Source: Pedobacter sp. D749 (GTDB lineage Bacteria; Bacteroidota; Bacteroidia; Sphingobacteriales; Sphingobacteriaceae). Taken from it: 64,000 nt of DNA. The translations under genes were made by a program, and so were the position numbers. Of this stretch, positions 1-64,000 are shown piece after piece. Where the stretch lies: assembly GCF_019317285.1 (NCBI RefSeq), contig NZ_CP079218.1, forward strand, positions 1,612,001 through 1,676,000, given 5' to 3'. The notes under the pieces were generated by a model, which saw only the letters and a program-made list of their open reading frames with translations, was not told where the DNA came from and searched no databases. Each line of letters opens with the position of its first letter. Position 1 is the first letter of the stretch.

Positions 1-166
1 AACCGCAAGAGGGCAGGCCATTATTTATAAAACACCATTTAAACGTTTCGGTGCTCCTGAAGAATTAATTGGTGCATTGGTATATTTACTAAGTGATGCC
101 TCTAAATTTGTAAATGGCGAAAATATTAAAGTGGATGGTGGATTTACCGCATTCTCTGGTGTTTAA
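1..166 (+). CDS. SDR-family oxidoreductase, C-terminal end only (probable D-mannonate oxidoreductase)
   Basis: Only the last 54 codons are inside the window; the frame is open at the left edge and stops at 164-166. The visible residues are typical of the C-terminal part of a classical short-chain dehydrogenase: the FKRFGAPEELIGALVYLLSD helix, then NGENIKVDGGFTAFSGV, the usual GxxxxVDGGF ending. uxuA starts 39 bp downstream on the same strand. In Bacteroidota an SDR-type fructuronate reductase (mannonate oxidoreductase) commonly precedes uxuA, so D-fructuronate to D-mannonate reduction is the likely role. This is inferred from context, because the cofactor and catalytic motifs lie outside the window. 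Confidence 0.85.
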   Translation, partial: TARGQAIIYKTPFKRFGAPEELIGALVYLLSDASKFVNGENIKVDGGFTAFSGV

Positions 167-205
167 ACATCTTTGTAATCATATAAATCAGTGTAATCAT
201 ATATA

Positions 206-1369
206 ATGAAAAAATTAGAACAAACCTGGCGTTGGTATGGTCCAAATGATCCGGTTAGCTTACAAGACGTTAAACAGGCTGGCGCTACAGGCATTGTAAC
301 TGCATTGCATCATATTGCACATGGCGAAGTTTGGCCATTGGAAGATATTCAGGAAAGAAAAGCCATTATTGAAGCTGCAGGTTTAACCTGGTCAGTTGTA
401 GAAAGTGTTCCTGTACACGAAGCGATTAAAACGCGTAGGGCAGATGCCGGAAAATATATCGAAAATTATAAAACCTCTTTGCGTAACCTTTCGGCCTGCG
501 GAATTAAGATCGTATGTTATAATTTTATGCCGGTTTTAGACTGGACACGTACGCAACTGGACCTCGAAATGACCGATGGATCGAAAGCGCTTTATTTTAA
601 CTGGATCGATCTGGCTATTTTTGACCTTTACATTTTAAAGAGAGAAAGTGCAGAAGCAGATTATTCGAAATCTATTTTAGATCGGGCTGCAGTTAAATTT
701 GCTACTTTATCCGAACAGGATTTGATTGATCTCCGGATCAATGTATTAATGGGAATCCCTAACGAAAAAGAAATCGAACTGGAAACCCTGCGCAACAGTA
801 TTAATGAATACAAAGCCATTGGAACACAAGGCTTAAAAGAAAATCTCAAATTTTTCTTATCCGCTATTGCTCAGGTTTGTACGGAGGAAGGCATTAAAAT
901 GACCATTCACCCGGACGATCCGCCTTATGCTATTTTGGGTTTGCCAAGGATAGCAAGTACACTGGAAGACTTTAATTACATCATCAAAGAAGTAGACCAG
1001 GCTTTTAACGGTGTTTGTTTCTGTACGGGTTCTTTGGGTGCCGGTATGGGGAATAATGCATTAGAAATCTTCAATGCAGTTAAAGAGCGGGTGTATTTTG
1101 CGCATTTGCGGAACGTTAAAAAAGATGAAGATGGTAGTTTCTACGAAGCAGATCATTTAGGTGGTGATGTAAACATGTACGAAATTATGAAAGCATTAAC
1201 AGAAGAAAATGCACTGCGTGATAAATCGATTCCTTTCCGTCCGGATCATGGTCACCAGATGCTCGATGATCTGGCAAAAGAAACCAATCCAGGTTATTCG
1301 GCTATTGGCCGGTTAAGAGGTTTGGCCGAACTGAGGGGCTTAGAAATCGGGGTTACAGGGAATTATTAA
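206..1369 (+). CDS. uxuA: D-mannonate dehydratase
   Basis: The 387-residue product has the normal length for UxuA (EC 4.2.1.8), which dehydrates D-mannonate to 2-keto-3-deoxy-D-gluconate in hexuronate catabolism in the cytoplasm. The N-terminus (QTWRWYGPNDPVSL, then TGIVTALHHIAHGEVWP) is the family signature. Metal- and substrate-binding stretches are seen as IHPDDPPYAILGLPRI near residue 235 and FRPDHGHQMLDDL near residue 348. It follows a truncated SDR gene by 39 bp and probably shares its transcript. The ATG at 206 gives the canonical N-terminus. Nothing in the reading frame looks damaged. Confidence 0.97.
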   Translation: MKKLEQTWRWYGPNDPVSLQDVKQAGATGIVTALHHIAHGEVWPLEDIQERKAIIEAAGLTWSVVESVPVHEAIKTRRADAGKYIENYKTSLRNLSACGIKIVCYNFMPVLDWTRTQLDLEMTDGSKALYFNWIDLAIFDLYILKRESAEADYSKSILDRAAVKFATLSEQDLIDLRINVLMGIPNEKEIELETLRNSINEYKAIGTQGLKENLKFFLSAIAQVCTEEGIKMTIHPDDPPYAILGLPRIASTLEDFNYIIKEVDQAFNGVCFCTGSLGAGMGNNALEIFNAVKERVYFAHLRNVKKDEDGSFYEADHLGGDVNMYEIMKALTEENALRDKSIPFRPDHGHQMLDDLAKETNPGYSAIGRLRGLAELRGLEIGVTGNY

Positions 1370-1489
1370 ACAAATTTCCTGGAGAAACACATTCGCGATC
1401 CGTTCCTATTTCGTTTTGAGGGATAATTTATTTTATAAAAATGAATATTAGTGACAGAGGATTTTTTGTGCTATGTGCCGGCGAGGAAT

Positions 1490-1542
1490 CGTCATTGTGA
1501 GTAACCATCAGGTCAGTGGCCTGGAAAAAAATAGGAATGACG
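1490..1542. repeat. Imperfect inverted repeat with CGTCATT/AATGACG ends
   Basis: The segment begins with cgtcatt (1490-1496) and ends with its reverse complement aatgacg (1536-1542). The interior pairs poorly. The same CGTCATT/AATGACG ends bound the stronger palindromic element at 1776-1869, so this may be a degenerate copy of that element. Confidence 0.4.
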
Positions 1543-1607
1543 TCCTGTATGCGCTTTCTAACGTATTAAGTTTAAGATTTTGCATCCTGCAAAACTCATT
1601 GAGCTAA

Positions 1608-1717
1608 GATGTCTAAGGTGGTCGTAAAAATTAAAGACTATGCAGTTTAATTAATCACCTTAGACACCTAAGGACATCTAATTCAGTAAGTAATTCACAC
1701 CATATAAGCTTATATGG
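1608..1717. repeat. Cluster of inverted repeats (CTAAGGTG and CATATAAG types)
   Basis: gatgtctaaggtg (1608-1620) pairs 12 of 13 with caccttagacacc (1656-1668), and the following cctaaggacatcta (1667-1680) offers an alternative partner. A perfect 18-nt palindrome, ccatataagcttatatgg, lies at 1700-1717. A related half-site, cttatatggtc, recurs at about 1729-1739. These look like intergenic palindromic repeat units; no protein coding is apparent. Confidence 0.55.
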
Positions 1718-1775
1718 TCCTTAAATGTCTTATATGGTCAAAAAAATAACACTAAATATCAGTTGTTTAAATAAA

Positions 1776-1869
1776 CGTCATTATAAGGAGGACTTTCAGC
1801 CGACAAAGCAATCTTACGACTATCGCTAGTAGCGAGAGCTTTAAGATTGCTTCGTGCCCCGCAATGACG
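1776..1869. repeat. REP-like palindromic element, about 94 bp
   Basis: Outer ends are cgtcatt (1776-1782) and aatgacg (1863-1869). Inside, aagcaatctta (1806-1816) is the exact reverse complement of taagattgctt (1842-1852), with a short inner stem (cgctagtagcg) at the loop. The AAGCAATCTTA...TAAGATTGCTTCGTGCC layout resembles dispersed palindromic repeats of Bacteroidota genomes. A genome-wide count would decide whether it is one. Confidence 0.6.
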
Positions 1870-2114
1870 ATCTTTCTATTGGGGCTGTCAATAGTAGCGT
1901 AGTCCGAAGGATCTCTTTAGCATTTAATTTACCACAGATGCGTACAGATAATTACTGATTTATTTGTGCGCATTTTTGCAATGGCTGCGCTGGTTTACGC
2001 CTTTCGCCAACCGCCAAACAATACCGTTGATCCTTATTATCCATAAATACACCCTAATTGCCAAAATTTTAACTCACCTTTGCTTGTGGCTTGAAATTTG
2101 AGTCTCTTAAAATT

Positions 2115-2348
2115 ATGGAAAATAGCAATAATCCCAAGAAGAAGATCTTAACGCCTTCTGTTGTGCATGACGATTTACCAGAGGTTAAAAAGCCTGAACA
2201 TCTGAGGAAAGTACCGCTGGATCACGATAGCGGATTGCCGGAAAATCCTGAAAGGAATTATCACCACGAAGAATTAAAGAGTATCACCTCCAGTCATGAC
2301 GAAATCAGGCATGCAGATGATGATATCTGGAACGGGGAAGACGCTTAA
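2115..2348 (+). CDS. Small hypothetical protein, very hydrophilic
   Basis: The frame is open from a TTG at 2091, but the first ATG, at 2115, gives the more natural 77-residue start (MENSNNPKKKIL). The product is rich in charged residues, Pro, His and Asn, and has no signal peptide or membrane segment. Motifs such as HDDLPEVKKPEHL and DDDIWNGEDA do not let me name a family. It probably is a small, partly disordered cytoplasmic protein of Sphingobacteriaceae. It stands alone between the repeat-rich region and the tRNA. Function unknown. Confidence 0.6.
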   Translation: MENSNNPKKKILTPSVVHDDLPEVKKPEHLRKVPLDHDSGLPENPERNYHHEELKSITSSHDEIRHADDDIWNGEDA

Positions 2349-2430
2349 ATTAAAATCTAATCTTTTTTAGCTAACTTATTCCAATCTTTTAGTCCGGAAT
2401 ACGGTGTTTAATGTTGTTTTTTGTGGTCAG

Positions 2431-2466
2431 AATTAAAATTTATTTAACCAAAATTAAATTTTAATT
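2431..2466. repeat. AT-rich perfect 12-bp inverted repeat
   Basis: aattaaaattta (2431-2442) and taaattttaatt (2455-2466) are exact reverse complements around a 12-nt loop. It lies between the small gene ending at 2348 and the tRNA promoter. It could act as a weak terminator for the upstream gene, but it is almost pure A/T, so pairing would be weak. Confidence 0.4.
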
Positions 2467-2551
2467 GCTTCGCTCTTAATTACTTATTTGAATTGAGAAA
2501 AGTAGCTTCTAAATAGTTTAAAATATATTTTTACATATTAAATAGAACTTC

Positions 2552-2559
2552 TATATTTG
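2552..2559 (+). promoter_or_regulatory. Bacteroidota -7 box (TATATTTG) for tRNA-Arg
   Basis: TATATTTG matches the Bacteroidota -7 consensus TAnnTTTG in all fixed positions. It places a transcription start about 12-15 nt before the tRNA 5' end at 2578. No clear TTG-type -33 box was seen; the upstream DNA is T-rich. Confidence 0.6.
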
Positions 2560-2577
2560 CAGCTCATTAAAAAATGA

Positions 2578-2651
2578 GCCTCGGTAGCTCAGCTGGATAG
2601 AGCGTCGGTTTTCTAAACCGAGGGTCAGGGGTTCGAGTCCCTTCCGGGGTA
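2578..2651 (+). tRNA. tRNA-Arg (anticodon UCU)
   Basis: A 74-nt cloverleaf folds by hand. The acceptor GCCTCGG pairs with CCGGGGT (G-U at the first pair and one inside). The D arm is GCTC...GAGC. The anticodon stem TCGGT/ACCGA carries loop TTTCTAA, giving anticodon TCT. The T arm is AGGGG-TTCGAGT-CCCTT, and the discriminator is A. CCA is not encoded. A TATATTTG promoter box lies just upstream and a hairpin terminator just downstream, so it is a single-gene transcript. It decodes AGA. Confidence 0.94.
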
Positions 2652-2660
2652 CGTTTAAAG

Positions 2661-2690
2661 GCTTCTAGTTAAAAACTGGAAGCTTTTTTT
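2661..2690 (+). terminator. Intrinsic terminator after tRNA-Arg
   Basis: gcttctagtt (2661-2670) pairs with aactggaagc (2674-2683) with one G-T pair and a 3-nt loop. A run of T residues follows at once, through 2690. Confidence 0.8.
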
Positions 2691-2910
2691 ATTTCCCATC
2701 CATACTGATTTGTTTCGCATTGGCGCGCAACTGGCGCGCTGGTTTAAAATCTATCGATGTTGTGTCTTTATAAGTTCAGGAGTCTCCCTAAGAATTGCTT
2801 GCCTTTTAAAATGACAATCAAAACCCTAACACTCAGCGCACATTTTTGTTTTGAAGGGGTTAATAAAACAGAAACTACATTAAATTATGCAACTGTAATT
2901 AATTGAGCCA
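2691..2910. other. Intergenic junction downstream of the tRNA
   Basis: No gene is seen. A direct repeat, tggcgcgc, occurs at 2721-2728 and 2732-2739 and is unusually GC-rich for this DNA. tRNA 3' ends are common integration sites and the next genes look like island cargo, so this may be an element boundary. No integrase gene and no second copy of the tRNA 3' end were found in the window. Confidence 0.35.
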
Positions 2911-3663
2911 TTAACTATACTTCAAAAGGAAGCTTGATTTCGATATCTTCTTTAGGTACAAGTAATCATTTGTTTCTTGAACTCTATATTTTAGCCAGTA
3001 CAAGTCTTTGCCTCCAAAGTCGATAAACACTGGCATTGTTGATCCATACCAAGCTTTATGAGCATGCTTCCAAAGAAAAGAATAGTGCAATTCGGACATT
3101 TGAATATGACGCAACTCTTTTGATTGCCTACTTAACATTTCAACCATCCTGTTTCGAGCTTCTGACTTCCTCATAAATGAAAGATGTACCGAATCATTAA
3201 AGTTATAATTCATCAGTTCCTCGGAAGTTGGATCTGGTATATTTTCGAGTATCTCGAATCCTTTAAACTTAAAACCATTGACAACCCATATAATCTTCTT
3301 GTAAAAGTCATTCCTGCTCTTTAGCTCGTCACTGGTCAAAGGTGAGTTCTGAAACTCAATGGTAATACCGTTTTTGTTATGTACATCTGCTCTATGATAC
3401 TCATTTAGTACATCATCGTAAAATGAAACTTCTCTGCTTTCAACTGGAAAATGGCTCTTCCATTCCCTATGCCACTCAGTTTCATTCTCCCACCAAGAAT
3501 CGCATTTGTGAGTAGAGATATGAGCCCAGTGATGTAATTTGATGGTGCCACATTTGGCAATTACATAGTTACCACATCCACAGCATAAACCTTTTGAGCC
3601 CTTGATGGGTTCTGATTTAATATTATCTACATAGGCATACTGCATACTAGGATGTTCGAGCAA
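2911..3663 (-). CDS. CoiA-like (competence protein CoiA family) putative nuclease
   Basis: The 250-residue product has the layout of CoiA-like proteins. An N-terminal zinc-binding part shows CCGCGNYVIAKCG (residues about 27-39) followed by KLHHWAHIS. Next comes a PD-(D/E)xK-like core, seen as EYHRADVHNKNGITIEFQNS near residues 87-106 (the RADV...IEFQ pattern). The C-terminus is less conserved. Classical CoiA acts in DNA processing during transformation, but relatives are frequent in islands and defence loci. It overlaps the end of the upstream HEPN-like gene by 17 nt, so the two are translationally coupled. The nuclease assignment rests on motif recognition only. Confidence 0.7.
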   Translation of the reverse strand: MLEHPSMQYAYVDNIKSEPIKGSKGLCCGCGNYVIAKCGTIKLHHWAHISTHKCDSWWENETEWHREWKSHFPVESREVSFYDDVLNEYHRADVHNKNGITIEFQNSPLTSDELKSRNDFYKKIIWVVNGFKFKGFEILENIPDPTSEELMNYNFNDSVHLSFMRKSEARNRMVEMLSRQSKELRHIQMSELHYSFLWKHAHKAWYGSTMPVFIDFGGKDLYWLKYRVQETNDYLYLKKISKSSFLLKYS

Positions 3664-4324
3664 TGAAATTAACCACTCCTTGATACATTAAGTTAACTTG
3701 CTCCTTTGAATATTCTCTGTATTTTCCATGTGCTGCTTTATTTCGAAGGTCTAACCAAGCCGTAATACTCTTTTGATCTAGCTTATTATATATGCCTTGC
3801 GATGCTAATTCGCTATTAAGGGTGTCTGCTTTTTTGGGTATTGTTTTGTCAGGTTTTTGAATTTCCAGTGCAATGCTATTATTAATGGCTTGCTGTCTTA
3901 AATGTTCCTCTAATACACTACCAATCATAACTGCAGCAGGATCTTTATAGTCTTCATCCAGTAAGTGTTCGGCCATTTCAAGAAAGTCAGAGAAGATTTC
4001 TGCGGACAACAATTCTTTTAAGCTAAATAGCCAACCCCCATCAATTTCTCTTTTGGCGGCTTTAAGTATTCCAATTGCTGACACGGTATCATGGGGCGTG
4101 CTAAGCTTAGCTTTTGCATCAAATTCAATGTAGATTGGATGACCGTTGTTAAACACAGTTTGTAGAAATGAAAGGCCAACGGATCTTAATTCATTAAACA
4201 TTTGGTTATTTACAGATGCTCTTATGAATTCTGCACTAGGTCGTTGAGTTTTAAGCACCTCTTCTCCAAAGAGAATTAATTCATCTATCCTAGCCTTTAT
4301 TTTATCAAATTTTATATCTTTCAT
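3647..4324 (-). CDS. HEPN-like protein
   Basis: This 225-residue cytoplasmic protein is mostly helical. It carries DLRNKAAHGKYREYS near residues 191-205, an R-x4-H motif of the kind that marks HEPN domains, which include RNases and abortive-infection effectors. The preceding MIGSVLEEHLRQQAI segment is typical of the HEPN helical bundle in DUF4145/abortive-infection-like proteins. The ATG at 4324 is the first good start. It is followed with a 17-nt overlap by the CoiA-like gene, suggesting a two-gene unit. A defence role is inference; a simple nucleic-acid-related housekeeping role is not excluded. Confidence 0.6.
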   Translation of the reverse strand: MKDIKFDKIKARIDELILFGEEVLKTQRPSAEFIRASVNNQMFNELRSVGLSFLQTVFNNGHPIYIEFDAKAKLSTPHDTVSAIGILKAAKREIDGGWLFSLKELLSAEIFSDFLEMAEHLLDEDYKDPAAVMIGSVLEEHLRQQAINNSIALEIQKPDKTIPKKADTLNSELASQGIYNKLDQKSITAWLDLRNKAAHGKYREYSKEQVNLMYQGVVNFIARTS

Positions 4325-4346
4325 TTATCACGGTTAGCTATTGAAT

Positions 4347-4611
4347 TCAGTTTATCTTCTGGCAATGAATTGTACATACTGCAAACTTTCTTTGGAAGGA
4401 CTCTACAACGATATTAGTCAGTTCGAATAAGCTACCTACAATCTTTGGATTGTCTGTGTCAATCTGAACAGGCTGGACTGCCTCGTTACCAGTTATACTC
4501 TTACTATATCTAAAGATCCCATCTTCGTAACCACCATGTTTGCTGTGAAATAGCATCGCAATGGGGACAGGTGAAAGACTTTTCTAAAACTTCAGGTTCA
4601 ATATACTTCAT
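4347..4611 (-). pseudogene. Broken zinc-ribbon gene fragment
   Basis: From ATG at 4611 a frame reads MKYIEPEVLEKSFTCPHCDA and stops after 33 codons at 4510. A second frame, 4556 to 4347, overlaps it and continues with SKSITGNEAVQPVQIDTDN to a stop. The start with a FTCPHC zinc knuckle resembles the N-terminus of DUF4145-type island proteins. The second half does not match what I would expect there, so this is probably a frameshifted, eroded copy. It lies 22 bp upstream of the HEPN-like gene on the same strand. A small intact protein starting at 4556 cannot be excluded. Confidence 0.4.
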
Positions 4612-5106
4612 AAGAGATTAATTTAGACTAAGCAAATATATAAATCCAGGTTGATATAGGCGAACTACATGCGAATGTTTCGACGGTCGTTAAAAAGAAG
4701 CTCGATCAGAGCGATGCAACGATATGTTTTATGTAATAAAACACGAGGCTTGGCGGTGTTGTTGATTGGTAACTCTTGATGGTATATCAACTCAACAATA
4801 GTGACAAGCTGAAGCCAGAGAAACCACGCAGGTTCGCCTAAAAGTGTAGCCTGACTAGGTTTATCAAGGATGAAGCGAAGCAAATTCCAAATGAAGATAA
4901 GAGAATGCTGACGAAGCCATCCGCTTTGCCAAAATTAAAACCATGACAGTGAAAAGCAATGGCGTGTGTTTTAAGTGGCATTAGACATGGCGTAATACCT
5001 ATCTACCTACCTTAAACTCACTGTTCGTTGATATGTGTTACACGGTCAGTTTTGTATAGTTAAATCTAAAATCACCTGGATTTATACCTCCCCGAATATG
5101 TGTTTT
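4612..5106. other. Gene-poor stretch, possible decayed DNA
   Basis: About 495 bp without a gene I can support. A 72-codon minus-strand frame at 4665-4883 has acceptable codons (MLRFILDKPSQATLLGEPAW start) but no recognisable family. A plus-strand run near 4908-4983 (DEAIRFAKIKTMTVKSNGV) ends in a stop with no start. A small stem, tgttttat/ataaaaca, lies at 4725-4743. Together with the broken gene next to it, this looks like decayed mobile or island DNA. Confidence 0.4.
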
Positions 5107-5994
5107 TTAGTTAAAAGCCTGACGAAATTCCAGCGGCGATGAATTCGTTTTCTTTTTGAAAAGCGTACTAAAAGATTGCGGGTGCTCAAAGCCCAGCGCA
5201 TAGGCAATCTCGCTAACTGAGAGGCTGGTTGTGGAAAGTTTTTCCTTGGCTTTTGCGATCAGTTTTTCATGGATATGCTGCTGTGTATTCTGTCCGGTAT
5301 GAACCCGGAGCAGGTCACTCAGGTAGTTCGGAGACAGGTTCATTTGCTCTGCGATAAATTGTACCGTGAGCAAAACCTGTACGTCATTATTAAAATAGTC
5401 ATCGATTAACTGCTCAAACCTGGTTAGCAGTGCTGAATTATTATTCTTGCGCGTTAAAAACTGCCTTTCATAAAAACGGTTGGAGTATTTTAACAGGCTC
5501 TCGATCTGCGTGAGAATAATCTCTTGGGTATATTTATCGATATGCTGGCACTCCTTATCGATTTTATGCAGGATAGTGATGAGGTCATCTTCTTCTTCGG
5601 CAGATAGATGCAGCGCTTCGTTAACCGCATAATCGAAAAAACCGTAGTGGTTAATCGTATGGGCCAGGGGATGCTGTAACAGGAAGTCAGGGTGAAAGAT
5701 CAGTAGGTAACCAGACCCGCATTCCATATTTTGCAGGTCCAGTTGTTGTACCTGGTTAGGTGCAGTAAAACTCAATACTCCTTTATCGTAATCGTAATGT
5801 TGCTGTCCGTACCTGATCTTGCCTTTGGCTTCACGTTTGAGCGCAACGCAATAGAAGCGGTTAACGAAACCTTTCCAGATCTCGTCTTCCAAAAAGACGC
5901 TTTCCGCCAGATTGATCACGCTGACCAGCGGGTGGCGGGGTTCTGGTAAGGACAGCAAGCGGTGAAATTCTGATAGTGAGTTAATGAAGTTCAT
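5107..5994 (-). CDS. AraC-family transcriptional regulator
   Basis: The 295-residue protein has an N-terminal cupin-like sensing part (residues about 20-170) and a C-terminal double helix-turn-helix (about 195-293). The HTH is seen in FIAEQMNLSPNYLSDLLRVH and in the family signature SEIAYALGFEHPQSFSTLFK, then KTNSSPLEFRQAF. It begins 9 bp after the stop of the aldo/keto reductase gene on the same strand, so it is probably the distal gene of a two-gene operon that it may regulate itself. AraC regulators next to AKR genes usually respond to small aldehydes, ketones or redox stress; the ligand here is unknown. Confidence 0.92.
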   Translation of the reverse strand: MNFINSLSEFHRLLSLPEPRHPLVSVINLAESVFLEDEIWKGFVNRFYCVALKREAKGKIRYGQQHYDYDKGVLSFTAPNQVQQLDLQNMECGSGYLLIFHPDFLLQHPLAHTINHYGFFDYAVNEALHLSAEEEDDLITILHKIDKECQHIDKYTQEIILTQIESLLKYSNRFYERQFLTRKNNNSALLTRFEQLIDDYFNNDVQVLLTVQFIAEQMNLSPNYLSDLLRVHTGQNTQQHIHEKLIAKAKEKLSTTSLSVSEIAYALGFEHPQSFSTLFKKKTNSSPLEFRQAFN

Positions 5995-6003
5995 AAAACA
6001 AAT

Positions 6004-7008
6004 TTAATCAATTAAGCCCATACTGAACTCATCATAAGGTGCGCCGGTATCCGTACCCAAAGGCACGATGTTTTCCAGTTGCGCCAGATCAGCCTCTGTT
6101 AATACAATGGTTGTTGCCGCAATGTTTTGCTCCAGGTATTTCCGGCGTTTGGTTCCGGGGATCGGAAGGATGCCCTTACTCATGATCCAGGCCAATGCCA
6201 GCTGCGAGGAAGTAACCTGCTTAGCTTCAGCCATTGCCTCGATGGCTTTCACCAACTCAATATTTTTGTCGAACTGTGCACCCTGGAAACGCGGAATTGC
6301 CCTGCGGAAATCGTTTTCTGGTAGGTCATTTATACTTTTGATCTGTCCGGATAAGAATCCGCGGCCCAGTGGTGAGTAGGCTACAAAACCAATGCCCAGT
6401 TCCTGTAAGGTTGCCAGAACGCAACGTTCTTCCACTGTCCGCTCAAACAGAGAGTATTCGCTTTGTACGGCAGTGATCGGGTGCACGGCATGCGCCCGCT
6501 TAACCGTTTCGGATGAAACTTCCGACAAACCGATATAACCCACTTTGCCTTCTTTAACCAGCCCGGCCATTGCCTCAACCGTTTCCTCGATCGGCGTGCT
6601 TTTATCCAGGCGGTGCAGGTAATACAGATCGATGTAATCTGTATTCAGGTTTTTGAGCGAACGTTCCAAAGATTTCTTTACATATTCTTTCTTTCCATTA
6701 ATTGCCCAGGTTACCTTATTGTGATCATCGATCTCCCAGCCGAATTTGCTGGCTAAAATATACTGGTTACGTTTGCCACTAATCGCTTTGGCAATCAACT
6801 GTTCATTTTTCAATGGTCCGTAAAGATCGGCAGTATCCAATAGATTACCACCTAATTCGAGCGAACGGTGAATCGTCGCAATCGCTTCCTGCTCATCGGC
6901 AGGTCCGTACATATGCGCATCTTCAAAGCCCGTCATACCCATGCAGCCAAGGCCAATTGTGGGCACAACCAGACCCTGGCTGCCCAATGCTATTTTCTTT
7001 ATTTCCAT
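6004..7008 (-). CDS. Aldo/keto reductase (NADPH-dependent oxidoreductase)
   Basis: The product is 334 residues, normal for the AKR superfamily (TIM barrel, cytoplasmic). The catalytic tetrad is visible: Asp and Tyr in LLDTADLYGPLKNEQLI, Lys in YILASKFGWE and His in DLYYLHRLD. The NADPH-binding end is present as ILPIPGTKRRKYLEQNI. It looks like the AKR13 (YajO/IolS-like) group, which reduces assorted aldehydes and ketones; the physiological substrate cannot be read from sequence. The AraC gene follows after 9 bp. The divergent gene starts at 7175, leaving a 166-bp shared control region. Confidence 0.94.
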   Translation of the reverse strand: MEIKKIALGSQGLVVPTIGLGCMGMTGFEDAHMYGPADEQEAIATIHRSLELGGNLLDTADLYGPLKNEQLIAKAISGKRNQYILASKFGWEIDDHNKVTWAINGKKEYVKKSLERSLKNLNTDYIDLYYLHRLDKSTPIEETVEAMAGLVKEGKVGYIGLSEVSSETVKRAHAVHPITAVQSEYSLFERTVEERCVLATLQELGIGFVAYSPLGRGFLSGQIKSINDLPENDFRRAIPRFQGAQFDKNIELVKAIEAMAEAKQVTSSQLALAWIMSKGILPIPGTKRRKYLEQNIAATTIVLTEADLAQLENIVPLGTDTGAPYDEFSMGLID

Positions 7009-7133
7009 GATTCAAAGGTCGGCAAGCCAAATCATAAGCATGTATGCAAACCCCTGAAGCTTGTAAGCAAATCAAGGAACGATTTTTTAATGTTTATACG
7101 TTTCGATTTATGAGAGACTTAGCAATTAACTTT

Positions 7134-7141
7134 TATTTTTG
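7134..7141 (+). promoter_or_regulatory. Bacteroidota -7 box (TATTTTTG)
   Basis: TATTTTTG fits TAnnTTTG exactly and would start transcription about 28 nt before the DUF1826 gene. A -33 match is weak. Confidence 0.5.
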
Positions 7142-7174
7142 CAGTTCATATCGGCTAAATGGCTTCACTAAAAA

Positions 7175-7873
7175 ATGGATAAAAAATTTTCTGACCGTTC
7201 ACAGATTGCGGTGGTCTCCACTTTTTCTGATCTTTTGGATACAGATTTTAAAGATGATTTAAATGCAGTTTGCTGGAAAAGAGACCTTTTAGGAGATTTT
7301 AAGGAAATTGTGTGCAAACTTGAATTGAAAGCGGATCTGACAGAAGTATCTATGGAAGATCTCCAGGCGCTCGAGCTTTCAGAAAAAGGAAATATGGCCA
7401 GGGCGGTTATCCAGAGTGATTTTCAGTTGTTGGCAGATTCCGGAGCATCACCCTCCCTTAATTTAATTAAAGGTTATGAGCGGGATGAGGAGTTCGATTT
7501 CATTTCAACAGATGTATATTCTTTTCATGTAGACCGATCGCCCATTGGTACCGATACATTTTTATGTACCTACTATGGTGCTGCCAGTGAAATTTTACCC
7601 AATCATCAGGCTGAGCAAAAAGTACAGGTGCCGGAAATCCGGCAGAAGCTCAGGGAATTGCATGATGGTCCGGAGGAAGAATTTGAAAGCTTTTTGAGAG
7701 AACATTATTTTGATCTGCATTATCAGGTTAAACCGGGTGGAGTACCTGTAAACGTGGGATTGGGCCATTTGTGGAGACTTGCCGTAGATCATCCTGAGAA
7801 ACAGTGTTTACCCTGCATCCACAGGGCACCAATAGAAAATGACGGGGAGTATAGATTGTTGCTCATCTGCTAA
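7175..7873 (+). CDS. DUF1826 domain-containing protein
   Basis: The 232-residue soluble protein matches my memory of DUF1826. A central FHVDRSPIGTDTFLCTYYGA segment (near residues 117-136) leads to the CLPCIHRAPIENDGEYRLLL ending typical of the family. The HVD pattern and late CxxC could bind metal; DUF1826 genes are often found near zinc-related genes in Proteobacteria, but no such neighbour exists here. Molecular function is unknown. It has its own TATTTTTG promoter box 34 bp upstream and is probably monocistronic, since the next gene has its own promoter element. Confidence 0.75.
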   Translation: MDKKFSDRSQIAVVSTFSDLLDTDFKDDLNAVCWKRDLLGDFKEIVCKLELKADLTEVSMEDLQALELSEKGNMARAVIQSDFQLLADSGASPSLNLIKGYERDEEFDFISTDVYSFHVDRSPIGTDTFLCTYYGAASEILPNHQAEQKVQVPEIRQKLRELHDGPEEEFESFLREHYFDLHYQVKPGGVPVNVGLGHLWRLAVDHPEKQCLPCIHRAPIENDGEYRLLLIC

Positions 7874-7985
7874 ATTAGGCAGGTTAAGTTTTAAAGCAGA
7901 TAAAATGTTATGGTTTTCTGTTTTTCTCAAGAGCTAATGACATCGGTAAATATCTGTTATGGCTTTTTCATCAATATAATTCAAA

Positions 7986-7993
7986 TATATTTG
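7986..7993 (+). promoter_or_regulatory. Bacteroidota -7 box (TATATTTG) abutting the next start codon
   Basis: TATATTTG is an exact TAnnTTTG match. Its G lies five bases before the ATG at 7998, so the predicted transcription start falls on or next to the start codon and the mRNA would be leaderless. A chance match in AT-rich DNA is possible. Confidence 0.4.
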
Positions 7994-7997
7994 CGAT

Positions 7998-8714
7998 ATG
8001 TTTAATAACGGCATCTTTTTGCCTGTCATCATAATTGCTGGTATTGCTTATAGTACCCTGGCCAAAAAACTGACTATTCCGGCTGCGTTGACAGGAGGTA
8101 TGCTGGCCTGTCTTTTTTATATTGCTGCTGGTTATACAGGAGTTGCGATGATGAGCGTGTTTTTTATCATGGGTTCTGCAGCCACTTCCTGGCAGAAGCA
8201 TAAAAAGCAACCTTTCGCTACAAGCGCGGAAACTAAAAATGGTCGTAGTGTGCTGCAGGTGCTGGCCAATGCCGGGGCTGCTGGTATTGCGGGTACAGTG
8301 GTTTTATTTTATCCCTCACTCACTTATTTAATGCTTCCGGCAATGGCGGCAGCTTTTGCTTCGGCTAGTGCAGATACGCTGTCATCCGAGCTGGGAATGG
8401 TTTATGGAAAACGGTTTTTTAATATCGTTTCTTTCCGGCCCGACCGTTGCGGGATGGATGGTGTAATCAGTCTGGAAGGAACGGTGATCGGTATTGGCGG
8501 TAGCTGTATTATTGCTGCAATTTATGCGCTGGGCTATGGATGGAATATTAACTTTTACTTTATCGTTATTGCAGGAACAGTGGGAAACCTGACAGATTCT
8601 ATATTGGGCACTGTACTTGAACGTAAAGGTAGAATCGGCAATAATATGGTCAATTTTTTGAATACATTAACAGCCATGCTGGTAGTGTTGATGTTGGAAA
8701 TGTTGTTTATTTAA
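7998..8714 (+). CDS. DUF92 family integral membrane protein
   Basis: A 238-residue, almost wholly hydrophobic protein with about six membrane segments. The family motifs are present: KKLTIPAALTGGMLACLFYI near the N-terminus, SADTLSSELGMVYGK in the middle and GMDGVISLEGTVIGIGGS after it. DUF92 (TIGR00297) includes plant VTE6, a phytyl-phosphate kinase, and archaeal/bacterial relatives thought to act on polyprenyl phosphates. A CTP-dependent lipid kinase-like role is therefore possible but untested for bacterial members. The ATG at 7998 gives a natural membrane-protein start. No operon partner is evident. Confidence 0.85.
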   Translation: MFNNGIFLPVIIIAGIAYSTLAKKLTIPAALTGGMLACLFYIAAGYTGVAMMSVFFIMGSAATSWQKHKKQPFATSAETKNGRSVLQVLANAGAAGIAGTVVLFYPSLTYLMLPAMAAAFASASADTLSSELGMVYGKRFFNIVSFRPDRCGMDGVISLEGTVIGIGGSCIIAAIYALGYGWNINFYFIVIAGTVGNLTDSILGTVLERKGRIGNNMVNFLNTLTAMLVVLMLEMLFI

Positions 8715-8941
8715 AATTGCTGTGAATATTTGGATAAAATGTAAGCTAATTGCAGATTATGCTAATCAATTATAATTAATAATTTCAATGGTGAAAATCG
8801 TACTCACCTTTAATATCAGGCCGATTATACCTTACTGCCTTAATTTTTGAAATCATCTTTTTGCATAAACAAAATTTATTTTTCGCCAATTTATAATAAG
8901 TTTTTTCGCGATATTTATACTATTGTTTATTCCATAAGATC

Positions 8942-9328
8942 ATGAAAAAAATCATTTTTGTTTTACTGCTTGCAGCCTGTGGATTTTCAGGTTACGGGCA
9001 AACCTACAAGCCTATTACCAGCAAGGATAAAACCTATCTGGGAACATTAAAAGGAGTGAGTTACACCTATAAGCAGGGCGTTGTGACCCTGAAGAATAAC
9101 GGCAACTATAATTTAGGTACGGTGAGTATTGTGGCCTCATCGAAAGTGGACAGTACCCTGTTCGGGATTGTTTTGTTTGAGGATGGGATTGAAAAAGGAG
9201 AGACTGTTAAAGCTGAATTTTATTTTACCACCGGCCTGGGTAAAAAGGAACATGAGGTGCCTTTAAAGCAGGTTGATCAGAAGAACCTGGTATTGTCTTT
9301 TGATAAAGCAACCCGGGCTGTAAAATAA
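8942..9328 (+). CDS. Small secreted hypothetical protein
   Basis: The 128-residue product begins with a clear signal peptide (MKKIIFVLLLAACGFSGYGQ), probably cleaved near GYGQ-TYKP; a lipobox is not convincing. The mature part is about 108 residues, rich in Lys, Thr and beta-forming residues, without Cys. I do not recognise a family. A near-consensus promoter box, TACTATTG (8918-8925), lies just upstream. It stands alone between DUF92 and an intergenic region. Probably periplasmic or surface-exposed; function unknown. Confidence 0.75.
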   Translation: MKKIIFVLLLAACGFSGYGQTYKPITSKDKTYLGTLKGVSYTYKQGVVTLKNNGNYNLGTVSIVASSKVDSTLFGIVLFEDGIEKGETVKAEFYFTTGLGKKEHEVPLKQVDQKNLVLSFDKATRAVK

Positions 9329-9509
9329 TCGTTTGTGGCATTACTTTTTTAAGTGTTGGTTTTAACTTACAGTTCAGTGCATTGGTGGCAGTTTAGCAAA
9401 ATAAGCCTGATTACCCCGGAAAAATAGCCTGCATCTGTATTGATATTATTGAGAATCAATTTTCCATAACATGTTATAAATATTTAACACTGGCTTAATA
9501 ATCGATATT

Positions 9510-9517
9510 TAGATTTG
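9510..9517 (+). promoter_or_regulatory. Bacteroidota -7 box (TAGATTTG)
   Basis: Exact match to TAnnTTTG with no gene following before a terminator 50 bp downstream. The -33 region (ttaacac) is a weak match. Confidence 0.4.
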
Positions 9518-9521
9518 CGCT

Positions 9522-9595
9522 ATAAATATTTGGTTAGTATTTATAAGTTTAGGTTAGTTGATAAGAAAAGCCCGGATGGATATCCGGGCTTTTTA
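9522..9595 (+). ncRNA. Candidate small RNA (about 75 nt)
   Basis: A -7 box at 9510-9517 predicts a start near 9522, and a strong terminator ends at about 9595. No open frame of useful length lies between. This is the minimal layout of an independent small RNA, but a short transcript that merely terminates convergent transcription is equally possible. No homology can be claimed. Confidence 0.3.
9566..9595 (+). terminator. Intrinsic terminator, perfect 12-bp stem
   Basis: aaaagcccggat (9566-9577) pairs exactly with atccgggctttt (9582-9593) around the loop ggat, followed by atttta. It sits between convergent genes ending at 9328 (+) and 9679 (-). The A-tract before the stem means it could work on both strands. 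Confidence 0.85.
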
Positions 9596-9678
9596 TTTTA
9601 AGCCATATTCGATATAAAAACTAATAGTAATATAATTCGCAAAAGTGATGAAGAACCGCCAAGTGATAACATATTTTA

Positions 9679-10386
9679 TTATTCCAGAATTTTGTAGTAA
9701 AAGTCTTTGTACATTCTACCAATTGGTATTTTTAAGTCATTAGCAAGTAAAACATACTTTCGCTCAATACCTTTAATGTGGTTTTGGGATATAATAAAAG
9801 ATTTATGGATCTGCGAAAAGTTATCAGTATGTTCCAGTAATTTTAATAGTTTCGAAAGAGAACTATAAGCAAAAATTATTTCATCAGAAGTGTAAATCTT
9901 GACTTCTTTATTTTGGGACTCCATGGCAATAATCGTTCTTATGTTAACTCTGATAAATTTAACATTTTGGGATGTACTTTTCAGTAGAATAAAATCTTGA
10001 TCTACTTTTTGATTGAAATGATTTTTTTCTACTTGTAAAACTTCTTTTAAAGTTTGAGAAAATTTCGAATAGGAGAATGGTTTTAATAAATATGCATTGG
10101 CTTGTACCTCGTATGAGTCAAATGCATATTTTGTATGTGCGCTGGTAAATATTAATTTTCTGGCTTTGTGCTTAGTCAGTTTCGCAAGTTCGATCCCATT
10201 CATTTTAGGCATTTCTACATCGAGAAATAATATATCAACGGGTTTAAGTAATTCGTTGATAGCTTTTAGTCCTAACAGTGGATCGCTAAATGTTTTAATT
10301 AGTTTAATGTTTGGTTGGAGATCAATATATTCAGAAATTAATTCTAAAGAAGAATAATCATCATCCACGACAATGCTTGTTTGCAT
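9679..10386 (-). CDS. LytTR-family two-component response regulator
   Basis: The 235-residue protein has an N-terminal receiver domain (about 1-120). The acidic pocket is in SIVVDDDYSSLE, the phospho-acceptor Asp in DILFLDVEMPKMNG, and the conserved Lys in AYLLKPFSYSKF. A C-terminal LytTR DNA-binding domain (about 135-234) shows FSQIHKSFIISQNHI. In Bacteroidota such regulators usually pair with a LytS-like membrane kinase, but no kinase gene is adjacent. It is divergent from the antiterminator that starts the biosynthetic operon, with 446 bp between them. It could control that operon; this is inference from position only. Confidence 0.95.
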   Translation of the reverse strand: MQTSIVVDDDYSSLELISEYIDLQPNIKLIKTFSDPLLGLKAINELLKPVDILFLDVEMPKMNGIELAKLTKHKARKLIFTSAHTKYAFDSYEVQANAYLLKPFSYSKFSQTLKEVLQVEKNHFNQKVDQDFILLKSTSQNVKFIRVNIRTIIAMESQNKEVKIYTSDEIIFAYSSLSKLLKLLEHTDNFSQIHKSFIISQNHIKGIERKYVLLANDLKIPIGRMYKDFYYKILE

Positions 10387-10832
10387 TTTGTAATTAGTAT
10401 TAATGTTAAATGATAAAATAAATAATACAAGGATGATCTAGCCCAATGTAGTGAGAATATTTTAACTGACAAAATATAGTTGAAAAAGTGCTGTTCATTC
10501 TTTGAAATATGTCGTATGATCTTTATTTATTGTCGTTTGCGCTTAAATTTTTTTCATTTTTTTTAAAACTATACCTTTAGTAATCGCTTGAAATCAAATA
10601 GTATATTGGGTTCTTCCCGCAAGCGTAGAGTTAAATGAATAAGGCAGTAATAATGTGACTCATTTTAGCAGAGCTATGCTCAATCCTTAGATTTTTTTGT
10701 AATACTTACAATATTATTAAGTTTAATTATAGAGTGGTTTCCTATCACAATCCAATTATCTCACTTTGTAGATTTATATCCTTTTAATCGATTTTTTATC
10801 TAAAAATTAATTATTAGCAATCATCTTTATTT
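10387..10832. other. Divergent control region upstream of the biosynthetic operon
   Basis: 446 AT-rich bases with no gene. Two near-consensus -7 boxes face the operon: TACCTTTA at 10572-10579 and TAGATTTA at 10769-10776, each one base off TAnnTTTG. The first is preceded by T-rich runs. Neither has a convincing -33 partner. LytTR-type direct repeats were looked for by eye and not identified. This is where the main promoter of the 53-kb operon should lie. Confidence 0.4.
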
Positions 10833-11345
10833 ATGAACAACAGTCATATTGAAAATTTCAGTTGGTTTGTCATTTACACGTTCCCTAACTATGAAAGGAA
10901 AGTATATTCTTCATTGGAAAAGAAAAAAATTACCGCATTCTTACCTTTACAAAAAATTACAAGGCAATGGAGCGATCGAAAAAAAATAATGGAAGTCCCC
11001 TTGTTTCCAAATTATATTTTTTTAAAAATAAAGGAGACTGAGCGTTTTGCGGTTTTGGATATTCAAGGGGTGAAGTATTATTTGTCAAACGATGGAAGAC
11101 CTATAAAGCTCTCGGAAATTGAGATAGAGCAAATCCAAAGGCTTAGAGGCGAAAAGGAAGTATTGATCAGCCAAAAATTGGAAAAAGGAGCTGCTGTAAT
11201 CATTAATAGTGGACCCTTTATGGGGATGACAGGTATCCTATTCGAAAAAAAAGGTAAAACAAGGTTTGGCATTTTGATTCATTCCATGAATCAAACAATT
11301 TCAATAGTAGTGCCTTCTACCGAAATAGGATTAGTTTGTGAATAA
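10833..11345 (+). CDS. UpxY-type NusG paralog (specialised transcription antiterminator)
   Basis: The 170-residue product has a NusG N-terminal domain (about 8-108) and a C-terminal KOW domain (about 115-160). The NGN part is seen in SWFVIYTFPNYERKVYSSL, ITAFLPLQKITRQWSDRKK and VPLFPNYIFLKI. The KOW part is seen in GAAVIINSGPFMGMTGILFE. This is the UpxY/RfaH/LoaP-like layout, shorter than housekeeping NusG. Family members ride RNA polymerase and suppress pausing and termination through one long operon, capsule operons in Bacteroides and polyketide operons in Bacillus (LoaP). It is the first plus-strand gene before more than 53 kb of same-strand biosynthetic genes, which fits that job exactly. 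Confidence 0.92.
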   Translation: MNNSHIENFSWFVIYTFPNYERKVYSSLEKKKITAFLPLQKITRQWSDRKKIMEVPLFPNYIFLKIKETERFAVLDIQGVKYYLSNDGRPIKLSEIEIEQIQRLRGEKEVLISQKLEKGAAVIINSGPFMGMTGILFEKKGKTRFGILIHSMNQTISIVVPSTEIGLVCE

Positions 11346-11494
11346 TTTTTTTGCTGGAAAATAACTGCTGATCTCTACCCCAATTATCTATGTATATATG
11401 ATGGGTAAGCTATTTTCATAATTCCTTTGTTCTGCCGGTGTCTTAAAAAATCTGTTATTTATTAATTGAAATATTAAATCTTACGTTTCAAAGT

Positions 11495-13243
11495 ATGTCA
11501 GTTTATGTAGTTGGTATATCTGCTTTTTATCATGATTCATCATGTTGTATAATCAAAGACGGCCTGCTAATAGCGGCTGCTCAGGAAGAACGTTTTACAA
11601 GAATTAAAGCAGATTCTGCTTTACCAAAAAATGCATTTAAATATTGCCTCAAAGAAGCAAATATCAATGTAGCTGATATTGCCTGTTTAGCCTATTATGA
11701 AAATCCGGTTGACAAATTTTCCAGACAAATTTGGAGCGGACTCTTTAAGACAAGGGAGCATCTTAATAAACATATTCCAAATAATATTGAAGAGGCAATT
11801 AGGAAAATATTTGGATATGAAGGACCAATTAAGTTTATGAATCACCATCTGTCCCATGCCGCCAGCGCTTTCTATTTTTCAGGTTTCGAAAATTCGGCGA
11901 TCCTGACTATGGATGGTGTCGGGGAATGGGCAACGACAAGCTATGGATTTGGAAAAGGCAATGAGATCAAAATCTTTGAAGAAGTGCTTTTTCCCCATTC
12001 CTTAGGATTGTTTTACAGCACGATAACCAAATATCTAGGATTTGGGGTAAATGATGGCGAGTATAAGGTTATGGGATTAGCTCCATATGGGAAACCACTT
12101 TATGTTAAGGAGTTGAAAACAATCCTTAATTATGGAGTTGATGGGCAATACGAATTAAATCTTGAGTTTTTTGACTTTATCGCGGGTGAAAAGATGTTCT
12201 CGGACCTTCTGCCCGAATTACTAGATCGACCACCTAGAGAAGAAAACAGCGAACTGCTGCAATTTCACAGTGATATTGCAAAAAGCTTACAGGTAGTGCT
12301 GGAAGAAATTTTAATTGAAAAGGCTAATTACCTTTTTTCTAAGTCGAATTGCGAAAATTTGTGCATGGCCGGAGGTGTAGCATTAAATTGTGTGGCTAAC
12401 GGAAAAATACTAAAAAATACACCCTTTAAAAGGCTATTTGTACAACCCGCTGCTAATGATGCAGGCTGTGCACTAGGTGCTGCTGCAATGGCATATATAG
12501 AAATTACGGGGGAGAAAATAAAACGGTTAAAAGACGTTTATAACGGACCTGCTTTTTCTCACAACGATATTGCGAAAACAATTGCAGCTACTTCGATTAA
12601 CTCAGCAGATTATATGAATGATTTACCAGGGCTTATCAAGTTAACGGCAAAAAAGCTCGCTGAAGGAAAAGTTATAGGCTGGTTTCAGGGAAGGATGGAA
12701 TTTGGCCCTCGTGCTTTGGGTTCACGGTCTATCATTGCTGATCCTAGAAACGCTCAAATGAGGGACAGGATTAATGGGATGGTTAAAAAACGAGAGTCAT
12801 TCAGACCATTTGCCCCTGCTGTTTTGGCACACAGAGCCAATGAGTTTTTTGAGCTCGATCATCCTTCTCCATATATGCTAGAGACATGTGAGGTACGCGA
12901 TCCACTAAGCTTTCCTGCAATTACTCATCTTGATAATTCCGCTCGTGTGCAGACCGTGGACGAAAAAAGTAATCTTCGGTTTGCTATGCTACTTAAAGAA
13001 TTTGACTTGATAACTAAATGCCCAATACTGCTTAATACCTCTTTTAATGTAAAAGGCGAACCCATTGTTTGTACGCCCGAAGATGCGATAAAATGCTTTA
13101 TCAAAACTGACATAGATTGTCTGGTTGTCGGTAATTTTTTTATTGATCGGTCGGAAAATGATTTCGAGATTATCAGGATGATTTTGGATTTCGATGAAAA
13201 TCGGAAAAGTGTTATTTCACAGGACGTCTATACTTTCATCTAG
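11495..13243 (+). CDS. NodU/CmcH-family O-carbamoyltransferase (first copy)
   Basis: 582 residues, normal for the family, which transfers carbamoyl from carbamoyl phosphate through carbamoyl-AMP to a hydroxyl group. The N-terminal Kae1-like domain starts VVGISAFYHDSSCCIIKDG and has the metal-binding HHLSHAASAF (about residues 118-127), AILTMDGVGEWATTS and MAGGVALNCVANGKIL. The C-terminal YrdC-like part shows WFQGRMEFGPRALGSRSII, RESFRPFAPAVL and LLNTSFNVKGEPIV. All the main motifs look intact. It leads the structural genes and ends 5 bp before the SGNH-like gene. It probably carbamoylates a hydroxylated residue or acyl chain of the peptide product. Confidence 0.93.
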   Translation: MSVYVVGISAFYHDSSCCIIKDGLLIAAAQEERFTRIKADSALPKNAFKYCLKEANINVADIACLAYYENPVDKFSRQIWSGLFKTREHLNKHIPNNIEEAIRKIFGYEGPIKFMNHHLSHAASAFYFSGFENSAILTMDGVGEWATTSYGFGKGNEIKIFEEVLFPHSLGLFYSTITKYLGFGVNDGEYKVMGLAPYGKPLYVKELKTILNYGVDGQYELNLEFFDFIAGEKMFSDLLPELLDRPPREENSELLQFHSDIAKSLQVVLEEILIEKANYLFSKSNCENLCMAGGVALNCVANGKILKNTPFKRLFVQPAANDAGCALGAAAMAYIEITGEKIKRLKDVYNGPAFSHNDIAKTIAATSINSADYMNDLPGLIKLTAKKLAEGKVIGWFQGRMEFGPRALGSRSIIADPRNAQMRDRINGMVKKRESFRPFAPAVLAHRANEFFELDHPSPYMLETCEVRDPLSFPAITHLDNSARVQTVDEKSNLRFAMLLKEFDLITKCPILLNTSFNVKGEPIVCTPEDAIKCFIKTDIDCLVVGNFFIDRSENDFEIIRMILDFDENRKSVISQDVYTFI

Positions 13244-13248
13244 ATTTA

Positions 13249-15321
13249 ATGAAAAAGAGAAACGAAGTATTATCCAAATTCCAGGCTGATTGTTTGGCTC
13301 AGCAATTATCATCCGGTAACCCGACTACCAGTTCAGAAATACTAATCAAACAATATTTTAATGGGCATCAGTTCCCCTCATCGTCTGATGAAAAAATATC
13401 GAATTTGCAAAACGACACTGAAGAAGAAAGGATTGGAATCTGGTCACTGCAAAATACCGTTGATAAACCTACTTACGTCAGAGATATTAAATTTTATAAC
13501 GAATGGCATTTGTGGGCTAACGCCAGCATGATTAATTTGTTGAAAGAGAAAAATAGGATTGTTTTGCTGGGAGAATCTGTGGCGCGCGGATATTTTTATG
13601 ATCCTTATTATAATCCCGCAAAAGCGTTGGAAAAATTTTTGTGTGATCAGGATATTTACCCTGCATCAGAAATTATAGATTTAGCCAGGACAAGTCTCGA
13701 TCTGACAGGACTGTATGATATTTTTAACTCCTGTATTAAACTTCAACCTGATGTAGTGATAATCTTTGCAGGCAATAACTGGTGGACGGAACTTGGTGGT
13801 TCGATTATGGACTATTTGAGTAACCAAGTCGATCGTCAGTCGCAACCTTCTGTGGAGGCAGTAAAAGAGTATTTGGAAGGTGAATTAAAGAAACGTGTTG
13901 AAGAGTTTATAGATGATACTGTCGCAAAAGCAAAAGCACATAAATTCAGAATCGTTTTTGTAATTCCTGAATTCAATCTTTTGGATTGGAAAAGTACAAA
14001 ATCAGAACAGATTATTTCTCGTCTAGATTGTGATAATACGTCTGTATGGGTGCAAAAAAAAATAGAGGCTGAACAAGCATTAAGAAATGGAGATTATGTA
14101 CAATTGGAAGCATTTAGTCAGGGTCTAATTGCTTTAGACAAAACTCATCCCATTGGCTACGAGCTGTTAGCTACATCTGCAATTAACCTCGGTAATTTCG
14201 ATTTAGCCAGAAAAGCACTGGAAGATGCACGAGATACCGCAATCGTATTTAGGTCGTCCAGTAAGCCCAGAATATTTTCGACTATAAAGCACACAATTTT
14301 AGCAAAAGCGGAAAGCTATCCTAGTTTAGAAGTAGTTGACTCTCTTGATGTACTCACACCAGGAGCTAAGGTGTTACCGAACAGAGATATTTTTCTTGAT
14401 TATTGCCATTTAACGATAAAAGGAATTGACTTGACTATGCAAGCCGTAGCCAAGTTATTGACCGGAGTTGATAAATACAACTGTGGCTATCCGGAAATGC
14501 AACTTCCTGAACATGTAGTTCCAATGGCACATCTTTTTGCTGCTATTCACAATGCTCATTTAGGACAAAATGATGAGATAGTTACGGATCACTGTCTGAA
14601 AGCGGTTAAAAGTGCTAAAGTACGAAAATTTATGCCTCTCTACATCGACATGTCCACAAGGCGACTCCAGTCGATATTGTGTAATAGTTTTGAACAAATT
14701 ATTATCAATGGTGATCTTGAACAATACCAAAAAGGCACAGAGTTACTACACGCGCCAAACAATAAAAAGCTAGATTTAATTTTAGTGGATGCAATGATAA
14801 GTGCTTTGAAAACCTTTGGATTGGATCTTGAAAAATCAACGTCAGAACTTAGGATAGCTGAACATGGTTTGATTACGGAGATCAACCTTTTAGAATCATT
14901 TTATCTGTTGGATGAACATAGCCCGCCGGTGGTGATGGAAAGAGCGTTTTATCAGGCCAGGCAGTTAGAAAGCAATTTCCTTATGGTCATTTCCAATGTT
15001 AGGCAGGTTGAACTGAACCTAATAACAAGGACTACGAACGATAATTACTCCAGTAATAATTTGGAACTTTGCCTAAATGGCCAGCTAATGGCATCTTTTT
15101 CTTTAACAAAAGATTGGGCGCACCATAAGATCTTGCTTTCTCCGGATGCCTTGTCTACTGGTAATAATGTGTTATCGATAAAATGGCCAATAGCTAACGA
15201 CTCTTTCAGCAGTTTGCTGATTAACAAAAGAAGTTTAAAAACGGTTGATGACTATTTTAATGCGATGTTTCATGTATTTGGTGAAATTCAAACATTTACA
15301 GCGACAATATCGGAAGATTGA
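13249..15321 (+). CDS. SGNH/GDSL-like hydrolase with extra C-terminal region
   Basis: In this 690-residue protein the region 100-400 carries the SGNH blocks: IVLLGESVARGYF (about 102-114; block I Ser, here G-E-S), IIFAGNNWW (block III, about 171-179) and a late DYCHLTIKG (about 384-392; block V Asp and His). A helical repeat-like insert (DLARKALEDARD) sits before the last block. The final 200 residues include a beta-rich segment (ELCLNGQLMASFSL) that could be a carbohydrate-binding-like fold. No signal peptide is seen. It follows the carbamoyltransferase by 5 bp, so the two probably act together. The substrate, perhaps an ester on the product or an acyl/carbamoyl transfer, is unknown. Confidence 0.7.
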   Translation: MKKRNEVLSKFQADCLAQQLSSGNPTTSSEILIKQYFNGHQFPSSSDEKISNLQNDTEEERIGIWSLQNTVDKPTYVRDIKFYNEWHLWANASMINLLKEKNRIVLLGESVARGYFYDPYYNPAKALEKFLCDQDIYPASEIIDLARTSLDLTGLYDIFNSCIKLQPDVVIIFAGNNWWTELGGSIMDYLSNQVDRQSQPSVEAVKEYLEGELKKRVEEFIDDTVAKAKAHKFRIVFVIPEFNLLDWKSTKSEQIISRLDCDNTSVWVQKKIEAEQALRNGDYVQLEAFSQGLIALDKTHPIGYELLATSAINLGNFDLARKALEDARDTAIVFRSSSKPRIFSTIKHTILAKAESYPSLEVVDSLDVLTPGAKVLPNRDIFLDYCHLTIKGIDLTMQAVAKLLTGVDKYNCGYPEMQLPEHVVPMAHLFAAIHNAHLGQNDEIVTDHCLKAVKSAKVRKFMPLYIDMSTRRLQSILCNSFEQIIINGDLEQYQKGTELLHAPNNKKLDLILVDAMISALKTFGLDLEKSTSELRIAEHGLITEINLLESFYLLDEHSPPVVMERAFYQARQLESNFLMVISNVRQVELNLITRTTNDNYSSNNLELCLNGQLMASFSLTKDWAHHKILLSPDALSTGNNVLSIKWPIANDSFSSLLINKRSLKTVDDYFNAMFHVFGEIQTFTATISED

Positions 15322-15431
15322 TATCATTAATTTGGACCTTCGATGAACAAATCCCGAAAAATAATTGGCTTCGTTATTCAATAAAAAACCTAAATCACAG
15401 TCATTAAGTACACTCATATTAACTATAGATC

Positions 15432-16115
15432 ATGAAAAACAAATTAATTATAATGCTAACATTTGCATCATTTGGCTTTATAAATGCCAATGCACAAACA
15501 GAAGATTTTAGGAAACTTGCTCATTTTGACAAAATATCGACCAAGGAAGGTTATGATATTTTTTTAACTCAGGGAACCACAGAGTCTGTTAAAATTGTTA
15601 CTGAGAATATCTCTCCAGGTCAAATTATCACCAATGTAAGCGGTGGAACGCTGATGATAGGAACGAAAAAAGGAAAGTATCCGAATACAAGTGTTAAAAT
15701 TTACATCACTTTCATAGAAATAAATTCTGTTATTTCCTATGGAGGTGGTAAAATCGAATTTTCACCTTTTAAGGCAAATACGCTGTCATTAAAAATCGTG
15801 GGTTCGTCTGCTATGAAAGTACCTGTAGAAGTTAATAAATTAAATATTTTTTCTTCAGGATCAGGTATTGTTGAGTTAACTGGTAAGGCAGAAAATGCCG
15901 ATATAGAACTATCGGGTTCAGGTAAAATTAATGCTTTGAATCTGGCGCTTAATAAATGTGATATCAAATTAACCGGTTCCGGAACAGCGAATTTAAATGT
16001 ACGTGCTAACCTTCAAGTAAATTCTTCTGGAAGCGGAAATGTTTATTACAAGGGTAAGCCTGCTACTAAAGAAATCAATAGGACAGGATCAGGGAATGTC
16101 GAATCTATACCTTAA
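15432..16115 (+). CDS. Secreted DUF2807 (GIN-domain) beta-helix protein
   Basis: The 227-residue protein starts with a signal peptide (MKNKLIIMLTFASFGFINANA, cleavage near ANA-QTEDF). The rest is the putative auto-transporter adhesin head GIN domain. It shows recurring Gly-Ser-Gly turns (SSGSGIVELTG, ELSGSGKINAL, KLTGSGTANLNV, NSSGSGNVYYKG, RTGSGNVESIP) spaced about 20 residues apart, as expected for a short beta-helix. It is predicted to be periplasmic or surface-located. It is an odd guest between tailoring and assembly-line genes, with gaps of 110 and 130 bp on either side. It may be unrelated to biosynthesis or have an envelope/self-protection role. Confidence 0.88.
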   Translation: MKNKLIIMLTFASFGFINANAQTEDFRKLAHFDKISTKEGYDIFLTQGTTESVKIVTENISPGQIITNVSGGTLMIGTKKGKYPNTSVKIYITFIEINSVISYGGGKIEFSPFKANTLSLKIVGSSAMKVPVEVNKLNIFSSGSGIVELTGKAENADIELSGSGKINALNLALNKCDIKLTGSGTANLNVRANLQVNSSGSGNVYYKGKPATKEINRTGSGNVESIP

Positions 16116-16144
16116 CAGCAGCTTAATTTACCTTGTTAATAATT

Positions 16145-16204
16145 AAATCATTTTGGTGCCGGATACTTAAGTTTATAAGTTGAAACCCAGCGCCAAAATG
16201 ATTT
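16145..16204 (+). promoter_or_regulatory. Long inverted repeat in the leader of NRPS1
   Basis: aaatcattttggtgc (16145-16159) pairs 14 of 15 with gcgccaaaatgattt (16190-16204). The 30-nt loop holds a smaller acttaag/ttataagt stem. No T-tract follows, so a simple terminator is unlikely. It lies 41 bp before the NRPS1 start codon and could be a pause/antitermination or mRNA-stability element. Confidence 0.5.
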
Positions 16205-16245
16205 GAACTAATCTCCACCTTCGTTCTTAAAGTTTCCCATCTGTT

Positions 16246-19200
16246 ATGATGAACAGTAGTTTAATTTCGTGCCTGACTTCGGCCTGCAATGCGGTCAATA
16301 CTGGATTGACTTTTATTGACAACTCATCGGAAGACAGTTTTATTTCTTACGGAGAACTGTATGAAAAGTCAATTGATGTTCTTGGTGTATTGCAGACTAG
16401 CGGTTTAAAACCCGGAAATGAGTTGATTTTTCAGATTGATGATAACAAGGCTTTTTTGACCGTTTTTTGGGCATGCCTTTTAGGTAAAATAGTACCCGTA
16501 CCACTTTCTATCGGCAACAAAGACGATCACAAGCTAAAGGTGCTAAAAGTTTGGGATTCTTTAAAGACGCCATTTTTAATCGGCAACCTGGATAACCTAG
16601 AACGGTTGAAGGATTTTGCCGCAACGCAGCTTTTTCCTGGTTTTGACAAGGGGATTAATGACCGATATATTGAACTGTCTACCATCTTTAAGCATTTTAG
16701 GAAAGGTAAGGTTATAGAATCTTGCGCATCTGATATCGCCTACATCCAATATTCATCCGGTTCAACCGGCGATCCGAAAGGGATAGTTCTGACTCATGCA
16801 AATTTGCTGCATAATACAAACGATATCATTGAAAGATCAGAAATTACGGAAAAAGATTCTGCTTTAAGCTGGATGCCTTTGACACATGATATGGGTATGA
16901 TATGCTTTCACCTTTCATGTCTGGTTGCAGGTATTAATCAGTATATTATTCCTACTTCCTTATTTATCAAAAGAGCTAGTATCTGGATAAATAAAGCGCA
17001 TGAGTACAAAACATCTATTCTTTATTCCCCGAATTTTGGTTTTCAATATTTTTTGTCCTCTTTGAAATCTGCTGAATCAAGGTCATGGGATTTATCGGCA
17101 GTAAGAATAATTTATAATGGTGCAGAGCTCATTTCATACGAACTCTGTGAAAAATTTTCTGCTGAACTCAGTCAGTTTAATCTGAAGCCAAATGTCATAT
17201 ACCCAGGTTATGGCCTGGCGGAAGCTTCTGTTGCAGTAACTTTGCCCGAGCCAGGAAAGCCACTGCATGTCCATCACCTTAATCGGAACAATTTAAACAT
17301 AGGGGATAAAGTGATGTTTTTAAGTCCCGACAATAGTGATGCTATCGCTTTTGTCGAATTAGGAACCCCAATAAAAACCTGTTCTGTTAGAATAGCTGAT
17401 GGAAACCTCCTGTTAGGCGAACATAGGATTGGTCACGTACAAATAAAGGGCAATAATGTTTCAGCCGGTTATTATAATAATCCAGCCCAAAGCAAGAGAA
17501 TATTTACAGATGATCATTGGCTGATTACCGGTGATCTAGGTTTTTTTAATAACGAACGGCTGATAATTGTGGGCCGAGCAAAAAACATCATCATTATTAA
17601 TGGCCAAAATTTTTATCCCCATGATATTGAAAGATATGCGCATCAGGTTGCACCTTTAGGGCCTGGTAAAGTAGTAGCATGCGGTATTAAAGATCCGAAA
17701 AGCTTTAGGGAACTGCTAATATTGTTTGTGCTCTATAAAGGAACTGTTTCCGATTTTTCGTCGATCGCGGCAAACTTAAAGCGTAGAATACTGCAAAATG
17801 TAGGTTTGGCAGTAGATCAGATTGTTCCGGTAAGAAGTATCCCAAAAACAACAAGTGGAAAGATCAAAAATTACAATTTAATTGAGCAATATTATGAAGG
17901 CACCTTCAATAAAGTTATTGATGAACTCAATCTCATAGACAATAGCCTCAGTTTAGTGAACATTGACCTTCAAATTGTAGACAGGATACTTGAAAGTATA
18001 TGTGGAGAGATTTTGATGGGGGATGATGATTTCTTTTCGTATGGATTGAATAGCCTTCATATTACGAACTTTATTGGCAAGGTCAATTTATCACTTAAAA
18101 CGGATTTAAACTTAGCTGACGTTTTTACTCACCCCACACTGAATAAATTTAAGTCTCATATTTTAAATCGAACACTGACTGTTCAGAAACAGTTAAATAA
18201 GGCAGAGAAACAAGAATATTACGAATTGTCACATAGGCAGGCCAAATTCTGGTTCATTGAAAGGCATAACCCAAACACGAGCGCCTTCAATATTTCTTTA
18301 GCATTTAAAATCAATGGTGTTGTTGATTTGAATGTTTTCCAAAAAGCCTGGAAGTCTGTCATTGCACGCCATGACTCTTTGCGGACGGTTTTGTTTGAGA
18401 TTGACGGAATACCCTTTCAGAAATTCAATGAGGAGGGAAATCTTGATTTCGAGTTGATCGATTTTACGTCGCAAAACAACGCTAATGAGCAATTGAGAGA
18501 ACAAGTAAATGCTGAAGCCAATACTCCATTCCAGTTGAATAATGGGACGCTTCTCAGAGCAAAGATTTATACTCTGACACCGAAATTGATCATTTTTCAA
18601 TTTACGATTCATCATATCATTTCGGACGGTTGGTCAATTACTGTCTTGTTAAAAGACTTAGCTACATTATATAAATCGTATATCAAAAATGAGGGGAATC
18701 CCCTTAAAGCATTGGACTTTCAGGCTAAAGACTTTATTAATTGGAATAAAAATATTCATAGTGAAGGAAAACTTGGCGCAATCAAAAATTACTGGCTAAA
18801 AGAGTTAAAAACAGAATCGCCATTTCTTCATTTACCAACATATCAAATAAGACCTGATAAACTTACTTATGTTGGTCAAACCAAAGTGTTTACATTTTCA
18901 TATGAGACATTTGGGGCATTTCAACAGCTCAACAAAGTTTATTCTTCGTCTGGTTTCGTGACAATTATATCTCTGCTAACTATTTTATTTTCAAAATACT
19001 CTTTACAGGAAGAGATATCTCTTGGAACGGTTATCGCCGATAGGGCAGATGAAATAATCAGTGACCAGATAGGCTATCATTTGAATACTGTGGTGTTGAA
19101 AAATAATGCCGCGCCACAATTATCATTTGCTGAATTTCTAAAAGGGGTACGTGAAAAATTCGCCGGGGCATTAAACAATCAACACCTTTCATTGGAGGAA

Positions 19201-22200
19201 ATCTTGAGGGAGCTCAACTACGGCTATGATAATAATAGAAATCCCGGATTTGACATACTGGTTATACTGCAGGGTTTTGAAAATTATTTTGATGATTTGG
19301 GTGGGGATATCTCAATTGATCGCTTTCCAGTAAACATTAAAAGTAGCTTTGTTGATTTGCAATTTGAGTTTATAGAGGAAAAAGATGGGCTAAGCTTAGA
19401 TTTAAGATACAACACAGATCTCTTTGCAGCAGCGCAAATTGAACTCATGGTTTTACAATTTGAAAAATTATTATTAGATATTGTAACTTATCCCAATAAA
19501 AAATTAGCAGATTATAATCTGCTCACAGAGCAAGACCGGTTAAATATACTGCTAAATTACAACCCCTCGGTACCTGCTAAGTCGTATCCTGAAAAAAATG
19601 TAGTTGAACTTTTCGAACTGCAGGTTGTTTTAAACCCAGGACTAAAAGCGGTTCAATTCAACGATGTCACCCTAACCTATACCGAACTAAATGACAAGGT
19701 TAACCAGTTGGCTAACTTTATCGTTGAAGAGGCTGGTAAGCTTAAGCAGGATGATGTTATCGGGGTGCACTTGCAGCGGTCAGAGGAATACATTGTTATT
19801 GTATTGGCAATTTTAAAAACCGGTGCCGCTTTTCTACCTATTGATGTCGAGTTCCCCTACGAACGAAAAATTGCAATGATTGAGGATTGCGGACTGAAGC
19901 TCCTTATAACCGATCAGATTAGTGGTTTAGGGTCAACAGACATTTCCTGTCGAGAGATAATGTTGGCAGATGCTTACAGCTGTAGCGGAACGTATAGTAC
20001 AGGCAATTTAACGCAAAAACCTCTAGGTTCAGCCCTCGCATACGTACTGTACACATCTGGATCGACAGGTGCTCCCAAAGGTGTAATGATAGAACACAAT
20101 AGCTTAGCTGACTATGTCCAAACATTTTCCACGTGTTTCAAACTTGAACCTAATGATCGGATAGTTCAACAAGCTTCTTTTACTTTTGATACCTCATTAG
20201 AAGAGATATTTCCTTCATTGTGCAGCGGCGCCTGTGTGGTAATGATGAAAGACGGCGCGCGAAATATCGATGAACTTATTGAAATTATTGAAGCAGAAAG
20301 CATTACTATTTTAAGCACTACACCGGTTATATTAAACGAAATCAACCAGAGTCTGATCCACTTCAGTGCGCTTCGGCTTATTATCAGTGGCGGTGATAAA
20401 TTAAAAATCGCTAATATAGATCGTTTGATTAACCATTATGCGATTTATGATACTTACGGGCCTACTGAATCGACTATTTGCAGTACCTTCAATAAATTAG
20501 AAACTTTATCGGATGTGTCTAATATCGGAAAGGCGATTCCCGGTAGAAATATTTACATCGTAGATGATCTTCTCCGTCTACAGCCTACTGGAGTTATCGG
20601 TGAAATTGCAATTGGAGGTCGCGGTTTGGCCCGGGGGTATAAAAATAATGCCGATTTAACTAACCTCAAATTTATAAACAGCCCTTTCAAACTTGGCGAA
20701 AAGTTGTATCTTACGGGTGATCTCGGCCGTTTTTTACCGGATGGCAGCGTTTTCTTTATCGGTCGAAAGGACGAACAGGTAAAAATTCGTGGGCAACGTG
20801 TCGAAGTCGGTGAAATAGAAAATGTTTTGTCGCTACACTCTGCTGTTTCGGAGGTTAAAGTACTTCCCGTAGAAGATGAATTTGCTAATTTAAATCTGGC
20901 AGCATTTGTAATTTCCACTGAGAAGAGCATAACAGAACTCCGGACTTTTGCCGAAAGATATCTGCCCCAGTATATGATTCCAGTGTTGTGGACTTTCTTA
21001 GATAGGTTTCCGCTTTTGGAGAGCGGAAAAATCGACAGCAAAAAGTTACGCTGCCTACCAGGTGCTTTCAACGATGAGTTTGTCTTGAATCAAAAAGCTA
21101 CAACCACTATAGAAAAACTTTTGATCAGCATATGGGAAGATGTGCTTGGAACGACTGTTGAAGGAATCAACCTGAACTTCTTTCATCTGGGGGGACACTC
21201 GCTGCTGGCAACACTCGTAATTTCACGTGTTCACAGTTTACTGAAAGTGAAAATCGAAATTAAAGACATTTTCGCTTACCCGACTATTTATAGTTTAGGA
21301 AAGAAAATAGAGAATCAAAACGAAAGTCTTTTCAAGGAAATATTGCCCGTCATAAAAAAGGAACATTATGAACTTTCACATGGTCAAAAACGCCTTTGGG
21401 TTTTAGACCAGCTTATTAGCAATCCATCAGCATACAAAATATATTGCGCTTACAATATGAACGGCTTGTTAGATAATGCCGCACTTACTGAAGCACTTGT
21501 ACTTATTGTTGGAAAATATGAAAGTTTAAGAACGATATTTATAGAGGTTAATGGAGAACCTAAGCAACGGGTACTTGATTTAGAAGATGTTGCCGTTCCG
21601 ATAGAATCTTTCCAGGTAAATAAACAGGTTGATTTTCAAAATGAAATAGATAATATCATAAACGACGATCTAGGTATGCCATTTGATCTTCGAAACGGTC
21701 CGCTAGTTCGTTTGAAAACCCTTTCTAATGATCGTCAATCATTTTTCCTGATCTCATTTCATCACATCATAGTCGATGCCTGGTCACTTGAAATATTAGC
21801 CAGTGAATTAATGGACCTGTATGATACACTGGCAAATAATAGAAAATCCATTGAAGGTTTATCTGCGCCAGTTATCCAGTATAAAGATTTCACTTATTGG
21901 CAGAATGAGATCTTAAGTTCACCTGAAAAGATCGAACATCAGATGTATTGGACCAGTAAATTTAAGGATCCAGTAGTGGTAATGGATTTTCCTGCGGATT
22001 TTCCTAGACCTCATGTGCGATCTTATAACGGAAGTAAGCTAAAAAGAATAATAAAAGACGACTTATATATTGCCCTAAAATCAATCGCTGAAGAAACTAA
22101 CACAACCCTGTATATGGTTTTAACAGCTTCAGTAACGGCGCTGTTATTTAGATACACAGGACAGAATGATATCACCTTAGGAGTGCCAGCTGCTGGCAGA

Positions 22201-25200
22201 GATCATAGGCAGCTTGAAAAGCAAATAGGTTTCTTTATTAACACATTAGCACTTAGATTACGTTTTGACCCTGAACGGTCATTTGATGATTTGCTTCGAT
22301 TAGTTAAAAATGAAGTCTTAGGTGCCTATGAGCATCAAATTTATCCATTTGATAGCCTTGTGGATGATTTATCGCTTGAAAGAGATTTTGACCGCAATCC
22401 TTTATTCGATGTTGTAGTCGCTTTGGAAAATCAACGTGCGCAAAACACCATCAATATTACGGGGCATACGCTCACCAAATACGATGTAGATATCCCCCAA
22501 AGTAAATTTGATCTGGTATTCATTTTTGCTGAGATTGACAACTGCCTGGAGCTGAATGTGGAATATAATACAGACATTTTTTCAAAAGAGAGAATTGAGT
22601 ATCTGATAGTGCACTTAAATAATGCTTTTCAATCAATAGTTGAAGATAGACAGCGTCCAATCTATAGTCATAGTGTCTTATCTTCCGACGAATTATTCAG
22701 GATAACGCAAAAGTTCAACACTACTTACGCACCATATCCTGAAGACATGACAATTCAGGAATTGATTGAAAGTCAGGTTCAGAGAAATCCACAGGCCGTG
22801 GCAGTGAATGACGGAAAACATATCCTAACTTATCAGGTGTTGAATGAACGAGCAAATCAGCTTTCCCATAAACTGACAGCGCTTGGTTACCCTAAGGGAA
22901 GTCATATAGGTGTTTTGATCAGTCGATCAGTCGACATGATCGTTGGTGTATTGGCGATAATTAAATCAGGAGGAAACTATGTTCCAATGGAACCCACATT
23001 GCCAAAAAACAGAATTCTGGATATTTTGGGGATGCTGGAGATCGCGTGTGTGATAACAGATCAAGCTCAATTGCCCTATTTACAGCCGATGATGTGGCAA
23101 CTTAGAACGTTTAAAGATGTTATTTGCTTAGATCTCGACCATAAAGATATACCTATCGAATCTTTTGAACCAGAGGCAGTAATAGGTTTCTGGGATCATT
23201 TGGCGCAAAAAGGAACAAACGCTATTGAAGGCGGCGGTTTTTTTAGCAGTTACACAGGAAAATGTTTTCAGGAAATTGAAGTAAACCAGTATGTTAATCA
23301 CGTAGTTGGATTGTTAAGGAATGAGTTACATGCTAAAGCTAATGTATTAGAAATTGGTTGTGGTAACGGGGCGTTGATGTTTAGAATCGCTCCACTTGTT
23401 GGTCAATATTATGGTGTCGAACCATCTCCTGTAACACAAAATAAAAATAAGAAATTTATCTCTGAGAATGGTATTTCGAATATTACCTTATTGGAAATGT
23501 TCGCTGACGAGGTAGATACAATACAGAACAAATCACTTGATGTCATTATTTTAGCAAGTACAGCCCAGTTTTTTCCTGGCTATAAATATCTTGAAACAGT
23601 CCTGGATAAAGCACTATCACTTTTGAATGAAGGTGGTACCATTCTTTTAGCGGACATTTTGGATCTGAATAGAAAAAGTGATTTTAAAGAGTCATTAGAC
23701 TTGTTTGCAAATCAACACAATGATGCGTCTATGAGAACTAAGGAAAACTTAGATGGGGAGCTGTATGTTAGTTGTGAATTTTTTGAAGATTTTTGTAGAA
23801 AAAAAGGTTTATCGAAATACAAGATTATCAGCAGAGGCAAGGATTTTGAAAACGAACTTCAGTTCCGCTTTGATGTGATCATTGAAAAAAAATACACGTC
23901 GCAGAATGTAGGTTATGTGCCTGTGAAAAATATCTGGACAAGATATCACTTAGATGGTCAGCCCCAATATAATCCAGCAAATAATCTGACGGCTGACGAT
24001 TTAGCTTATATTATCTTCACTTCCGGAACAACAGGAACGCCAAAGGGCGTATATGTGAAACACCGTGCAGTCATCAACCTAATAGATTGGGTAAACAAGA
24101 CCTTCGATGTTTCTCCAAAAGATAAAGTTTTGTTTGTTACCTCGCTTTCATTTGATCTGTCTGTTTACGATATTTTTGGAGTACTGTCTGCAGGTGCATC
24201 TATTTACGTAGCCTCGAATGATGATGTAAGAAACCCTGAAAAGCTACTTTGGCTGTTGGACAACGAAAAGATTACTTTTTGGGATTCAGCTCCAGCTGCT
24301 TTGCAACAATTGGCTTTTTTTATTCCTACCAGTCGGATTGCTGATACGAATAATCTCAGATTGGTGTTTTTGAGCGGCGACTGGATTCCGTTGGATTTAG
24401 CAGTGAAAATGAAGAATACTTTTCCATTGATCCAGGTAATTGGATTAGGAGGGGCAACTGAGGCAACAGTTTGGTCAAACTTTTTCCCTATAGAAACAAT
24501 AGATCCAGCGTGGGTTAGTATTCCTTATGGAAAGCCTATACAGAATGCTCAATATTATGTACTCGACTCATACCTACAGGTATGCCCGATTGGCGTAGTA
24601 GGGGATTTATATATTGGCGGAGAGTGTTTGGCAGAGGGCTATATCAATGACCTAGAATTAACTGCCAAAAAGTTTATTCAGAATCCTCTTGTTCCAGATA
24701 AGGCATCCAAAATCTATAAAACCGGCGATACCGCCAGATGGTTTCCCGATGGTAATATGGAGTTCTTGGGAAGAAAGGACACGCAGACTAAAATCCGAGG
24801 TTTTAGAGTTGAACTTGGGGAAATAGAAAATGTTTTGGTAAAACACCCTGCTATTGAAAACGCATTAGTGCTAACTTATGACGACAATGGTTCCAAATCG
24901 ATAGTAGCTTATTTCACCGGAAATAAGAATTTTGATGTTTCCGGACTGCGACGATACGCTTCGGAGATGCTTCCTTCTTATATGATCCCTGCTTATTTTA
25001 TCTGGATCCCAATTGTTCCCATTACTTCCAATGGTAAAGTTGACCGGAACGCTTTGCCGAAACCAATAGGAGAGGTATATAGTAAAATAGCCTTAGCATT
25101 ACCCGAAACGGAGATACAGTCTGTATTATTGAGTGTATGGCAGGGCGTACTTAACCGTTTCCATCTGGGTATAGATGACAATTTTTTCGAGGTTGGTGGA

Positions 25201-28110
25201 GATTCGATCAAGGCGATCCAGATCTCAAGCCGCCTGTATAAAGAGGGTTATAAGCTAGAAGTACGGCAGTTGTTTGAACATCCTACGATCCGTCTTCAAA
25301 GTTTATATGTGAGCCCTGTAGTTGTTGTTGCCGATCAGGGGGCTGTTCATGGCGAGGTATTATTGAGCCCGGTCCAGCAATGGTTTTTTGGTAGCGGTCA
25401 CCCTGACCGCCATCATTACAACCAATCAGTAATGCTGGCCGTACCTTCGGGACTGGATGAGTCTGGACTGAGTTCGATACTGACCGCCCTTCAGAGGCAC
25501 CACGATATATTGCGTGTTTATTACAAGGAAGCAGGTAGGGATATCCGTCAGCTGACGGGTGATCTGTCCCATCCTGTGAGCGTAAAGGTTCTGGATTTGC
25601 GTGGCAAGATCAACTGGCAGCAGCAGATGCACGATTCGGGTCAGCAGGTCCAGGAGAGTATGGACCTGTCGTCGGGTCCTTTACTTAAAGTGGTATTGTT
25701 CCGTCTTGATTCAGGTGACCGGCTTTTGCTGGTCTCGCACCATTTGGTTATAGATGGTGTTTCCTGGCGGATATTGTTTGAGGACCTAGACCAGCTGACC
25801 ATTCAGTACCGGAACGGTGAGGAGTATAAGCTGCCATTGAAGACAGACTCTTACCAGCGCTGGGTTTCGGGGCTTTTGGCGCATGTTCCTGTTCTCCAGT
25901 CATTGGAGCAGGATTATTGGGCTGCTGTGGTGGAACGTTCTTTGGGGTCAAAGTTATGGCCATCCTTTGAAGGTTCTTATCAGACAGGAGAAATGGGGGT
26001 GGTCTCATTTACTTTGGACCGGGATGAAACAGAAATGCTGCTGACTGGGGTGAACGGTGCTTATAATACAGAGATAAACGATATCCTTCTTACGGGCCTT
26101 TTCCGCTCGTTACATCAGGAGTACGGCCAAGACCGTTTGCTGGTGTCGATGGAAGGACATGGTCGGGAGGAGATCCTCGCCGGAGTTGATATCAGCCGCA
26201 CGGTTGGTTGGTTTACCAGTATCTATCCGTTGTTACTGGAAGTTTCGGTTGGTTCATCGATATCGGACCAGCTGATTGCGGTGAAGGAACAGTTGCGTCA
26301 GGTTCCGTCCAGGGGTATAGGTTACGGCATACTTGCTTACCTTGGAAATGGGGTTTTGTCGGGTAGTATCTCCCCTGAGATCAGTTTCAATTACCTGGGA
26401 CAGTTTGACTCAGATACAGCGGATAAGGAATTCGATATCGCAACAGAATCCTCGGGCCAAAGCCGCAGTCCCAGAACGCAGAGCACTTTTGTGCTGGATA
26501 TATCGGGAATGATCGTCTCGGGGGAACTGACCCTTGAGCTGGGTTATCACCAGTTACATATTCCGGCAGAACAGGCCGTACGGCTGAAAGACCACTACCA
26601 CAATGCCCTTAAAGAGATCATCAATCATTGTGCAAACCTTGAAACCAAACAATTAACCCCTAGCGATTTCAGTTATAAACTATCCATTAATGAATTGGCA
26701 AAATTAAGTTGCCAATACGATATTGAAGATATTTATGCGATGACCCCAATGCAGCAGGCCATGTTATATCAAAGTATGATCGATGATACTTCAATGGCTT
26801 ATCTGGAGCAGATATCCTTTATTATTGAGGGAGACTTTAAGGTATCAATTGCAGAGGAGGTATTGAATATTTTAATTCAACGGCACGATATATTGCGGAC
26901 GGTATTTATTCAGGATAAAACTTATCCGTCAATTCAAGTTGTTCTTAAAAATAAATTAATAGACTTCGAGTTTTATGATTTAACAACTTTCGAAAACGAC
27001 GAAAAGAATGATTTGATATCAGATAAAAAAACAACTGACCGGACAAAATCATTCGACTTAACAACTGATACCTTAATGCGTGTAGCCGTTTTTAAAACCT
27101 ATGAGCATCGACACGCCTTCATCTGGAGTTTTCATCACATCATTATGGATGGATGGTGTATTGGAATATTCTATAAGGAATTTTTTGAGTTGTATAGTAC
27201 GTTAGTCAATGGTAAAACACCAAATTTTTCTCAGGCCACTCAATACAAAATGTATATGTCTTGGTTGAATAAGCAGAATTATGAGGACTCCAAGGCCTAT
27301 TGGAATAGTTACCTTGATGATCTTTCAGAGCCTTCCAAAATACCGCAGGTCGCTACAACTCTGGAAATAGCAGATGGCTATAACAGTAAAGATTTATTCA
27401 TCAACTTTGAAGAAAGTGTAAATGCACAGTTTTTAAAATATACGACTGAAAATAAAGTAACAGTAAATATAGTATTCCAAGCTATATGGGCGATTTTAGT
27501 AGGTAAATACAATAAGCAGGACGATGTTGTATTCGGTTCAGTCGTATCAGGGCGTCCGTCTGCCATATCAAATGTCGAATCTATTATAGGGCTTTTTATT
27601 AATACAGTTCCAGTACATATAAATTTTGCGAAAACAAAGGGCTTTGCTGCAATCGTAAAAAAACTTCAAACTGATGCCTTAGAAGCGGGCAGCCATCACT
27701 ACTACCCAATTGCGGACATACAATCCTCGTCCGGTTTAAATACAGATCTTTTTGATCATGTTTTGGTTTTTGAAAATTATCCACTAGCAGAGCAGTTGCC
27801 ATTGTTTGGACAACAATTTGCTTATGAAACAAATCTTAAAATTGATGAAGTTGAAGTTCACGAAAGAACGAATTACAACTTTAACGTCATTATCTATCCC
27901 GGCCAAAGCTTATCAGTAAAAATCACTTATAATAGCAATGTCTATAGTGAAAGTTTTGTAAGAGAGATAGCTGCTAATCTGAACTATTTGGCGGTGCGGC
28001 TTCTGTCCGCTGATTTGACATATGAGGAAATCAGTTTAATATCGGCATCTGCTAATCATCCTGAATTAGAAGGGTTTATGGCGCAGGAAACCACCAGTCT
28101 TGACCTTTAA
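16246..28110 (+). CDS. NRPS1: FAAL-ACP-C-A-PCP-C-A(MT)-PCP-E-C
   Basis: 3,954 residues. Residues 20-560 form a fatty acyl-AMP ligase (YSSGSTGDPKG at about 168; GRAKNIIIINGQNFYPHDIE at about 443), with an ACP at 580-645 (GLNSLH). C1 is 659-1095 (HHIISDG, about 789). A1 is 1119-1610 with code DTESIGTIC (Glu239 suggests a cationic side chain: Lys, Orn or Dab), then PCP (GGHSL, about 1650). C2 is 1707-2150 (HHIIVDA). A2 is 2168-2945 with code DLYDFSLVW (Cys-like), interrupted between motifs A2 and A3 by a SAM methyltransferase (LEIGCGNGAL, about 2369). PCP (GGDSI, about 2986) and E (3035-3480; HHLVIDG, EGHGRE, VGWFTSIYP, FNYLGQFD) follow, then a terminal C (3495-3940; HHIIMDG) with no A domain after it. 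That C must work with the A domain opening NRPS2. It starts lipopeptide assembly. The PCP-E segment is duplicated in NRPS2. Confidence 0.96.
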   Translation: MMNSSLISCLTSACNAVNTGLTFIDNSSEDSFISYGELYEKSIDVLGVLQTSGLKPGNELIFQIDDNKAFLTVFWACLLGKIVPVPLSIGNKDDHKLKVLKVWDSLKTPFLIGNLDNLERLKDFAATQLFPGFDKGINDRYIELSTIFKHFRKGKVIESCASDIAYIQYSSGSTGDPKGIVLTHANLLHNTNDIIERSEITEKDSALSWMPLTHDMGMICFHLSCLVAGINQYIIPTSLFIKRASIWINKAHEYKTSILYSPNFGFQYFLSSLKSAESRSWDLSAVRIIYNGAELISYELCEKFSAELSQFNLKPNVIYPGYGLAEASVAVTLPEPGKPLHVHHLNRNNLNIGDKVMFLSPDNSDAIAFVELGTPIKTCSVRIADGNLLLGEHRIGHVQIKGNNVSAGYYNNPAQSKRIFTDDHWLITGDLGFFNNERLIIVGRAKNIIIINGQNFYPHDIERYAHQVAPLGPGKVVACGIKDPKSFRELLILFVLYKGTVSDFSSIAANLKRRILQNVGLAVDQIVPVRSIPKTTSGKIKNYNLIEQYYEGTFNKVIDELNLIDNSLSLVNIDLQIVDRILESICGEILMGDDDFFSYGLNSLHITNFIGKVNLSLKTDLNLADVFTHPTLNKFKSHILNRTLTVQKQLNKAEKQEYYELSHRQAKFWFIERHNPNTSAFNISLAFKINGVVDLNVFQKAWKSVIARHDSLRTVLFEIDGIPFQKFNEEGNLDFELIDFTSQNNANEQLREQVNAEANTPFQLNNGTLLRAKIYTLTPKLIIFQFTIHHIISDGWSITVLLKDLATLYKSYIKNEGNPLKALDFQAKDFINWNKNIHSEGKLGAIKNYWLKELKTESPFLHLPTYQIRPDKLTYVGQTKVFTFSYETFGAFQQLNKVYSSSGFVTIISLLTILFSKYSLQEEISLGTVIADRADEIISDQIGYHLNTVVLKNNAAPQLSFAEFLKGVREKFAGALNNQHLSLEEILRELNYGYDNNRNPGFDILVILQGFENYFDDLGGDISIDRFPVNIKSSFVDLQFEFIEEKDGLSLDLRYNTDLFAAAQIELMVLQFEKLLLDIVTYPNKKLADYNLLTEQDRLNILLNYNPSVPAKSYPEKNVVELFELQVVLNPGLKAVQFNDVTLTYTELNDKVNQLANFIVEEAGKLKQDDVIGVHLQRSEEYIVIVLAILKTGAAFLPIDVEFPYERKIAMIEDCGLKLLITDQISGLGSTDISCREIMLADAYSCSGTYSTGNLTQKPLGSALAYVLYTSGSTGAPKGVMIEHNSLADYVQTFSTCFKLEPNDRIVQQASFTFDTSLEEIFPSLCSGACVVMMKDGARNIDELIEIIEAESITILSTTPVILNEINQSLIHFSALRLIISGGDKLKIANIDRLINHYAIYDTYGPTESTICSTFNKLETLSDVSNIGKAIPGRNIYIVDDLLRLQPTGVIGEIAIGGRGLARGYKNNADLTNLKFINSPFKLGEKLYLTGDLGRFLPDGSVFFIGRKDEQVKIRGQRVEVGEIENVLSLHSAVSEVKVLPVEDEFANLNLAAFVISTEKSITELRTFAERYLPQYMIPVLWTFLDRFPLLESGKIDSKKLRCLPGAFNDEFVLNQKATTTIEKLLISIWEDVLGTTVEGINLNFFHLGGHSLLATLVISRVHSLLKVKIEIKDIFAYPTIYSLGKKIENQNESLFKEILPVIKKEHYELSHGQKRLWVLDQLISNPSAYKIYCAYNMNGLLDNAALTEALVLIVGKYESLRTIFIEVNGEPKQRVLDLEDVAVPIESFQVNKQVDFQNEIDNIINDDLGMPFDLRNGPLVRLKTLSNDRQSFFLISFHHIIVDAWSLEILASELMDLYDTLANNRKSIEGLSAPVIQYKDFTYWQNEILSSPEKIEHQMYWTSKFKDPVVVMDFPADFPRPHVRSYNGSKLKRIIKDDLYIALKSIAEETNTTLYMVLTASVTALLFRYTGQNDITLGVPAAGRDHRQLEKQIGFFINTLALRLRFDPERSFDDLLRLVKNEVLGAYEHQIYPFDSLVDDLSLERDFDRNPLFDVVVALENQRAQNTINITGHTLTKYDVDIPQSKFDLVFIFAEIDNCLELNVEYNTDIFSKERIEYLIVHLNNAFQSIVEDRQRPIYSHSVLSSDELFRITQKFNTTYAPYPEDMTIQELIESQVQRNPQAVAVNDGKHILTYQVLNERANQLSHKLTALGYPKGSHIGVLISRSVDMIVGVLAIIKSGGNYVPMEPTLPKNRILDILGMLEIACVITDQAQLPYLQPMMWQLRTFKDVICLDLDHKDIPIESFEPEAVIGFWDHLAQKGTNAIEGGGFFSSYTGKCFQEIEVNQYVNHVVGLLRNELHAKANVLEIGCGNGALMFRIAPLVGQYYGVEPSPVTQNKNKKFISENGISNITLLEMFADEVDTIQNKSLDVIILASTAQFFPGYKYLETVLDKALSLLNEGGTILLADILDLNRKSDFKESLDLFANQHNDASMRTKENLDGELYVSCEFFEDFCRKKGLSKYKIISRGKDFENELQFRFDVIIEKKYTSQNVGYVPVKNIWTRYHLDGQPQYNPANNLTADDLAYIIFTSGTTGTPKGVYVKHRAVINLIDWVNKTFDVSPKDKVLFVTSLSFDLSVYDIFGVLSAGASIYVASNDDVRNPEKLLWLLDNEKITFWDSAPAALQQLAFFIPTSRIADTNNLRLVFLSGDWIPLDLAVKMKNTFPLIQVIGLGGATEATVWSNFFPIETIDPAWVSIPYGKPIQNAQYYVLDSYLQVCPIGVVGDLYIGGECLAEGYINDLELTAKKFIQNPLVPDKASKIYKTGDTARWFPDGNMEFLGRKDTQTKIRGFRVELGEIENVLVKHPAIENALVLTYDDNGSKSIVAYFTGNKNFDVSGLRRYASEMLPSYMIPAYFIWIPIVPITSNGKVDRNALPKPIGEVYSKIALALPETEIQSVLLSVWQGVLNRFHLGIDDNFFEVGGDSIKAIQISSRLYKEGYKLEVRQLFEHPTIRLQSLYVSPVVVVADQGAVHGEVLLSPVQQWFFGSGHPDRHHYNQSVMLAVPSGLDESGLSSILTALQRHHDILRVYYKEAGRDIRQLTGDLSHPVSVKVLDLRGKINWQQQMHDSGQQVQESMDLSSGPLLKVVLFRLDSGDRLLLVSHHLVIDGVSWRILFEDLDQLTIQYRNGEEYKLPLKTDSYQRWVSGLLAHVPVLQSLEQDYWAAVVERSLGSKLWPSFEGSYQTGEMGVVSFTLDRDETEMLLTGVNGAYNTEINDILLTGLFRSLHQEYGQDRLLVSMEGHGREEILAGVDISRTVGWFTSIYPLLLEVSVGSSISDQLIAVKEQLRQVPSRGIGYGILAYLGNGVLSGSISPEISFNYLGQFDSDTADKEFDIATESSGQSRSPRTQSTFVLDISGMIVSGELTLELGYHQLHIPAEQAVRLKDHYHNALKEIINHCANLETKQLTPSDFSYKLSINELAKLSCQYDIEDIYAMTPMQQAMLYQSMIDDTSMAYLEQISFIIEGDFKVSIAEEVLNILIQRHDILRTVFIQDKTYPSIQVVLKNKLIDFEFYDLTTFENDEKNDLISDKKTTDRTKSFDLTTDTLMRVAVFKTYEHRHAFIWSFHHIIMDGWCIGIFYKEFFELYSTLVNGKTPNFSQATQYKMYMSWLNKQNYEDSKAYWNSYLDDLSEPSKIPQVATTLEIADGYNSKDLFINFEESVNAQFLKYTTENKVTVNIVFQAIWAILVGKYNKQDDVVFGSVVSGRPSAISNVESIIGLFINTVPVHINFAKTKGFAAIVKKLQTDALEAGSHHYYPIADIQSSSGLNTDLFDHVLVFENYPLAEQLPLFGQQFAYETNLKIDEVEVHERTNYNFNVIIYPGQSLSVKITYNSNVYSESFVREIAANLNYLAVRLLSADLTYEEISLISASANHPELEGFMAQETTSLDL
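25091..26686 (+). repeat. 1,596-bp direct repeat, copy 1 (PCP-E of NRPS1)
   Basis: This segment matches 34806-36401 at a constant offset of 9,715 bp. The bases on either side differ (g25090 versus c34805; t26687 versus c36402). The encoded proteins are identical through the whole segment, and every stretch I compared by eye was identical at the DNA level. It covers a complete PCP plus epimerisation domain. Confidence 0.93.
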
Positions 28111-28120
28111 TTTATAGTAA

Positions 28121-30001
28121 ATGTGCGGTATAACCGGTGTTTTTGATTTCCAGTCGAGAGGCGTCGACGAACAAGTTGTAATTTCAATGGCCAGATCGCT
28201 GAATCATCGAGGACCTGATGATGAATCATTTTTTTTCGATAAAAATTGTGGATTGGGATTCAAACGGCTGAGTATAATTGATATTAAACATGGTCAACAG
28301 CCTTTTCGCAGCAGTGATGGCTCAGTTATCCTGATCTGCAATGGCGAAATTTTTAATTACAAAGAATTACGTAATGAGTTGACCTTAAAAGGATACGAAT
28401 TTAAGTCGGACTGTGATGTAGAGGTAATTTTGCATGCCTATCTGGAATACGGAACGAGATTTATCAAACGATTGAACGGACAATTTGCTTTTGTTATTTA
28501 CGATAGCAGGAACCGATCACTATTATTAGCAAGAGATCATTTCGGAATATGCCCGTTGTTTTATGCGAGCATAGGTGATTGCCTGATTTTTGGTTCAGAA
28601 ATCAAGGCATTGTTAAAATTTCCTGCATTAAAGCGAGAGGTAGATCTTAACGGTCTTGATCAAATTCTCACACTTCCAGGATTAGTAAGTCCGGCAACCA
28701 TGTTCAAAAATGTTAAAAGTGTTAAGCCCGGACATTTGATCATTGCTAAAAATCATGAGTTTGTTCAGCAGGAATACTGGGATGTTAATTATCCTGATGC
28801 TGTTCAAGGCCAGGTAACAACCAAGCCTGAGGAATATTATATCGAAAAGCTGGAGGATCTGTTATTGAAATCAGTAAGCTACAGATTAAACGCTGATGTT
28901 CCGATCGGTTACTACCTGAGCGGGGGACTGGATTCTTCATTGATTGCTGGTCTGATTAAGAAAATTAAGCCGCAGAATCAATTTGATTCTTTCTCCATAA
29001 GTTTTCCTGATGCCGATGAAAAACAAATCGACGAAAGCTTTTATCAAAGACTGATGTCTGGTCATGTGGGTTCAAATCATCATGAGGTCGAGTTTCGCTC
29101 CTCTGATATTTATGATAATCTGAAAAAAGCAGTCTTTTGCGCGGAAAGCCCGCTAAAGGAAACATATAATACCTGTAGCCTAGCGCTATCCGCCAATGTG
29201 AATCGCGAGAAAATTAAGGTAATCTTGTCTGGAGAAGGCGCGGATGAATTATTCGGCGGGTATGTGGGTTATAAACTGGATGCCCTTAAATCGCCCGGTC
29301 TTCCCGGTGATAATCTGGAGGAGTTGATGGAAGAGCAATATAGGCTACGAATGTGGGGGGATCCCAATTTTTTCTATGAAAAAAATTACTACGATTTTGC
29401 CCAACAGAAAAGAAGCCTGTATTCGGAAGCCGTGAATTACATAATGCCTGAATTTGATTGTACATTTAATCTGAGCATTGATAAAGATAAGTTGAAAGGT
29501 AGGAGTGACTTCGATAAAAGGTCTTATTTGGATTTGAAAGTTCGCTTGGCAGACCATTTAATGGCTGATCATTGTGACAGAACATCTTATGCCAACTCGA
29601 TTGAAGGAAGATACCCTTTTCTTGATATAAATATTATGGATTTTTTGGCTGAAATGCCATTGTCAGTAAAGTTGAAGGGTTTAAATGAAAAATATATTCT
29701 TAAAGTCCTTGCAAAAAAGTATGTGCCGGAACAGATTTGTAGACGAGAGAAATTTAGCTTCGTCGCACCCGGGAGTCCTTCGATCCTGGCGGACAACATT
29801 GAATGGGTTAATGACCTTTTATCTTATGATATGATTAAAAGGCAGGGATATTTCAATCCTGATACCATTGAGAAATTAAAGAAAATATATACACGGAAAG
29901 ATTTTAAATTAAATCTTCCATTTGATACAGATTTATTGATCACGGTCCTTACGTTCAATATTTTTTTAACACTATTCGATATGCCTGATTTTTCAGGATA
30001 G
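28121..30001 (+). CDS. asnB: Asparagine synthetase (glutamine-hydrolysing)
   Basis: 626 residues, class II glutamine amidotransferase type. After Met1 the nucleophile Cys2 heads MCGITGVFDFQS, and RSLNHRGPDD and the ICNGEIFNYKELR loop complete the glutaminase half (1-210). The synthetase half has the ATP P-loop-like YYLSGGLDSSLIAGL (about 264-278) and LSGEGADELFGGY (about 370-382). It converts Asp to Asn with Gln and ATP. It lies between NRPS1 (10 bp gap) and NRPS2 (30 bp gap), and NRPS3 has an Asn-like A domain, so supplying Asn is the simplest role. Amidation of the finished product is an alternative used by other AsnB-like cluster enzymes. Confidence 0.93.
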   Translation: MCGITGVFDFQSRGVDEQVVISMARSLNHRGPDDESFFFDKNCGLGFKRLSIIDIKHGQQPFRSSDGSVILICNGEIFNYKELRNELTLKGYEFKSDCDVEVILHAYLEYGTRFIKRLNGQFAFVIYDSRNRSLLLARDHFGICPLFYASIGDCLIFGSEIKALLKFPALKREVDLNGLDQILTLPGLVSPATMFKNVKSVKPGHLIIAKNHEFVQQEYWDVNYPDAVQGQVTTKPEEYYIEKLEDLLLKSVSYRLNADVPIGYYLSGGLDSSLIAGLIKKIKPQNQFDSFSISFPDADEKQIDESFYQRLMSGHVGSNHHEVEFRSSDIYDNLKKAVFCAESPLKETYNTCSLALSANVNREKIKVILSGEGADELFGGYVGYKLDALKSPGLPGDNLEELMEEQYRLRMWGDPNFFYEKNYYDFAQQKRSLYSEAVNYIMPEFDCTFNLSIDKDKLKGRSDFDKRSYLDLKVRLADHLMADHCDRTSYANSIEGRYPFLDINIMDFLAEMPLSVKLKGLNEKYILKVLAKKYVPEQICRREKFSFVAPGSPSILADNIEWVNDLLSYDMIKRQGYFNPDTIEKLKKIYTRKDFKLNLPFDTDLLITVLTFNIFLTLFDMPDFSG

Positions 30002-30031
30002 GTATTCTTTTTAAAATTAAGATCACATTTT

Positions 30032-33000
30032 ATGCATCATAAATTGATTCACGAAGTTTTTCGTCAGGTCGCAATAGACTATCCGAATTTAACAGCAATA
30101 GAAGAGGATTTAAATATTGTCACTTATGCGGAACTGGATGCAAGATCAGATAAACTTTCAGCAGTTTTAAGCGCTCAGACAAATAAGATGGGACGCGTAA
30201 TTGCTGTCTTTTTACCAAAAGGGATAGATCTGGTTACAGCAATCCTTGCCATATTCAAATCGGGAACTATTTATTTACCACTAGATCTGAATTTTCCTTT
30301 AAAAAGGATTACAGAAATACTCAATGAACTTGATGTGGATGGAATCATCACCACAGAAGAATCAAGGTCTGAGATTGAAAAAATTGCACTGGAAAATTCT
30401 GTTCACATTAACGAAATTTTTACTTTTGATAACTCCTGTTCAATAAACATTTATAACCAAACTGCTCGCGGTTTCGAACGTTGCGATGAGGCAACCTATG
30501 TTCCTGAAAATTCAAAAAATATTGTTGATCCGGATAGTGGCTGTTATATCTTTTACACTTCAGGCTCTACCGGTGTTGGTAAACCTATCCTAGGGAGGCA
30601 TAAGAGTCTGCATCACTTTATAAATTGGGAAATAAAAGAATTTGAACTTGACCATAATTGCAGGGTAAGTCATTTGATTCAAAAAACGTTCGATCCTTCT
30701 TTACGTGATATTTTCGTGCCTTTGTGTTCAGGTGGGACACTTTGTGTTCCATCGGTTGCTATAGTGTCCAACCCAATATTATTATTGAAGTGGCTGAAAC
30801 AGGCTTCAATTACTTTAGTACACTATGTGCCTTCCTTATTTAAGACTTTGACCAGAGAGCTTGAGGTAATGTCAGGCGAGGAGTGTTCTTTTCCTGCATT
30901 AAAATTTATGCTCTTGTCAGGTGAAATACTTTATTCAACGGATCTGAAAAAATGGTGGGATAATACTGAATCAAATACAGAGTTTGTCAATCTCTATGGG
31001 CCGACTGAAACCACGTTGGCGAAGATGTTTCACCGGATTAAAGCAATATCAGGCACAACTGCACAGATTCTACCGGTTGGTAGGCCGATAAATGACACGC
31101 ATGTAGCGATAATAAACGAGGCCAATCAAATTTGCGGTGTGGGGGAGATTGGCGAGATTTATATTAAAACCTCTTTTATTTCTTTAGGATATTATCGGAA
31201 CAAAGACTTGACACGAGCTGTTTTTGTACAAAATCCTTTAATCAAGGACAAGGCAGATATCGTTTATAAGACTGGTGATCTTGGGAAATACCTTGAAGAT
31301 CGGAATATCCAGGTTATGGGGCGTTTAGATGACCAGGTTAAGTTAAATGGCGTTCGGATTGATCTGAAAGAAATAGAACTGTCAGTTATAAAGTTGCATG
31401 AGGTAGAATCTGCGGTAATTATAGCTGATAGAGACCAGGAAAATCAAATTTCTTTAATTTGTTATTTTATAGGAGAATCCGCTAACGAAGAGTTGTTAAG
31501 ATCCCATTTAAAAAATGAAGTTGGTGCTAGTATGGTTCCCTCATACTTTGTTAAATTAGTTGATTTTCCGCTTAACTTAAATGGAAAAGTTGATAAAAAA
31601 GCACTTTTAAAGCTTTTTAAGATTGATGAAAGTAAACTTCAATACGAACCTGCAGAAGGCACAACAGAGGTAAGATTAGCGGAGATTTGGAAAAAAATTC
31701 TGGGTGTATCCAAAGTCAGTCGAAATGCTTCTTTTTTTAAAATAGGAGGACATTCGCTAAAGGCCTTACAGCTCATTTCAGCAATTTACAAAGAGTTCAA
31801 CATCAATTTGAGTATTTCAGAACTTTTCAAAAAGCCTATACTGGCTGAATTGGCTAATTTGATTGATCATAGCCAGCTATTTGAGTATTCAGATATATCG
31901 CATATTCCGGATTCTGTTTATTATGATTTGTCACATTCACAGCGTCGTTTGTGGGCGCTGAGCCACCAACCTGGTTCAGGTCTGGCCTATAACCTAGTTG
32001 GGACGCATGTTTTGGAAGGTGATCTTGATGTGGAAGCCTTCCGACGTGCCTTTGGGGAAGTAGTTTCCCGTCACGAGATTCTTCGGACAGGTTTCCATGA
32101 GGTATCCGGGGAACCTGTTCAACAGGTTGAGCCCTTTTCATCGATGGGCTTTTCTGTGGTTTACAGGGATTTGCGCGGATTATCGGAGGATTCCGTGGAA
32201 CTCCAGGAGATTATCCGTGAAGAGGTATCAAAGCCTTTTGATTTATCGGAGGCCGGACTGTTGCGTTCACAGTTGCTGCATCTGTCAGCCGACCGTTATC
32301 TGTTTGTATTTACGATGCATCATATCATTTCCGATGGCTGGTCGATGCGTGTATTGCTCAAAGAAGTATCGGTACTTTATCTTTACTATAAGAAAGGTGG
32401 TGCTTACCCTTTGGCTGAGCTCAGGCTTCAATACCGTGATTATGCGCGTTGGCAGGTCCAGGAGCTGGCCGATCCGGCCCACCGCTCCCGTGCCTACTGG
32501 AAAGAGCAGTTTTCGGGGCAGCTTCCCTTACTTTCGGTTCGCGGTGATAAGTCACGGCCTGTACAGAAGAGTTATAATGGTTCCCGAGAGCACTTTATGA
32601 TCGGTGCGGATGTTTCCGATGGTCTGAGCATGCTGAGCCGTTCCCATGACAGCACACTTTATATGGGTGTACTGACATCTCTTTATATCCTGTTGTATAA
32701 ATACAGCCATCAGCGTGATATCATCATCGGTACGCCTGTTTCTGGCCGTTCTCACCGGGACCTTGAAGAGCAGATCGGTTTTTATGTGAATACACTGGCA
32801 TTGCGGATGCAGTTTGAAGAAAGCTGGAGCTATATCGGCCTGTTACGCCGTGTAAAAGAACGGTGCCTGGAAGCTTTTGCCCATGACCAATATCCATTTG
32901 ACTGTTTATTGGAAGACCTGTCTCTGGTCCGGGATCCGGGCCGTAGTCCGTTGTTTGATGTGATGCTCACCTTTGAAGGTTCGGGTTCTTCGGAAGAAAT

Positions 33001-36000
33001 GCTTGAGGGGATTACGATCAGTAATAATGAGACGGAGCTTCCGGTAAGCAAGTTTGACCTGACCTGGATAGTTGTGTCTGGCGAATCCGGTCTGTCGGTA
33101 AACATTGAGTACAATACAGATTTGTTCAGCCGGGAGTGGATATTGCAGTTAGGCAGTCATTACCAAGAGCTTTTACGGAGTATCGTTTTAAATCCGGATA
33201 TGCGGCTGCATGAACTGAATTGTCTGACAACAGCAGAAGCGGAACGTTTCCATCAGGTTCCTTTTTTTAGTTTTCCCTTGGGTACGCTCCACTCTGTTTT
33301 CGAAGAACGTGTCCTGGCAGGTGGCAGCTCAGTAGCTTTAAGTTACCAGGGGGCCTCCTTAAGTTATAGCGAACTGTCTTTCCGGAGCAACCAGCTTGCC
33401 CGCTATTTACGGGATGTGCAGGGTGTTACTGCCAATGATCTGATCGGTATTTTGTTATCACCAGGTTTAGATATGGTCGTATCTGTACTGGGGATTTTAA
33501 AAGCCGGTGGCGGATATGTTCCGCTGGACCCTTCTTATCCTGAGGACCGTATAGGTTTTATGGTAAAGGACTCGTCTGTAAAAGCTGTTCTCACCACCGG
33601 ATCATTTTCAGTCCTGTTGGGATCGTGTAGTGGACCAACGGTTTTATTGGTAGATGAGGTATTTTCCGGACAGGGCAGTTACAGTGGTGCATCCCTGGCA
33701 GATCTCAACAATCCTGCAGATACGGCATACGTAATTTATACATCCGGGTCTACAGGAACGCCCAAAGGGGTGTCTGTAAGCCATTCGAATGTAATGAACT
33801 TATTGTTTCATGATGATTTTGAATATGAGTTCAGCAGTTCAGATGTTTGGGTTTTGGCGCATTCCCTGTGTTTTGATTTTTCGGTGTGGGAACTCTTCGG
33901 GAGCCTTCTTAACGGAGGTAGGCTTGTAGTTATTTCGCGGGATACTGCCCGTAATACGATGGCTTTTGCCGATATGCTGGAAACAGAAAGGGTCAGTGTC
34001 CTGAATCAGACGCCATCGATGTTCAGTAACCTTTTAACCGAGATACTGGAGCGTGATCATATCCGCCTTGGCCTGCGTTATGTGATATTCGGTGGGGAAG
34101 CCTTGAAACCGGGTATGCTACAGTTATGGCACAAGCGTTATCCTGATGTTCGGCTGGTCAATATGTATGGGATAACGGAGACAACGGTCCACGTAACCAT
34201 TAAAGAGATCGGCGAGTCGGAGATCACCTGCGGTCAAAGTAACATAGGTGTTCCCTTTAAGAGTCATTATATCTGTTTGGTGGATGATCTTTTATGCCCT
34301 GTACCTGACGGATCTGTAGGAGAGATCATTGTCGGGGGTGCATCGGTAAGCGGTGGTTACCTGAACCGGGAAAGCTTAAGCGGTGAAAGGTTCATCAGTC
34401 TTCCTGGCCGTCCATCTGAGCGTTTTTACCGCTCGGGTGACTTGGCCGTACGTATGCCTAACGGTGAATATGTATATATGGGCAGAAAGGACATGCAGGT
34501 AAAGATCCGGGGCTACCGTATTGAGACAGGAGAAATAGAAAGTGTACTTATGGGGCACAGCTCGGTCAGGTCAGCAGCCGTACTTGCCCGTACAGATGCC
34601 TCCGGCATAGCCAGTTTATGTGCTTATTACTCAGTGACGGAGGCCCTGGACAGTTCAGAAGTGCGGAACTACCTGCGCATGCATCTTCCGGACTACATGC
34701 TTCCATCCGTTTATATAAAAGTTGACTCGATCCCTTATACCAGCAATGGTAAGGCTGACTACGACCAGCTGAAATCCATCGTGTTAGCGGAGGAGGAAGA
34801 AAAGCCCTTAGCATTACCCGAAACGGAGATACAGTCTGTATTATTGAGTGTATGGCAGGGCGTACTTAACCGTTTCCATCTGGGTATAGATGACAATTTT
34901 TTCGAGGTTGGTGGAGATTCGATCAAGGCGATCCAGATCTCAAGCCGCCTGTATAAAGAGGGTTATAAGCTAGAAGTACGGCAGTTGTTTGAACATCCTA
35001 CGATCCGTCTTCAAAGTTTATATGTGAGCCCTGTAGTTGTTGTTGCCGATCAGGGGGCTGTTCATGGCGAGGTATTATTGAGCCCGGTCCAGCAATGGTT
35101 TTTTGGTAGCGGTCACCCTGACCGCCATCATTACAACCAATCAGTAATGCTGGCCGTACCTTCGGGACTGGATGAGTCTGGACTGAGTTCGATACTGACC
35201 GCCCTTCAGAGGCACCACGATATATTGCGTGTTTATTACAAGGAAGCAGGTAGGGATATCCGTCAGCTGACGGGTGATCTGTCCCATCCTGTGAGCGTAA
35301 AGGTTCTGGATTTGCGTGGCAAGATCAACTGGCAGCAGCAGATGCACGATTCGGGTCAGCAGGTCCAGGAGAGTATGGACCTGTCGTCGGGTCCTTTACT
35401 TAAAGTGGTATTGTTCCGTCTTGATTCAGGTGACCGGCTTTTGCTGGTCTCGCACCATTTGGTTATAGATGGTGTTTCCTGGCGGATATTGTTTGAGGAC
35501 CTAGACCAGCTGACCATTCAGTACCGGAACGGTGAGGAGTATAAGCTGCCATTGAAGACAGACTCTTACCAGCGCTGGGTTTCGGGGCTTTTGGCGCATG
35601 TTCCTGTTCTCCAGTCATTGGAGCAGGATTATTGGGCTGCTGTGGTGGAACGTTCTTTGGGGTCAAAGTTATGGCCATCCTTTGAAGGTTCTTATCAGAC
35701 AGGAGAAATGGGGGTGGTCTCATTTACTTTGGACCGGGATGAAACAGAAATGCTGCTGACTGGGGTGAACGGTGCTTATAATACAGAGATAAACGATATC
35801 CTTCTTACGGGCCTTTTCCGCTCGTTACATCAGGAGTACGGCCAAGACCGTTTGCTGGTGTCGATGGAAGGACATGGTCGGGAGGAGATCCTCGCCGGAG
35901 TTGATATCAGCCGCACGGTTGGTTGGTTTACCAGTATCTATCCGTTGTTACTGGAAGTTTCGGTTGGTTCATCGATATCGGACCAGCTGATTGCGGTGAA

Positions 36001-36430
36001 GGAACAGTTGCGTCAGGTTCCGTCCAGGGGTATAGGTTACGGCATACTTGCTTACCTTGGAAATGGGGTTTTGTCGGGTAGTATCTCCCCTGAGATCAGT
36101 TTCAATTACCTGGGACAGTTTGACTCAGATACAGCGGATAAGGAATTCGATATCGCAACAGAATCCTCGGGCCAAAGCCGCAGTCCCAGAACGCAGAGCA
36201 CTTTTGTGCTGGATATATCGGGAATGATCGTCTCGGGGGAACTGACCCTTGAGCTGGGTTATCACCAGTTACATATTCCGGCAGAACAGGCCGTACGGCT
36301 GAAAGACCACTACCACAATGCCCTTAAAGAGATCATCAATCATTGTGCAAACCTTGAAACCAAACAATTAACCCCTAGCGATTTCAGTTATAAACTATCC
36401 ACTAATGACTTGGAAAAATTATTTGATTAG
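30032..36430 (+). CDS. NRPS2: A-PCP-C-A(Thr)-PCP-E
   Basis: 2,132 residues. It opens directly with an A domain (1-510; YTSGSTGVGKPIL at about 175, code DPRHLSLLA, not confidently assignable), then PCP (GGHSL, Ser about 575). C is 630-1065 (HHIISDG, about 763). The second A domain is 1086-1580 (TSGSTGTPKG, about 1237) with code DFWNIGMVH, the exact textbook Thr code. PCP (GGDSI, about 1629) and E (1680-2120) follow, so D-allo-Thr or D-Thr is expected. The leading A has no C of its own and should accept chains through the terminal C of NRPS1, a split module. From about nt 31,886 the DNA becomes clearly GC-richer than the first module. The PCP-E part duplicates NRPS1. NRPS3 starts 2 bp after the stop. 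Confidence 0.96.
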   Translation: MHHKLIHEVFRQVAIDYPNLTAIEEDLNIVTYAELDARSDKLSAVLSAQTNKMGRVIAVFLPKGIDLVTAILAIFKSGTIYLPLDLNFPLKRITEILNELDVDGIITTEESRSEIEKIALENSVHINEIFTFDNSCSINIYNQTARGFERCDEATYVPENSKNIVDPDSGCYIFYTSGSTGVGKPILGRHKSLHHFINWEIKEFELDHNCRVSHLIQKTFDPSLRDIFVPLCSGGTLCVPSVAIVSNPILLLKWLKQASITLVHYVPSLFKTLTRELEVMSGEECSFPALKFMLLSGEILYSTDLKKWWDNTESNTEFVNLYGPTETTLAKMFHRIKAISGTTAQILPVGRPINDTHVAIINEANQICGVGEIGEIYIKTSFISLGYYRNKDLTRAVFVQNPLIKDKADIVYKTGDLGKYLEDRNIQVMGRLDDQVKLNGVRIDLKEIELSVIKLHEVESAVIIADRDQENQISLICYFIGESANEELLRSHLKNEVGASMVPSYFVKLVDFPLNLNGKVDKKALLKLFKIDESKLQYEPAEGTTEVRLAEIWKKILGVSKVSRNASFFKIGGHSLKALQLISAIYKEFNINLSISELFKKPILAELANLIDHSQLFEYSDISHIPDSVYYDLSHSQRRLWALSHQPGSGLAYNLVGTHVLEGDLDVEAFRRAFGEVVSRHEILRTGFHEVSGEPVQQVEPFSSMGFSVVYRDLRGLSEDSVELQEIIREEVSKPFDLSEAGLLRSQLLHLSADRYLFVFTMHHIISDGWSMRVLLKEVSVLYLYYKKGGAYPLAELRLQYRDYARWQVQELADPAHRSRAYWKEQFSGQLPLLSVRGDKSRPVQKSYNGSREHFMIGADVSDGLSMLSRSHDSTLYMGVLTSLYILLYKYSHQRDIIIGTPVSGRSHRDLEEQIGFYVNTLALRMQFEESWSYIGLLRRVKERCLEAFAHDQYPFDCLLEDLSLVRDPGRSPLFDVMLTFEGSGSSEEMLEGITISNNETELPVSKFDLTWIVVSGESGLSVNIEYNTDLFSREWILQLGSHYQELLRSIVLNPDMRLHELNCLTTAEAERFHQVPFFSFPLGTLHSVFEERVLAGGSSVALSYQGASLSYSELSFRSNQLARYLRDVQGVTANDLIGILLSPGLDMVVSVLGILKAGGGYVPLDPSYPEDRIGFMVKDSSVKAVLTTGSFSVLLGSCSGPTVLLVDEVFSGQGSYSGASLADLNNPADTAYVIYTSGSTGTPKGVSVSHSNVMNLLFHDDFEYEFSSSDVWVLAHSLCFDFSVWELFGSLLNGGRLVVISRDTARNTMAFADMLETERVSVLNQTPSMFSNLLTEILERDHIRLGLRYVIFGGEALKPGMLQLWHKRYPDVRLVNMYGITETTVHVTIKEIGESEITCGQSNIGVPFKSHYICLVDDLLCPVPDGSVGEIIVGGASVSGGYLNRESLSGERFISLPGRPSERFYRSGDLAVRMPNGEYVYMGRKDMQVKIRGYRIETGEIESVLMGHSSVRSAAVLARTDASGIASLCAYYSVTEALDSSEVRNYLRMHLPDYMLPSVYIKVDSIPYTSNGKADYDQLKSIVLAEEEEKPLALPETEIQSVLLSVWQGVLNRFHLGIDDNFFEVGGDSIKAIQISSRLYKEGYKLEVRQLFEHPTIRLQSLYVSPVVVVADQGAVHGEVLLSPVQQWFFGSGHPDRHHYNQSVMLAVPSGLDESGLSSILTALQRHHDILRVYYKEAGRDIRQLTGDLSHPVSVKVLDLRGKINWQQQMHDSGQQVQESMDLSSGPLLKVVLFRLDSGDRLLLVSHHLVIDGVSWRILFEDLDQLTIQYRNGEEYKLPLKTDSYQRWVSGLLAHVPVLQSLEQDYWAAVVERSLGSKLWPSFEGSYQTGEMGVVSFTLDRDETEMLLTGVNGAYNTEINDILLTGLFRSLHQEYGQDRLLVSMEGHGREEILAGVDISRTVGWFTSIYPLLLEVSVGSSISDQLIAVKEQLRQVPSRGIGYGILAYLGNGVLSGSISPEISFNYLGQFDSDTADKEFDIATESSGQSRSPRTQSTFVLDISGMIVSGELTLELGYHQLHIPAEQAVRLKDHYHNALKEIINHCANLETKQLTPSDFSYKLSTNDLEKLFD
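31886..31941 (+). repeat. 56-nt seam repeat, copy 1 (PCP-C linker of NRPS2)
   Basis: Matches 45291-45346 with 2 differences in 56. It encodes YSDISHIPDSVYYDLSHS, the linker and first motif of a C domain. In NRPS2 GC-richer DNA lies to its right; in the PKS-NRPS gene it lies to its left. Confidence 0.9.
34806..36401 (+). repeat. 1,596-bp direct repeat, copy 2 (PCP-E of NRPS2)
   Basis: Second copy of 25091-26686. Its left flank encodes the end of the Thr A domain. On its right only eight codons follow before the stop, whereas copy 1 continues into a C domain. The GC-rich style matches the neighbouring Thr module, so this copy is more likely the donor. Confidence 0.93.
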
Positions 36431-36432
36431 CA

Positions 36433-39400
36433 ATGAGCCTGAACTTAACTAAGGAAAATATCAGAAATGTTTACCCACTTACGCCAATGCAAGAGGGAAT
36501 GTATTTGGATTTCTTGTTAAAGAGACCAGAACGAACTTATTTTGAACAGCTAAGCTTTATTCAAAATGGCGAACTCGACCTTGATATTCTAAAAGAATGT
36601 TTTAATAAAGTAATTGAGCGACATGAAGTATTGCGAACTGTTTTTACGCATAAAGTTGGAGGAAAGCCTTTACAGGTAGTATTGAAAGCGGCTGAGATAG
36701 AATTTTATTTCGAAGATATTTCCCGCCTTCAGGACTCCAAGACAATTCTTTTGGCATACAAAGCGAAAGATGAGGAAAGGTTTTTCGATTTAAATAAAAG
36801 TCTGCTTTTTCGTGTAGCAGTATTTAAACTCGCAGTGAATGTTTTTCAATTTGTCTGGAGTTGGCATCATATTATTATGGACGCATGGTGTATAGGTTTG
36901 TTGTCTAATGATATACTGTACATGTATAATCGTTTGAACAGTAAAAAGTCGATTGATTTACCTCCAGTGAAGCCTTACAGCAGTTATGTCAACTGGCTGT
37001 CTAAAAGAAACGGCACGCAATCAACCGCATTTTGGTCATCATACCTCGACGGATTGGAAGAAAATATAATACTAAGCAATCAGGATTTACTAACGAGCAA
37101 AAAATCACGCGATCAACTTAGCCTTAAATTCGACGATCAGACATCTGCAGCAATAAAGAAGTTAACCCAAAAGTTGAATATTACTTTAAATGTATTTGTT
37201 CAAACTGTTTGGGGAATATTGCTAGGTAAAATCACCGCTAAGAAAGATGTTGTTTTTGGTGCGGTTGTTTCCGGCCGGCCATCCGAAATAGAAGGGATAG
37301 AAACAATAATTGGTTTGTTTATTAATACTGTTCCGGTTAGGTTGAAGATAAAGGAAAACCAAAATGTATCTTCATTAATGGCAGATGCTCAGGCTAATGC
37401 GCTAGATGCCGAATCTCATCATTATTCTTCTTTATCGGAAATTATTTCCCATAACGCTTTGGATAAAGATTTTATCAATCATATTCTAATATTCCAAAAT
37501 TTTCCGTTTACCGAACTTGATGAAAATAAAGATTCAGCTTTGAAGCCAAGTAATTTTGAAGTGGTAGAAAATTTTTATTATGACCTAAATATTTTCACTC
37601 AGATTAAGGGTAAAATAGAATTGATTTTTGAATTCAACACCGCTAAATATACTAAACTCAGGATAACCGCTTTTGCAGATTATTTTAATACTATAGTGAT
37701 GCAGTTGCTCAGTGATCCTCAAATCTGCGTCGACAAAATTTCTTTGATCTCAGAAACAGACAAAAGAAAAATAACTGGGTTCAATCAGACAGAGAAATCA
37801 AGGTCAGACAAAACATTTATCCAGGCTTTCGAAAAAAGGATAATTGACCATCATAATAAAATCGCAGTAAACTTTAAAGGAAAAAGATTAACCTATCAGG
37901 AATTAAATGCCGAGGCAAACAAACTGAGTGTTTTCTTGAAAGACCAATATGAAATTAAAGCAGGTGACATTGTAGTTGTAATGATGGAAAGGTCGGAGCG
38001 GCTAATCATCACCCTACTAGCCATTATGAAGGCCCGGGCAGCCTTCTTGCCGCTAGAAGTAAATTACCCTGACACCAGAAAAAAAACAATTATTGAGAAT
38101 GCTCAGCCAGCAGTAATGATTACTGATTCAACATTTTTGCTGGGGATTGATATCTACTTCTCGGGAAAGATTTTCGCAGCAGATATTCAATTGGGAAGTT
38201 TGTCAGAATGCGGAGAAATGGCTACGGATACAAGCGCTGCTTCTGATTTATTATATGTTCTTTTTACCTCAGGATCAAGTGGTAAGCCAAAAGGAGTACA
38301 AATTGTGAACGGTAGCTTTATTAATTATATGTTATGGGCGAATGCATTTTACTTTAACAATAATGACGGATACACCTTTGCCTTTTTTACTCCAATAACA
38401 TTTGATTTAACGCTTACAAGCATATTTTCAACACTACTTAGGGGCGACGAAATTGTTATTTACGACAATGATGATACTGCTGTAGTGTTAAGAGACGTAT
38501 TTCAGGTCTCAAACCTTATCAATACAGTTAAAATTACGCCCTCACACATCACGCTTCTAAAGTATTTAGGCATTAACCAAACCAATATCAAGAGTGTTAT
38601 AGTTGGAGGCGAAAAGTTAAACAAAGAACAAATCCATTTTCTTCTCGGTCTCAATCCTGCAGTGAAGATATATAATGAATATGGACCTACTGAAGCCACG
38701 ATTGCCTGTACAGCTGTAGAAATAACAGACGAAAATGCGATCTCTGTTGGAAGCCCGATCTGGAATACGAAGATTCACATCTTAGATGAAAATTTGAACC
38801 TAGTACCTATTGGGGAAACAGGAGAACTTTATATATCCGGAGTAGCTGTTTCATCCGGATACATTGGCAACACTTTATTGACAAATGATTGCTTTATTGC
38901 CGATCTGGAAAATCCAGGACAAAAAATGTATAGATCGGGGGACCTGGGCTACTGGACCGATGAGGGCGTTATTAATTTTGTAGGAAGGAAAGACACTCAA
39001 CTAAAAATCCGCGGTTACCGCATCGAATTAAGCGAGATAGAGCTTACAATACATCAAATCAAGTCGGTAGTAAATGCCATAGTAATTCCAGATAAATCTT
39101 GTACAGAATTAATTGCATTCGTCACACTAAAAAATGAGCTTGAAATCGACACTATAAAGTTGTTTGTTAAAGAAAGACTTCCATCATACATGTGTCCTGA
39201 TATTATTATTATACTTAAAACAATCCCTTTAACCCCAAATGGAAAAATTGACAACAAGCAGCTTCTTAGGTTAGCCGCCTCTGGTCCAGTTCCAGCCTCA
39301 GTCCGTTTACCGGCTAATCGATACGAACAAGAAATTCTGGTTGTGTGGCAAGCTGTTTTAGGAAAAGATGCTATCCAGACAAACGATAGTTTTTTTAATA

Positions 39401-39576
39401 TAGGTGGTAATTCATTAATGGTAGTGAAGTTGTTTAATCACCTAAATAATTATTTCCCAGACATATTTACCATAGCAGATTTATTCGATCATTCAACCAT
39501 AATGAGTCAAGCTATTTACCTGGAAAATAAAAGTAGATCTGCAGACACCATTTCCGAAAATGTAATTGAATTTTAA
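36433..39576 (+). CDS. NRPS3: C-A(Asn)-PCP
   Basis: 1,047 residues, a single elongation module. C (about 10-440) has the VYPLTPMQEGMY start common in C domains that accept a D-residue after an E domain, and HHIIMDA (about 145; the final Gly is replaced by Ala). A (about 455-960) has TSGSSGKPKG (about 613) and code DLTKIGEIA, closest to Asn codes (DLTKLGEVG). PCP (GGNSL, Ser about 994) ends the protein. It starts 2 bp after NRPS2 and ends 6 bp before the second carbamoyltransferase. Its Asn prediction fits the asnB gene of the operon. The chain is then handed to the PKS module. Confidence 0.95.
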   Translation: MSLNLTKENIRNVYPLTPMQEGMYLDFLLKRPERTYFEQLSFIQNGELDLDILKECFNKVIERHEVLRTVFTHKVGGKPLQVVLKAAEIEFYFEDISRLQDSKTILLAYKAKDEERFFDLNKSLLFRVAVFKLAVNVFQFVWSWHHIIMDAWCIGLLSNDILYMYNRLNSKKSIDLPPVKPYSSYVNWLSKRNGTQSTAFWSSYLDGLEENIILSNQDLLTSKKSRDQLSLKFDDQTSAAIKKLTQKLNITLNVFVQTVWGILLGKITAKKDVVFGAVVSGRPSEIEGIETIIGLFINTVPVRLKIKENQNVSSLMADAQANALDAESHHYSSLSEIISHNALDKDFINHILIFQNFPFTELDENKDSALKPSNFEVVENFYYDLNIFTQIKGKIELIFEFNTAKYTKLRITAFADYFNTIVMQLLSDPQICVDKISLISETDKRKITGFNQTEKSRSDKTFIQAFEKRIIDHHNKIAVNFKGKRLTYQELNAEANKLSVFLKDQYEIKAGDIVVVMMERSERLIITLLAIMKARAAFLPLEVNYPDTRKKTIIENAQPAVMITDSTFLLGIDIYFSGKIFAADIQLGSLSECGEMATDTSAASDLLYVLFTSGSSGKPKGVQIVNGSFINYMLWANAFYFNNNDGYTFAFFTPITFDLTLTSIFSTLLRGDEIVIYDNDDTAVVLRDVFQVSNLINTVKITPSHITLLKYLGINQTNIKSVIVGGEKLNKEQIHFLLGLNPAVKIYNEYGPTEATIACTAVEITDENAISVGSPIWNTKIHILDENLNLVPIGETGELYISGVAVSSGYIGNTLLTNDCFIADLENPGQKMYRSGDLGYWTDEGVINFVGRKDTQLKIRGYRIELSEIELTIHQIKSVVNAIVIPDKSCTELIAFVTLKNELEIDTIKLFVKERLPSYMCPDIIIILKTIPLTPNGKIDNKQLLRLAASGPVPASVRLPANRYEQEILVVWQAVLGKDAIQTNDSFFNIGGNSLMVVKLFNHLNNYFPDIFTIADLFDHSTIMSQAIYLENKSRSADTISENVIEF

Positions 39577-39582
39577 AATCTT

Positions 39583-41292
39583 ATGATAATTTGTGGTATA
39601 AAGTTGACCCATGACGGAGCGGTAGCTCTGATTGAAAACGGAGAATTGAAGTTCTGTGTTGAAATGGAAAAAATCCAAAATAATCCGCGTTATTCTGAAA
39701 TCACGGATTCAGCCATTATTGGCAAAATTTTAAATGATAATGGCTATTTTTTAAAAGATGTTGACTGTTTTGCGATTGATGGGTGGGCGGGCTTGACTGA
39801 CTCATTCATTAAGACTAAAAATCAAGGTGAAGATTATATAATACAGGTGGCGCCATATAGGGAAAAAACGCGTTCGGAAAACCTTTTAACTCAATTCTAT
39901 TTTAATGGATTGAAAATAAGTGATGAGGTTTTGCAATATGAGAGCTACTTTCACGTAACGAATCATATTACCTCAGCTTATTGTACCAGTCCATTTGCAG
40001 CAAAAGGTGAAAGTTCGTTCGTATTGGTCTGGGATGGTGGAATGTTTCCCCGTCTTTATTACTACGATTATAATAATAAAACAATTCAAAGCCTGGGTAA
40101 ATTGTTTTACCTGATGGGCAACATTTATAGCGAATTTTCTCAGTATTTTAATCCTTTTAAAAAGGAGAAGCCCGTTACCGGAGAAAGTTTATCTGTTGCT
40201 GGTAAACTCATGGCTTACATTGCTAAGGGTAAGGTTAATGAACTCATATTAAAGGATTTTGAATTTGTTCTTGAAAATCATCTAGAACTGTCCCTCAAAT
40301 TTTCGGATAAATTTGCGACTAAGTTTATAGAGATCAGTTCAGGGAAAAATTACCGGGATGAAGATATTCTAGCTTCCTTCCATGTTTTTCTGCAAAATAA
40401 ATTAATCGAAGGTTTAAATGATAAAATTAAAGGAAGTCACCGGGGTTCATCGAATCTGTGTTTTGTTGGCGGTTGTGCGTTAAACATTAAATGGAACAGT
40501 GCGATCAGAGAATCTGGCTTGTTTAAACAAATGTGGGTACCGCCGTTTCCAAACGATTCAGGTAGTGCTATAGGTGCAGCATGTTCAGCATGGATGGTAC
40601 ATACGGGGCAGGTTAATCTGAAATGGAACGTATACAGCGGCCCTTCATTTATCAACAACGAATCGGCAACTGGATGGCTCAGATTTGAATGTAAGATTAA
40701 TGAGCTTGCACGTTTTATAGATCAGGTGAACGAGCCTATCGTATTACTGAATGGACGTGCTGAGCTGGGACCAAGGGCTCTAGGAAATCGGAGTATAATA
40801 TCTGCCGCCACTGACCGGAATTGCAAAAGTAAACTAAACCATATCAAGCAGCGAGAGGACTACAGACCAATTGCACCAATATGTATAGAAGAATTAGCGC
40901 CTATGATATTTGAGCCCGGCTCTCCTGATCCATACATGTTGTATGATCATCAGGTTAAAGACGAATGGATAGATAAGATACCGGTCATCTGTCATTTGGA
41001 CGGAACGGCTAGATTGCAAACTGTTAGTTTGGCAGATAACCCTACTCTATACCAGCTACTATGTGATTATTATAACATTACCGGAATTCCGGTATTAAGC
41101 AACACCAGCGCTAACTTAAATGGCACCGGTTTTTTTCCGAATTTGTCAAGCGTGATGGAGTGGGGAAAGGTAAACTATATCTGGAGTGATAATGTTTTGT
41201 ACGCCCATCCAGCCTATGAATTGTTTTTGGATAATCTTAAAAGGATAGATCATGTTGCCGACAGCCAGCCGGCAGCAATTATTAAGTTTTAA
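39583..41292 (+). CDS. NodU/CmcH-family O-carbamoyltransferase (second, divergent copy)
   Basis: 569 residues with the same two-domain plan as the first copy but clearly divergent. The Kae1-like part starts IICGIKLTHDGAVALIENG and has a metal-binding YFHVTNHITSAYC (HxxxH), VLVWDGGMFPR and FVGGCALNIKWN. The C-terminal part shows LLNGRAELGPRALGNRSII, REDYRPIAPICI and VLSNTSANLNGTGFFP. The HHxxH form of the first copy is reduced to HxxxH but the catalytic pattern looks intact. It sits between NRPS3 and the PKS, and probably carbamoylates a different hydroxyl, for instance the one made by the neighbouring ketoreductase. That assignment is inference from position. Confidence 0.88.
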   Translation: MIICGIKLTHDGAVALIENGELKFCVEMEKIQNNPRYSEITDSAIIGKILNDNGYFLKDVDCFAIDGWAGLTDSFIKTKNQGEDYIIQVAPYREKTRSENLLTQFYFNGLKISDEVLQYESYFHVTNHITSAYCTSPFAAKGESSFVLVWDGGMFPRLYYYDYNNKTIQSLGKLFYLMGNIYSEFSQYFNPFKKEKPVTGESLSVAGKLMAYIAKGKVNELILKDFEFVLENHLELSLKFSDKFATKFIEISSGKNYRDEDILASFHVFLQNKLIEGLNDKIKGSHRGSSNLCFVGGCALNIKWNSAIRESGLFKQMWVPPFPNDSGSAIGAACSAWMVHTGQVNLKWNVYSGPSFINNESATGWLRFECKINELARFIDQVNEPIVLLNGRAELGPRALGNRSIISAATDRNCKSKLNHIKQREDYRPIAPICIEELAPMIFEPGSPDPYMLYDHQVKDEWIDKIPVICHLDGTARLQTVSLADNPTLYQLLCDYYNITGIPVLSNTSANLNGTGFFPNLSSVMEWGKVNYIWSDNVLYAHPAYELFLDNLKRIDHVADSQPAAIIKF

Positions 41293-41306
41293 CTTGTCAA
41301 GCTACT

Positions 41307-44300
41307 ATGGACATTGCCATAATCGGTATTTCTTGCCGCGTTCCCGAAGCGGAGTCACCAGATGTTTTTTATCAAAATCTTGCAGCAGGGAAAGATAGTG
41401 TTCGGGTATTCTCGAAAAAGCGCCTAAGAAGTACCACAATCGCTGATGACGAGAATTATCAGTTAAATGGTTTTATCGAAGATATTGATTTTTTTGACCA
41501 TGAATTCTTCGGAATATCTTTAGGTGAAGCGCAGCAAATGTCTCCTCAGCATCGTATGATGTTGGAAGTTGCCTATGAAACTATTGAAAATTCTGGCTAT
41601 AGCATAGATTATTTTGACGGCTCTAATACCTCGGTTTTTATCGCGGCGTCTGGAATCGACTATTATTTGCATGCAGAAAAATTCGATCCTATGTTAACCA
41701 CTGGCAACCTAAGTGCGATAGTAGCCGGTAGAATTTCAAGGTTTTTCAATTTCCGTGGCAATTCAGTAGTTATTGACACATCTTGCTCATCATCATTGAC
41801 AGCCGTTCATCATGCTTGTAACGATTTGATACTTGGAGAATCAAGCTGCGCACTCGTTGGTGGCGTTAGCCTAAATCTTTTCCCGCCCGTAATCAATGAT
41901 CAGTATGACATGGGGATAAGCTCGGCGGATGGAAAAGCCAAAGCTTTCTCTGCTGAAGCCAATGGAACAGTTCCAGGTGAAGCTGTTTGCTGTCTGCTAT
42001 TAAAACCCTTGGTGGAAGCGATTAAATCAGGTGATATTATCCATGCAGTAATTAAATCAACTGCTGTAAATCAGGATGCCAATCGATCCGGTAGTTTAAC
42101 AGCTCCAAGCAGTACTGCTCAAGCTGAAGTTATTCAGAAAGCTTGGGAAAAAGCAAAAATAGATCCAAGTACTATAACCTATATAGAAGCACATGGGACA
42201 GGAACGAAACTGGGAGATCCAATAGAAATTCAAGGGATTGACAGCGCATTTCGCAAGCATACTGACAAAATCGGCTTTTGTGCTGTGTCATCGGTTAAAA
42301 CAAATATTGGACATACGGATTGCGCAGCTGGAATTGTTGGTTTACTCAAGGCGACACTTTCCCTTAAATACAAAGTATTGCTTCCGTCTCTGCACTTTAA
42401 TTCACCAAATCCGTTTATCAATTTTGAGAATTCATCTGTGTATGTTAACACTACATTGAAAAACTGGGATGTGGGAAAAACTGGGGTTAGACGGGCTGGC
42501 GTTAGTTCATTCGGACTATCAGGTACAAATTGCCATGTCGTTTTAGAGGAGTACGATGGCGGACTGAAGGTTTTACCAAGCCAAACAAATAAGAGTGAGT
42601 TATTTGTTTTTTCAGCTAGAACGGAGCGGGCACTGCGACGGATTATCAAAAGATTTTCGGATAAACTTATAGATACACCCGGTTTATTCTTGAACGATCT
42701 TGCTTATACATTGGCTGTTGGCAAAAAGCATTTTAACTGCAGATTATCGTTTGTTGTTAAGGACCGAACATCGCTGTTGAAAGTTTTGGAAGATTTTAGT
42801 GCATCAAATGAGGTATTCCACTGGAAAATCGATGTAGCGACAGTCGCTGTATTTTCGCCGGATTTAAATATAAGTGAAAAATTTATAGCCACTTACAGTA
42901 ACAGATATGCGATTTTCCGCGATTCTATGGAAGAATGTGAGAAGGCATACGGTGAAAATAGACAGACTGAAGAATTCAGAAAGTTCGCTTTTCAATACAG
43001 CTTTTATAAACTATTGCTTTCACTTGGAGTAAAAGCGAAATACCTCATCGGTGTCGGTATTGGGCAATATGTAGTAGAAGTCATTAGCGGGCGTCAATTA
43101 CTGACGGAGGTTTTACCAGCAATACTTATTGATAGTTTAGATCATAGCGATATAGAAGGGAGATGCAAAAAAATACTCGAAAAATTCGAATCACAGTCAG
43201 TTGTTTTTATTGAGATCGGGAAATTGGGTTTGATCTCAAAACAGTTGCAATCATTAATCGAAAGAAATCCTGATGTGGAAGTAACTGCATTGAAAGCGGC
43301 CATGGATGAAGATGGTTTGAATGACTATATCAGTGAACTATACAGATTTGGGTTTGATATAGACTGGGGTTGTTATTATTCTGGTAGTACGGCCCGGCGT
43401 GTAGAAGTTCCTGTTTATCCCTTTGAACGTGTGCGTTGCTGGATCAGGGAAGCCTTACCCACGCGTGTCCACAACTGGTTTCATGAATTGGTTTGGGATG
43501 CTGCCGAAGCTAAAGGTTTTACTGGAGTTACTGGGAACAGTTATGTGATCATCATGGACGAACTTGGTTTAGGTTTGGGATTGATATCCGCCCTACGTTT
43601 GGCCGGGAACGAATGTATTACGGTAAGTCGTGGTAAGCGATACGAGATGGAGTCTGCTGGTGCATATATTATAGATCCGGAAGAAGAATCGTGTTATGAA
43701 CAGCTTTATGAGGATTTACGTACCATGACTAAACTGACGGGGATCATAGATTTATCGGGATATCGTAAGGTTGAAGCTGGCACGGAGGCCCAGGCCGTTA
43801 AGTATTTGTACTCGCAGGTATACCTGGCCAAATATTTTAGCGGTCATCTGTGTCGTAAGGGCTTTGAATATGTACAGGTAAGCAGTAATGGTTACCGTAT
43901 CGGTACAGGAGATGATCCGGTTTTAGCTATCCACACTGCAGGCAGTTGTTTTTTAAAGGGCGTATTATCAGAATATACAGGTTTAAAAGCACGTGGCATA
44001 GATGTAGACATTTATACAGAGCATGTATCGGATGCCATCGGTTATGTGTTTAAAGAACTGGGAACGGAAGATAACATAAAGTTTGTTGGCTACCGTTTGG
44101 GTAAACGTTATGTTCAGCAATTTAAGAAAGTGGCGGCTCCTGAGCTGCACCAGTCATCCGTACCGGTTATCCGTTCGGGAGGTGTTTACCTAGTTACTGG
44201 GGGTGCCAGCGGTATCGGACTGGAAATAAGCAAGTCTTTATCAAGAGTATCAGGTGTCAGGCTGATCATTCTGGGGCAGACCTTCTTACCGGTCAAAGCG

Positions 44301-46940
44301 CAGTGGAATGATACCTCAGACCTTAGCCCTGTGGAACAGGAGCGGATCTCGGCCTTGAAATCACTGGAAGCATCAGGCGCCTTGGTAGATTATTATGGTC
44401 TTGATATGCGTGAAGAAGCGGCGATGTCTGTAACATTTGAGAAAATAAGACAGACGACGGTTAAGCTGGATGGGATCATACATTCCGCAGGTGTTGGTAT
44501 AAGCGGTTATAGTTTGTCAGAACAGACAAATTCAGAAATAGACAGTATCCTGGGCCCAAAGATCTATGGGACTTATTTTCTGGATAAGTACAGCCGGGAA
44601 CTGCATCCGGATTTTTTAGTGATGTTCAGTTCTTTGAACTCCCTGGTTCCTAAAAGGCGGAGTGCAGTTTATGCAGCTGCTAACGGTTATCAGGATGGTT
44701 ATTGTAATTATTCTGGTTATCAGGGGACAAAATTTATCGGGATCAACTGGCCTGGCTGGTCAGAGTGTGGTATGGGCGCGCGGGGTTTGGGCGGATCAGC
44801 ACCTGAAAACACGGGCGAAGATGTGCTGAAGCATATAACAACGGGTGATGGTATAGATAGTTTCTATGCCTTATTGGATATGGGCCGTGCTAACACAGCG
44901 GTAGCAGAAGTAGATATCACCGGATTTAAGATAAACCCGTTTTTCAGCGTGGGAAATGAAGTTGTGCTGAATCCTTCAGTGTCAATGGGCTTATCCCCAT
45001 CTGCGGGGGAAGGTTCCGGGCCGGATGAGGCTTTAACAATCAGTGGTTTAAGTCAGGCTGAATCCAGGGTTCATATGGTTTGGCAGGAGATACTGAAAGC
45101 AGAAACCATATCGGTGGATTCAGATTTTTTCGAGATGGGTGGCCATTCATTGAATGGCAGCCAGGTAATTAATCGTCTAGAGAAGCTTTTTGAGGTAGAG
45201 CTGGAATTTGAGGATTTGTTTGAATACCCAACGATTCGTTCATTGTCAGCATATATAGAACAATTGCAGTCAGCGGGCGATATGACTGAATATTCAGATA
45301 TAGCGCATATTCCGGATTCCGTTTATTATGATTTGTCACATTCACAAAAGGGCATTTGGATATCGGACCAATTTGAGAACGCTCAAGCTGCTTACAATAT
45401 TCCAAGTGCTTACCTATTAAAAGGCATTTTGAATATAGATGCGATCAGTCGGTCATTTGAGATGGTAGTGTTGCGATATGAAATTCTTCGAACGGGATTT
45501 GAAGTTGTTGATGGTGAACCAAAACAAAGAGTGAAAAATCTCCTTGAATCAGGCTTTAAAGTAGAAGTTAAAGACCTGACCAACCAATCTTTTAACGAAA
45601 CACAGTTGAATAAGTTGATTCTGGAAGAATTCTGGAAGCCTTTTGAACTTGAATCCACACCATTATTGCGAGTTAACATCGTTCGATTGGACCATGAAAA
45701 AAATGCCCTTTTCTTTACCTTACATCATATTATATCTGACAACTGGTCTATGGATATTTTTATAGGGGAAGTTGCAAAGTATTATAATGAGTACGTTGCT
45801 GGCAAGATCTTACAGACCACACCAATGAGATTACAATACCGTGATTTTGTTAATTGGCAAAATAGCCAAATCAGTAACGGTGATTCGATCATGCGAAAAT
45901 ATTGGTTAGAAAATATGGGTGGAGTAATTCCTGTCTTGAACCTTCCGCTCGATTACAATCGGCCCTTGAGAAAGACAATCGATGGGAGCAGTATTATTTT
46001 TTCTTTGGATGTGGAATTGGTAACGAAAATAAAGAAAACATGTAAGGAACAGGAAATTAGTCTGTTTATGTTTTTAGTAGCCGGTATCAATTGCTTGTTA
46101 TACAAATACACAGGCCAATGTGACATCATTGTAGGTACGCCTACTGCTGGCCGGACACATAAAGATTTAGAAGATCAAATAGGGTTATTTATCAATACAA
46201 TACCACTCCGGACAAGGTTTGATCCAACGAACGATACTATTGAAAAATTTCTAGCAAATATTAAACAAACTATCCTTGGGGCATTTAAGCATCAGTTATA
46301 TCCATTGAATAAATTGGTTAATGAGTTAAACATAACCAGAGATTTAAGCCGTTCGCCTCTCTTTGATGTAATGATTACTCTTTATAATAAGGAATCGGAA
46401 AGGGATCAGAAACCACAATTGAAAGACATTATAATTGATGAATTGAAATTGGAGATAGCCCACAGTCCAATGGAACTGTCAATTGATTTTACAGAAAATG
46501 ATGGTTCAATAATCGCAGAAGTTCAATACAATACCAATTTATTCAGTCAGAAAAGGATCGGGAAAATAGAAAGTCAGCTTAAAAAAATAATTGCTTGCTT
46601 TACAAATGAAGTCAAAGCAAAGATTAATGAAATCAATATCCTCTCCGCTAAAGAAAGTGTTATCGCCGGTGTGTGGGCACGCCATTTGGGAATAACGGTA
46701 GAATCGATTTGGGTAGATAATGATTTCTTCGAACTGGGTGCTACCGATCTGATTGCAAGTGAAATAATTAGCGAAATCAATCAAGTTTGTGATATTGATC
46801 TAACCTTGGGAGATTTAAAGTCACATCCTACAATCTTTAAGCTCTGTAATTACATCGAGGAAATACGGGAAACCGATGCTACAATCGTAATTGATACTCA
46901 GCAACTGAGAAATTATAGAGTGGATAAATCCACTCTATAA
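41307..46940 (+). CDS. PKS-NRPS hybrid: KS-AT(dead)-KR-ACP-C-PCP(dead)
   Basis: 1,877 residues. KS (1-425) has DTSCSSS (Cys about 160), EAHGTG (His 296) and KTNIGH (His 336), all intact. A 435-705 acyltransferase-like region ends with VPVYPFERVRCW, but its GHSxG site reads GVGIGQY (582-588), so Ser is missing and it should be inactive; malonyl must be loaded in trans. KR (725-1220) has TGGASGIG (964), MFSSLNS and YAAANGY (1122). ACP has GGHSL (Ser 1281). C (1339-1760) has HHIISDN (1473). The last carrier-like domain reads ELGATDLIA: the phosphopantetheine Ser is Asp1814. The net reaction would add a ketide, reduce it to a beta-hydroxy unit and condense the next amino acid. A 23-bp hairpin spans the stop codon. 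The KR-ACP part is GC-richer than the KS. Confidence 0.95.
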   Translation: MDIAIIGISCRVPEAESPDVFYQNLAAGKDSVRVFSKKRLRSTTIADDENYQLNGFIEDIDFFDHEFFGISLGEAQQMSPQHRMMLEVAYETIENSGYSIDYFDGSNTSVFIAASGIDYYLHAEKFDPMLTTGNLSAIVAGRISRFFNFRGNSVVIDTSCSSSLTAVHHACNDLILGESSCALVGGVSLNLFPPVINDQYDMGISSADGKAKAFSAEANGTVPGEAVCCLLLKPLVEAIKSGDIIHAVIKSTAVNQDANRSGSLTAPSSTAQAEVIQKAWEKAKIDPSTITYIEAHGTGTKLGDPIEIQGIDSAFRKHTDKIGFCAVSSVKTNIGHTDCAAGIVGLLKATLSLKYKVLLPSLHFNSPNPFINFENSSVYVNTTLKNWDVGKTGVRRAGVSSFGLSGTNCHVVLEEYDGGLKVLPSQTNKSELFVFSARTERALRRIIKRFSDKLIDTPGLFLNDLAYTLAVGKKHFNCRLSFVVKDRTSLLKVLEDFSASNEVFHWKIDVATVAVFSPDLNISEKFIATYSNRYAIFRDSMEECEKAYGENRQTEEFRKFAFQYSFYKLLLSLGVKAKYLIGVGIGQYVVEVISGRQLLTEVLPAILIDSLDHSDIEGRCKKILEKFESQSVVFIEIGKLGLISKQLQSLIERNPDVEVTALKAAMDEDGLNDYISELYRFGFDIDWGCYYSGSTARRVEVPVYPFERVRCWIREALPTRVHNWFHELVWDAAEAKGFTGVTGNSYVIIMDELGLGLGLISALRLAGNECITVSRGKRYEMESAGAYIIDPEEESCYEQLYEDLRTMTKLTGIIDLSGYRKVEAGTEAQAVKYLYSQVYLAKYFSGHLCRKGFEYVQVSSNGYRIGTGDDPVLAIHTAGSCFLKGVLSEYTGLKARGIDVDIYTEHVSDAIGYVFKELGTEDNIKFVGYRLGKRYVQQFKKVAAPELHQSSVPVIRSGGVYLVTGGASGIGLEISKSLSRVSGVRLIILGQTFLPVKAQWNDTSDLSPVEQERISALKSLEASGALVDYYGLDMREEAAMSVTFEKIRQTTVKLDGIIHSAGVGISGYSLSEQTNSEIDSILGPKIYGTYFLDKYSRELHPDFLVMFSSLNSLVPKRRSAVYAAANGYQDGYCNYSGYQGTKFIGINWPGWSECGMGARGLGGSAPENTGEDVLKHITTGDGIDSFYALLDMGRANTAVAEVDITGFKINPFFSVGNEVVLNPSVSMGLSPSAGEGSGPDEALTISGLSQAESRVHMVWQEILKAETISVDSDFFEMGGHSLNGSQVINRLEKLFEVELEFEDLFEYPTIRSLSAYIEQLQSAGDMTEYSDIAHIPDSVYYDLSHSQKGIWISDQFENAQAAYNIPSAYLLKGILNIDAISRSFEMVVLRYEILRTGFEVVDGEPKQRVKNLLESGFKVEVKDLTNQSFNETQLNKLILEEFWKPFELESTPLLRVNIVRLDHEKNALFFTLHHIISDNWSMDIFIGEVAKYYNEYVAGKILQTTPMRLQYRDFVNWQNSQISNGDSIMRKYWLENMGGVIPVLNLPLDYNRPLRKTIDGSSIIFSLDVELVTKIKKTCKEQEISLFMFLVAGINCLLYKYTGQCDIIVGTPTAGRTHKDLEDQIGLFINTIPLRTRFDPTNDTIEKFLANIKQTILGAFKHQLYPLNKLVNELNITRDLSRSPLFDVMITLYNKESERDQKPQLKDIIIDELKLEIAHSPMELSIDFTENDGSIIAEVQYNTNLFSQKRIGKIESQLKKIIACFTNEVKAKINEINILSAKESVIAGVWARHLGITVESIWVDNDFFELGATDLIASEIISEINQVCDIDLTLGDLKSHPTIFKLCNYIEEIRETDATIVIDTQQLRNYRVDKSTL
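45291..45346 (+). repeat. 56-nt seam repeat, copy 2 (ACP-C linker of the PKS-NRPS gene)
   Basis: Matches 31886-31941 with 2 differences. It encodes YSDIAHIPDSVYYDLSHS. Right of this point the gene returns to AT-rich codon use. Confidence 0.9.
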
Positions 46941-46951
46941 TTTCTCAGTTG
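46902..46951 (+). promoter_or_regulatory. Perfect 23-bp hairpin over the stop codon of the PKS-NRPS gene
   Basis: The 23 bases at 46902-46924 and those at 46929-46951 are exact reverse complements around the loop taaa. The TAA stop (46938-46940) lies in the right arm. The following DNA (gaaatattcttc) is not a T-tract. It may be a terminator or pause site that needs antitermination to read through, or an mRNA-processing or stability element. Confidence 0.75.
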
Positions 46952-47058
46952 AAATATTCTTCTAGCTAGTTATAATATTCAGGCGAAGTCGTGTAGCGGC
47001 AAATGCCAGGCTTATAATTGTCTTTTAAATTTTTTTAGAAATCACTAATCGAATAATC
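46941..47058. other. Intercistronic gap before the aminotransferase gene
   Basis: A 118-bp gap, wider than most in the operon, that contains the right end of the stop-codon hairpin and no gene. An internal promoter is possible (several T-rich runs), but no TAnnTTTG match was found. Confidence 0.5.
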
Positions 47059-48468
47059 ATGTTTGAAACTTATCATTTGGGCCAAGGGGCATCCATAGTG
47101 ACAGCAGTACCCGGAGCAAGATCACGTGCCTTATTAGCACTTCAACAACAAATTGAAGGACGAATAGTTTCTTATCCGATCGGACTTCCTATCGCAATAA
47201 AAAATGCTAAGGGGGCGATTGTGCAGGATGTTGATGGAAATCGATTTATCGATTTTTTTTCTGGTGCAGGCGTTTTAAACGTTGGTCACTGCAACCCAGA
47301 TGTTTTGTCATATGTTGAGGAACAGCAAAAGGAGCTTATTCATATGCTTGATTTTCCTACCGAAAATAAACTGGAGTTCATCAACAGTATATTATCTTTT
47401 TTTCCAGAAAACACTCGAGGGGAATTTAAAGTTAGTTTTTGCGGACCCACAGGTTCTGATGGTGTGGAAGCAGCAATAAAACTGGCAAAACACAAAACAG
47501 GGCGTAGTGCAATTATCGCATTTCAGGGCTCCTATCACGGTATGACAGCAGGTGCATTATCCCTTACCAGCAATACAAGGTTAAGAGAGAAATTTGGTTC
47601 ACTTGTACCTGACGTTAGCTTTATTCCGTATAGTTATTGTTACCGATGTCCATACAACAAAAACGAGGAAAGCTGCCAACTCGATTGTGCAGGATATCTT
47701 GAAACACTTTTAAATAATCCCCATTCAGGATTCAGCAAGCCGGCGGCAATCATCTTGGAGCCAATTCAAGGTGAAGGAGGAACTATTGTTCCCAAGGATG
47801 GTTTTCTCGAACGGATAATTAAGATCGCCAGAAAAAATGACATTTTAGTAATTTTTGATGAAGTGCAGTGCGGTTTTTTTAGAACGGGTAAGTTTCTTGA
47901 GTCTTTAAAACTCAAAACTCTTCCCGACATTTTGGTCATGTCAAAGGGGCTGGGCGGTATAGGATTTCCAATATCAGCCATCATATATAATAAAACCATA
48001 GAGTCTTGGGATGCAGGCGATCATATAGGCACTTTCAGAGGAAATCAGGTAAGTATCGCAGCTGGAAGAGGTGCCTTGGCCTTTGTAAAGCAAAATAATC
48101 TGGAGGAACATACCCTCAAAATGGGAAGATACCTGATCAACAAACTTAAGGAAATTTGTACTTGGAATCCCTACCTAGGTGAAGTTCGTGGAAGTGGTTT
48201 GATTATCGGAATTGAATATGTAAAAGATAAAAAAACTAAGGAGCCTTATCCTGAACTGGTTAAAGAACTCAAAAAAATAAGTTTTGAAAATGGTCTGCTG
48301 TTTGAAATCGGTGGACATTTCAATAATGTCATCCGATTTCTACCTCCATTGATCATAAACGAAGAAATTATAGAAAATGCAATGCAGATATTCGAATTGG
48401 CCAATAGAGCTGTGCTGAAATTAAAGAACGAAGGTCAATTGAATTTACCTATTGAGAAAGCTGATTAG
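47059..48468 (+). CDS. Class III PLP aminotransferase, diaminobutyrate-synthase-like
   Basis: 469 residues, fold type I aminotransferase of the EctB/Dat type. Motifs include IDFFSGAGVLNVGHCNPDV near the N-terminus, GPTGSDGVEAAIKLAK for cofactor phosphate, FQGSYHGMTAGALSLT, LEPIQGEGG, the PLP-ring Asp in VIFDEVQCGFFRTGK and the Schiff-base Lys in VMSKGLGGIGFP. The YRCPYN...CQLDCAGYLE segment also occurs in L-2,4-diaminobutyrate:2-oxoglutarate aminotransferases. That enzyme makes Dab from aspartate semialdehyde and Glu. Dab is a common building block of cationic lipopeptides, and NRPS1 A1 has an acidic Glu239 suited to a cationic residue. The Dab assignment is likely but not certain; a related omega-aminotransferase is the alternative. 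Confidence 0.82.
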   Translation: MFETYHLGQGASIVTAVPGARSRALLALQQQIEGRIVSYPIGLPIAIKNAKGAIVQDVDGNRFIDFFSGAGVLNVGHCNPDVLSYVEEQQKELIHMLDFPTENKLEFINSILSFFPENTRGEFKVSFCGPTGSDGVEAAIKLAKHKTGRSAIIAFQGSYHGMTAGALSLTSNTRLREKFGSLVPDVSFIPYSYCYRCPYNKNEESCQLDCAGYLETLLNNPHSGFSKPAAIILEPIQGEGGTIVPKDGFLERIIKIARKNDILVIFDEVQCGFFRTGKFLESLKLKTLPDILVMSKGLGGIGFPISAIIYNKTIESWDAGDHIGTFRGNQVSIAAGRGALAFVKQNNLEEHTLKMGRYLINKLKEICTWNPYLGEVRGSGLIIGIEYVKDKKTKEPYPELVKELKKISFENGLLFEIGGHFNNVIRFLPPLIINEEIIENAMQIFELANRAVLKLKNEGQLNLPIEKAD

Positions 48469-48504
48469 AAAATTTGCCAACGTCCGTACCTTCTAAACTT
48501 GTTA

Positions 48505-51500
48505 ATGACTATGAATGAAGTGAAGAAAAAATATTTTGAAACGTCTTTGTTACAGCAAAATGAGCTCGCAGGCGCCATAGTGAATCAAGGTTATATAGAT
48601 AAAAATCAACCTCTGTTTATTTACATTGATGAAGATATTAATTACAACAAGCTATGCTTGGCCGTCAATGAATTAATAGCCCGGCATGAGCTGTTGAGGA
48701 CGGGCTTTAAAGTTGGACAAAATAAATTTAAATTGTATTTGCTGGATGAATACGTGTACGAGTTGACTGATAATTCGAAGGAAATATCAACGCTGGAATA
48801 TTTGAAAAAGCTAGCAGATAAAAGAAAATTCTGTTCGGAGGATTTTCCACTATTTGATTTTGGCTTACACAAAATCGGGAAAAAACAATTTGTATTACTC
48901 TTCAATAAGCCGGCTTTTATTTCAGATGCAATTTCGGATGGGATATTAATGTCGGAGCTGGAAAAAATATACAAAGACCAGCAACTACCTAAAATAGCCT
49001 TTCAACATCTTGATTTCTTATTATGGCAGAACGATTTCATCAAGACTGAAAAGGGCGAAAAAGCTAAAGACTCATTAAAAAGGTTATTAGCAACTCAAAC
49101 TACTGATTTTTTCCAACCAGAAGATATTGATTGTCCTAATGAAATCTCTTGTGGCTTAAACGATCCGTTAAATATCAGCATAAATTTATTGGAAAAAATC
49201 ACCCTTTATACTTCAAAACATAAGATAAATGTAGATGATTTTTTGTTATCAGTTTGGTATGTTTTTTTGCAAAAATACACCAGAAATGATCATGTTTTAG
49301 TTAACTGTGTGAAGTCATGTCGCGAGGCAGACTGGAAACAAGTTAGTGGAAATTTCGAAAATGTCTTTCCAATGTCTAGGTCGATCAATAAAAATGACCG
49401 GTTCATTGATTTTTGCATAAACGTAAACAGAAATGCTGTTATTCTGGATAAGTACAAATATTATCCTTCGGAGGGATTAAAAATGATGGGCGACCAGTAT
49501 GAAGATGAAAACAAAAATACTGGTATGGGTTTTATATTTTGCGCCGAAGTTAACCAGCAGACTCGCTGGATAGATCTGCATTCTCACCTTGGGACTTCAT
49601 TGCTTAAACGCTGTAATTTTAATTTAAAGATTGTTGCACAAAAGGATGAGCTAAATATTTATTTGATAAACAGTACAAAGAAATTTTCTACGGACGCTGT
49701 TAATCGGATCAAAGACTGCATTTCAACGATAATTACATCAGTTCTTGATGAGGAACATATTTTGATTAGAGATGTTGATTTTACCAGTGAATCTGAAAAA
49801 AAACGGTTGTTATATAAATTTAATGAACCTTACCAGGATTTAGGCGAAATAAAGCCTATCCACGTCTTGTTTGAAGAACAGGCAACGTTATTTCCTGACA
49901 CTACCGCGGTGATCCATAATGACTATAACTTATCTTATCAGGAACTCAATCAAAAATCAAATAAACTTGCTCACTTGCTTATTAGCTTAGGTGTTCAACG
50001 TAAAGAATTTGTGGGTGTGTTCTTAGACAGAAGTTTCGATCTACTGAGTTCGATGTTAGCGATATTTAAATCGGGAGCATCCTATGTGCCCTTTGATAAA
50101 CAAAATCCGGTTGAACGGTCTAAGTTTTTGATCGATAATAGTAATGCAAAGATTTTATTCACAGATAGTGATACTGTAAGAAATAATGACTGGCTTATCC
50201 TTGATTTGCCCCATATTGATTATATAATCTGCATTGATGAATTAAAATCTGATTATGGAAGTCTATCACCCAGAAGTAAAACTACAATCATTGATTGTTT
50301 AAGTTATAGTAACTTGTCTACTGATAACCCAGAAAATGTCAATTCAATTGACGATTGGTCTTATATGTTATATACATCGGGTTCTACAGGCGATCCGAAA
50401 GGTGCAATTCTAACACATCAGGGGGCAGTCAATCACATCTATGCGGAATATAAGTTTTTGAACTTAGCACAGGGGTTTAAATTTCTTCAAAGTGCAAATA
50501 TTTCATCTGACATATCCGTTTGGCAATACTTAGCACCATTATTACATGGTGGTACAGTAATCATCATAGATCAAGTCGATCTTCTTGACTTCAATAATCT
50601 AATTTCAATTCTAAATAAAACTGAAGTCACCCTTGCAGAGTTTGTTCCATCGTATTTAAACGCTTTTTTGGATTTTGTTGAAAGTTCAGGGACAACGTCA
50701 AAAACAGAACTGTTTTATTTACAAAGTATCATGATGACAGGTGAAGAGTTACCTGTTGAATTAGTTGGACGCTGGAAGAAATTTACCAGCTCAATTAAAC
50801 TAATTAATGCTTACGGACCCTGCGAAGCCTCTGATGATATTACTCAATACCTGATAGATGATACCTTTGACCCCCGTTCCAAAAGGGTTCCGATCGGGAA
50901 ACCTTTAGCAAATTTGAATCTGTTCGTATTAGATGAGAATGTGAAGCTTCTGCCAATTGGCTTTACTGGAGAAATTTACGTCTCAGGCATAGGTGTAGGG
51001 GAAGGGTACTGGAAGGATATTAAAAAGACGTTATCAAAATTCATCCCGAACCCGTTTCCTGACACATTGGGTGAAATAATGTATCGGACTGGTGATTTAG
51101 GAAGATGGAAAGCTGATGGAAATTTGGAATTTTTAGGAAGAATAGATCATCAGGCACAGATCCGTGGCAACCGGGTTGAGACAGCGGAGATTGATCATCT
51201 TCTTGGCCAACACCATCACATAGTTGAGGGTATAACCGGAATTAAAAAAGACAATAACGGGCAGGAATACCTGGTAAGCTACATTATCAGAAAGCTGAAT
51301 AGTGGGGCAGGAGATGAGGAAACTTTCAGGAGCGAATTGACAATCTACCTGAAGAGATTTTTACCAAGTTTTATGGTACCCGCTTATTGGGTTTTTTTGA
51401 AGGAATTTCCTAAAAATCTTAGTGGTAAAATAGATCTTAAATTGTTAAAAGAGATTGATGAGCGGTCACTTACAGGTAGTTATGTTACTCCGGTAGGAGA

Positions 51501-54500
51501 TTTGGAAATAAGAATTTCTTCCATATGGGAAGCGGTGTTAAACAAGGATAAAATAAGTGTTGAAGCGAACTTTTTTCAAGTTGGGGGGCACTCATTGAAA
51601 GCTGTACAAGTAACTGCAAAGGTTTACAAAGAATTAAATGTTGTTCTAAAACTCAGAGATTTTTTTAACGCTCCAACTATAAGACAACAGGCAGAACTAA
51701 TTGCAAACGAAAAAAATCAAAATTACCAGCCTATAAATCCGATAAAAAAGAATCAATTTTACGATTTGTCTTTTGGGCAGAGAAGGTTGTGGTTGTTTCA
51801 GCAATATAAACAAACGGGGCAGGCCTATAATATGCTAAACGGTTATTCGATGACCGGCGAGCTTGATTATCATCATTTCGAAAAGGCAATCAACTATGTT
51901 ATTCTAAAGCATGAAATTTTAAGGACCAGGTTTATTACAGTGGGGGGTGAACCAAAGCAGGTCGTTGAGGAATTTGGTGGCAATTATGCTTTAGACTATG
52001 AAGATTTGCGAAACAATACAGAAGCTCATCAACACCTCGATGTTTTAGTTGATTGCATGGCTGCGTTTCAATTTGACTTGGCAACCGCGCGTTTATTCCA
52101 ATTTAAGTTGCTCGAAATGGAGGACAACAGTTACGTGTTCTTGACTTCCTTTCACCACATCATTATGGATGGCTGGTCTATTGATGTTTTTATCAAGGAA
52201 CTTGCAATATTTTATAATGATTTGTGTAGTGGCATTAAGCCTGAAGTGACACCACCACTCTTGCAGTACAAAGACATCGCGTCGTGGTCAAATGCATTAA
52301 TAAAAAATGAGTCTAATGGTGGTCATCGATCATATTGGCTAACCCAGCTGCAAGGAGAGTTGCCCCGTATTGAGCTCCCATTTGATTTTAAACGGCCCAC
52401 GAGCAAATCATATAACGGCGGATCAGTTGAGCATGTCTATGATCAGCAACAAATTTCCCTGTTGAATAATTTCTGCAGACGCGAGGGGGTTACGACTTTT
52501 ATGGTATTGCTTTCTGCGGTTAAATTGCTGTTGTTCCGGTATAGTGATCAAAAGGATCTAATAATTGGTATTCCAAGTGCCGGTCGTACTCATCCCGATA
52601 TGGAAGACCAATTGGGGTTTTATGTAAACACTTTACCAATAAGAAGTTGCGTGAAACCTTTCGAAAGCTTTAGAGAATTGCTCGATCAGGTAAAAGGAAA
52701 TATGCTTGACGCTTTCAATCATGATTTATATCCTTTTGATAAGATTGTCTCAGATTTAGAGATCGTAAATGATCAAAGCCGGACCCCTATATTCGATGTA
52801 ATGGTAACCCATCAGAAGTCACTGCTTGACCGAGAGCTGAGGTTATCGAATCTCGTGGTGGACGATTATTACATCCCTTCCAATACGAGTAAATTCGATC
52901 TTACATTTAACTTTCTGGATGATAACGACCTATTTTCATTAAACATTGTTTACAATACCGATATATTCAAAAAGGAACGGATAGTAAGTCTTCTTGGGCA
53001 CTTAACAAATCTTATCTACGCAGTTTTGGCTGATGCAGATAAGCCAATGAACGAGGTTGATTATATCGGTGAAGTAGAAAAGACCAGAATTTTAAAGGAA
53101 TTTAATCGTACTGAAACCGAATATCCCGATCAGGATTCTTTAGTATCGTTGTTTAGAAAGCAGGTGTCGAAAACCCCAACCAAAACAGTTTTGGTGTTTG
53201 AAAGTGGTAAATTAACCTATACTCAGTTTGACCTGTTAACAAATCTACTGGGGAACTATTTAGTGGAAAAGTATAATATCAACCAGGGGGATGTGGTCAG
53301 CCTTTTTATGGATCGGTCTCTTGAAATGGTTATATCCATTTGGGCCCTTCTAAAAATTGGAGCAATTTATGTACCACTTGACCCAACCTTTCCTGAAGAG
53401 CGGATATCTTATATTATTAAAGACTCGCAGGCGAAACTGATATTGACAAAAACAAAAAAAGTTTTTGAAGATTTGAATATTGACCAGTATACTGTAAATC
53501 TCGAAGTATTAGCCGCACTTTATCCCAATAAAGAGATTAGCTTTTATCCAAAACCTGAGGATGATGCTTACATCATTTATACATCAGGATCAACAGGGAA
53601 CCCCAAAGGGGTAATTATTAAACATAAAGGCATCGTTAACAGGTTAAACTGGCAGTGGTTGGAATATTCCTTTACGGATGCTGACATTGTTCTTCAAAAA
53701 ACAAATTACGTGTTCGATGTGTCCACATGGGAATTATTTTTACCGGTATGCTTTGGATGTCAAATGGTGTTATGCCCCCAAGAAGTCGTTTACGATCCGC
53801 TTAAGATGGTCCAATTTATCGATTATCATAAGATTACTAGGGTTCACTTCGTTCCAACGATGTATAATTATCTTTTGGACTCCCTCAACCTAATGGATAA
53901 GACCTGTTTGCAAAGCCTACGAAATGTCTATTGTGGTGGAGAACCGCTCTCTACCAAGTTGGTAAATAAACACTATAAAAATTTAAAAGCACAGTTATTT
54001 AATTGGTATGGACCAACTGAGGCATCTGTTGACGTAACTGCACAGCCTGTTTATGAGAATGATGAAATTATTCCTATTGGTTATCCCATACATAATACAA
54101 AACTTTATATAGTCGATACAAATTTGCAGCTAAAACCGATCGGAGTAACAGGTGAAATAGGGATATCAGGAGTTGGTTTGGCAAAGGGATATTTGAATAA
54201 CGAAGTATTGTCGAATAGTAAATTTATTGATAATCCCTACGAACCGGGGCAGAAGCTTTATTTAACCGGCGATTTGGGCTGCTGGGAACCTGATGGCGCT
54301 ATTTTATATTTTGGCAGATCGGATGACCAGGTAAAGATAAGAGGACATAGAATTGAATTAGGTGAGATCGAAAACGTATTAAAAAAAAATACAGATATTT
54401 TAGATGTTGTTGTCTTAGCTGTTGAGAACCCATCGGGAGACAAGAGTTTAACAGCGTATCTCATCAGTGAAATCGATGATATAGTTTCTAAAGCCAGAGA

Positions 54501-56241
54501 TCGCCTGCGGGCCGCATTACCGGATTACATGCATCCAGCTCAATATGTGATTTTACAGCGGTTTCCTTTGACAGCCAGCGGCAAACTCGATAAACAAGCG
54601 CTAAGCAAGATCATAGAGTTTAAAAGCCCTCAGTCTGATAAACAGCAAAGAAAAACCAGCGCATTAGAAAATACCCTATTAGAAGTCTGGAAAGATGTCT
54701 TGGGTAAACAAGATATACTGATAGATGATAATTTCTTCGAAATAGGGGGAGATTCAATAAAAGCTATCCAAATCGCAGTCCGGTTACAAAAACATAAATT
54801 TAAAATAGAAGTCAAAAATATTTTCGAACATCCATTTATTGATAAACTGGCCAATTTTATCAAACCCTTTGTGTCCACCGCTGACCAATCGATAGTGGAA
54901 GGATCTATTCTTTTGACCCCAATTCAAAGATATTTCTTTTCAAAAAAACTGCTGAATATTAATCACTATAACCAATCTGTTGTTTTGTATCACAGCAAAT
55001 TAGGTATTGATGAGGTAAAGTTCATTTTTTTAAAACTCTATCATCACCATGATGCCCTTAGGATAACTTTCCTTCAAAGCGAAAATGAGAGAATGCCGGA
55101 GCAATTCAATAGGGGGGGCGCAGGCGATATTCCCGTTCTTGAGTTTGATATCAGGGGTGATGATGATTTACCAGAATTTAAACGTATCTCGAACGACCTT
55201 CAAAAAAGTTTAAATATTTACAAGGGTGAACTATTTAAGATAGCGCTGTTTCATATGAATGATGGAGAGCGATTACTTATAATTTGCCACCATCTTATTA
55301 TCGACGGCGTTTCTTGGCGGATACTCTTAGAAGATATCACTACACTTTTCCAACAATTCCGGAAGCAGCAACAGTTACTCTTACCTGAAAAAACTGACTC
55401 ATTTAAAACCTGGTCTGAAACATTGGCACTGTATACAAAAAGTGAGAATTTTCAGAATGAAAAAGAATATTGGAACACATTAGAGGTAAATGATGGCTTT
55501 ATTTTGCCTAGAAGGATTAAGCAAGCCGGTAAGCGTAGAGATATTAAAACACTGACTTTTACGCTAGATGAGCATAAAACTACAAAACTGATCAGTAATG
55601 TAAATCAGTTTTTTGAGAGTGAGATTAACGATATTTTGTTATCTGCACTGATTATCACCTTCCAGAAATTGTTTAATGCCAAAAGCCTGTTGATCATGCT
55701 TGAAGGTCATGGTCGAGAGCCGATTTCCGATACCATTGATGTCAATAGAACAGTTGGTTGGTTTACGAGTGTTTTTCCTGTTAAATTGATTGCTGATCAA
55801 AATCGGGAGTTTAGCCAACAGATCGAAAAAGTCAAAAAAAAATTACGGTCGATCCCGAATAAAGGTATTGGATACGGTATCTTAAAGTACCTGACAGCTC
55901 CAGAGGTGATGATGAATATGCAAGCAGATATTTTGTTTAACTATTTAGGTCAATTCGATTCTGACGAATCTGACTTTCAGGTTATATCAGATTCTGCAGG
56001 ACACGAAGTTGGACAGGACGAAGCAGCTGATTATCCTTTAGAAATAACTGGGATGATTGCTGGTAAAGCTTTGCTTGTAAGTTTTAATTACGACTCTAAA
56101 CTATTTCAGGAAAACTTGATCATCGATATCCATAGAGCGTATCAGCAAACCCTGGATAATATAATATCAAATGCCACCGTAGATTTCCATCAAACACTCT
56201 CTCCGGAAGCTTTGGATCATATCAATTCATTATTTGAATAG
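48505..56241 (+). CDS. NRPS4: C(degenerate)-A-PCP-C-A-PCP-E
   Basis: About 2,578 residues from the ATG at 48505; a TTG 6 bp upstream is a less likely start. Residues 15-440 resemble a C domain but lack HHxxxDG: the equivalent site reads FNKPAFISDAIS (about 133), so it should not catalyse condensation. A1 (460-985; TSGSTGDPKG) has an odd A5 motif, GPCEASDD, and code DIWEMTADD (not assignable). PCP has GGHSL (about 1030). C2 (1085-1520) has HHIIMDG. A2 (1545-2040) has code DVWHYGWVD, which shares DVWH and final D with Ser codes. PCP (GGDSI, about 2084) and E (2130-2575; HHLIIDG, EGHGRE, VGWFTSVFP, GIGYG, FNYLGQFD) end the protein. This E is diverged from the duplicated pair. The working C for A1 is probably the one at the end of the PKS-NRPS protein. 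Confidence 0.95.
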   Translation: MTMNEVKKKYFETSLLQQNELAGAIVNQGYIDKNQPLFIYIDEDINYNKLCLAVNELIARHELLRTGFKVGQNKFKLYLLDEYVYELTDNSKEISTLEYLKKLADKRKFCSEDFPLFDFGLHKIGKKQFVLLFNKPAFISDAISDGILMSELEKIYKDQQLPKIAFQHLDFLLWQNDFIKTEKGEKAKDSLKRLLATQTTDFFQPEDIDCPNEISCGLNDPLNISINLLEKITLYTSKHKINVDDFLLSVWYVFLQKYTRNDHVLVNCVKSCREADWKQVSGNFENVFPMSRSINKNDRFIDFCINVNRNAVILDKYKYYPSEGLKMMGDQYEDENKNTGMGFIFCAEVNQQTRWIDLHSHLGTSLLKRCNFNLKIVAQKDELNIYLINSTKKFSTDAVNRIKDCISTIITSVLDEEHILIRDVDFTSESEKKRLLYKFNEPYQDLGEIKPIHVLFEEQATLFPDTTAVIHNDYNLSYQELNQKSNKLAHLLISLGVQRKEFVGVFLDRSFDLLSSMLAIFKSGASYVPFDKQNPVERSKFLIDNSNAKILFTDSDTVRNNDWLILDLPHIDYIICIDELKSDYGSLSPRSKTTIIDCLSYSNLSTDNPENVNSIDDWSYMLYTSGSTGDPKGAILTHQGAVNHIYAEYKFLNLAQGFKFLQSANISSDISVWQYLAPLLHGGTVIIIDQVDLLDFNNLISILNKTEVTLAEFVPSYLNAFLDFVESSGTTSKTELFYLQSIMMTGEELPVELVGRWKKFTSSIKLINAYGPCEASDDITQYLIDDTFDPRSKRVPIGKPLANLNLFVLDENVKLLPIGFTGEIYVSGIGVGEGYWKDIKKTLSKFIPNPFPDTLGEIMYRTGDLGRWKADGNLEFLGRIDHQAQIRGNRVETAEIDHLLGQHHHIVEGITGIKKDNNGQEYLVSYIIRKLNSGAGDEETFRSELTIYLKRFLPSFMVPAYWVFLKEFPKNLSGKIDLKLLKEIDERSLTGSYVTPVGDLEIRISSIWEAVLNKDKISVEANFFQVGGHSLKAVQVTAKVYKELNVVLKLRDFFNAPTIRQQAELIANEKNQNYQPINPIKKNQFYDLSFGQRRLWLFQQYKQTGQAYNMLNGYSMTGELDYHHFEKAINYVILKHEILRTRFITVGGEPKQVVEEFGGNYALDYEDLRNNTEAHQHLDVLVDCMAAFQFDLATARLFQFKLLEMEDNSYVFLTSFHHIIMDGWSIDVFIKELAIFYNDLCSGIKPEVTPPLLQYKDIASWSNALIKNESNGGHRSYWLTQLQGELPRIELPFDFKRPTSKSYNGGSVEHVYDQQQISLLNNFCRREGVTTFMVLLSAVKLLLFRYSDQKDLIIGIPSAGRTHPDMEDQLGFYVNTLPIRSCVKPFESFRELLDQVKGNMLDAFNHDLYPFDKIVSDLEIVNDQSRTPIFDVMVTHQKSLLDRELRLSNLVVDDYYIPSNTSKFDLTFNFLDDNDLFSLNIVYNTDIFKKERIVSLLGHLTNLIYAVLADADKPMNEVDYIGEVEKTRILKEFNRTETEYPDQDSLVSLFRKQVSKTPTKTVLVFESGKLTYTQFDLLTNLLGNYLVEKYNINQGDVVSLFMDRSLEMVISIWALLKIGAIYVPLDPTFPEERISYIIKDSQAKLILTKTKKVFEDLNIDQYTVNLEVLAALYPNKEISFYPKPEDDAYIIYTSGSTGNPKGVIIKHKGIVNRLNWQWLEYSFTDADIVLQKTNYVFDVSTWELFLPVCFGCQMVLCPQEVVYDPLKMVQFIDYHKITRVHFVPTMYNYLLDSLNLMDKTCLQSLRNVYCGGEPLSTKLVNKHYKNLKAQLFNWYGPTEASVDVTAQPVYENDEIIPIGYPIHNTKLYIVDTNLQLKPIGVTGEIGISGVGLAKGYLNNEVLSNSKFIDNPYEPGQKLYLTGDLGCWEPDGAILYFGRSDDQVKIRGHRIELGEIENVLKKNTDILDVVVLAVENPSGDKSLTAYLISEIDDIVSKARDRLRAALPDYMHPAQYVILQRFPLTASGKLDKQALSKIIEFKSPQSDKQQRKTSALENTLLEVWKDVLGKQDILIDDNFFEIGGDSIKAIQIAVRLQKHKFKIEVKNIFEHPFIDKLANFIKPFVSTADQSIVEGSILLTPIQRYFFSKKLLNINHYNQSVVLYHSKLGIDEVKFIFLKLYHHHDALRITFLQSENERMPEQFNRGGAGDIPVLEFDIRGDDDLPEFKRISNDLQKSLNIYKGELFKIALFHMNDGERLLIICHHLIIDGVSWRILLEDITTLFQQFRKQQQLLLPEKTDSFKTWSETLALYTKSENFQNEKEYWNTLEVNDGFILPRRIKQAGKRRDIKTLTFTLDEHKTTKLISNVNQFFESEINDILLSALIITFQKLFNAKSLLIMLEGHGREPISDTIDVNRTVGWFTSVFPVKLIADQNREFSQQIEKVKKKLRSIPNKGIGYGILKYLTAPEVMMNMQADILFNYLGQFDSDESDFQVISDSAGHEVGQDEAADYPLEITGMIAGKALLVSFNYDSKLFQENLIIDIHRAYQQTLDNIISNATVDFHQTLSPEALDHINSLFE

Positions 56242-56285
56242 GACTCACCGCATTTGCGGTTTTTTATACGCCTTAAACCACACTT

Positions 56286-59200
56286 ATGATAAATAAAGAC
56301 CATATAAAGGATATTTATCCTCTGTCGCCTATGCAGGAGGGTATTTTATTCCACACCCTGCTTGATAAATCATCAAACAGCTATTTGTCACAATCTTCCT
56401 ACCGTCTGAAAGGTAAGATAGATATTGATCTAATGATTGATTGCCTAAATAGATTGTTTCAAAGACATGACATTTTAAGAACTGCATTTGTTCATGATAA
56501 GCTTGATAAACCACTGCAGGTGGTGTTAAAAGACCGTAAAGCGCACATTTATTTAGAAGACATCTCTCAGGACAAAAATCCAGAGCAACGTATAATAGAT
56601 TACTGCTCGCAGGATATCGATAAAGGATTCAATCTGACGACCGAACCATTGTTGCGTTGTGCGCTTTTTTGCTTGAAAGCCGAAGAGCACGAATTTGTTT
56701 GGACAAGCCACCATATTATACTTGATGGCTGGAGTATGCGAAACCTGACAACTGAGTTTTACGAGCTTTATAATAACCCGGAAAATGCTTTGCCTGAGCT
56801 AAAATCAAGTTATAAAAACTACATTCAATGGTTATTAAGAAGGGATAAGGAGCTTAGTAAGCATTACTGGCAATCGTATATCGCTGATTATGATAACAAA
56901 ATTGAGTTGTGCCCCGGCAGATTTAAAAGCGATACCAATGTTTCAGCCAAGTCTTTTATATTCGAAATGGATGGTGATTTCTTAAGGCAGCTTCAAAAAT
57001 TAGCATCTGATAACCAGGCTACCTTAAGCTCTTTATTTAAAACTGTATGGGGGATTGTCCTATCAAAATATACTAACACCAGAGACGCTGTTTTTGGTAG
57101 TGTTGTTTCTGGTAGACCACTTGCTATAGAGGGAATAGATGATATAGTTGGACTATTTATAAACACTCTTCCTGTACGCTGCCGGTATAATGCTGATGCA
57201 AGCTTCCCAAACTTGCTTGAGGCTGTTAATAAGGAAAATTTTGAAAACGAAAAATACAACTATCATAGTCTCGCGGATATTCAGGCATTAAGCCCACTTA
57301 AGCAAAATTTATTCAATACAATTCTAGTTTTCCAAAATTTTCCAAAAGTTGAAAAAGGAGAGGTCAATAAACTGCATTTAGATATTTTAGGTGCCAAAGA
57401 GTTCAAACCGACCAGTTATCAGTTGAATATTGTGATTTCCTGTTCAGATAAGATATCGTTCAGTATCGATTATCACGAGCAATATTATGACGAAAATTTT
57501 ATTGAAAATTTGGCTGGACAACTTCAAGAGGTGATCAGACAGGTTTTAGATAAACCTATTATTAAAATAGATGCTATATCACTTCTCCCAGAAAGTCAAA
57601 AAAGAGAAATTATAAGTTGGAGTGGTGTTAAGGGTTTACACAAAGAAAAAATATTAAAACAGCTTATTAGAAGTCGCTCAGATATGGCTCAGGGAGACAC
57701 TTCTTTGCTTTTTGAAGCAGATGAAAGTAATCAGGTTAATGATAGTGAAACCAAAGTTTATGTAATAGATGACCAAAATAATTTACAACCAATCGGAGCG
57801 ATAGGTAATATTTATCTGGAAATAAAGGATAAGAGTATTTTACCTGTAAAATACTTTCAAAATACTAAAGCCCATACTTTCACTGGCCTAGGTGAAAAGC
57901 CTATTGAAGTTTTGAATTTAAATAAAGTGGGACGTTGGGTAAGCAAAAATGAACTTGAAATATTTGTTGACGAACGCCCCCAAAAGGTGGAAGCAGGAGA
58001 AGAGACTACTACTCAAATTTCATCCACGATGACTATTGACGAAAAAATAGTATGGAGTGACACCGAATTAAAAGTCAAAGAAATATTTGAAGATGTCTTG
58101 GACATGCGTGGCATTAATCAACATGATAGTTTTTTCGAACTTGGTGGTCATTCACTTAAAACGATTCAGGTGAGTTCAAGGGTACATCGAATTCTTAATG
58201 TTAAAATATCAATAAGTGATATTTATGATAACTTTAGCATAGCCAGCCTGGCAAAATTTATAGACAAACAAAAGAAGGAGAAGTACCGTACAATAACTCC
58301 AGTTCCTCTTGCTGAACATTATGAGGTTTCTTATGCCCAACGTCGTTTATGGACTGCAGGGGACTCTTTGGATAATAAAGCGCATTACAATATCCAAAAT
58401 TCATACCTTGTTAAAGGCATTCTTGACGAGTCTGCTTTGGAAAAAGCTTTTGAAGCACTTGTAACCCGGCATGAAATACTAAGGTCAACTTTCAAGCTGG
58501 TTTCAGGTGAGTTGAGACAATTCATAAACCAGCCAGCGGGCTGGCTTAAAATGCTGAAGGTTAATCTTTCTAATGAGAAGCAGCCCTTGTCTGCTGTGAG
58601 GAGGTTTGCTGAAATCGAATCCAGCCAGCTATTTAATCTTGAGTCCGGACCGCTGATTCGGATTTCTTTGATCAGAATATCAAATAATGAAAGTGTTATT
58701 ATAGTTACTCTTCATCATATCATTTCAGACGGTTGGTCTTTTGATCTTTTAATTATCGAAATTACACAGCTGTACAATCTTTATGTACACAAAATGACAC
58801 GACCATTAAATCCACTTAAAATAAATTATAAGGATTATGCGAAATGGCACAATAAAGAGCTCAGCGGAGAGCGATTACTTCAGCATCGAAATTTTTGGAA
58901 AAGCAAATTGTCTGGGAATATTCCTTCGCTCGATATACCAGCTGACTTTGGTAGACCTATAAATAAAAGTTATGCAGCAAAAACGGTAAGCGCTGTTTTA
59001 GGCAAAAATCTAACGAAAAGTATCAAAGATTATTGCAAAGAAAATAATGTCAGCACATTTATGACCCTATTTTCCTCTGTTAATGTATTGTTGTATAAGT
59101 ATACTGGGCAAAATGAGATAATTATAGGATCTCCAATGGCGGGTAGGGAGCACCAGAACTTGGAAAACCAGATAGGGTTTTATATCAACGTTGTCCCGAT

Positions 59201-62200
59201 AAGGACAATATTAGAGCCCGACCACTCCTTTAAAAAGTTATTAACTAAAACGAAAAATAATTTGCTTGAAATCTATGATCATCAAATTTATCCGTTTGAT
59301 TTGATATTGGAAGATCTCAATGTCCAGTGGCCGCGGAGCCGTTTTCCATTATTCGATGTTGTAGTCGGTCATCAAAATAAGAATAATGTATTCAAGGATG
59401 ATCATCCCCAAATGCATGGAGTTGAAGTTAGCGCTATTAAATCTTCAGCAAAAAAATGCGATGTTGATTTGCGAATAGAGTTTTTCGAAGACGACCAGGA
59501 AATTACTATCAACGTAGATTATGCAACCGACCTTTTTGTCCGCTCTAGGATAGAAATGCTGTTGGCGTCTTTGAAAGTGGTCTTAGCGGCTGCAATCAAA
59601 GGCGATGATTTTTCGATCAGTTCTCTGGACTATTTACCGTTAAGCGCGAAAAGAAAAGTTGAAAGATTGAATCGCCCGATTAGGAATGAAATTTCAGATA
59701 GAACATTATTGGACATATTTAAAGCTCAGGTTAAATCATTTCCTGAAAAAATAGCTGTTGAAACGGATAAAGTTGCTTTATCATATGTAGAACTTGATGA
59801 CTTAACAGATCAATTGGCTTTTTATCTCAGCAGTAACAGTAAGGTGACACCTGGTGAAGTAATAGCATTTTATCTTGATAAAACGGAATACGCGATCATT
59901 AGTATTATCGGTATAATGAAATCTGGCAGGGCATTTCTGCCAATTGATCCGCAATACCCTGTCGAAAGGGTAAAGTTTATTTTATCGGATGCTGATGTGA
60001 AACTTTTGATTACCGAGAGCGACCATATGTTCAATCTTGGATTTTATAATGAAGAATTGTTTGTCATCGATATAAAATTAAATCAATTGCCAAAAGATAC
60101 CTACAACGCTATTCCATTACCTAAGGTTAATGATCTTGCCTACATCATTTATAGCTCGGGATCTACAGGGACTCCAAATGGCGTTATGATTGAACATGCA
60201 AGTGTTGCCAATATGGTGGAGGATCAAATAAAGATGTTTTCAATTACAGCTAATGATAAAGTATTGCAATTTGCTTCATTAGCCTTTGATGCCGCTGTTT
60301 CGGAAATTTTTATGGCGCTGGGCGCTGGAGGCACGCTAGTGTTATTAAACAAAGATTTTATGGAAAACACAGATCTTTTTTTAGAAACTATGCGCCAGCG
60401 GCAAATCAGTGCGGTGACCTTACCACCGTCATACTTAAGCATTTTGGATAAGACGAAACTGAGCTTCTTAAGAGTTATCATCACTGCTGGAGAAGCCGCG
60501 ATTGCAAAGGATGCTATTCAATGCATAAATAATGGCATAACTTATTTTAACGCTTACGGACCAACAGAATGTGCGGTTTGTTCAACAATTTATGAAGCTA
60601 CCGATTTTGATATTAAACGACAGACCATGCCGATTGGAAAGCCTATCGAAAATTTGAATGTCTATGTACTGAACACTGATTTACAGCTATTGCCGATTGA
60701 TAATCCCGGACAAATATTTATAACAGGGAAAGGCCTTGCTAGGGGCTATATCAACAATGAAGTACTTACCGAACAGAAATTTATCTGCAACCCATTTGAT
60801 ACCACTCAAAAAATGTATGCTACGGGAGATGTCGGTAAATGGAATCAAGAGGGCACACTTGAATTTTTGGGTCGAAAGGATAAACAGGTAAAAGTACGGG
60901 GTTTTAGAATAGAACTAGGAGAAATCGAAACAACTTTGCTGAAGCATGGTGATATTGAGGAATGCTTAGCCATTGCAGATCAGCACAAGAACTACATTAC
61001 GGCTTATATCAGGAAAAAAAATAAAATTGAATTGTGGCCCTCACTGGCTGAGTTTTTTGTATATGACGATATTTTATATAAAACGATGGCTAATGATCAA
61101 CTTCGTAACGAAAAGTATCGAAATGCCATACGGAAGGTAATCAAAAATAAAGTTGTGCTCGAAGTGGGTACTGGAGCAGATGCGATTTTGTCGCGAATAT
61201 GTATAGAAGAAGGTGCTAAAAAGGTTTATGCTATAGAAATTCTTGAAGATGCATTTTTAAAAGCTACAAAATTGGTGAAAAGTTACGGCCTTGAAGATCG
61301 GATTATTGTTATTCTTGGCAATATCGAGGATGTTCAGTTACCGGAACTTGCAGACTATTGTGTCTCCGAAATCGTAGGAACGATTGGTGGATCAGAAGGT
61401 GCTGCTAAACTTATTAACTCTGCAAGACGCCTGTTGAAAAATCCATCGGCCATGATTCCTTCAAGAAGTTTAACTGCTATCGCCGCAATAACCTTACCGG
61501 AAGCAGAATTTGAAAACTCCTTTGAGGAACTGGGCGCATATTATGTAGAAAAGGTTTTTTCACAGGTAGGAAGAAAATTTGACCTGCGGTTATGTTTAAA
61601 TTCACTACCTAAAAAGAATTTAATTTCAAGCATCGGCGTATTTGAGGATTTAGATTTTACACAAGAGTGTGCCTTAGAAAGCACACACAATATCCACCTG
61701 GAAATTGATACATCATCTATTATGCACGGCTTTACCGTATGGTTAAACTTATTCACAGACAATGAAGAAGTTATTGATACCTTATCCGATAAGTATATCT
61801 GGTTGCCTATGTTTTTTCCAGTATTTTCAAATGGAATTGAGGTAGCACCAGGCGATAGTATAGAAGGTGAAATTGTACGCAAGCTTTCCGAAAATAACCT
61901 AAACCCGGATTTTATTATCAAAGGGTGTCTTAAGCGCACAGGTTATGAAGATCTCTTTTTTGAGTATGACGCTCCACATATCATCGAGCATTTCAGAGGT
62001 CACGAATATTATACCCAGCTGTTTGCCGATGAAAAATTGAAAATCACTCCTATACTTAATCATCAAAGTATCCGCAATCATTTAGAGAAATTTTTGCCTG
62101 ACTACATGCTACCGGAACATATGATATTCCTTGATCAATTTCCGCTAACCAGGCATGGGAAGATAGATCATAAAAATCTTCCAAATCCTGAAGTTTATTT

Positions 62201-64000
62201 AGAAGAAAAAGTTCAGAGGGGTTATGTAGAGCCCCAGACAGAAATCGAATGCCGGTTAGCTTCGATCTGGAAGGATGTACTAGGTCTTGATCGCATTGGA
62301 ATAGAAGATAATTTCTTTGATTTAGGCGGACAGTCAATGAAAGCCATCCAAATTGTTTCAAGAGTTTACAAGGAATTAAATATTAAAATTGAGCTGAAAA
62401 ATATTTTCGAGTTACAAACTATAAAAGGCTTAGGTGAATTGCTGGCAGGGACTTCGGAAATGCAATTTCAGGCCATTCCCGTCAATCCTGTAAAGTCTCA
62501 TTACGATCTTTCACATGCGCAAAAAAGGATTTGGATATTAAGTCAGTTTGAAGAAACTAAGGATGCTTTTGACTTATCCAGTAGGTTTCAAATAAAGGGC
62601 AACTTAAATATTGAATATTTTAAAAAGGCTTTTATCATTGTTATAGGACGGCAGGAAAGTCTCAGAACAACTTTCACTTTCGTTAACAGCATCCCTCAAC
62701 AGGTGATACATTCGATAGACGCTTTGCCTTTCGAAATGGAATTTATTGATACCAGTGAAAACTCTGTCGGTAACCAATTTGTCTTCGAGTACAACACAGC
62801 CTCAATTGATCTAGCTGAAGGTCCTTTATTCAAAACGCAACTCATAAAAAAAAGTGATCATTATTTTGAATTTGTCTTCACCATTCATCATGCGATTTGC
62901 GATGGATGGTCAAGTGTGTTGTTAATGAGGGAATTGACCGAGTGTTATAATTCGCTACAGCAACAAAGACAACCGAACTTACCTAAGCTTTCTATTCAAT
63001 ATAAAGATTTTTCCTCATGGCAAAATGATGAAATTTCAACAGGCATTTTAAACAATCACAAGAAATACTGGTTAGCCCAGGTTGCCGACACGCCCTTGTT
63101 AAATCTTCCGCTAGATTTCCCGCGACCGGTGATTAAAACATACGATGGAGACAGTATTAATTTTACTATTCCACCAGTGTTAACTGAACAGCTATACAAG
63201 TTAAGTCATCGACGGGATAGTACTATGTTTATGACATTACTGGCCGCGTTTTACATCTTGCTAAGACGTTATGCAGATCAGCAGGAAATTGTTATTGGCT
63301 CACCAATATCTGGAAGAGATCATGCTGAAATTGAGCAGATAATAGGTCTGTTTATCAATACACTACCGCTTAAGATTTCGGCTGGAGAAAATACTTCTTT
63401 TGATGAGCTGCTTGCCCTAGTCCGCGGTGTCACGTTGGATGCTTACGAACATCAGTCATATCCTTTTGATAAGTTGATAGAAGACCTCAGCTCTAAGCGG
63501 GATGTAAGTAGGTCTCCATTGTTTGATGTAATGATCGTATTGCAAAACTCAGACATGATGTCAGGCAGCAGCCTTAAAATGAATGGTTTGTCTTTAGAAT
63601 ATGTGGGTACGGCCAGTCAAAGTTGTAAATATGATATGATTCTTAATTTAACCGAAACAGAAAGTAATATAGAAGGAAGGTTAGAATTTAACCCGCGATT
63701 ATTTTCTAAAGAAAGAATTCAAAGAATGACAGATCATTTTACATGTATTTTGGAAGCGATCGTTATAAATGACAAAGTAAATATCGATGATCTTGACTTT
63801 GTCACGGACATAGAAAAAAAAGAAATCATTGAATTATTTAATGATACGAAAACAGATTATCCAAAATCTGCAAATCTGATAGATTTATTTGAAAAACAGG
63901 TCGTTCTTCAACCTAACGCAACTGCCGTCCTTTTTGAATGCATTAGCTTGACCTATTCGGTTTTAAATGAGAAAGTAAATCAGTTAGCGCGTTATTTGAT
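56286..64000 (+). CDS. NRPS5 (partial): C-A(relic)-PCP-C-A(Tyr, PRMT-like MT)-PCP-C-A...
   Basis: The frame opens at ATG 56286, 44 bp after NRPS4, and is still open at the window edge (about 2,571 codons seen). C1 (1-430) has DIYPLSPMQEGILF and HHIILDG (142). Residues 440-575 are a stub of an A domain: only a piece like the A6 region (KVYVIDDQNNLQPIGAIGNI) remains, with no A3-A5. PCP has GGHSL (Ser 623). C2 (678-1120) has HHIISDG (810). The A domain (1139-1970) has SSGSTGTPNG, where the usual Lys of A3 is Asn, and code DASTIAAVC (Tyr/aromatic). After motif A8 it carries a roughly 340-residue insertion with PRMT-like motifs (VLEVGTGADAILSR, VSEIVGTIGGSEGA). PCP reads GGQSM (2017), and C3 (2071-2500) has HHAICDG. 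A new A domain begins near 2530. It follows NRPS4 in the assembly line; the end lies outside. Confidence 0.94.
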   Translation, partial: MINKDHIKDIYPLSPMQEGILFHTLLDKSSNSYLSQSSYRLKGKIDIDLMIDCLNRLFQRHDILRTAFVHDKLDKPLQVVLKDRKAHIYLEDISQDKNPEQRIIDYCSQDIDKGFNLTTEPLLRCALFCLKAEEHEFVWTSHHIILDGWSMRNLTTEFYELYNNPENALPELKSSYKNYIQWLLRRDKELSKHYWQSYIADYDNKIELCPGRFKSDTNVSAKSFIFEMDGDFLRQLQKLASDNQATLSSLFKTVWGIVLSKYTNTRDAVFGSVVSGRPLAIEGIDDIVGLFINTLPVRCRYNADASFPNLLEAVNKENFENEKYNYHSLADIQALSPLKQNLFNTILVFQNFPKVEKGEVNKLHLDILGAKEFKPTSYQLNIVISCSDKISFSIDYHEQYYDENFIENLAGQLQEVIRQVLDKPIIKIDAISLLPESQKREIISWSGVKGLHKEKILKQLIRSRSDMAQGDTSLLFEADESNQVNDSETKVYVIDDQNNLQPIGAIGNIYLEIKDKSILPVKYFQNTKAHTFTGLGEKPIEVLNLNKVGRWVSKNELEIFVDERPQKVEAGEETTTQISSTMTIDEKIVWSDTELKVKEIFEDVLDMRGINQHDSFFELGGHSLKTIQVSSRVHRILNVKISISDIYDNFSIASLAKFIDKQKKEKYRTITPVPLAEHYEVSYAQRRLWTAGDSLDNKAHYNIQNSYLVKGILDESALEKAFEALVTRHEILRSTFKLVSGELRQFINQPAGWLKMLKVNLSNEKQPLSAVRRFAEIESSQLFNLESGPLIRISLIRISNNESVIIVTLHHIISDGWSFDLLIIEITQLYNLYVHKMTRPLNPLKINYKDYAKWHNKELSGERLLQHRNFWKSKLSGNIPSLDIPADFGRPINKSYAAKTVSAVLGKNLTKSIKDYCKENNVSTFMTLFSSVNVLLYKYTGQNEIIIGSPMAGREHQNLENQIGFYINVVPIRTILEPDHSFKKLLTKTKNNLLEIYDHQIYPFDLILEDLNVQWPRSRFPLFDVVVGHQNKNNVFKDDHPQMHGVEVSAIKSSAKKCDVDLRIEFFEDDQEITINVDYATDLFVRSRIEMLLASLKVVLAAAIKGDDFSISSLDYLPLSAKRKVERLNRPIRNEISDRTLLDIFKAQVKSFPEKIAVETDKVALSYVELDDLTDQLAFYLSSNSKVTPGEVIAFYLDKTEYAIISIIGIMKSGRAFLPIDPQYPVERVKFILSDADVKLLITESDHMFNLGFYNEELFVIDIKLNQLPKDTYNAIPLPKVNDLAYIIYSSGSTGTPNGVMIEHASVANMVEDQIKMFSITANDKVLQFASLAFDAAVSEIFMALGAGGTLVLLNKDFMENTDLFLETMRQRQISAVTLPPSYLSILDKTKLSFLRVIITAGEAAIAKDAIQCINNGITYFNAYGPTECAVCSTIYEATDFDIKRQTMPIGKPIENLNVYVLNTDLQLLPIDNPGQIFITGKGLARGYINNEVLTEQKFICNPFDTTQKMYATGDVGKWNQEGTLEFLGRKDKQVKVRGFRIELGEIETTLLKHGDIEECLAIADQHKNYITAYIRKKNKIELWPSLAEFFVYDDILYKTMANDQLRNEKYRNAIRKVIKNKVVLEVGTGADAILSRICIEEGAKKVYAIEILEDAFLKATKLVKSYGLEDRIIVILGNIEDVQLPELADYCVSEIVGTIGGSEGAAKLINSARRLLKNPSAMIPSRSLTAIAAITLPEAEFENSFEELGAYYVEKVFSQVGRKFDLRLCLNSLPKKNLISSIGVFEDLDFTQECALESTHNIHLEIDTSSIMHGFTVWLNLFTDNEEVIDTLSDKYIWLPMFFPVFSNGIEVAPGDSIEGEIVRKLSENNLNPDFIIKGCLKRTGYEDLFFEYDAPHIIEHFRGHEYYTQLFADEKLKITPILNHQSIRNHLEKFLPDYMLPEHMIFLDQFPLTRHGKIDHKNLPNPEVYLEEKVQRGYVEPQTEIECRLASIWKDVLGLDRIGIEDNFFDLGGQSMKAIQIVSRVYKELNIKIELKNIFELQTIKGLGELLAGTSEMQFQAIPVNPVKSHYDLSHAQKRIWILSQFEETKDAFDLSSRFQIKGNLNIEYFKKAFIIVIGRQESLRTTFTFVNSIPQQVIHSIDALPFEMEFIDTSENSVGNQFVFEYNTASIDLAEGPLFKTQLIKKSDHYFEFVFTIHHAICDGWSSVLLMRELTECYNSLQQQRQPNLPKLSIQYKDFSSWQNDEISTGILNNHKKYWLAQVADTPLLNLPLDFPRPVIKTYDGDSINFTIPPVLTEQLYKLSHRRDSTMFMTLLAAFYILLRRYADQQEIVIGSPISGRDHAEIEQIIGLFINTLPLKISAGENTSFDELLALVRGVTLDAYEHQSYPFDKLIEDLSSKRDVSRSPLFDVMIVLQNSDMMSGSSLKMNGLSLEYVGTASQSCKYDMILNLTETESNIEGRLEFNPRLFSKERIQRMTDHFTCILEAIVINDKVNIDDLDFVTDIEKKEIIELFNDTKTDYPKSANLIDLFEKQVVLQPNATAVLFECISLTYSVLNEKVNQLARYL

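Follow-up and report, generated by a model that had tools for sequence, protein, structure and literature searches.

In a hybrid NRPS/PKS cluster of Pedobacter sp. D749, one module appears to be split over two proteins, with the terminal condensation (C) domain of a PKS-NRPS subunit serving the first A-PCP of the subunit NRPS4 across an inert bridge. Domain order and comparison with relatives incline us somewhat towards this reading, under which a dead carrier domain at the end of the first protein (PCP*) would be skipped, either as a relic or as a docking part. The degenerate C domain at the start of the second protein is referred to here as C*.

The window, meaning the whole stretch of 64,000 nucleotides that was analysed (contig NZ_CP079218.1, positions 1,612,001 to 1,676,000), contains most of the cluster. 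The genome is a single contig of 5.84 Mb, and the last NRPS frame of the cluster stops at 1,692,581. A CmlA-type diiron hydroxylase gene was also found downstream (L040:18517). The features of the junction are as follows.

41307-46940, + strand: PKS-NRPS subunit, KS - AT-like stretch - KR - ACP - C - dead PCP (1877 aa)
45138, + strand: ACP of the PKS-NRPS subunit (GGHSL)
45324-46646, + strand: upstream C, the terminal C of the PKS-NRPS subunit (HHIISDN at 45723), with a predicted condensing role
46653-46856, + strand: PCP*, the dead carrier, GATDL where GGxSL is expected (Asp1814, codon 46746-46748)
47059-48468, + strand: class-III aminotransferase of the diaminobutyrate type (TIGR00709), between the PKS-NRPS and NRPS4 genes
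48499-56241, + strand: NRPS4, C* - A - PCP - C - A - PCP - C-type domain (2580 aa)
48499-49830, + strand: C*, a full-length condensation fold that has lost the catalytic His (PAFISDA at 48910-48930)
49879-51441, + strand: first A of NRPS4 (predicted code DIWEMTADD)
51505-51702, + strand: first PCP of NRPS4, which retains its Ser (GGHS at 51583)

The dead carrier and the degenerate condensation domain

A Pfam AT match was looked for in the AT-like stretch of the PKS-NRPS subunit and none was found. The upstream C retains both catalytic His residues (HHIISDN), with the final Gly of the motif changed to Asn, a substitution that could reduce its activity. PCP* begins a few residues after this C (1780 to 1783), unlike the A-less C - PCP that opens NRPS7, where the gap is ~47 residues. 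Its phosphopantetheine Ser is replaced by Asp1814 (codon GAT at 46746), as a previous sequence-only reading of this DNA had stated for the motif GATDL at residue 1814. Because GAT is at least two base changes away from any Ser codon, the Asp cannot be a single-base read error. Scored against a profile derived from the cluster, PCP* reached 72.0 bits; 15 of the 16 other PCPs in the cluster scored 75.9-94.2 and the remaining one 23.0. Among the 306 T hits surveyed, the Ser was lacking in just two, namely PCP* and a cut-off hit in the frame-broken region G027a (GG followed by three gaps). In a structure model of C-PCP*, the pLDDT of PCP* was 31-65, which is uninformative for this domain. The C-terminal tail of the subunit is RVDKSTL. 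PCP* occupies the position where some relatives have a TauD domain.

The degenerate C that the same reading had placed at the start of NRPS4 was borne out. C* matched Pfam Condensation at 136.4 bits over almost the entire profile, and in an ungapped alignment with 2jgp its HHxxxDG reads PAFISDA, so that HH is PA and the Asp is retained. It is open over some 430 aa. An AlphaFold2 model gave a mean pLDDT of 86.6 and a pTM of 0.88, and the top Foldseek match of the model was 2jgp (TM 0.81 over the query). Both frames had been called well formed, which agrees with the absence of internal stops in the PKS-NRPS and NRPS4 ORFs as well as with the profile score of PCP* and the predicted fold of C*. 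The proposal that the carrier faces C* across a protein junction was right about the order, but the genes are not neighbours, since the aminotransferase gene (47059-48468), overlooked in that reading, stands between them.

C* has diverged far, and its end branch (3.17) was the second longest in the careful tree described below. An origin as a duplicate of the upstream C was considered and found no support; the best identity of C* within the genus C survey was 27.6%, and the upstream C was outside the five best others. At the other end of NRPS4, the last domain is C-type (HHLIIDG) and falls within the E clade. Codes similar to that of the first A, DIWEMTADD, are presumably diaminobutyrate codes; neither DIWELTAD nor DIWELT turned up in the literature searched. 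The aminotransferase barely clears the TIGR00709 cut-off (402.4 versus 401.6 bits).

Inert condensation domains at subunit starts in relatives

No orthologue of C* or of the junction was found in 145 genus genomes or 395 sampled phylum genomes, and none in a genome-contig scan whose reach was close relatives only. Junctions were compared by layout in 23 regions of 15 genus genomes (window included) and 31 loci elsewhere. The latter were found via the KS-AT part of the PKS, and the regions had been chosen for C-domain hits. The junction table omits open ends, gaps >6 kb and the frame-broken region G027a, and does not include a Flavitalea contig start and a Pseudoalteromonas cluster that were added later.

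In this survey, 19 subunits opened with an inert C (seven dead C and 12 half C). The inert C was followed by A in 17 cases, by T in one and by a second C in one. Of the 19, 18 followed a subunit whose final NRPS domain was an intact C, and two of these (G483 and L114) have a TauD domain behind that C; the nineteenth is the window, where the C is followed by PCP*. Subunits opening with a canonical C (n = 38) followed predecessors ending in T (22), E (14), A (1) or C (1), the last being a stand-alone C with the motif DHISCDD. Away from subunit starts, the only dead or half C domains were two full ones and three fragments, the latter at sequence ends. Because several of the 19 junctions come from related clusters, these counts are not of independent events. 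Judged by domain order, inert joining domains recur where one module splits over two proteins. A dead PCP was seen at no junction between a C and an inert C in the table other than that of the window.

A homologous KS module was found in G483 and in Flavitalea sp. BT771, with KS domains 63.0% and 57.5% identical to that of the window. Both have KS - ACP - C followed, on the next subunit, by a full-length dead C - A - T, with HH changed to PS in the dead C motifs (PSIMADG and PSVSVDA) and with no extra PCP. Around these junctions, the C and A domains are 32-37% identical to those of the window and the dead C 22-24%, which suggests junctions that are alike in layout rather than demonstrably orthologous.

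Seven full-length dead C domains (that of the window, five others with P[AST] and that of L114) have all lost both His residues. All seven have kept the Arg, Asp, Ser, Trp and Gly columns that are conserved in 218 active C domains, and over all 33 conserved active-C columns 54% were kept. In order to estimate selection on the half C domains, dN/dS was calculated by the Nei-Gojobori method; since dS approached or exceeded 1 in most domains, the values are rough. Two close genome pairs gave 0.210 (0.133-0.315) and 0.241 (0.143-0.355) for the half C, versus 0.029-0.165 for the estimable active domains of those pairs, which evolve more slowly. Of the comparisons between pairs (half C 27-30% identical), one gave 0.382 (0.221-0.621) and the other was not estimable; A domains were resolved no better there (0.312 or saturated). 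A third pair, L112/L114 (0.243), was not counted owing to saturation (dS 2.95). The half C remnants of relatives are constrained, though more loosely than working domains.

A C-terminal peptide of the pattern [ILFV]x[FI]x[FVI] (e.g., DISFNF) was present on 10 of 12 subunits upstream of a half C, and on 2 of the 136 remaining closed ends. Since the tails had been inspected before the pattern was defined, the counts are descriptive only. The half C with this peptide is our best lead to a new docking pair. The features of the pair are absent at the window, where C* is nearly full length and the upstream tail is RVDKSTL. A bolder reading, which we think less likely than not, is that a vestigial C (whole or C-lobe) forms a docking class of its own in split modules. 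A half C would then pair with a short C-terminal peptide on the subunit with the working C, and in the window a whole dead C would have taken the Ser-to-Asp carrier as its partner.

A further 12 subunits open directly with A after a terminal C. An example is found elsewhere in the window.

26734-31600, + strand: second split between C and A, NRPS1 terminal C, asparagine-synthase-like gene (28121-30001) and NRPS2 opening with A

AsnB-like genes lie in eight of the 12 bare gaps between C and A (two by HMM, six by an MCGICGF start), and SbnA/SbnB genes lie in one. These gaps bear on the idea that PCP* and C* recruit the aminotransferase encoded between them, which would then act on a carrier-bound intermediate. 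The position of the gene is the one point in its favor; however, amino-acid precursor genes in the other gaps fit supply, not docking, and the enzyme matches the diaminobutyrate aminotransferase family, which acts on free substrate. We regard such recruitment as very improbable.

Comparison with interface domains and other known systems

Interface domains come with a TauD-family beta-hydroxylase in the cluster and with an Asp or His code in the next A. The study of Reitz et al. 2019 reportedly describes the interface domain of beta-hydroxylating NRPS modules. Like an interface domain, C* is a condensation fold without the catalytic His that sits between C and A at a subunit start, and its predecessor has a terminal C. 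Unlike one, it has an aminotransferase gene and PCP* intervening, no TauD match in its genome and a following A code that is not Asp-like. The interface-domain work of Reitz et al. 2019 is cited in PMC12230676, and the hydroxylases are treated in PMC12971057.

The dead C domains of relatives are a closer fit. In the careful tree, seven full-length dead C domains of relatives and two Pseudoalteromonas domains formed a clade (97/84), and all are probably interface domains. In G483, L114 and the Flavitalea contig, the upstream C is followed by a fused TauD domain, immediately ahead of the dead C; G495 has a TauD gene between the two. Overall, 15 of 145 genus genomes had a TauD match. Five of the seven A domains behind the relatives' dead C have the code DLTK[VI]GH[IV]G, which we take to be that of Asp; the other two have DFTKIGEVG and DAQDLGVVD. 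Pseudoalteromonas luteoviolacea has both a C followed across the subunit break by a degenerate C - A (DITKIGHVG) and a C-TauD followed by a degenerate C - A (DLTKIGHIG), in a cluster that appears to be of the alterobactin type.

C* itself could be a true interface domain like those of beta-hydroxyaspartate siderophore modules and position a beta-hydroxylase on the NRPS4 aminoacyl-PCP; we consider this unlikely. Like the domains of the relatives it sits between C and A, and like six of the seven it has Pro in place of the first His; the diiron hydroxylase gene lies downstream. The AU test did not reject a single clade including C* (p 0.477; p 0.604 for a quick tree from which the other long branches were left out), and a FastTree of 260 domains placed C* inside the clade (0.856). 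However, a FastTree with eight more rows moved it out, and the careful tree left it outside on weak branches. When profiles were compared, nine of nine clade members favored the interface profile when left out, and the canonical profile beat the interface profile by 24.8 bits for C*. At that difference C* is nearer the interface profile than all 194 of the other C domains held out, which were at -44.7 bits or lower, and it lies between the two profiles, as any far-diverged domain might. The entire genome has no TauD (PF02668) match at E 1e-5, and DIWEMTADD is not Asp-like, in a comparison that covered Asp codes, with His codes outside it. After these comparisons, the plain label of interface domain was not adopted for C*. 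C* may work like an interface or docking domain, and it is not claimed to be an interface domain.

Potashchelin PtcB ends in C - TauD, and the Asp of the neighbouring module is the proposed target of that TauD (PMC7100376). The window likewise has a domain appended after a terminal C, but this is a dead PCP and no hydroxylase. A truncated N-terminal C*, probably inactive, precedes A at a subunit start in ThdA of thermoactinoamide (PMC7253712); it belongs to a starter module, whereas the window has an untruncated C* behind a subunit that elongates the chain. The fmq NRPS cluster also contains an inert C remnant, a presumably inactive C* that, unlike that of the window, is fungal and truncated (PMC10212144). 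Truncated C domains of other kinds are treated in PMC8739492 and PMC9600693. Docking domains of NRPS/PKS join consecutive subunits, and docking within split modules has been described for trans-AT PKS (PMC9113145); the NRPS docking classes named there, COM, PAX and beta-hairpin, are short terminal elements, in contrast to the whole C fold of the window. No literature on the window junction, half-C docking or the C-terminal peptide was found in a search that most subscription journals fell outside.

Split module or relic

The sequence-only reading had offered two explanations, a lost module with lingering stubs and an inert pair retained as a docking interface through which the upstream C serves the downstream A-PCP. 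Under the first, recombination would have deleted the A of a former C-A-PCP, the orphan PCP would have lost its Ser, and C* would be left over from the next module, with neither domain functional. The cluster does recombine: KR-ACP of the PKS-NRPS subunit is 99.85% identical to a downstream PKS over 2013 bp, and 4503 bp of NRPS2 are repeated downstream at 100%. Two other modules are also without a complete A, at the start of NRPS5 (C - ~160 aa with a weak A remnant - PCP) and of NRPS7 (C - PCP), and loss of an A domain by recombination is plausible because three A-less C - PCP units share one cluster. PCP* retains a profile score as high as a recent loss would leave, and no other surveyed junction of this kind has a dead PCP. 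As an account of both domains, however, this explanation has to contend with a C* that is open throughout and confidently predicted to fold despite its far divergence, with inert N-terminal C domains that occupy the equivalent position in other genomes, including some from a different family, and with half-size versions under purifying selection in relatives. We consider it possible, with the weight of expectation against it. Loss of a module stays alive for PCP*, for which a relic is slightly likelier than a docking role, and is opposed for C* by the recurrence of inert C domains in relatives.

The second explanation is partly supported. The recurrent layout of C, subunit break, inert C and A, together with the selection on half C domains in relatives, speaks for an inert C kept as a bridge; a dead carrier at such a junction was seen only in the window. 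Under the split-module reading that we favor, the upstream C would join the ACP-bound beta-hydroxyacyl chain to the amino acid on the first PCP of NRPS4. This amino acid is probably diaminobutyrate, and the aminotransferase whose gene lies between the two would supply it. C* would be non-catalytic, retaining its condensation fold in order to pack against A and bridge to the upstream subunit. PCP*, which is predicted not to be loadable, would be skipped; it could be left over from an A-PCP half that was lost, or it could help to make the contact with C*. We infer the subunit contact, the activity of the upstream C, the substrate and any role of PCP* from domain content and comparison.

The original observation was right, and the docking reading is plausible; comparison with relatives supports it as a class. 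Engineers cut and rejoin NRPS modules (exchange units) at the C-A border, and natural splits at this border that still work would provide ready-made connectors. For annotation pipelines, a dead C or PCP that is counted as a lost module may instead belong to an intact split module.

C-terminal peptides and split modules

A C-terminal peptide such as DISFNF recurred in upstream subunits preceding a half-C domain (a condensation domain remnant cut to its C-lobe, at the start of a subunit), and this pattern, which was defined post hoc, applied to 10 of 12 such ends versus 2 of 136 other ends. Examples among the surveyed genus genomes are the ends at G459:C24 49005 and G530:C23 53421.

At eight places where a module is split over two proteins (C // A), an AsnB-like gene was located between the terminal C domain and the A-T unit. 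One lies in the window and the others in G459, G530, G549 (two loci), G013, G550, and G023. The A domain after the AsnB-like gene carried a D[AP]RHLS[LF][LM]-type code.

Window 28121-30001: AsnB-like gene in the C // A gap

Modules without an A domain and accessory genes

Two further modules lacked an A domain; each was preceded by an E domain, and the carrier Ser was intact in both.

Window 56286-58262: start of NRPS5, C - weak A remnant - PCP
L040 (DNA downstream of the window) 10482-12143: start of NRPS7, C - PCP

For the 690-aa ORF at the cluster start (window 13249-15321), neither Pfam nor NCBIfam gave a match at E 0.001. A CmlA-type diiron beta-hydroxylase gene was located at the cluster end; a gene of this type also occupied a C // A gap in G549 and, as judged from how the gene begins, another in G550.

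Window 11495-13243 and 39583-41292: NodU-like carbamoyltransferase genes of the cluster, one at each position
L040 18517-19998: CmlA-type gene

Internal repeats and a mosaic PKS

The cluster contained large near-identical internal repeats (window numbering extended into L040).

31882-36384 and 69735-74237: C-A-PCP-E of NRPS2, 100% over 4503 bp
43334-45346 and 67782-69794: KR-ACP of PKS-NRPS, 99.85%
25085-26706 and 34800-36421: further large near-identical pair

The downstream PKS was a mosaic of KR-ACP from PKS-NRPS and C-A-PCP-E of NRPS2; these tracts shared a 60-bp overlap at the C start. GC3 was 0.413 in the KR-ACP tract versus 0.32-0.36 in five neighbouring stretches.
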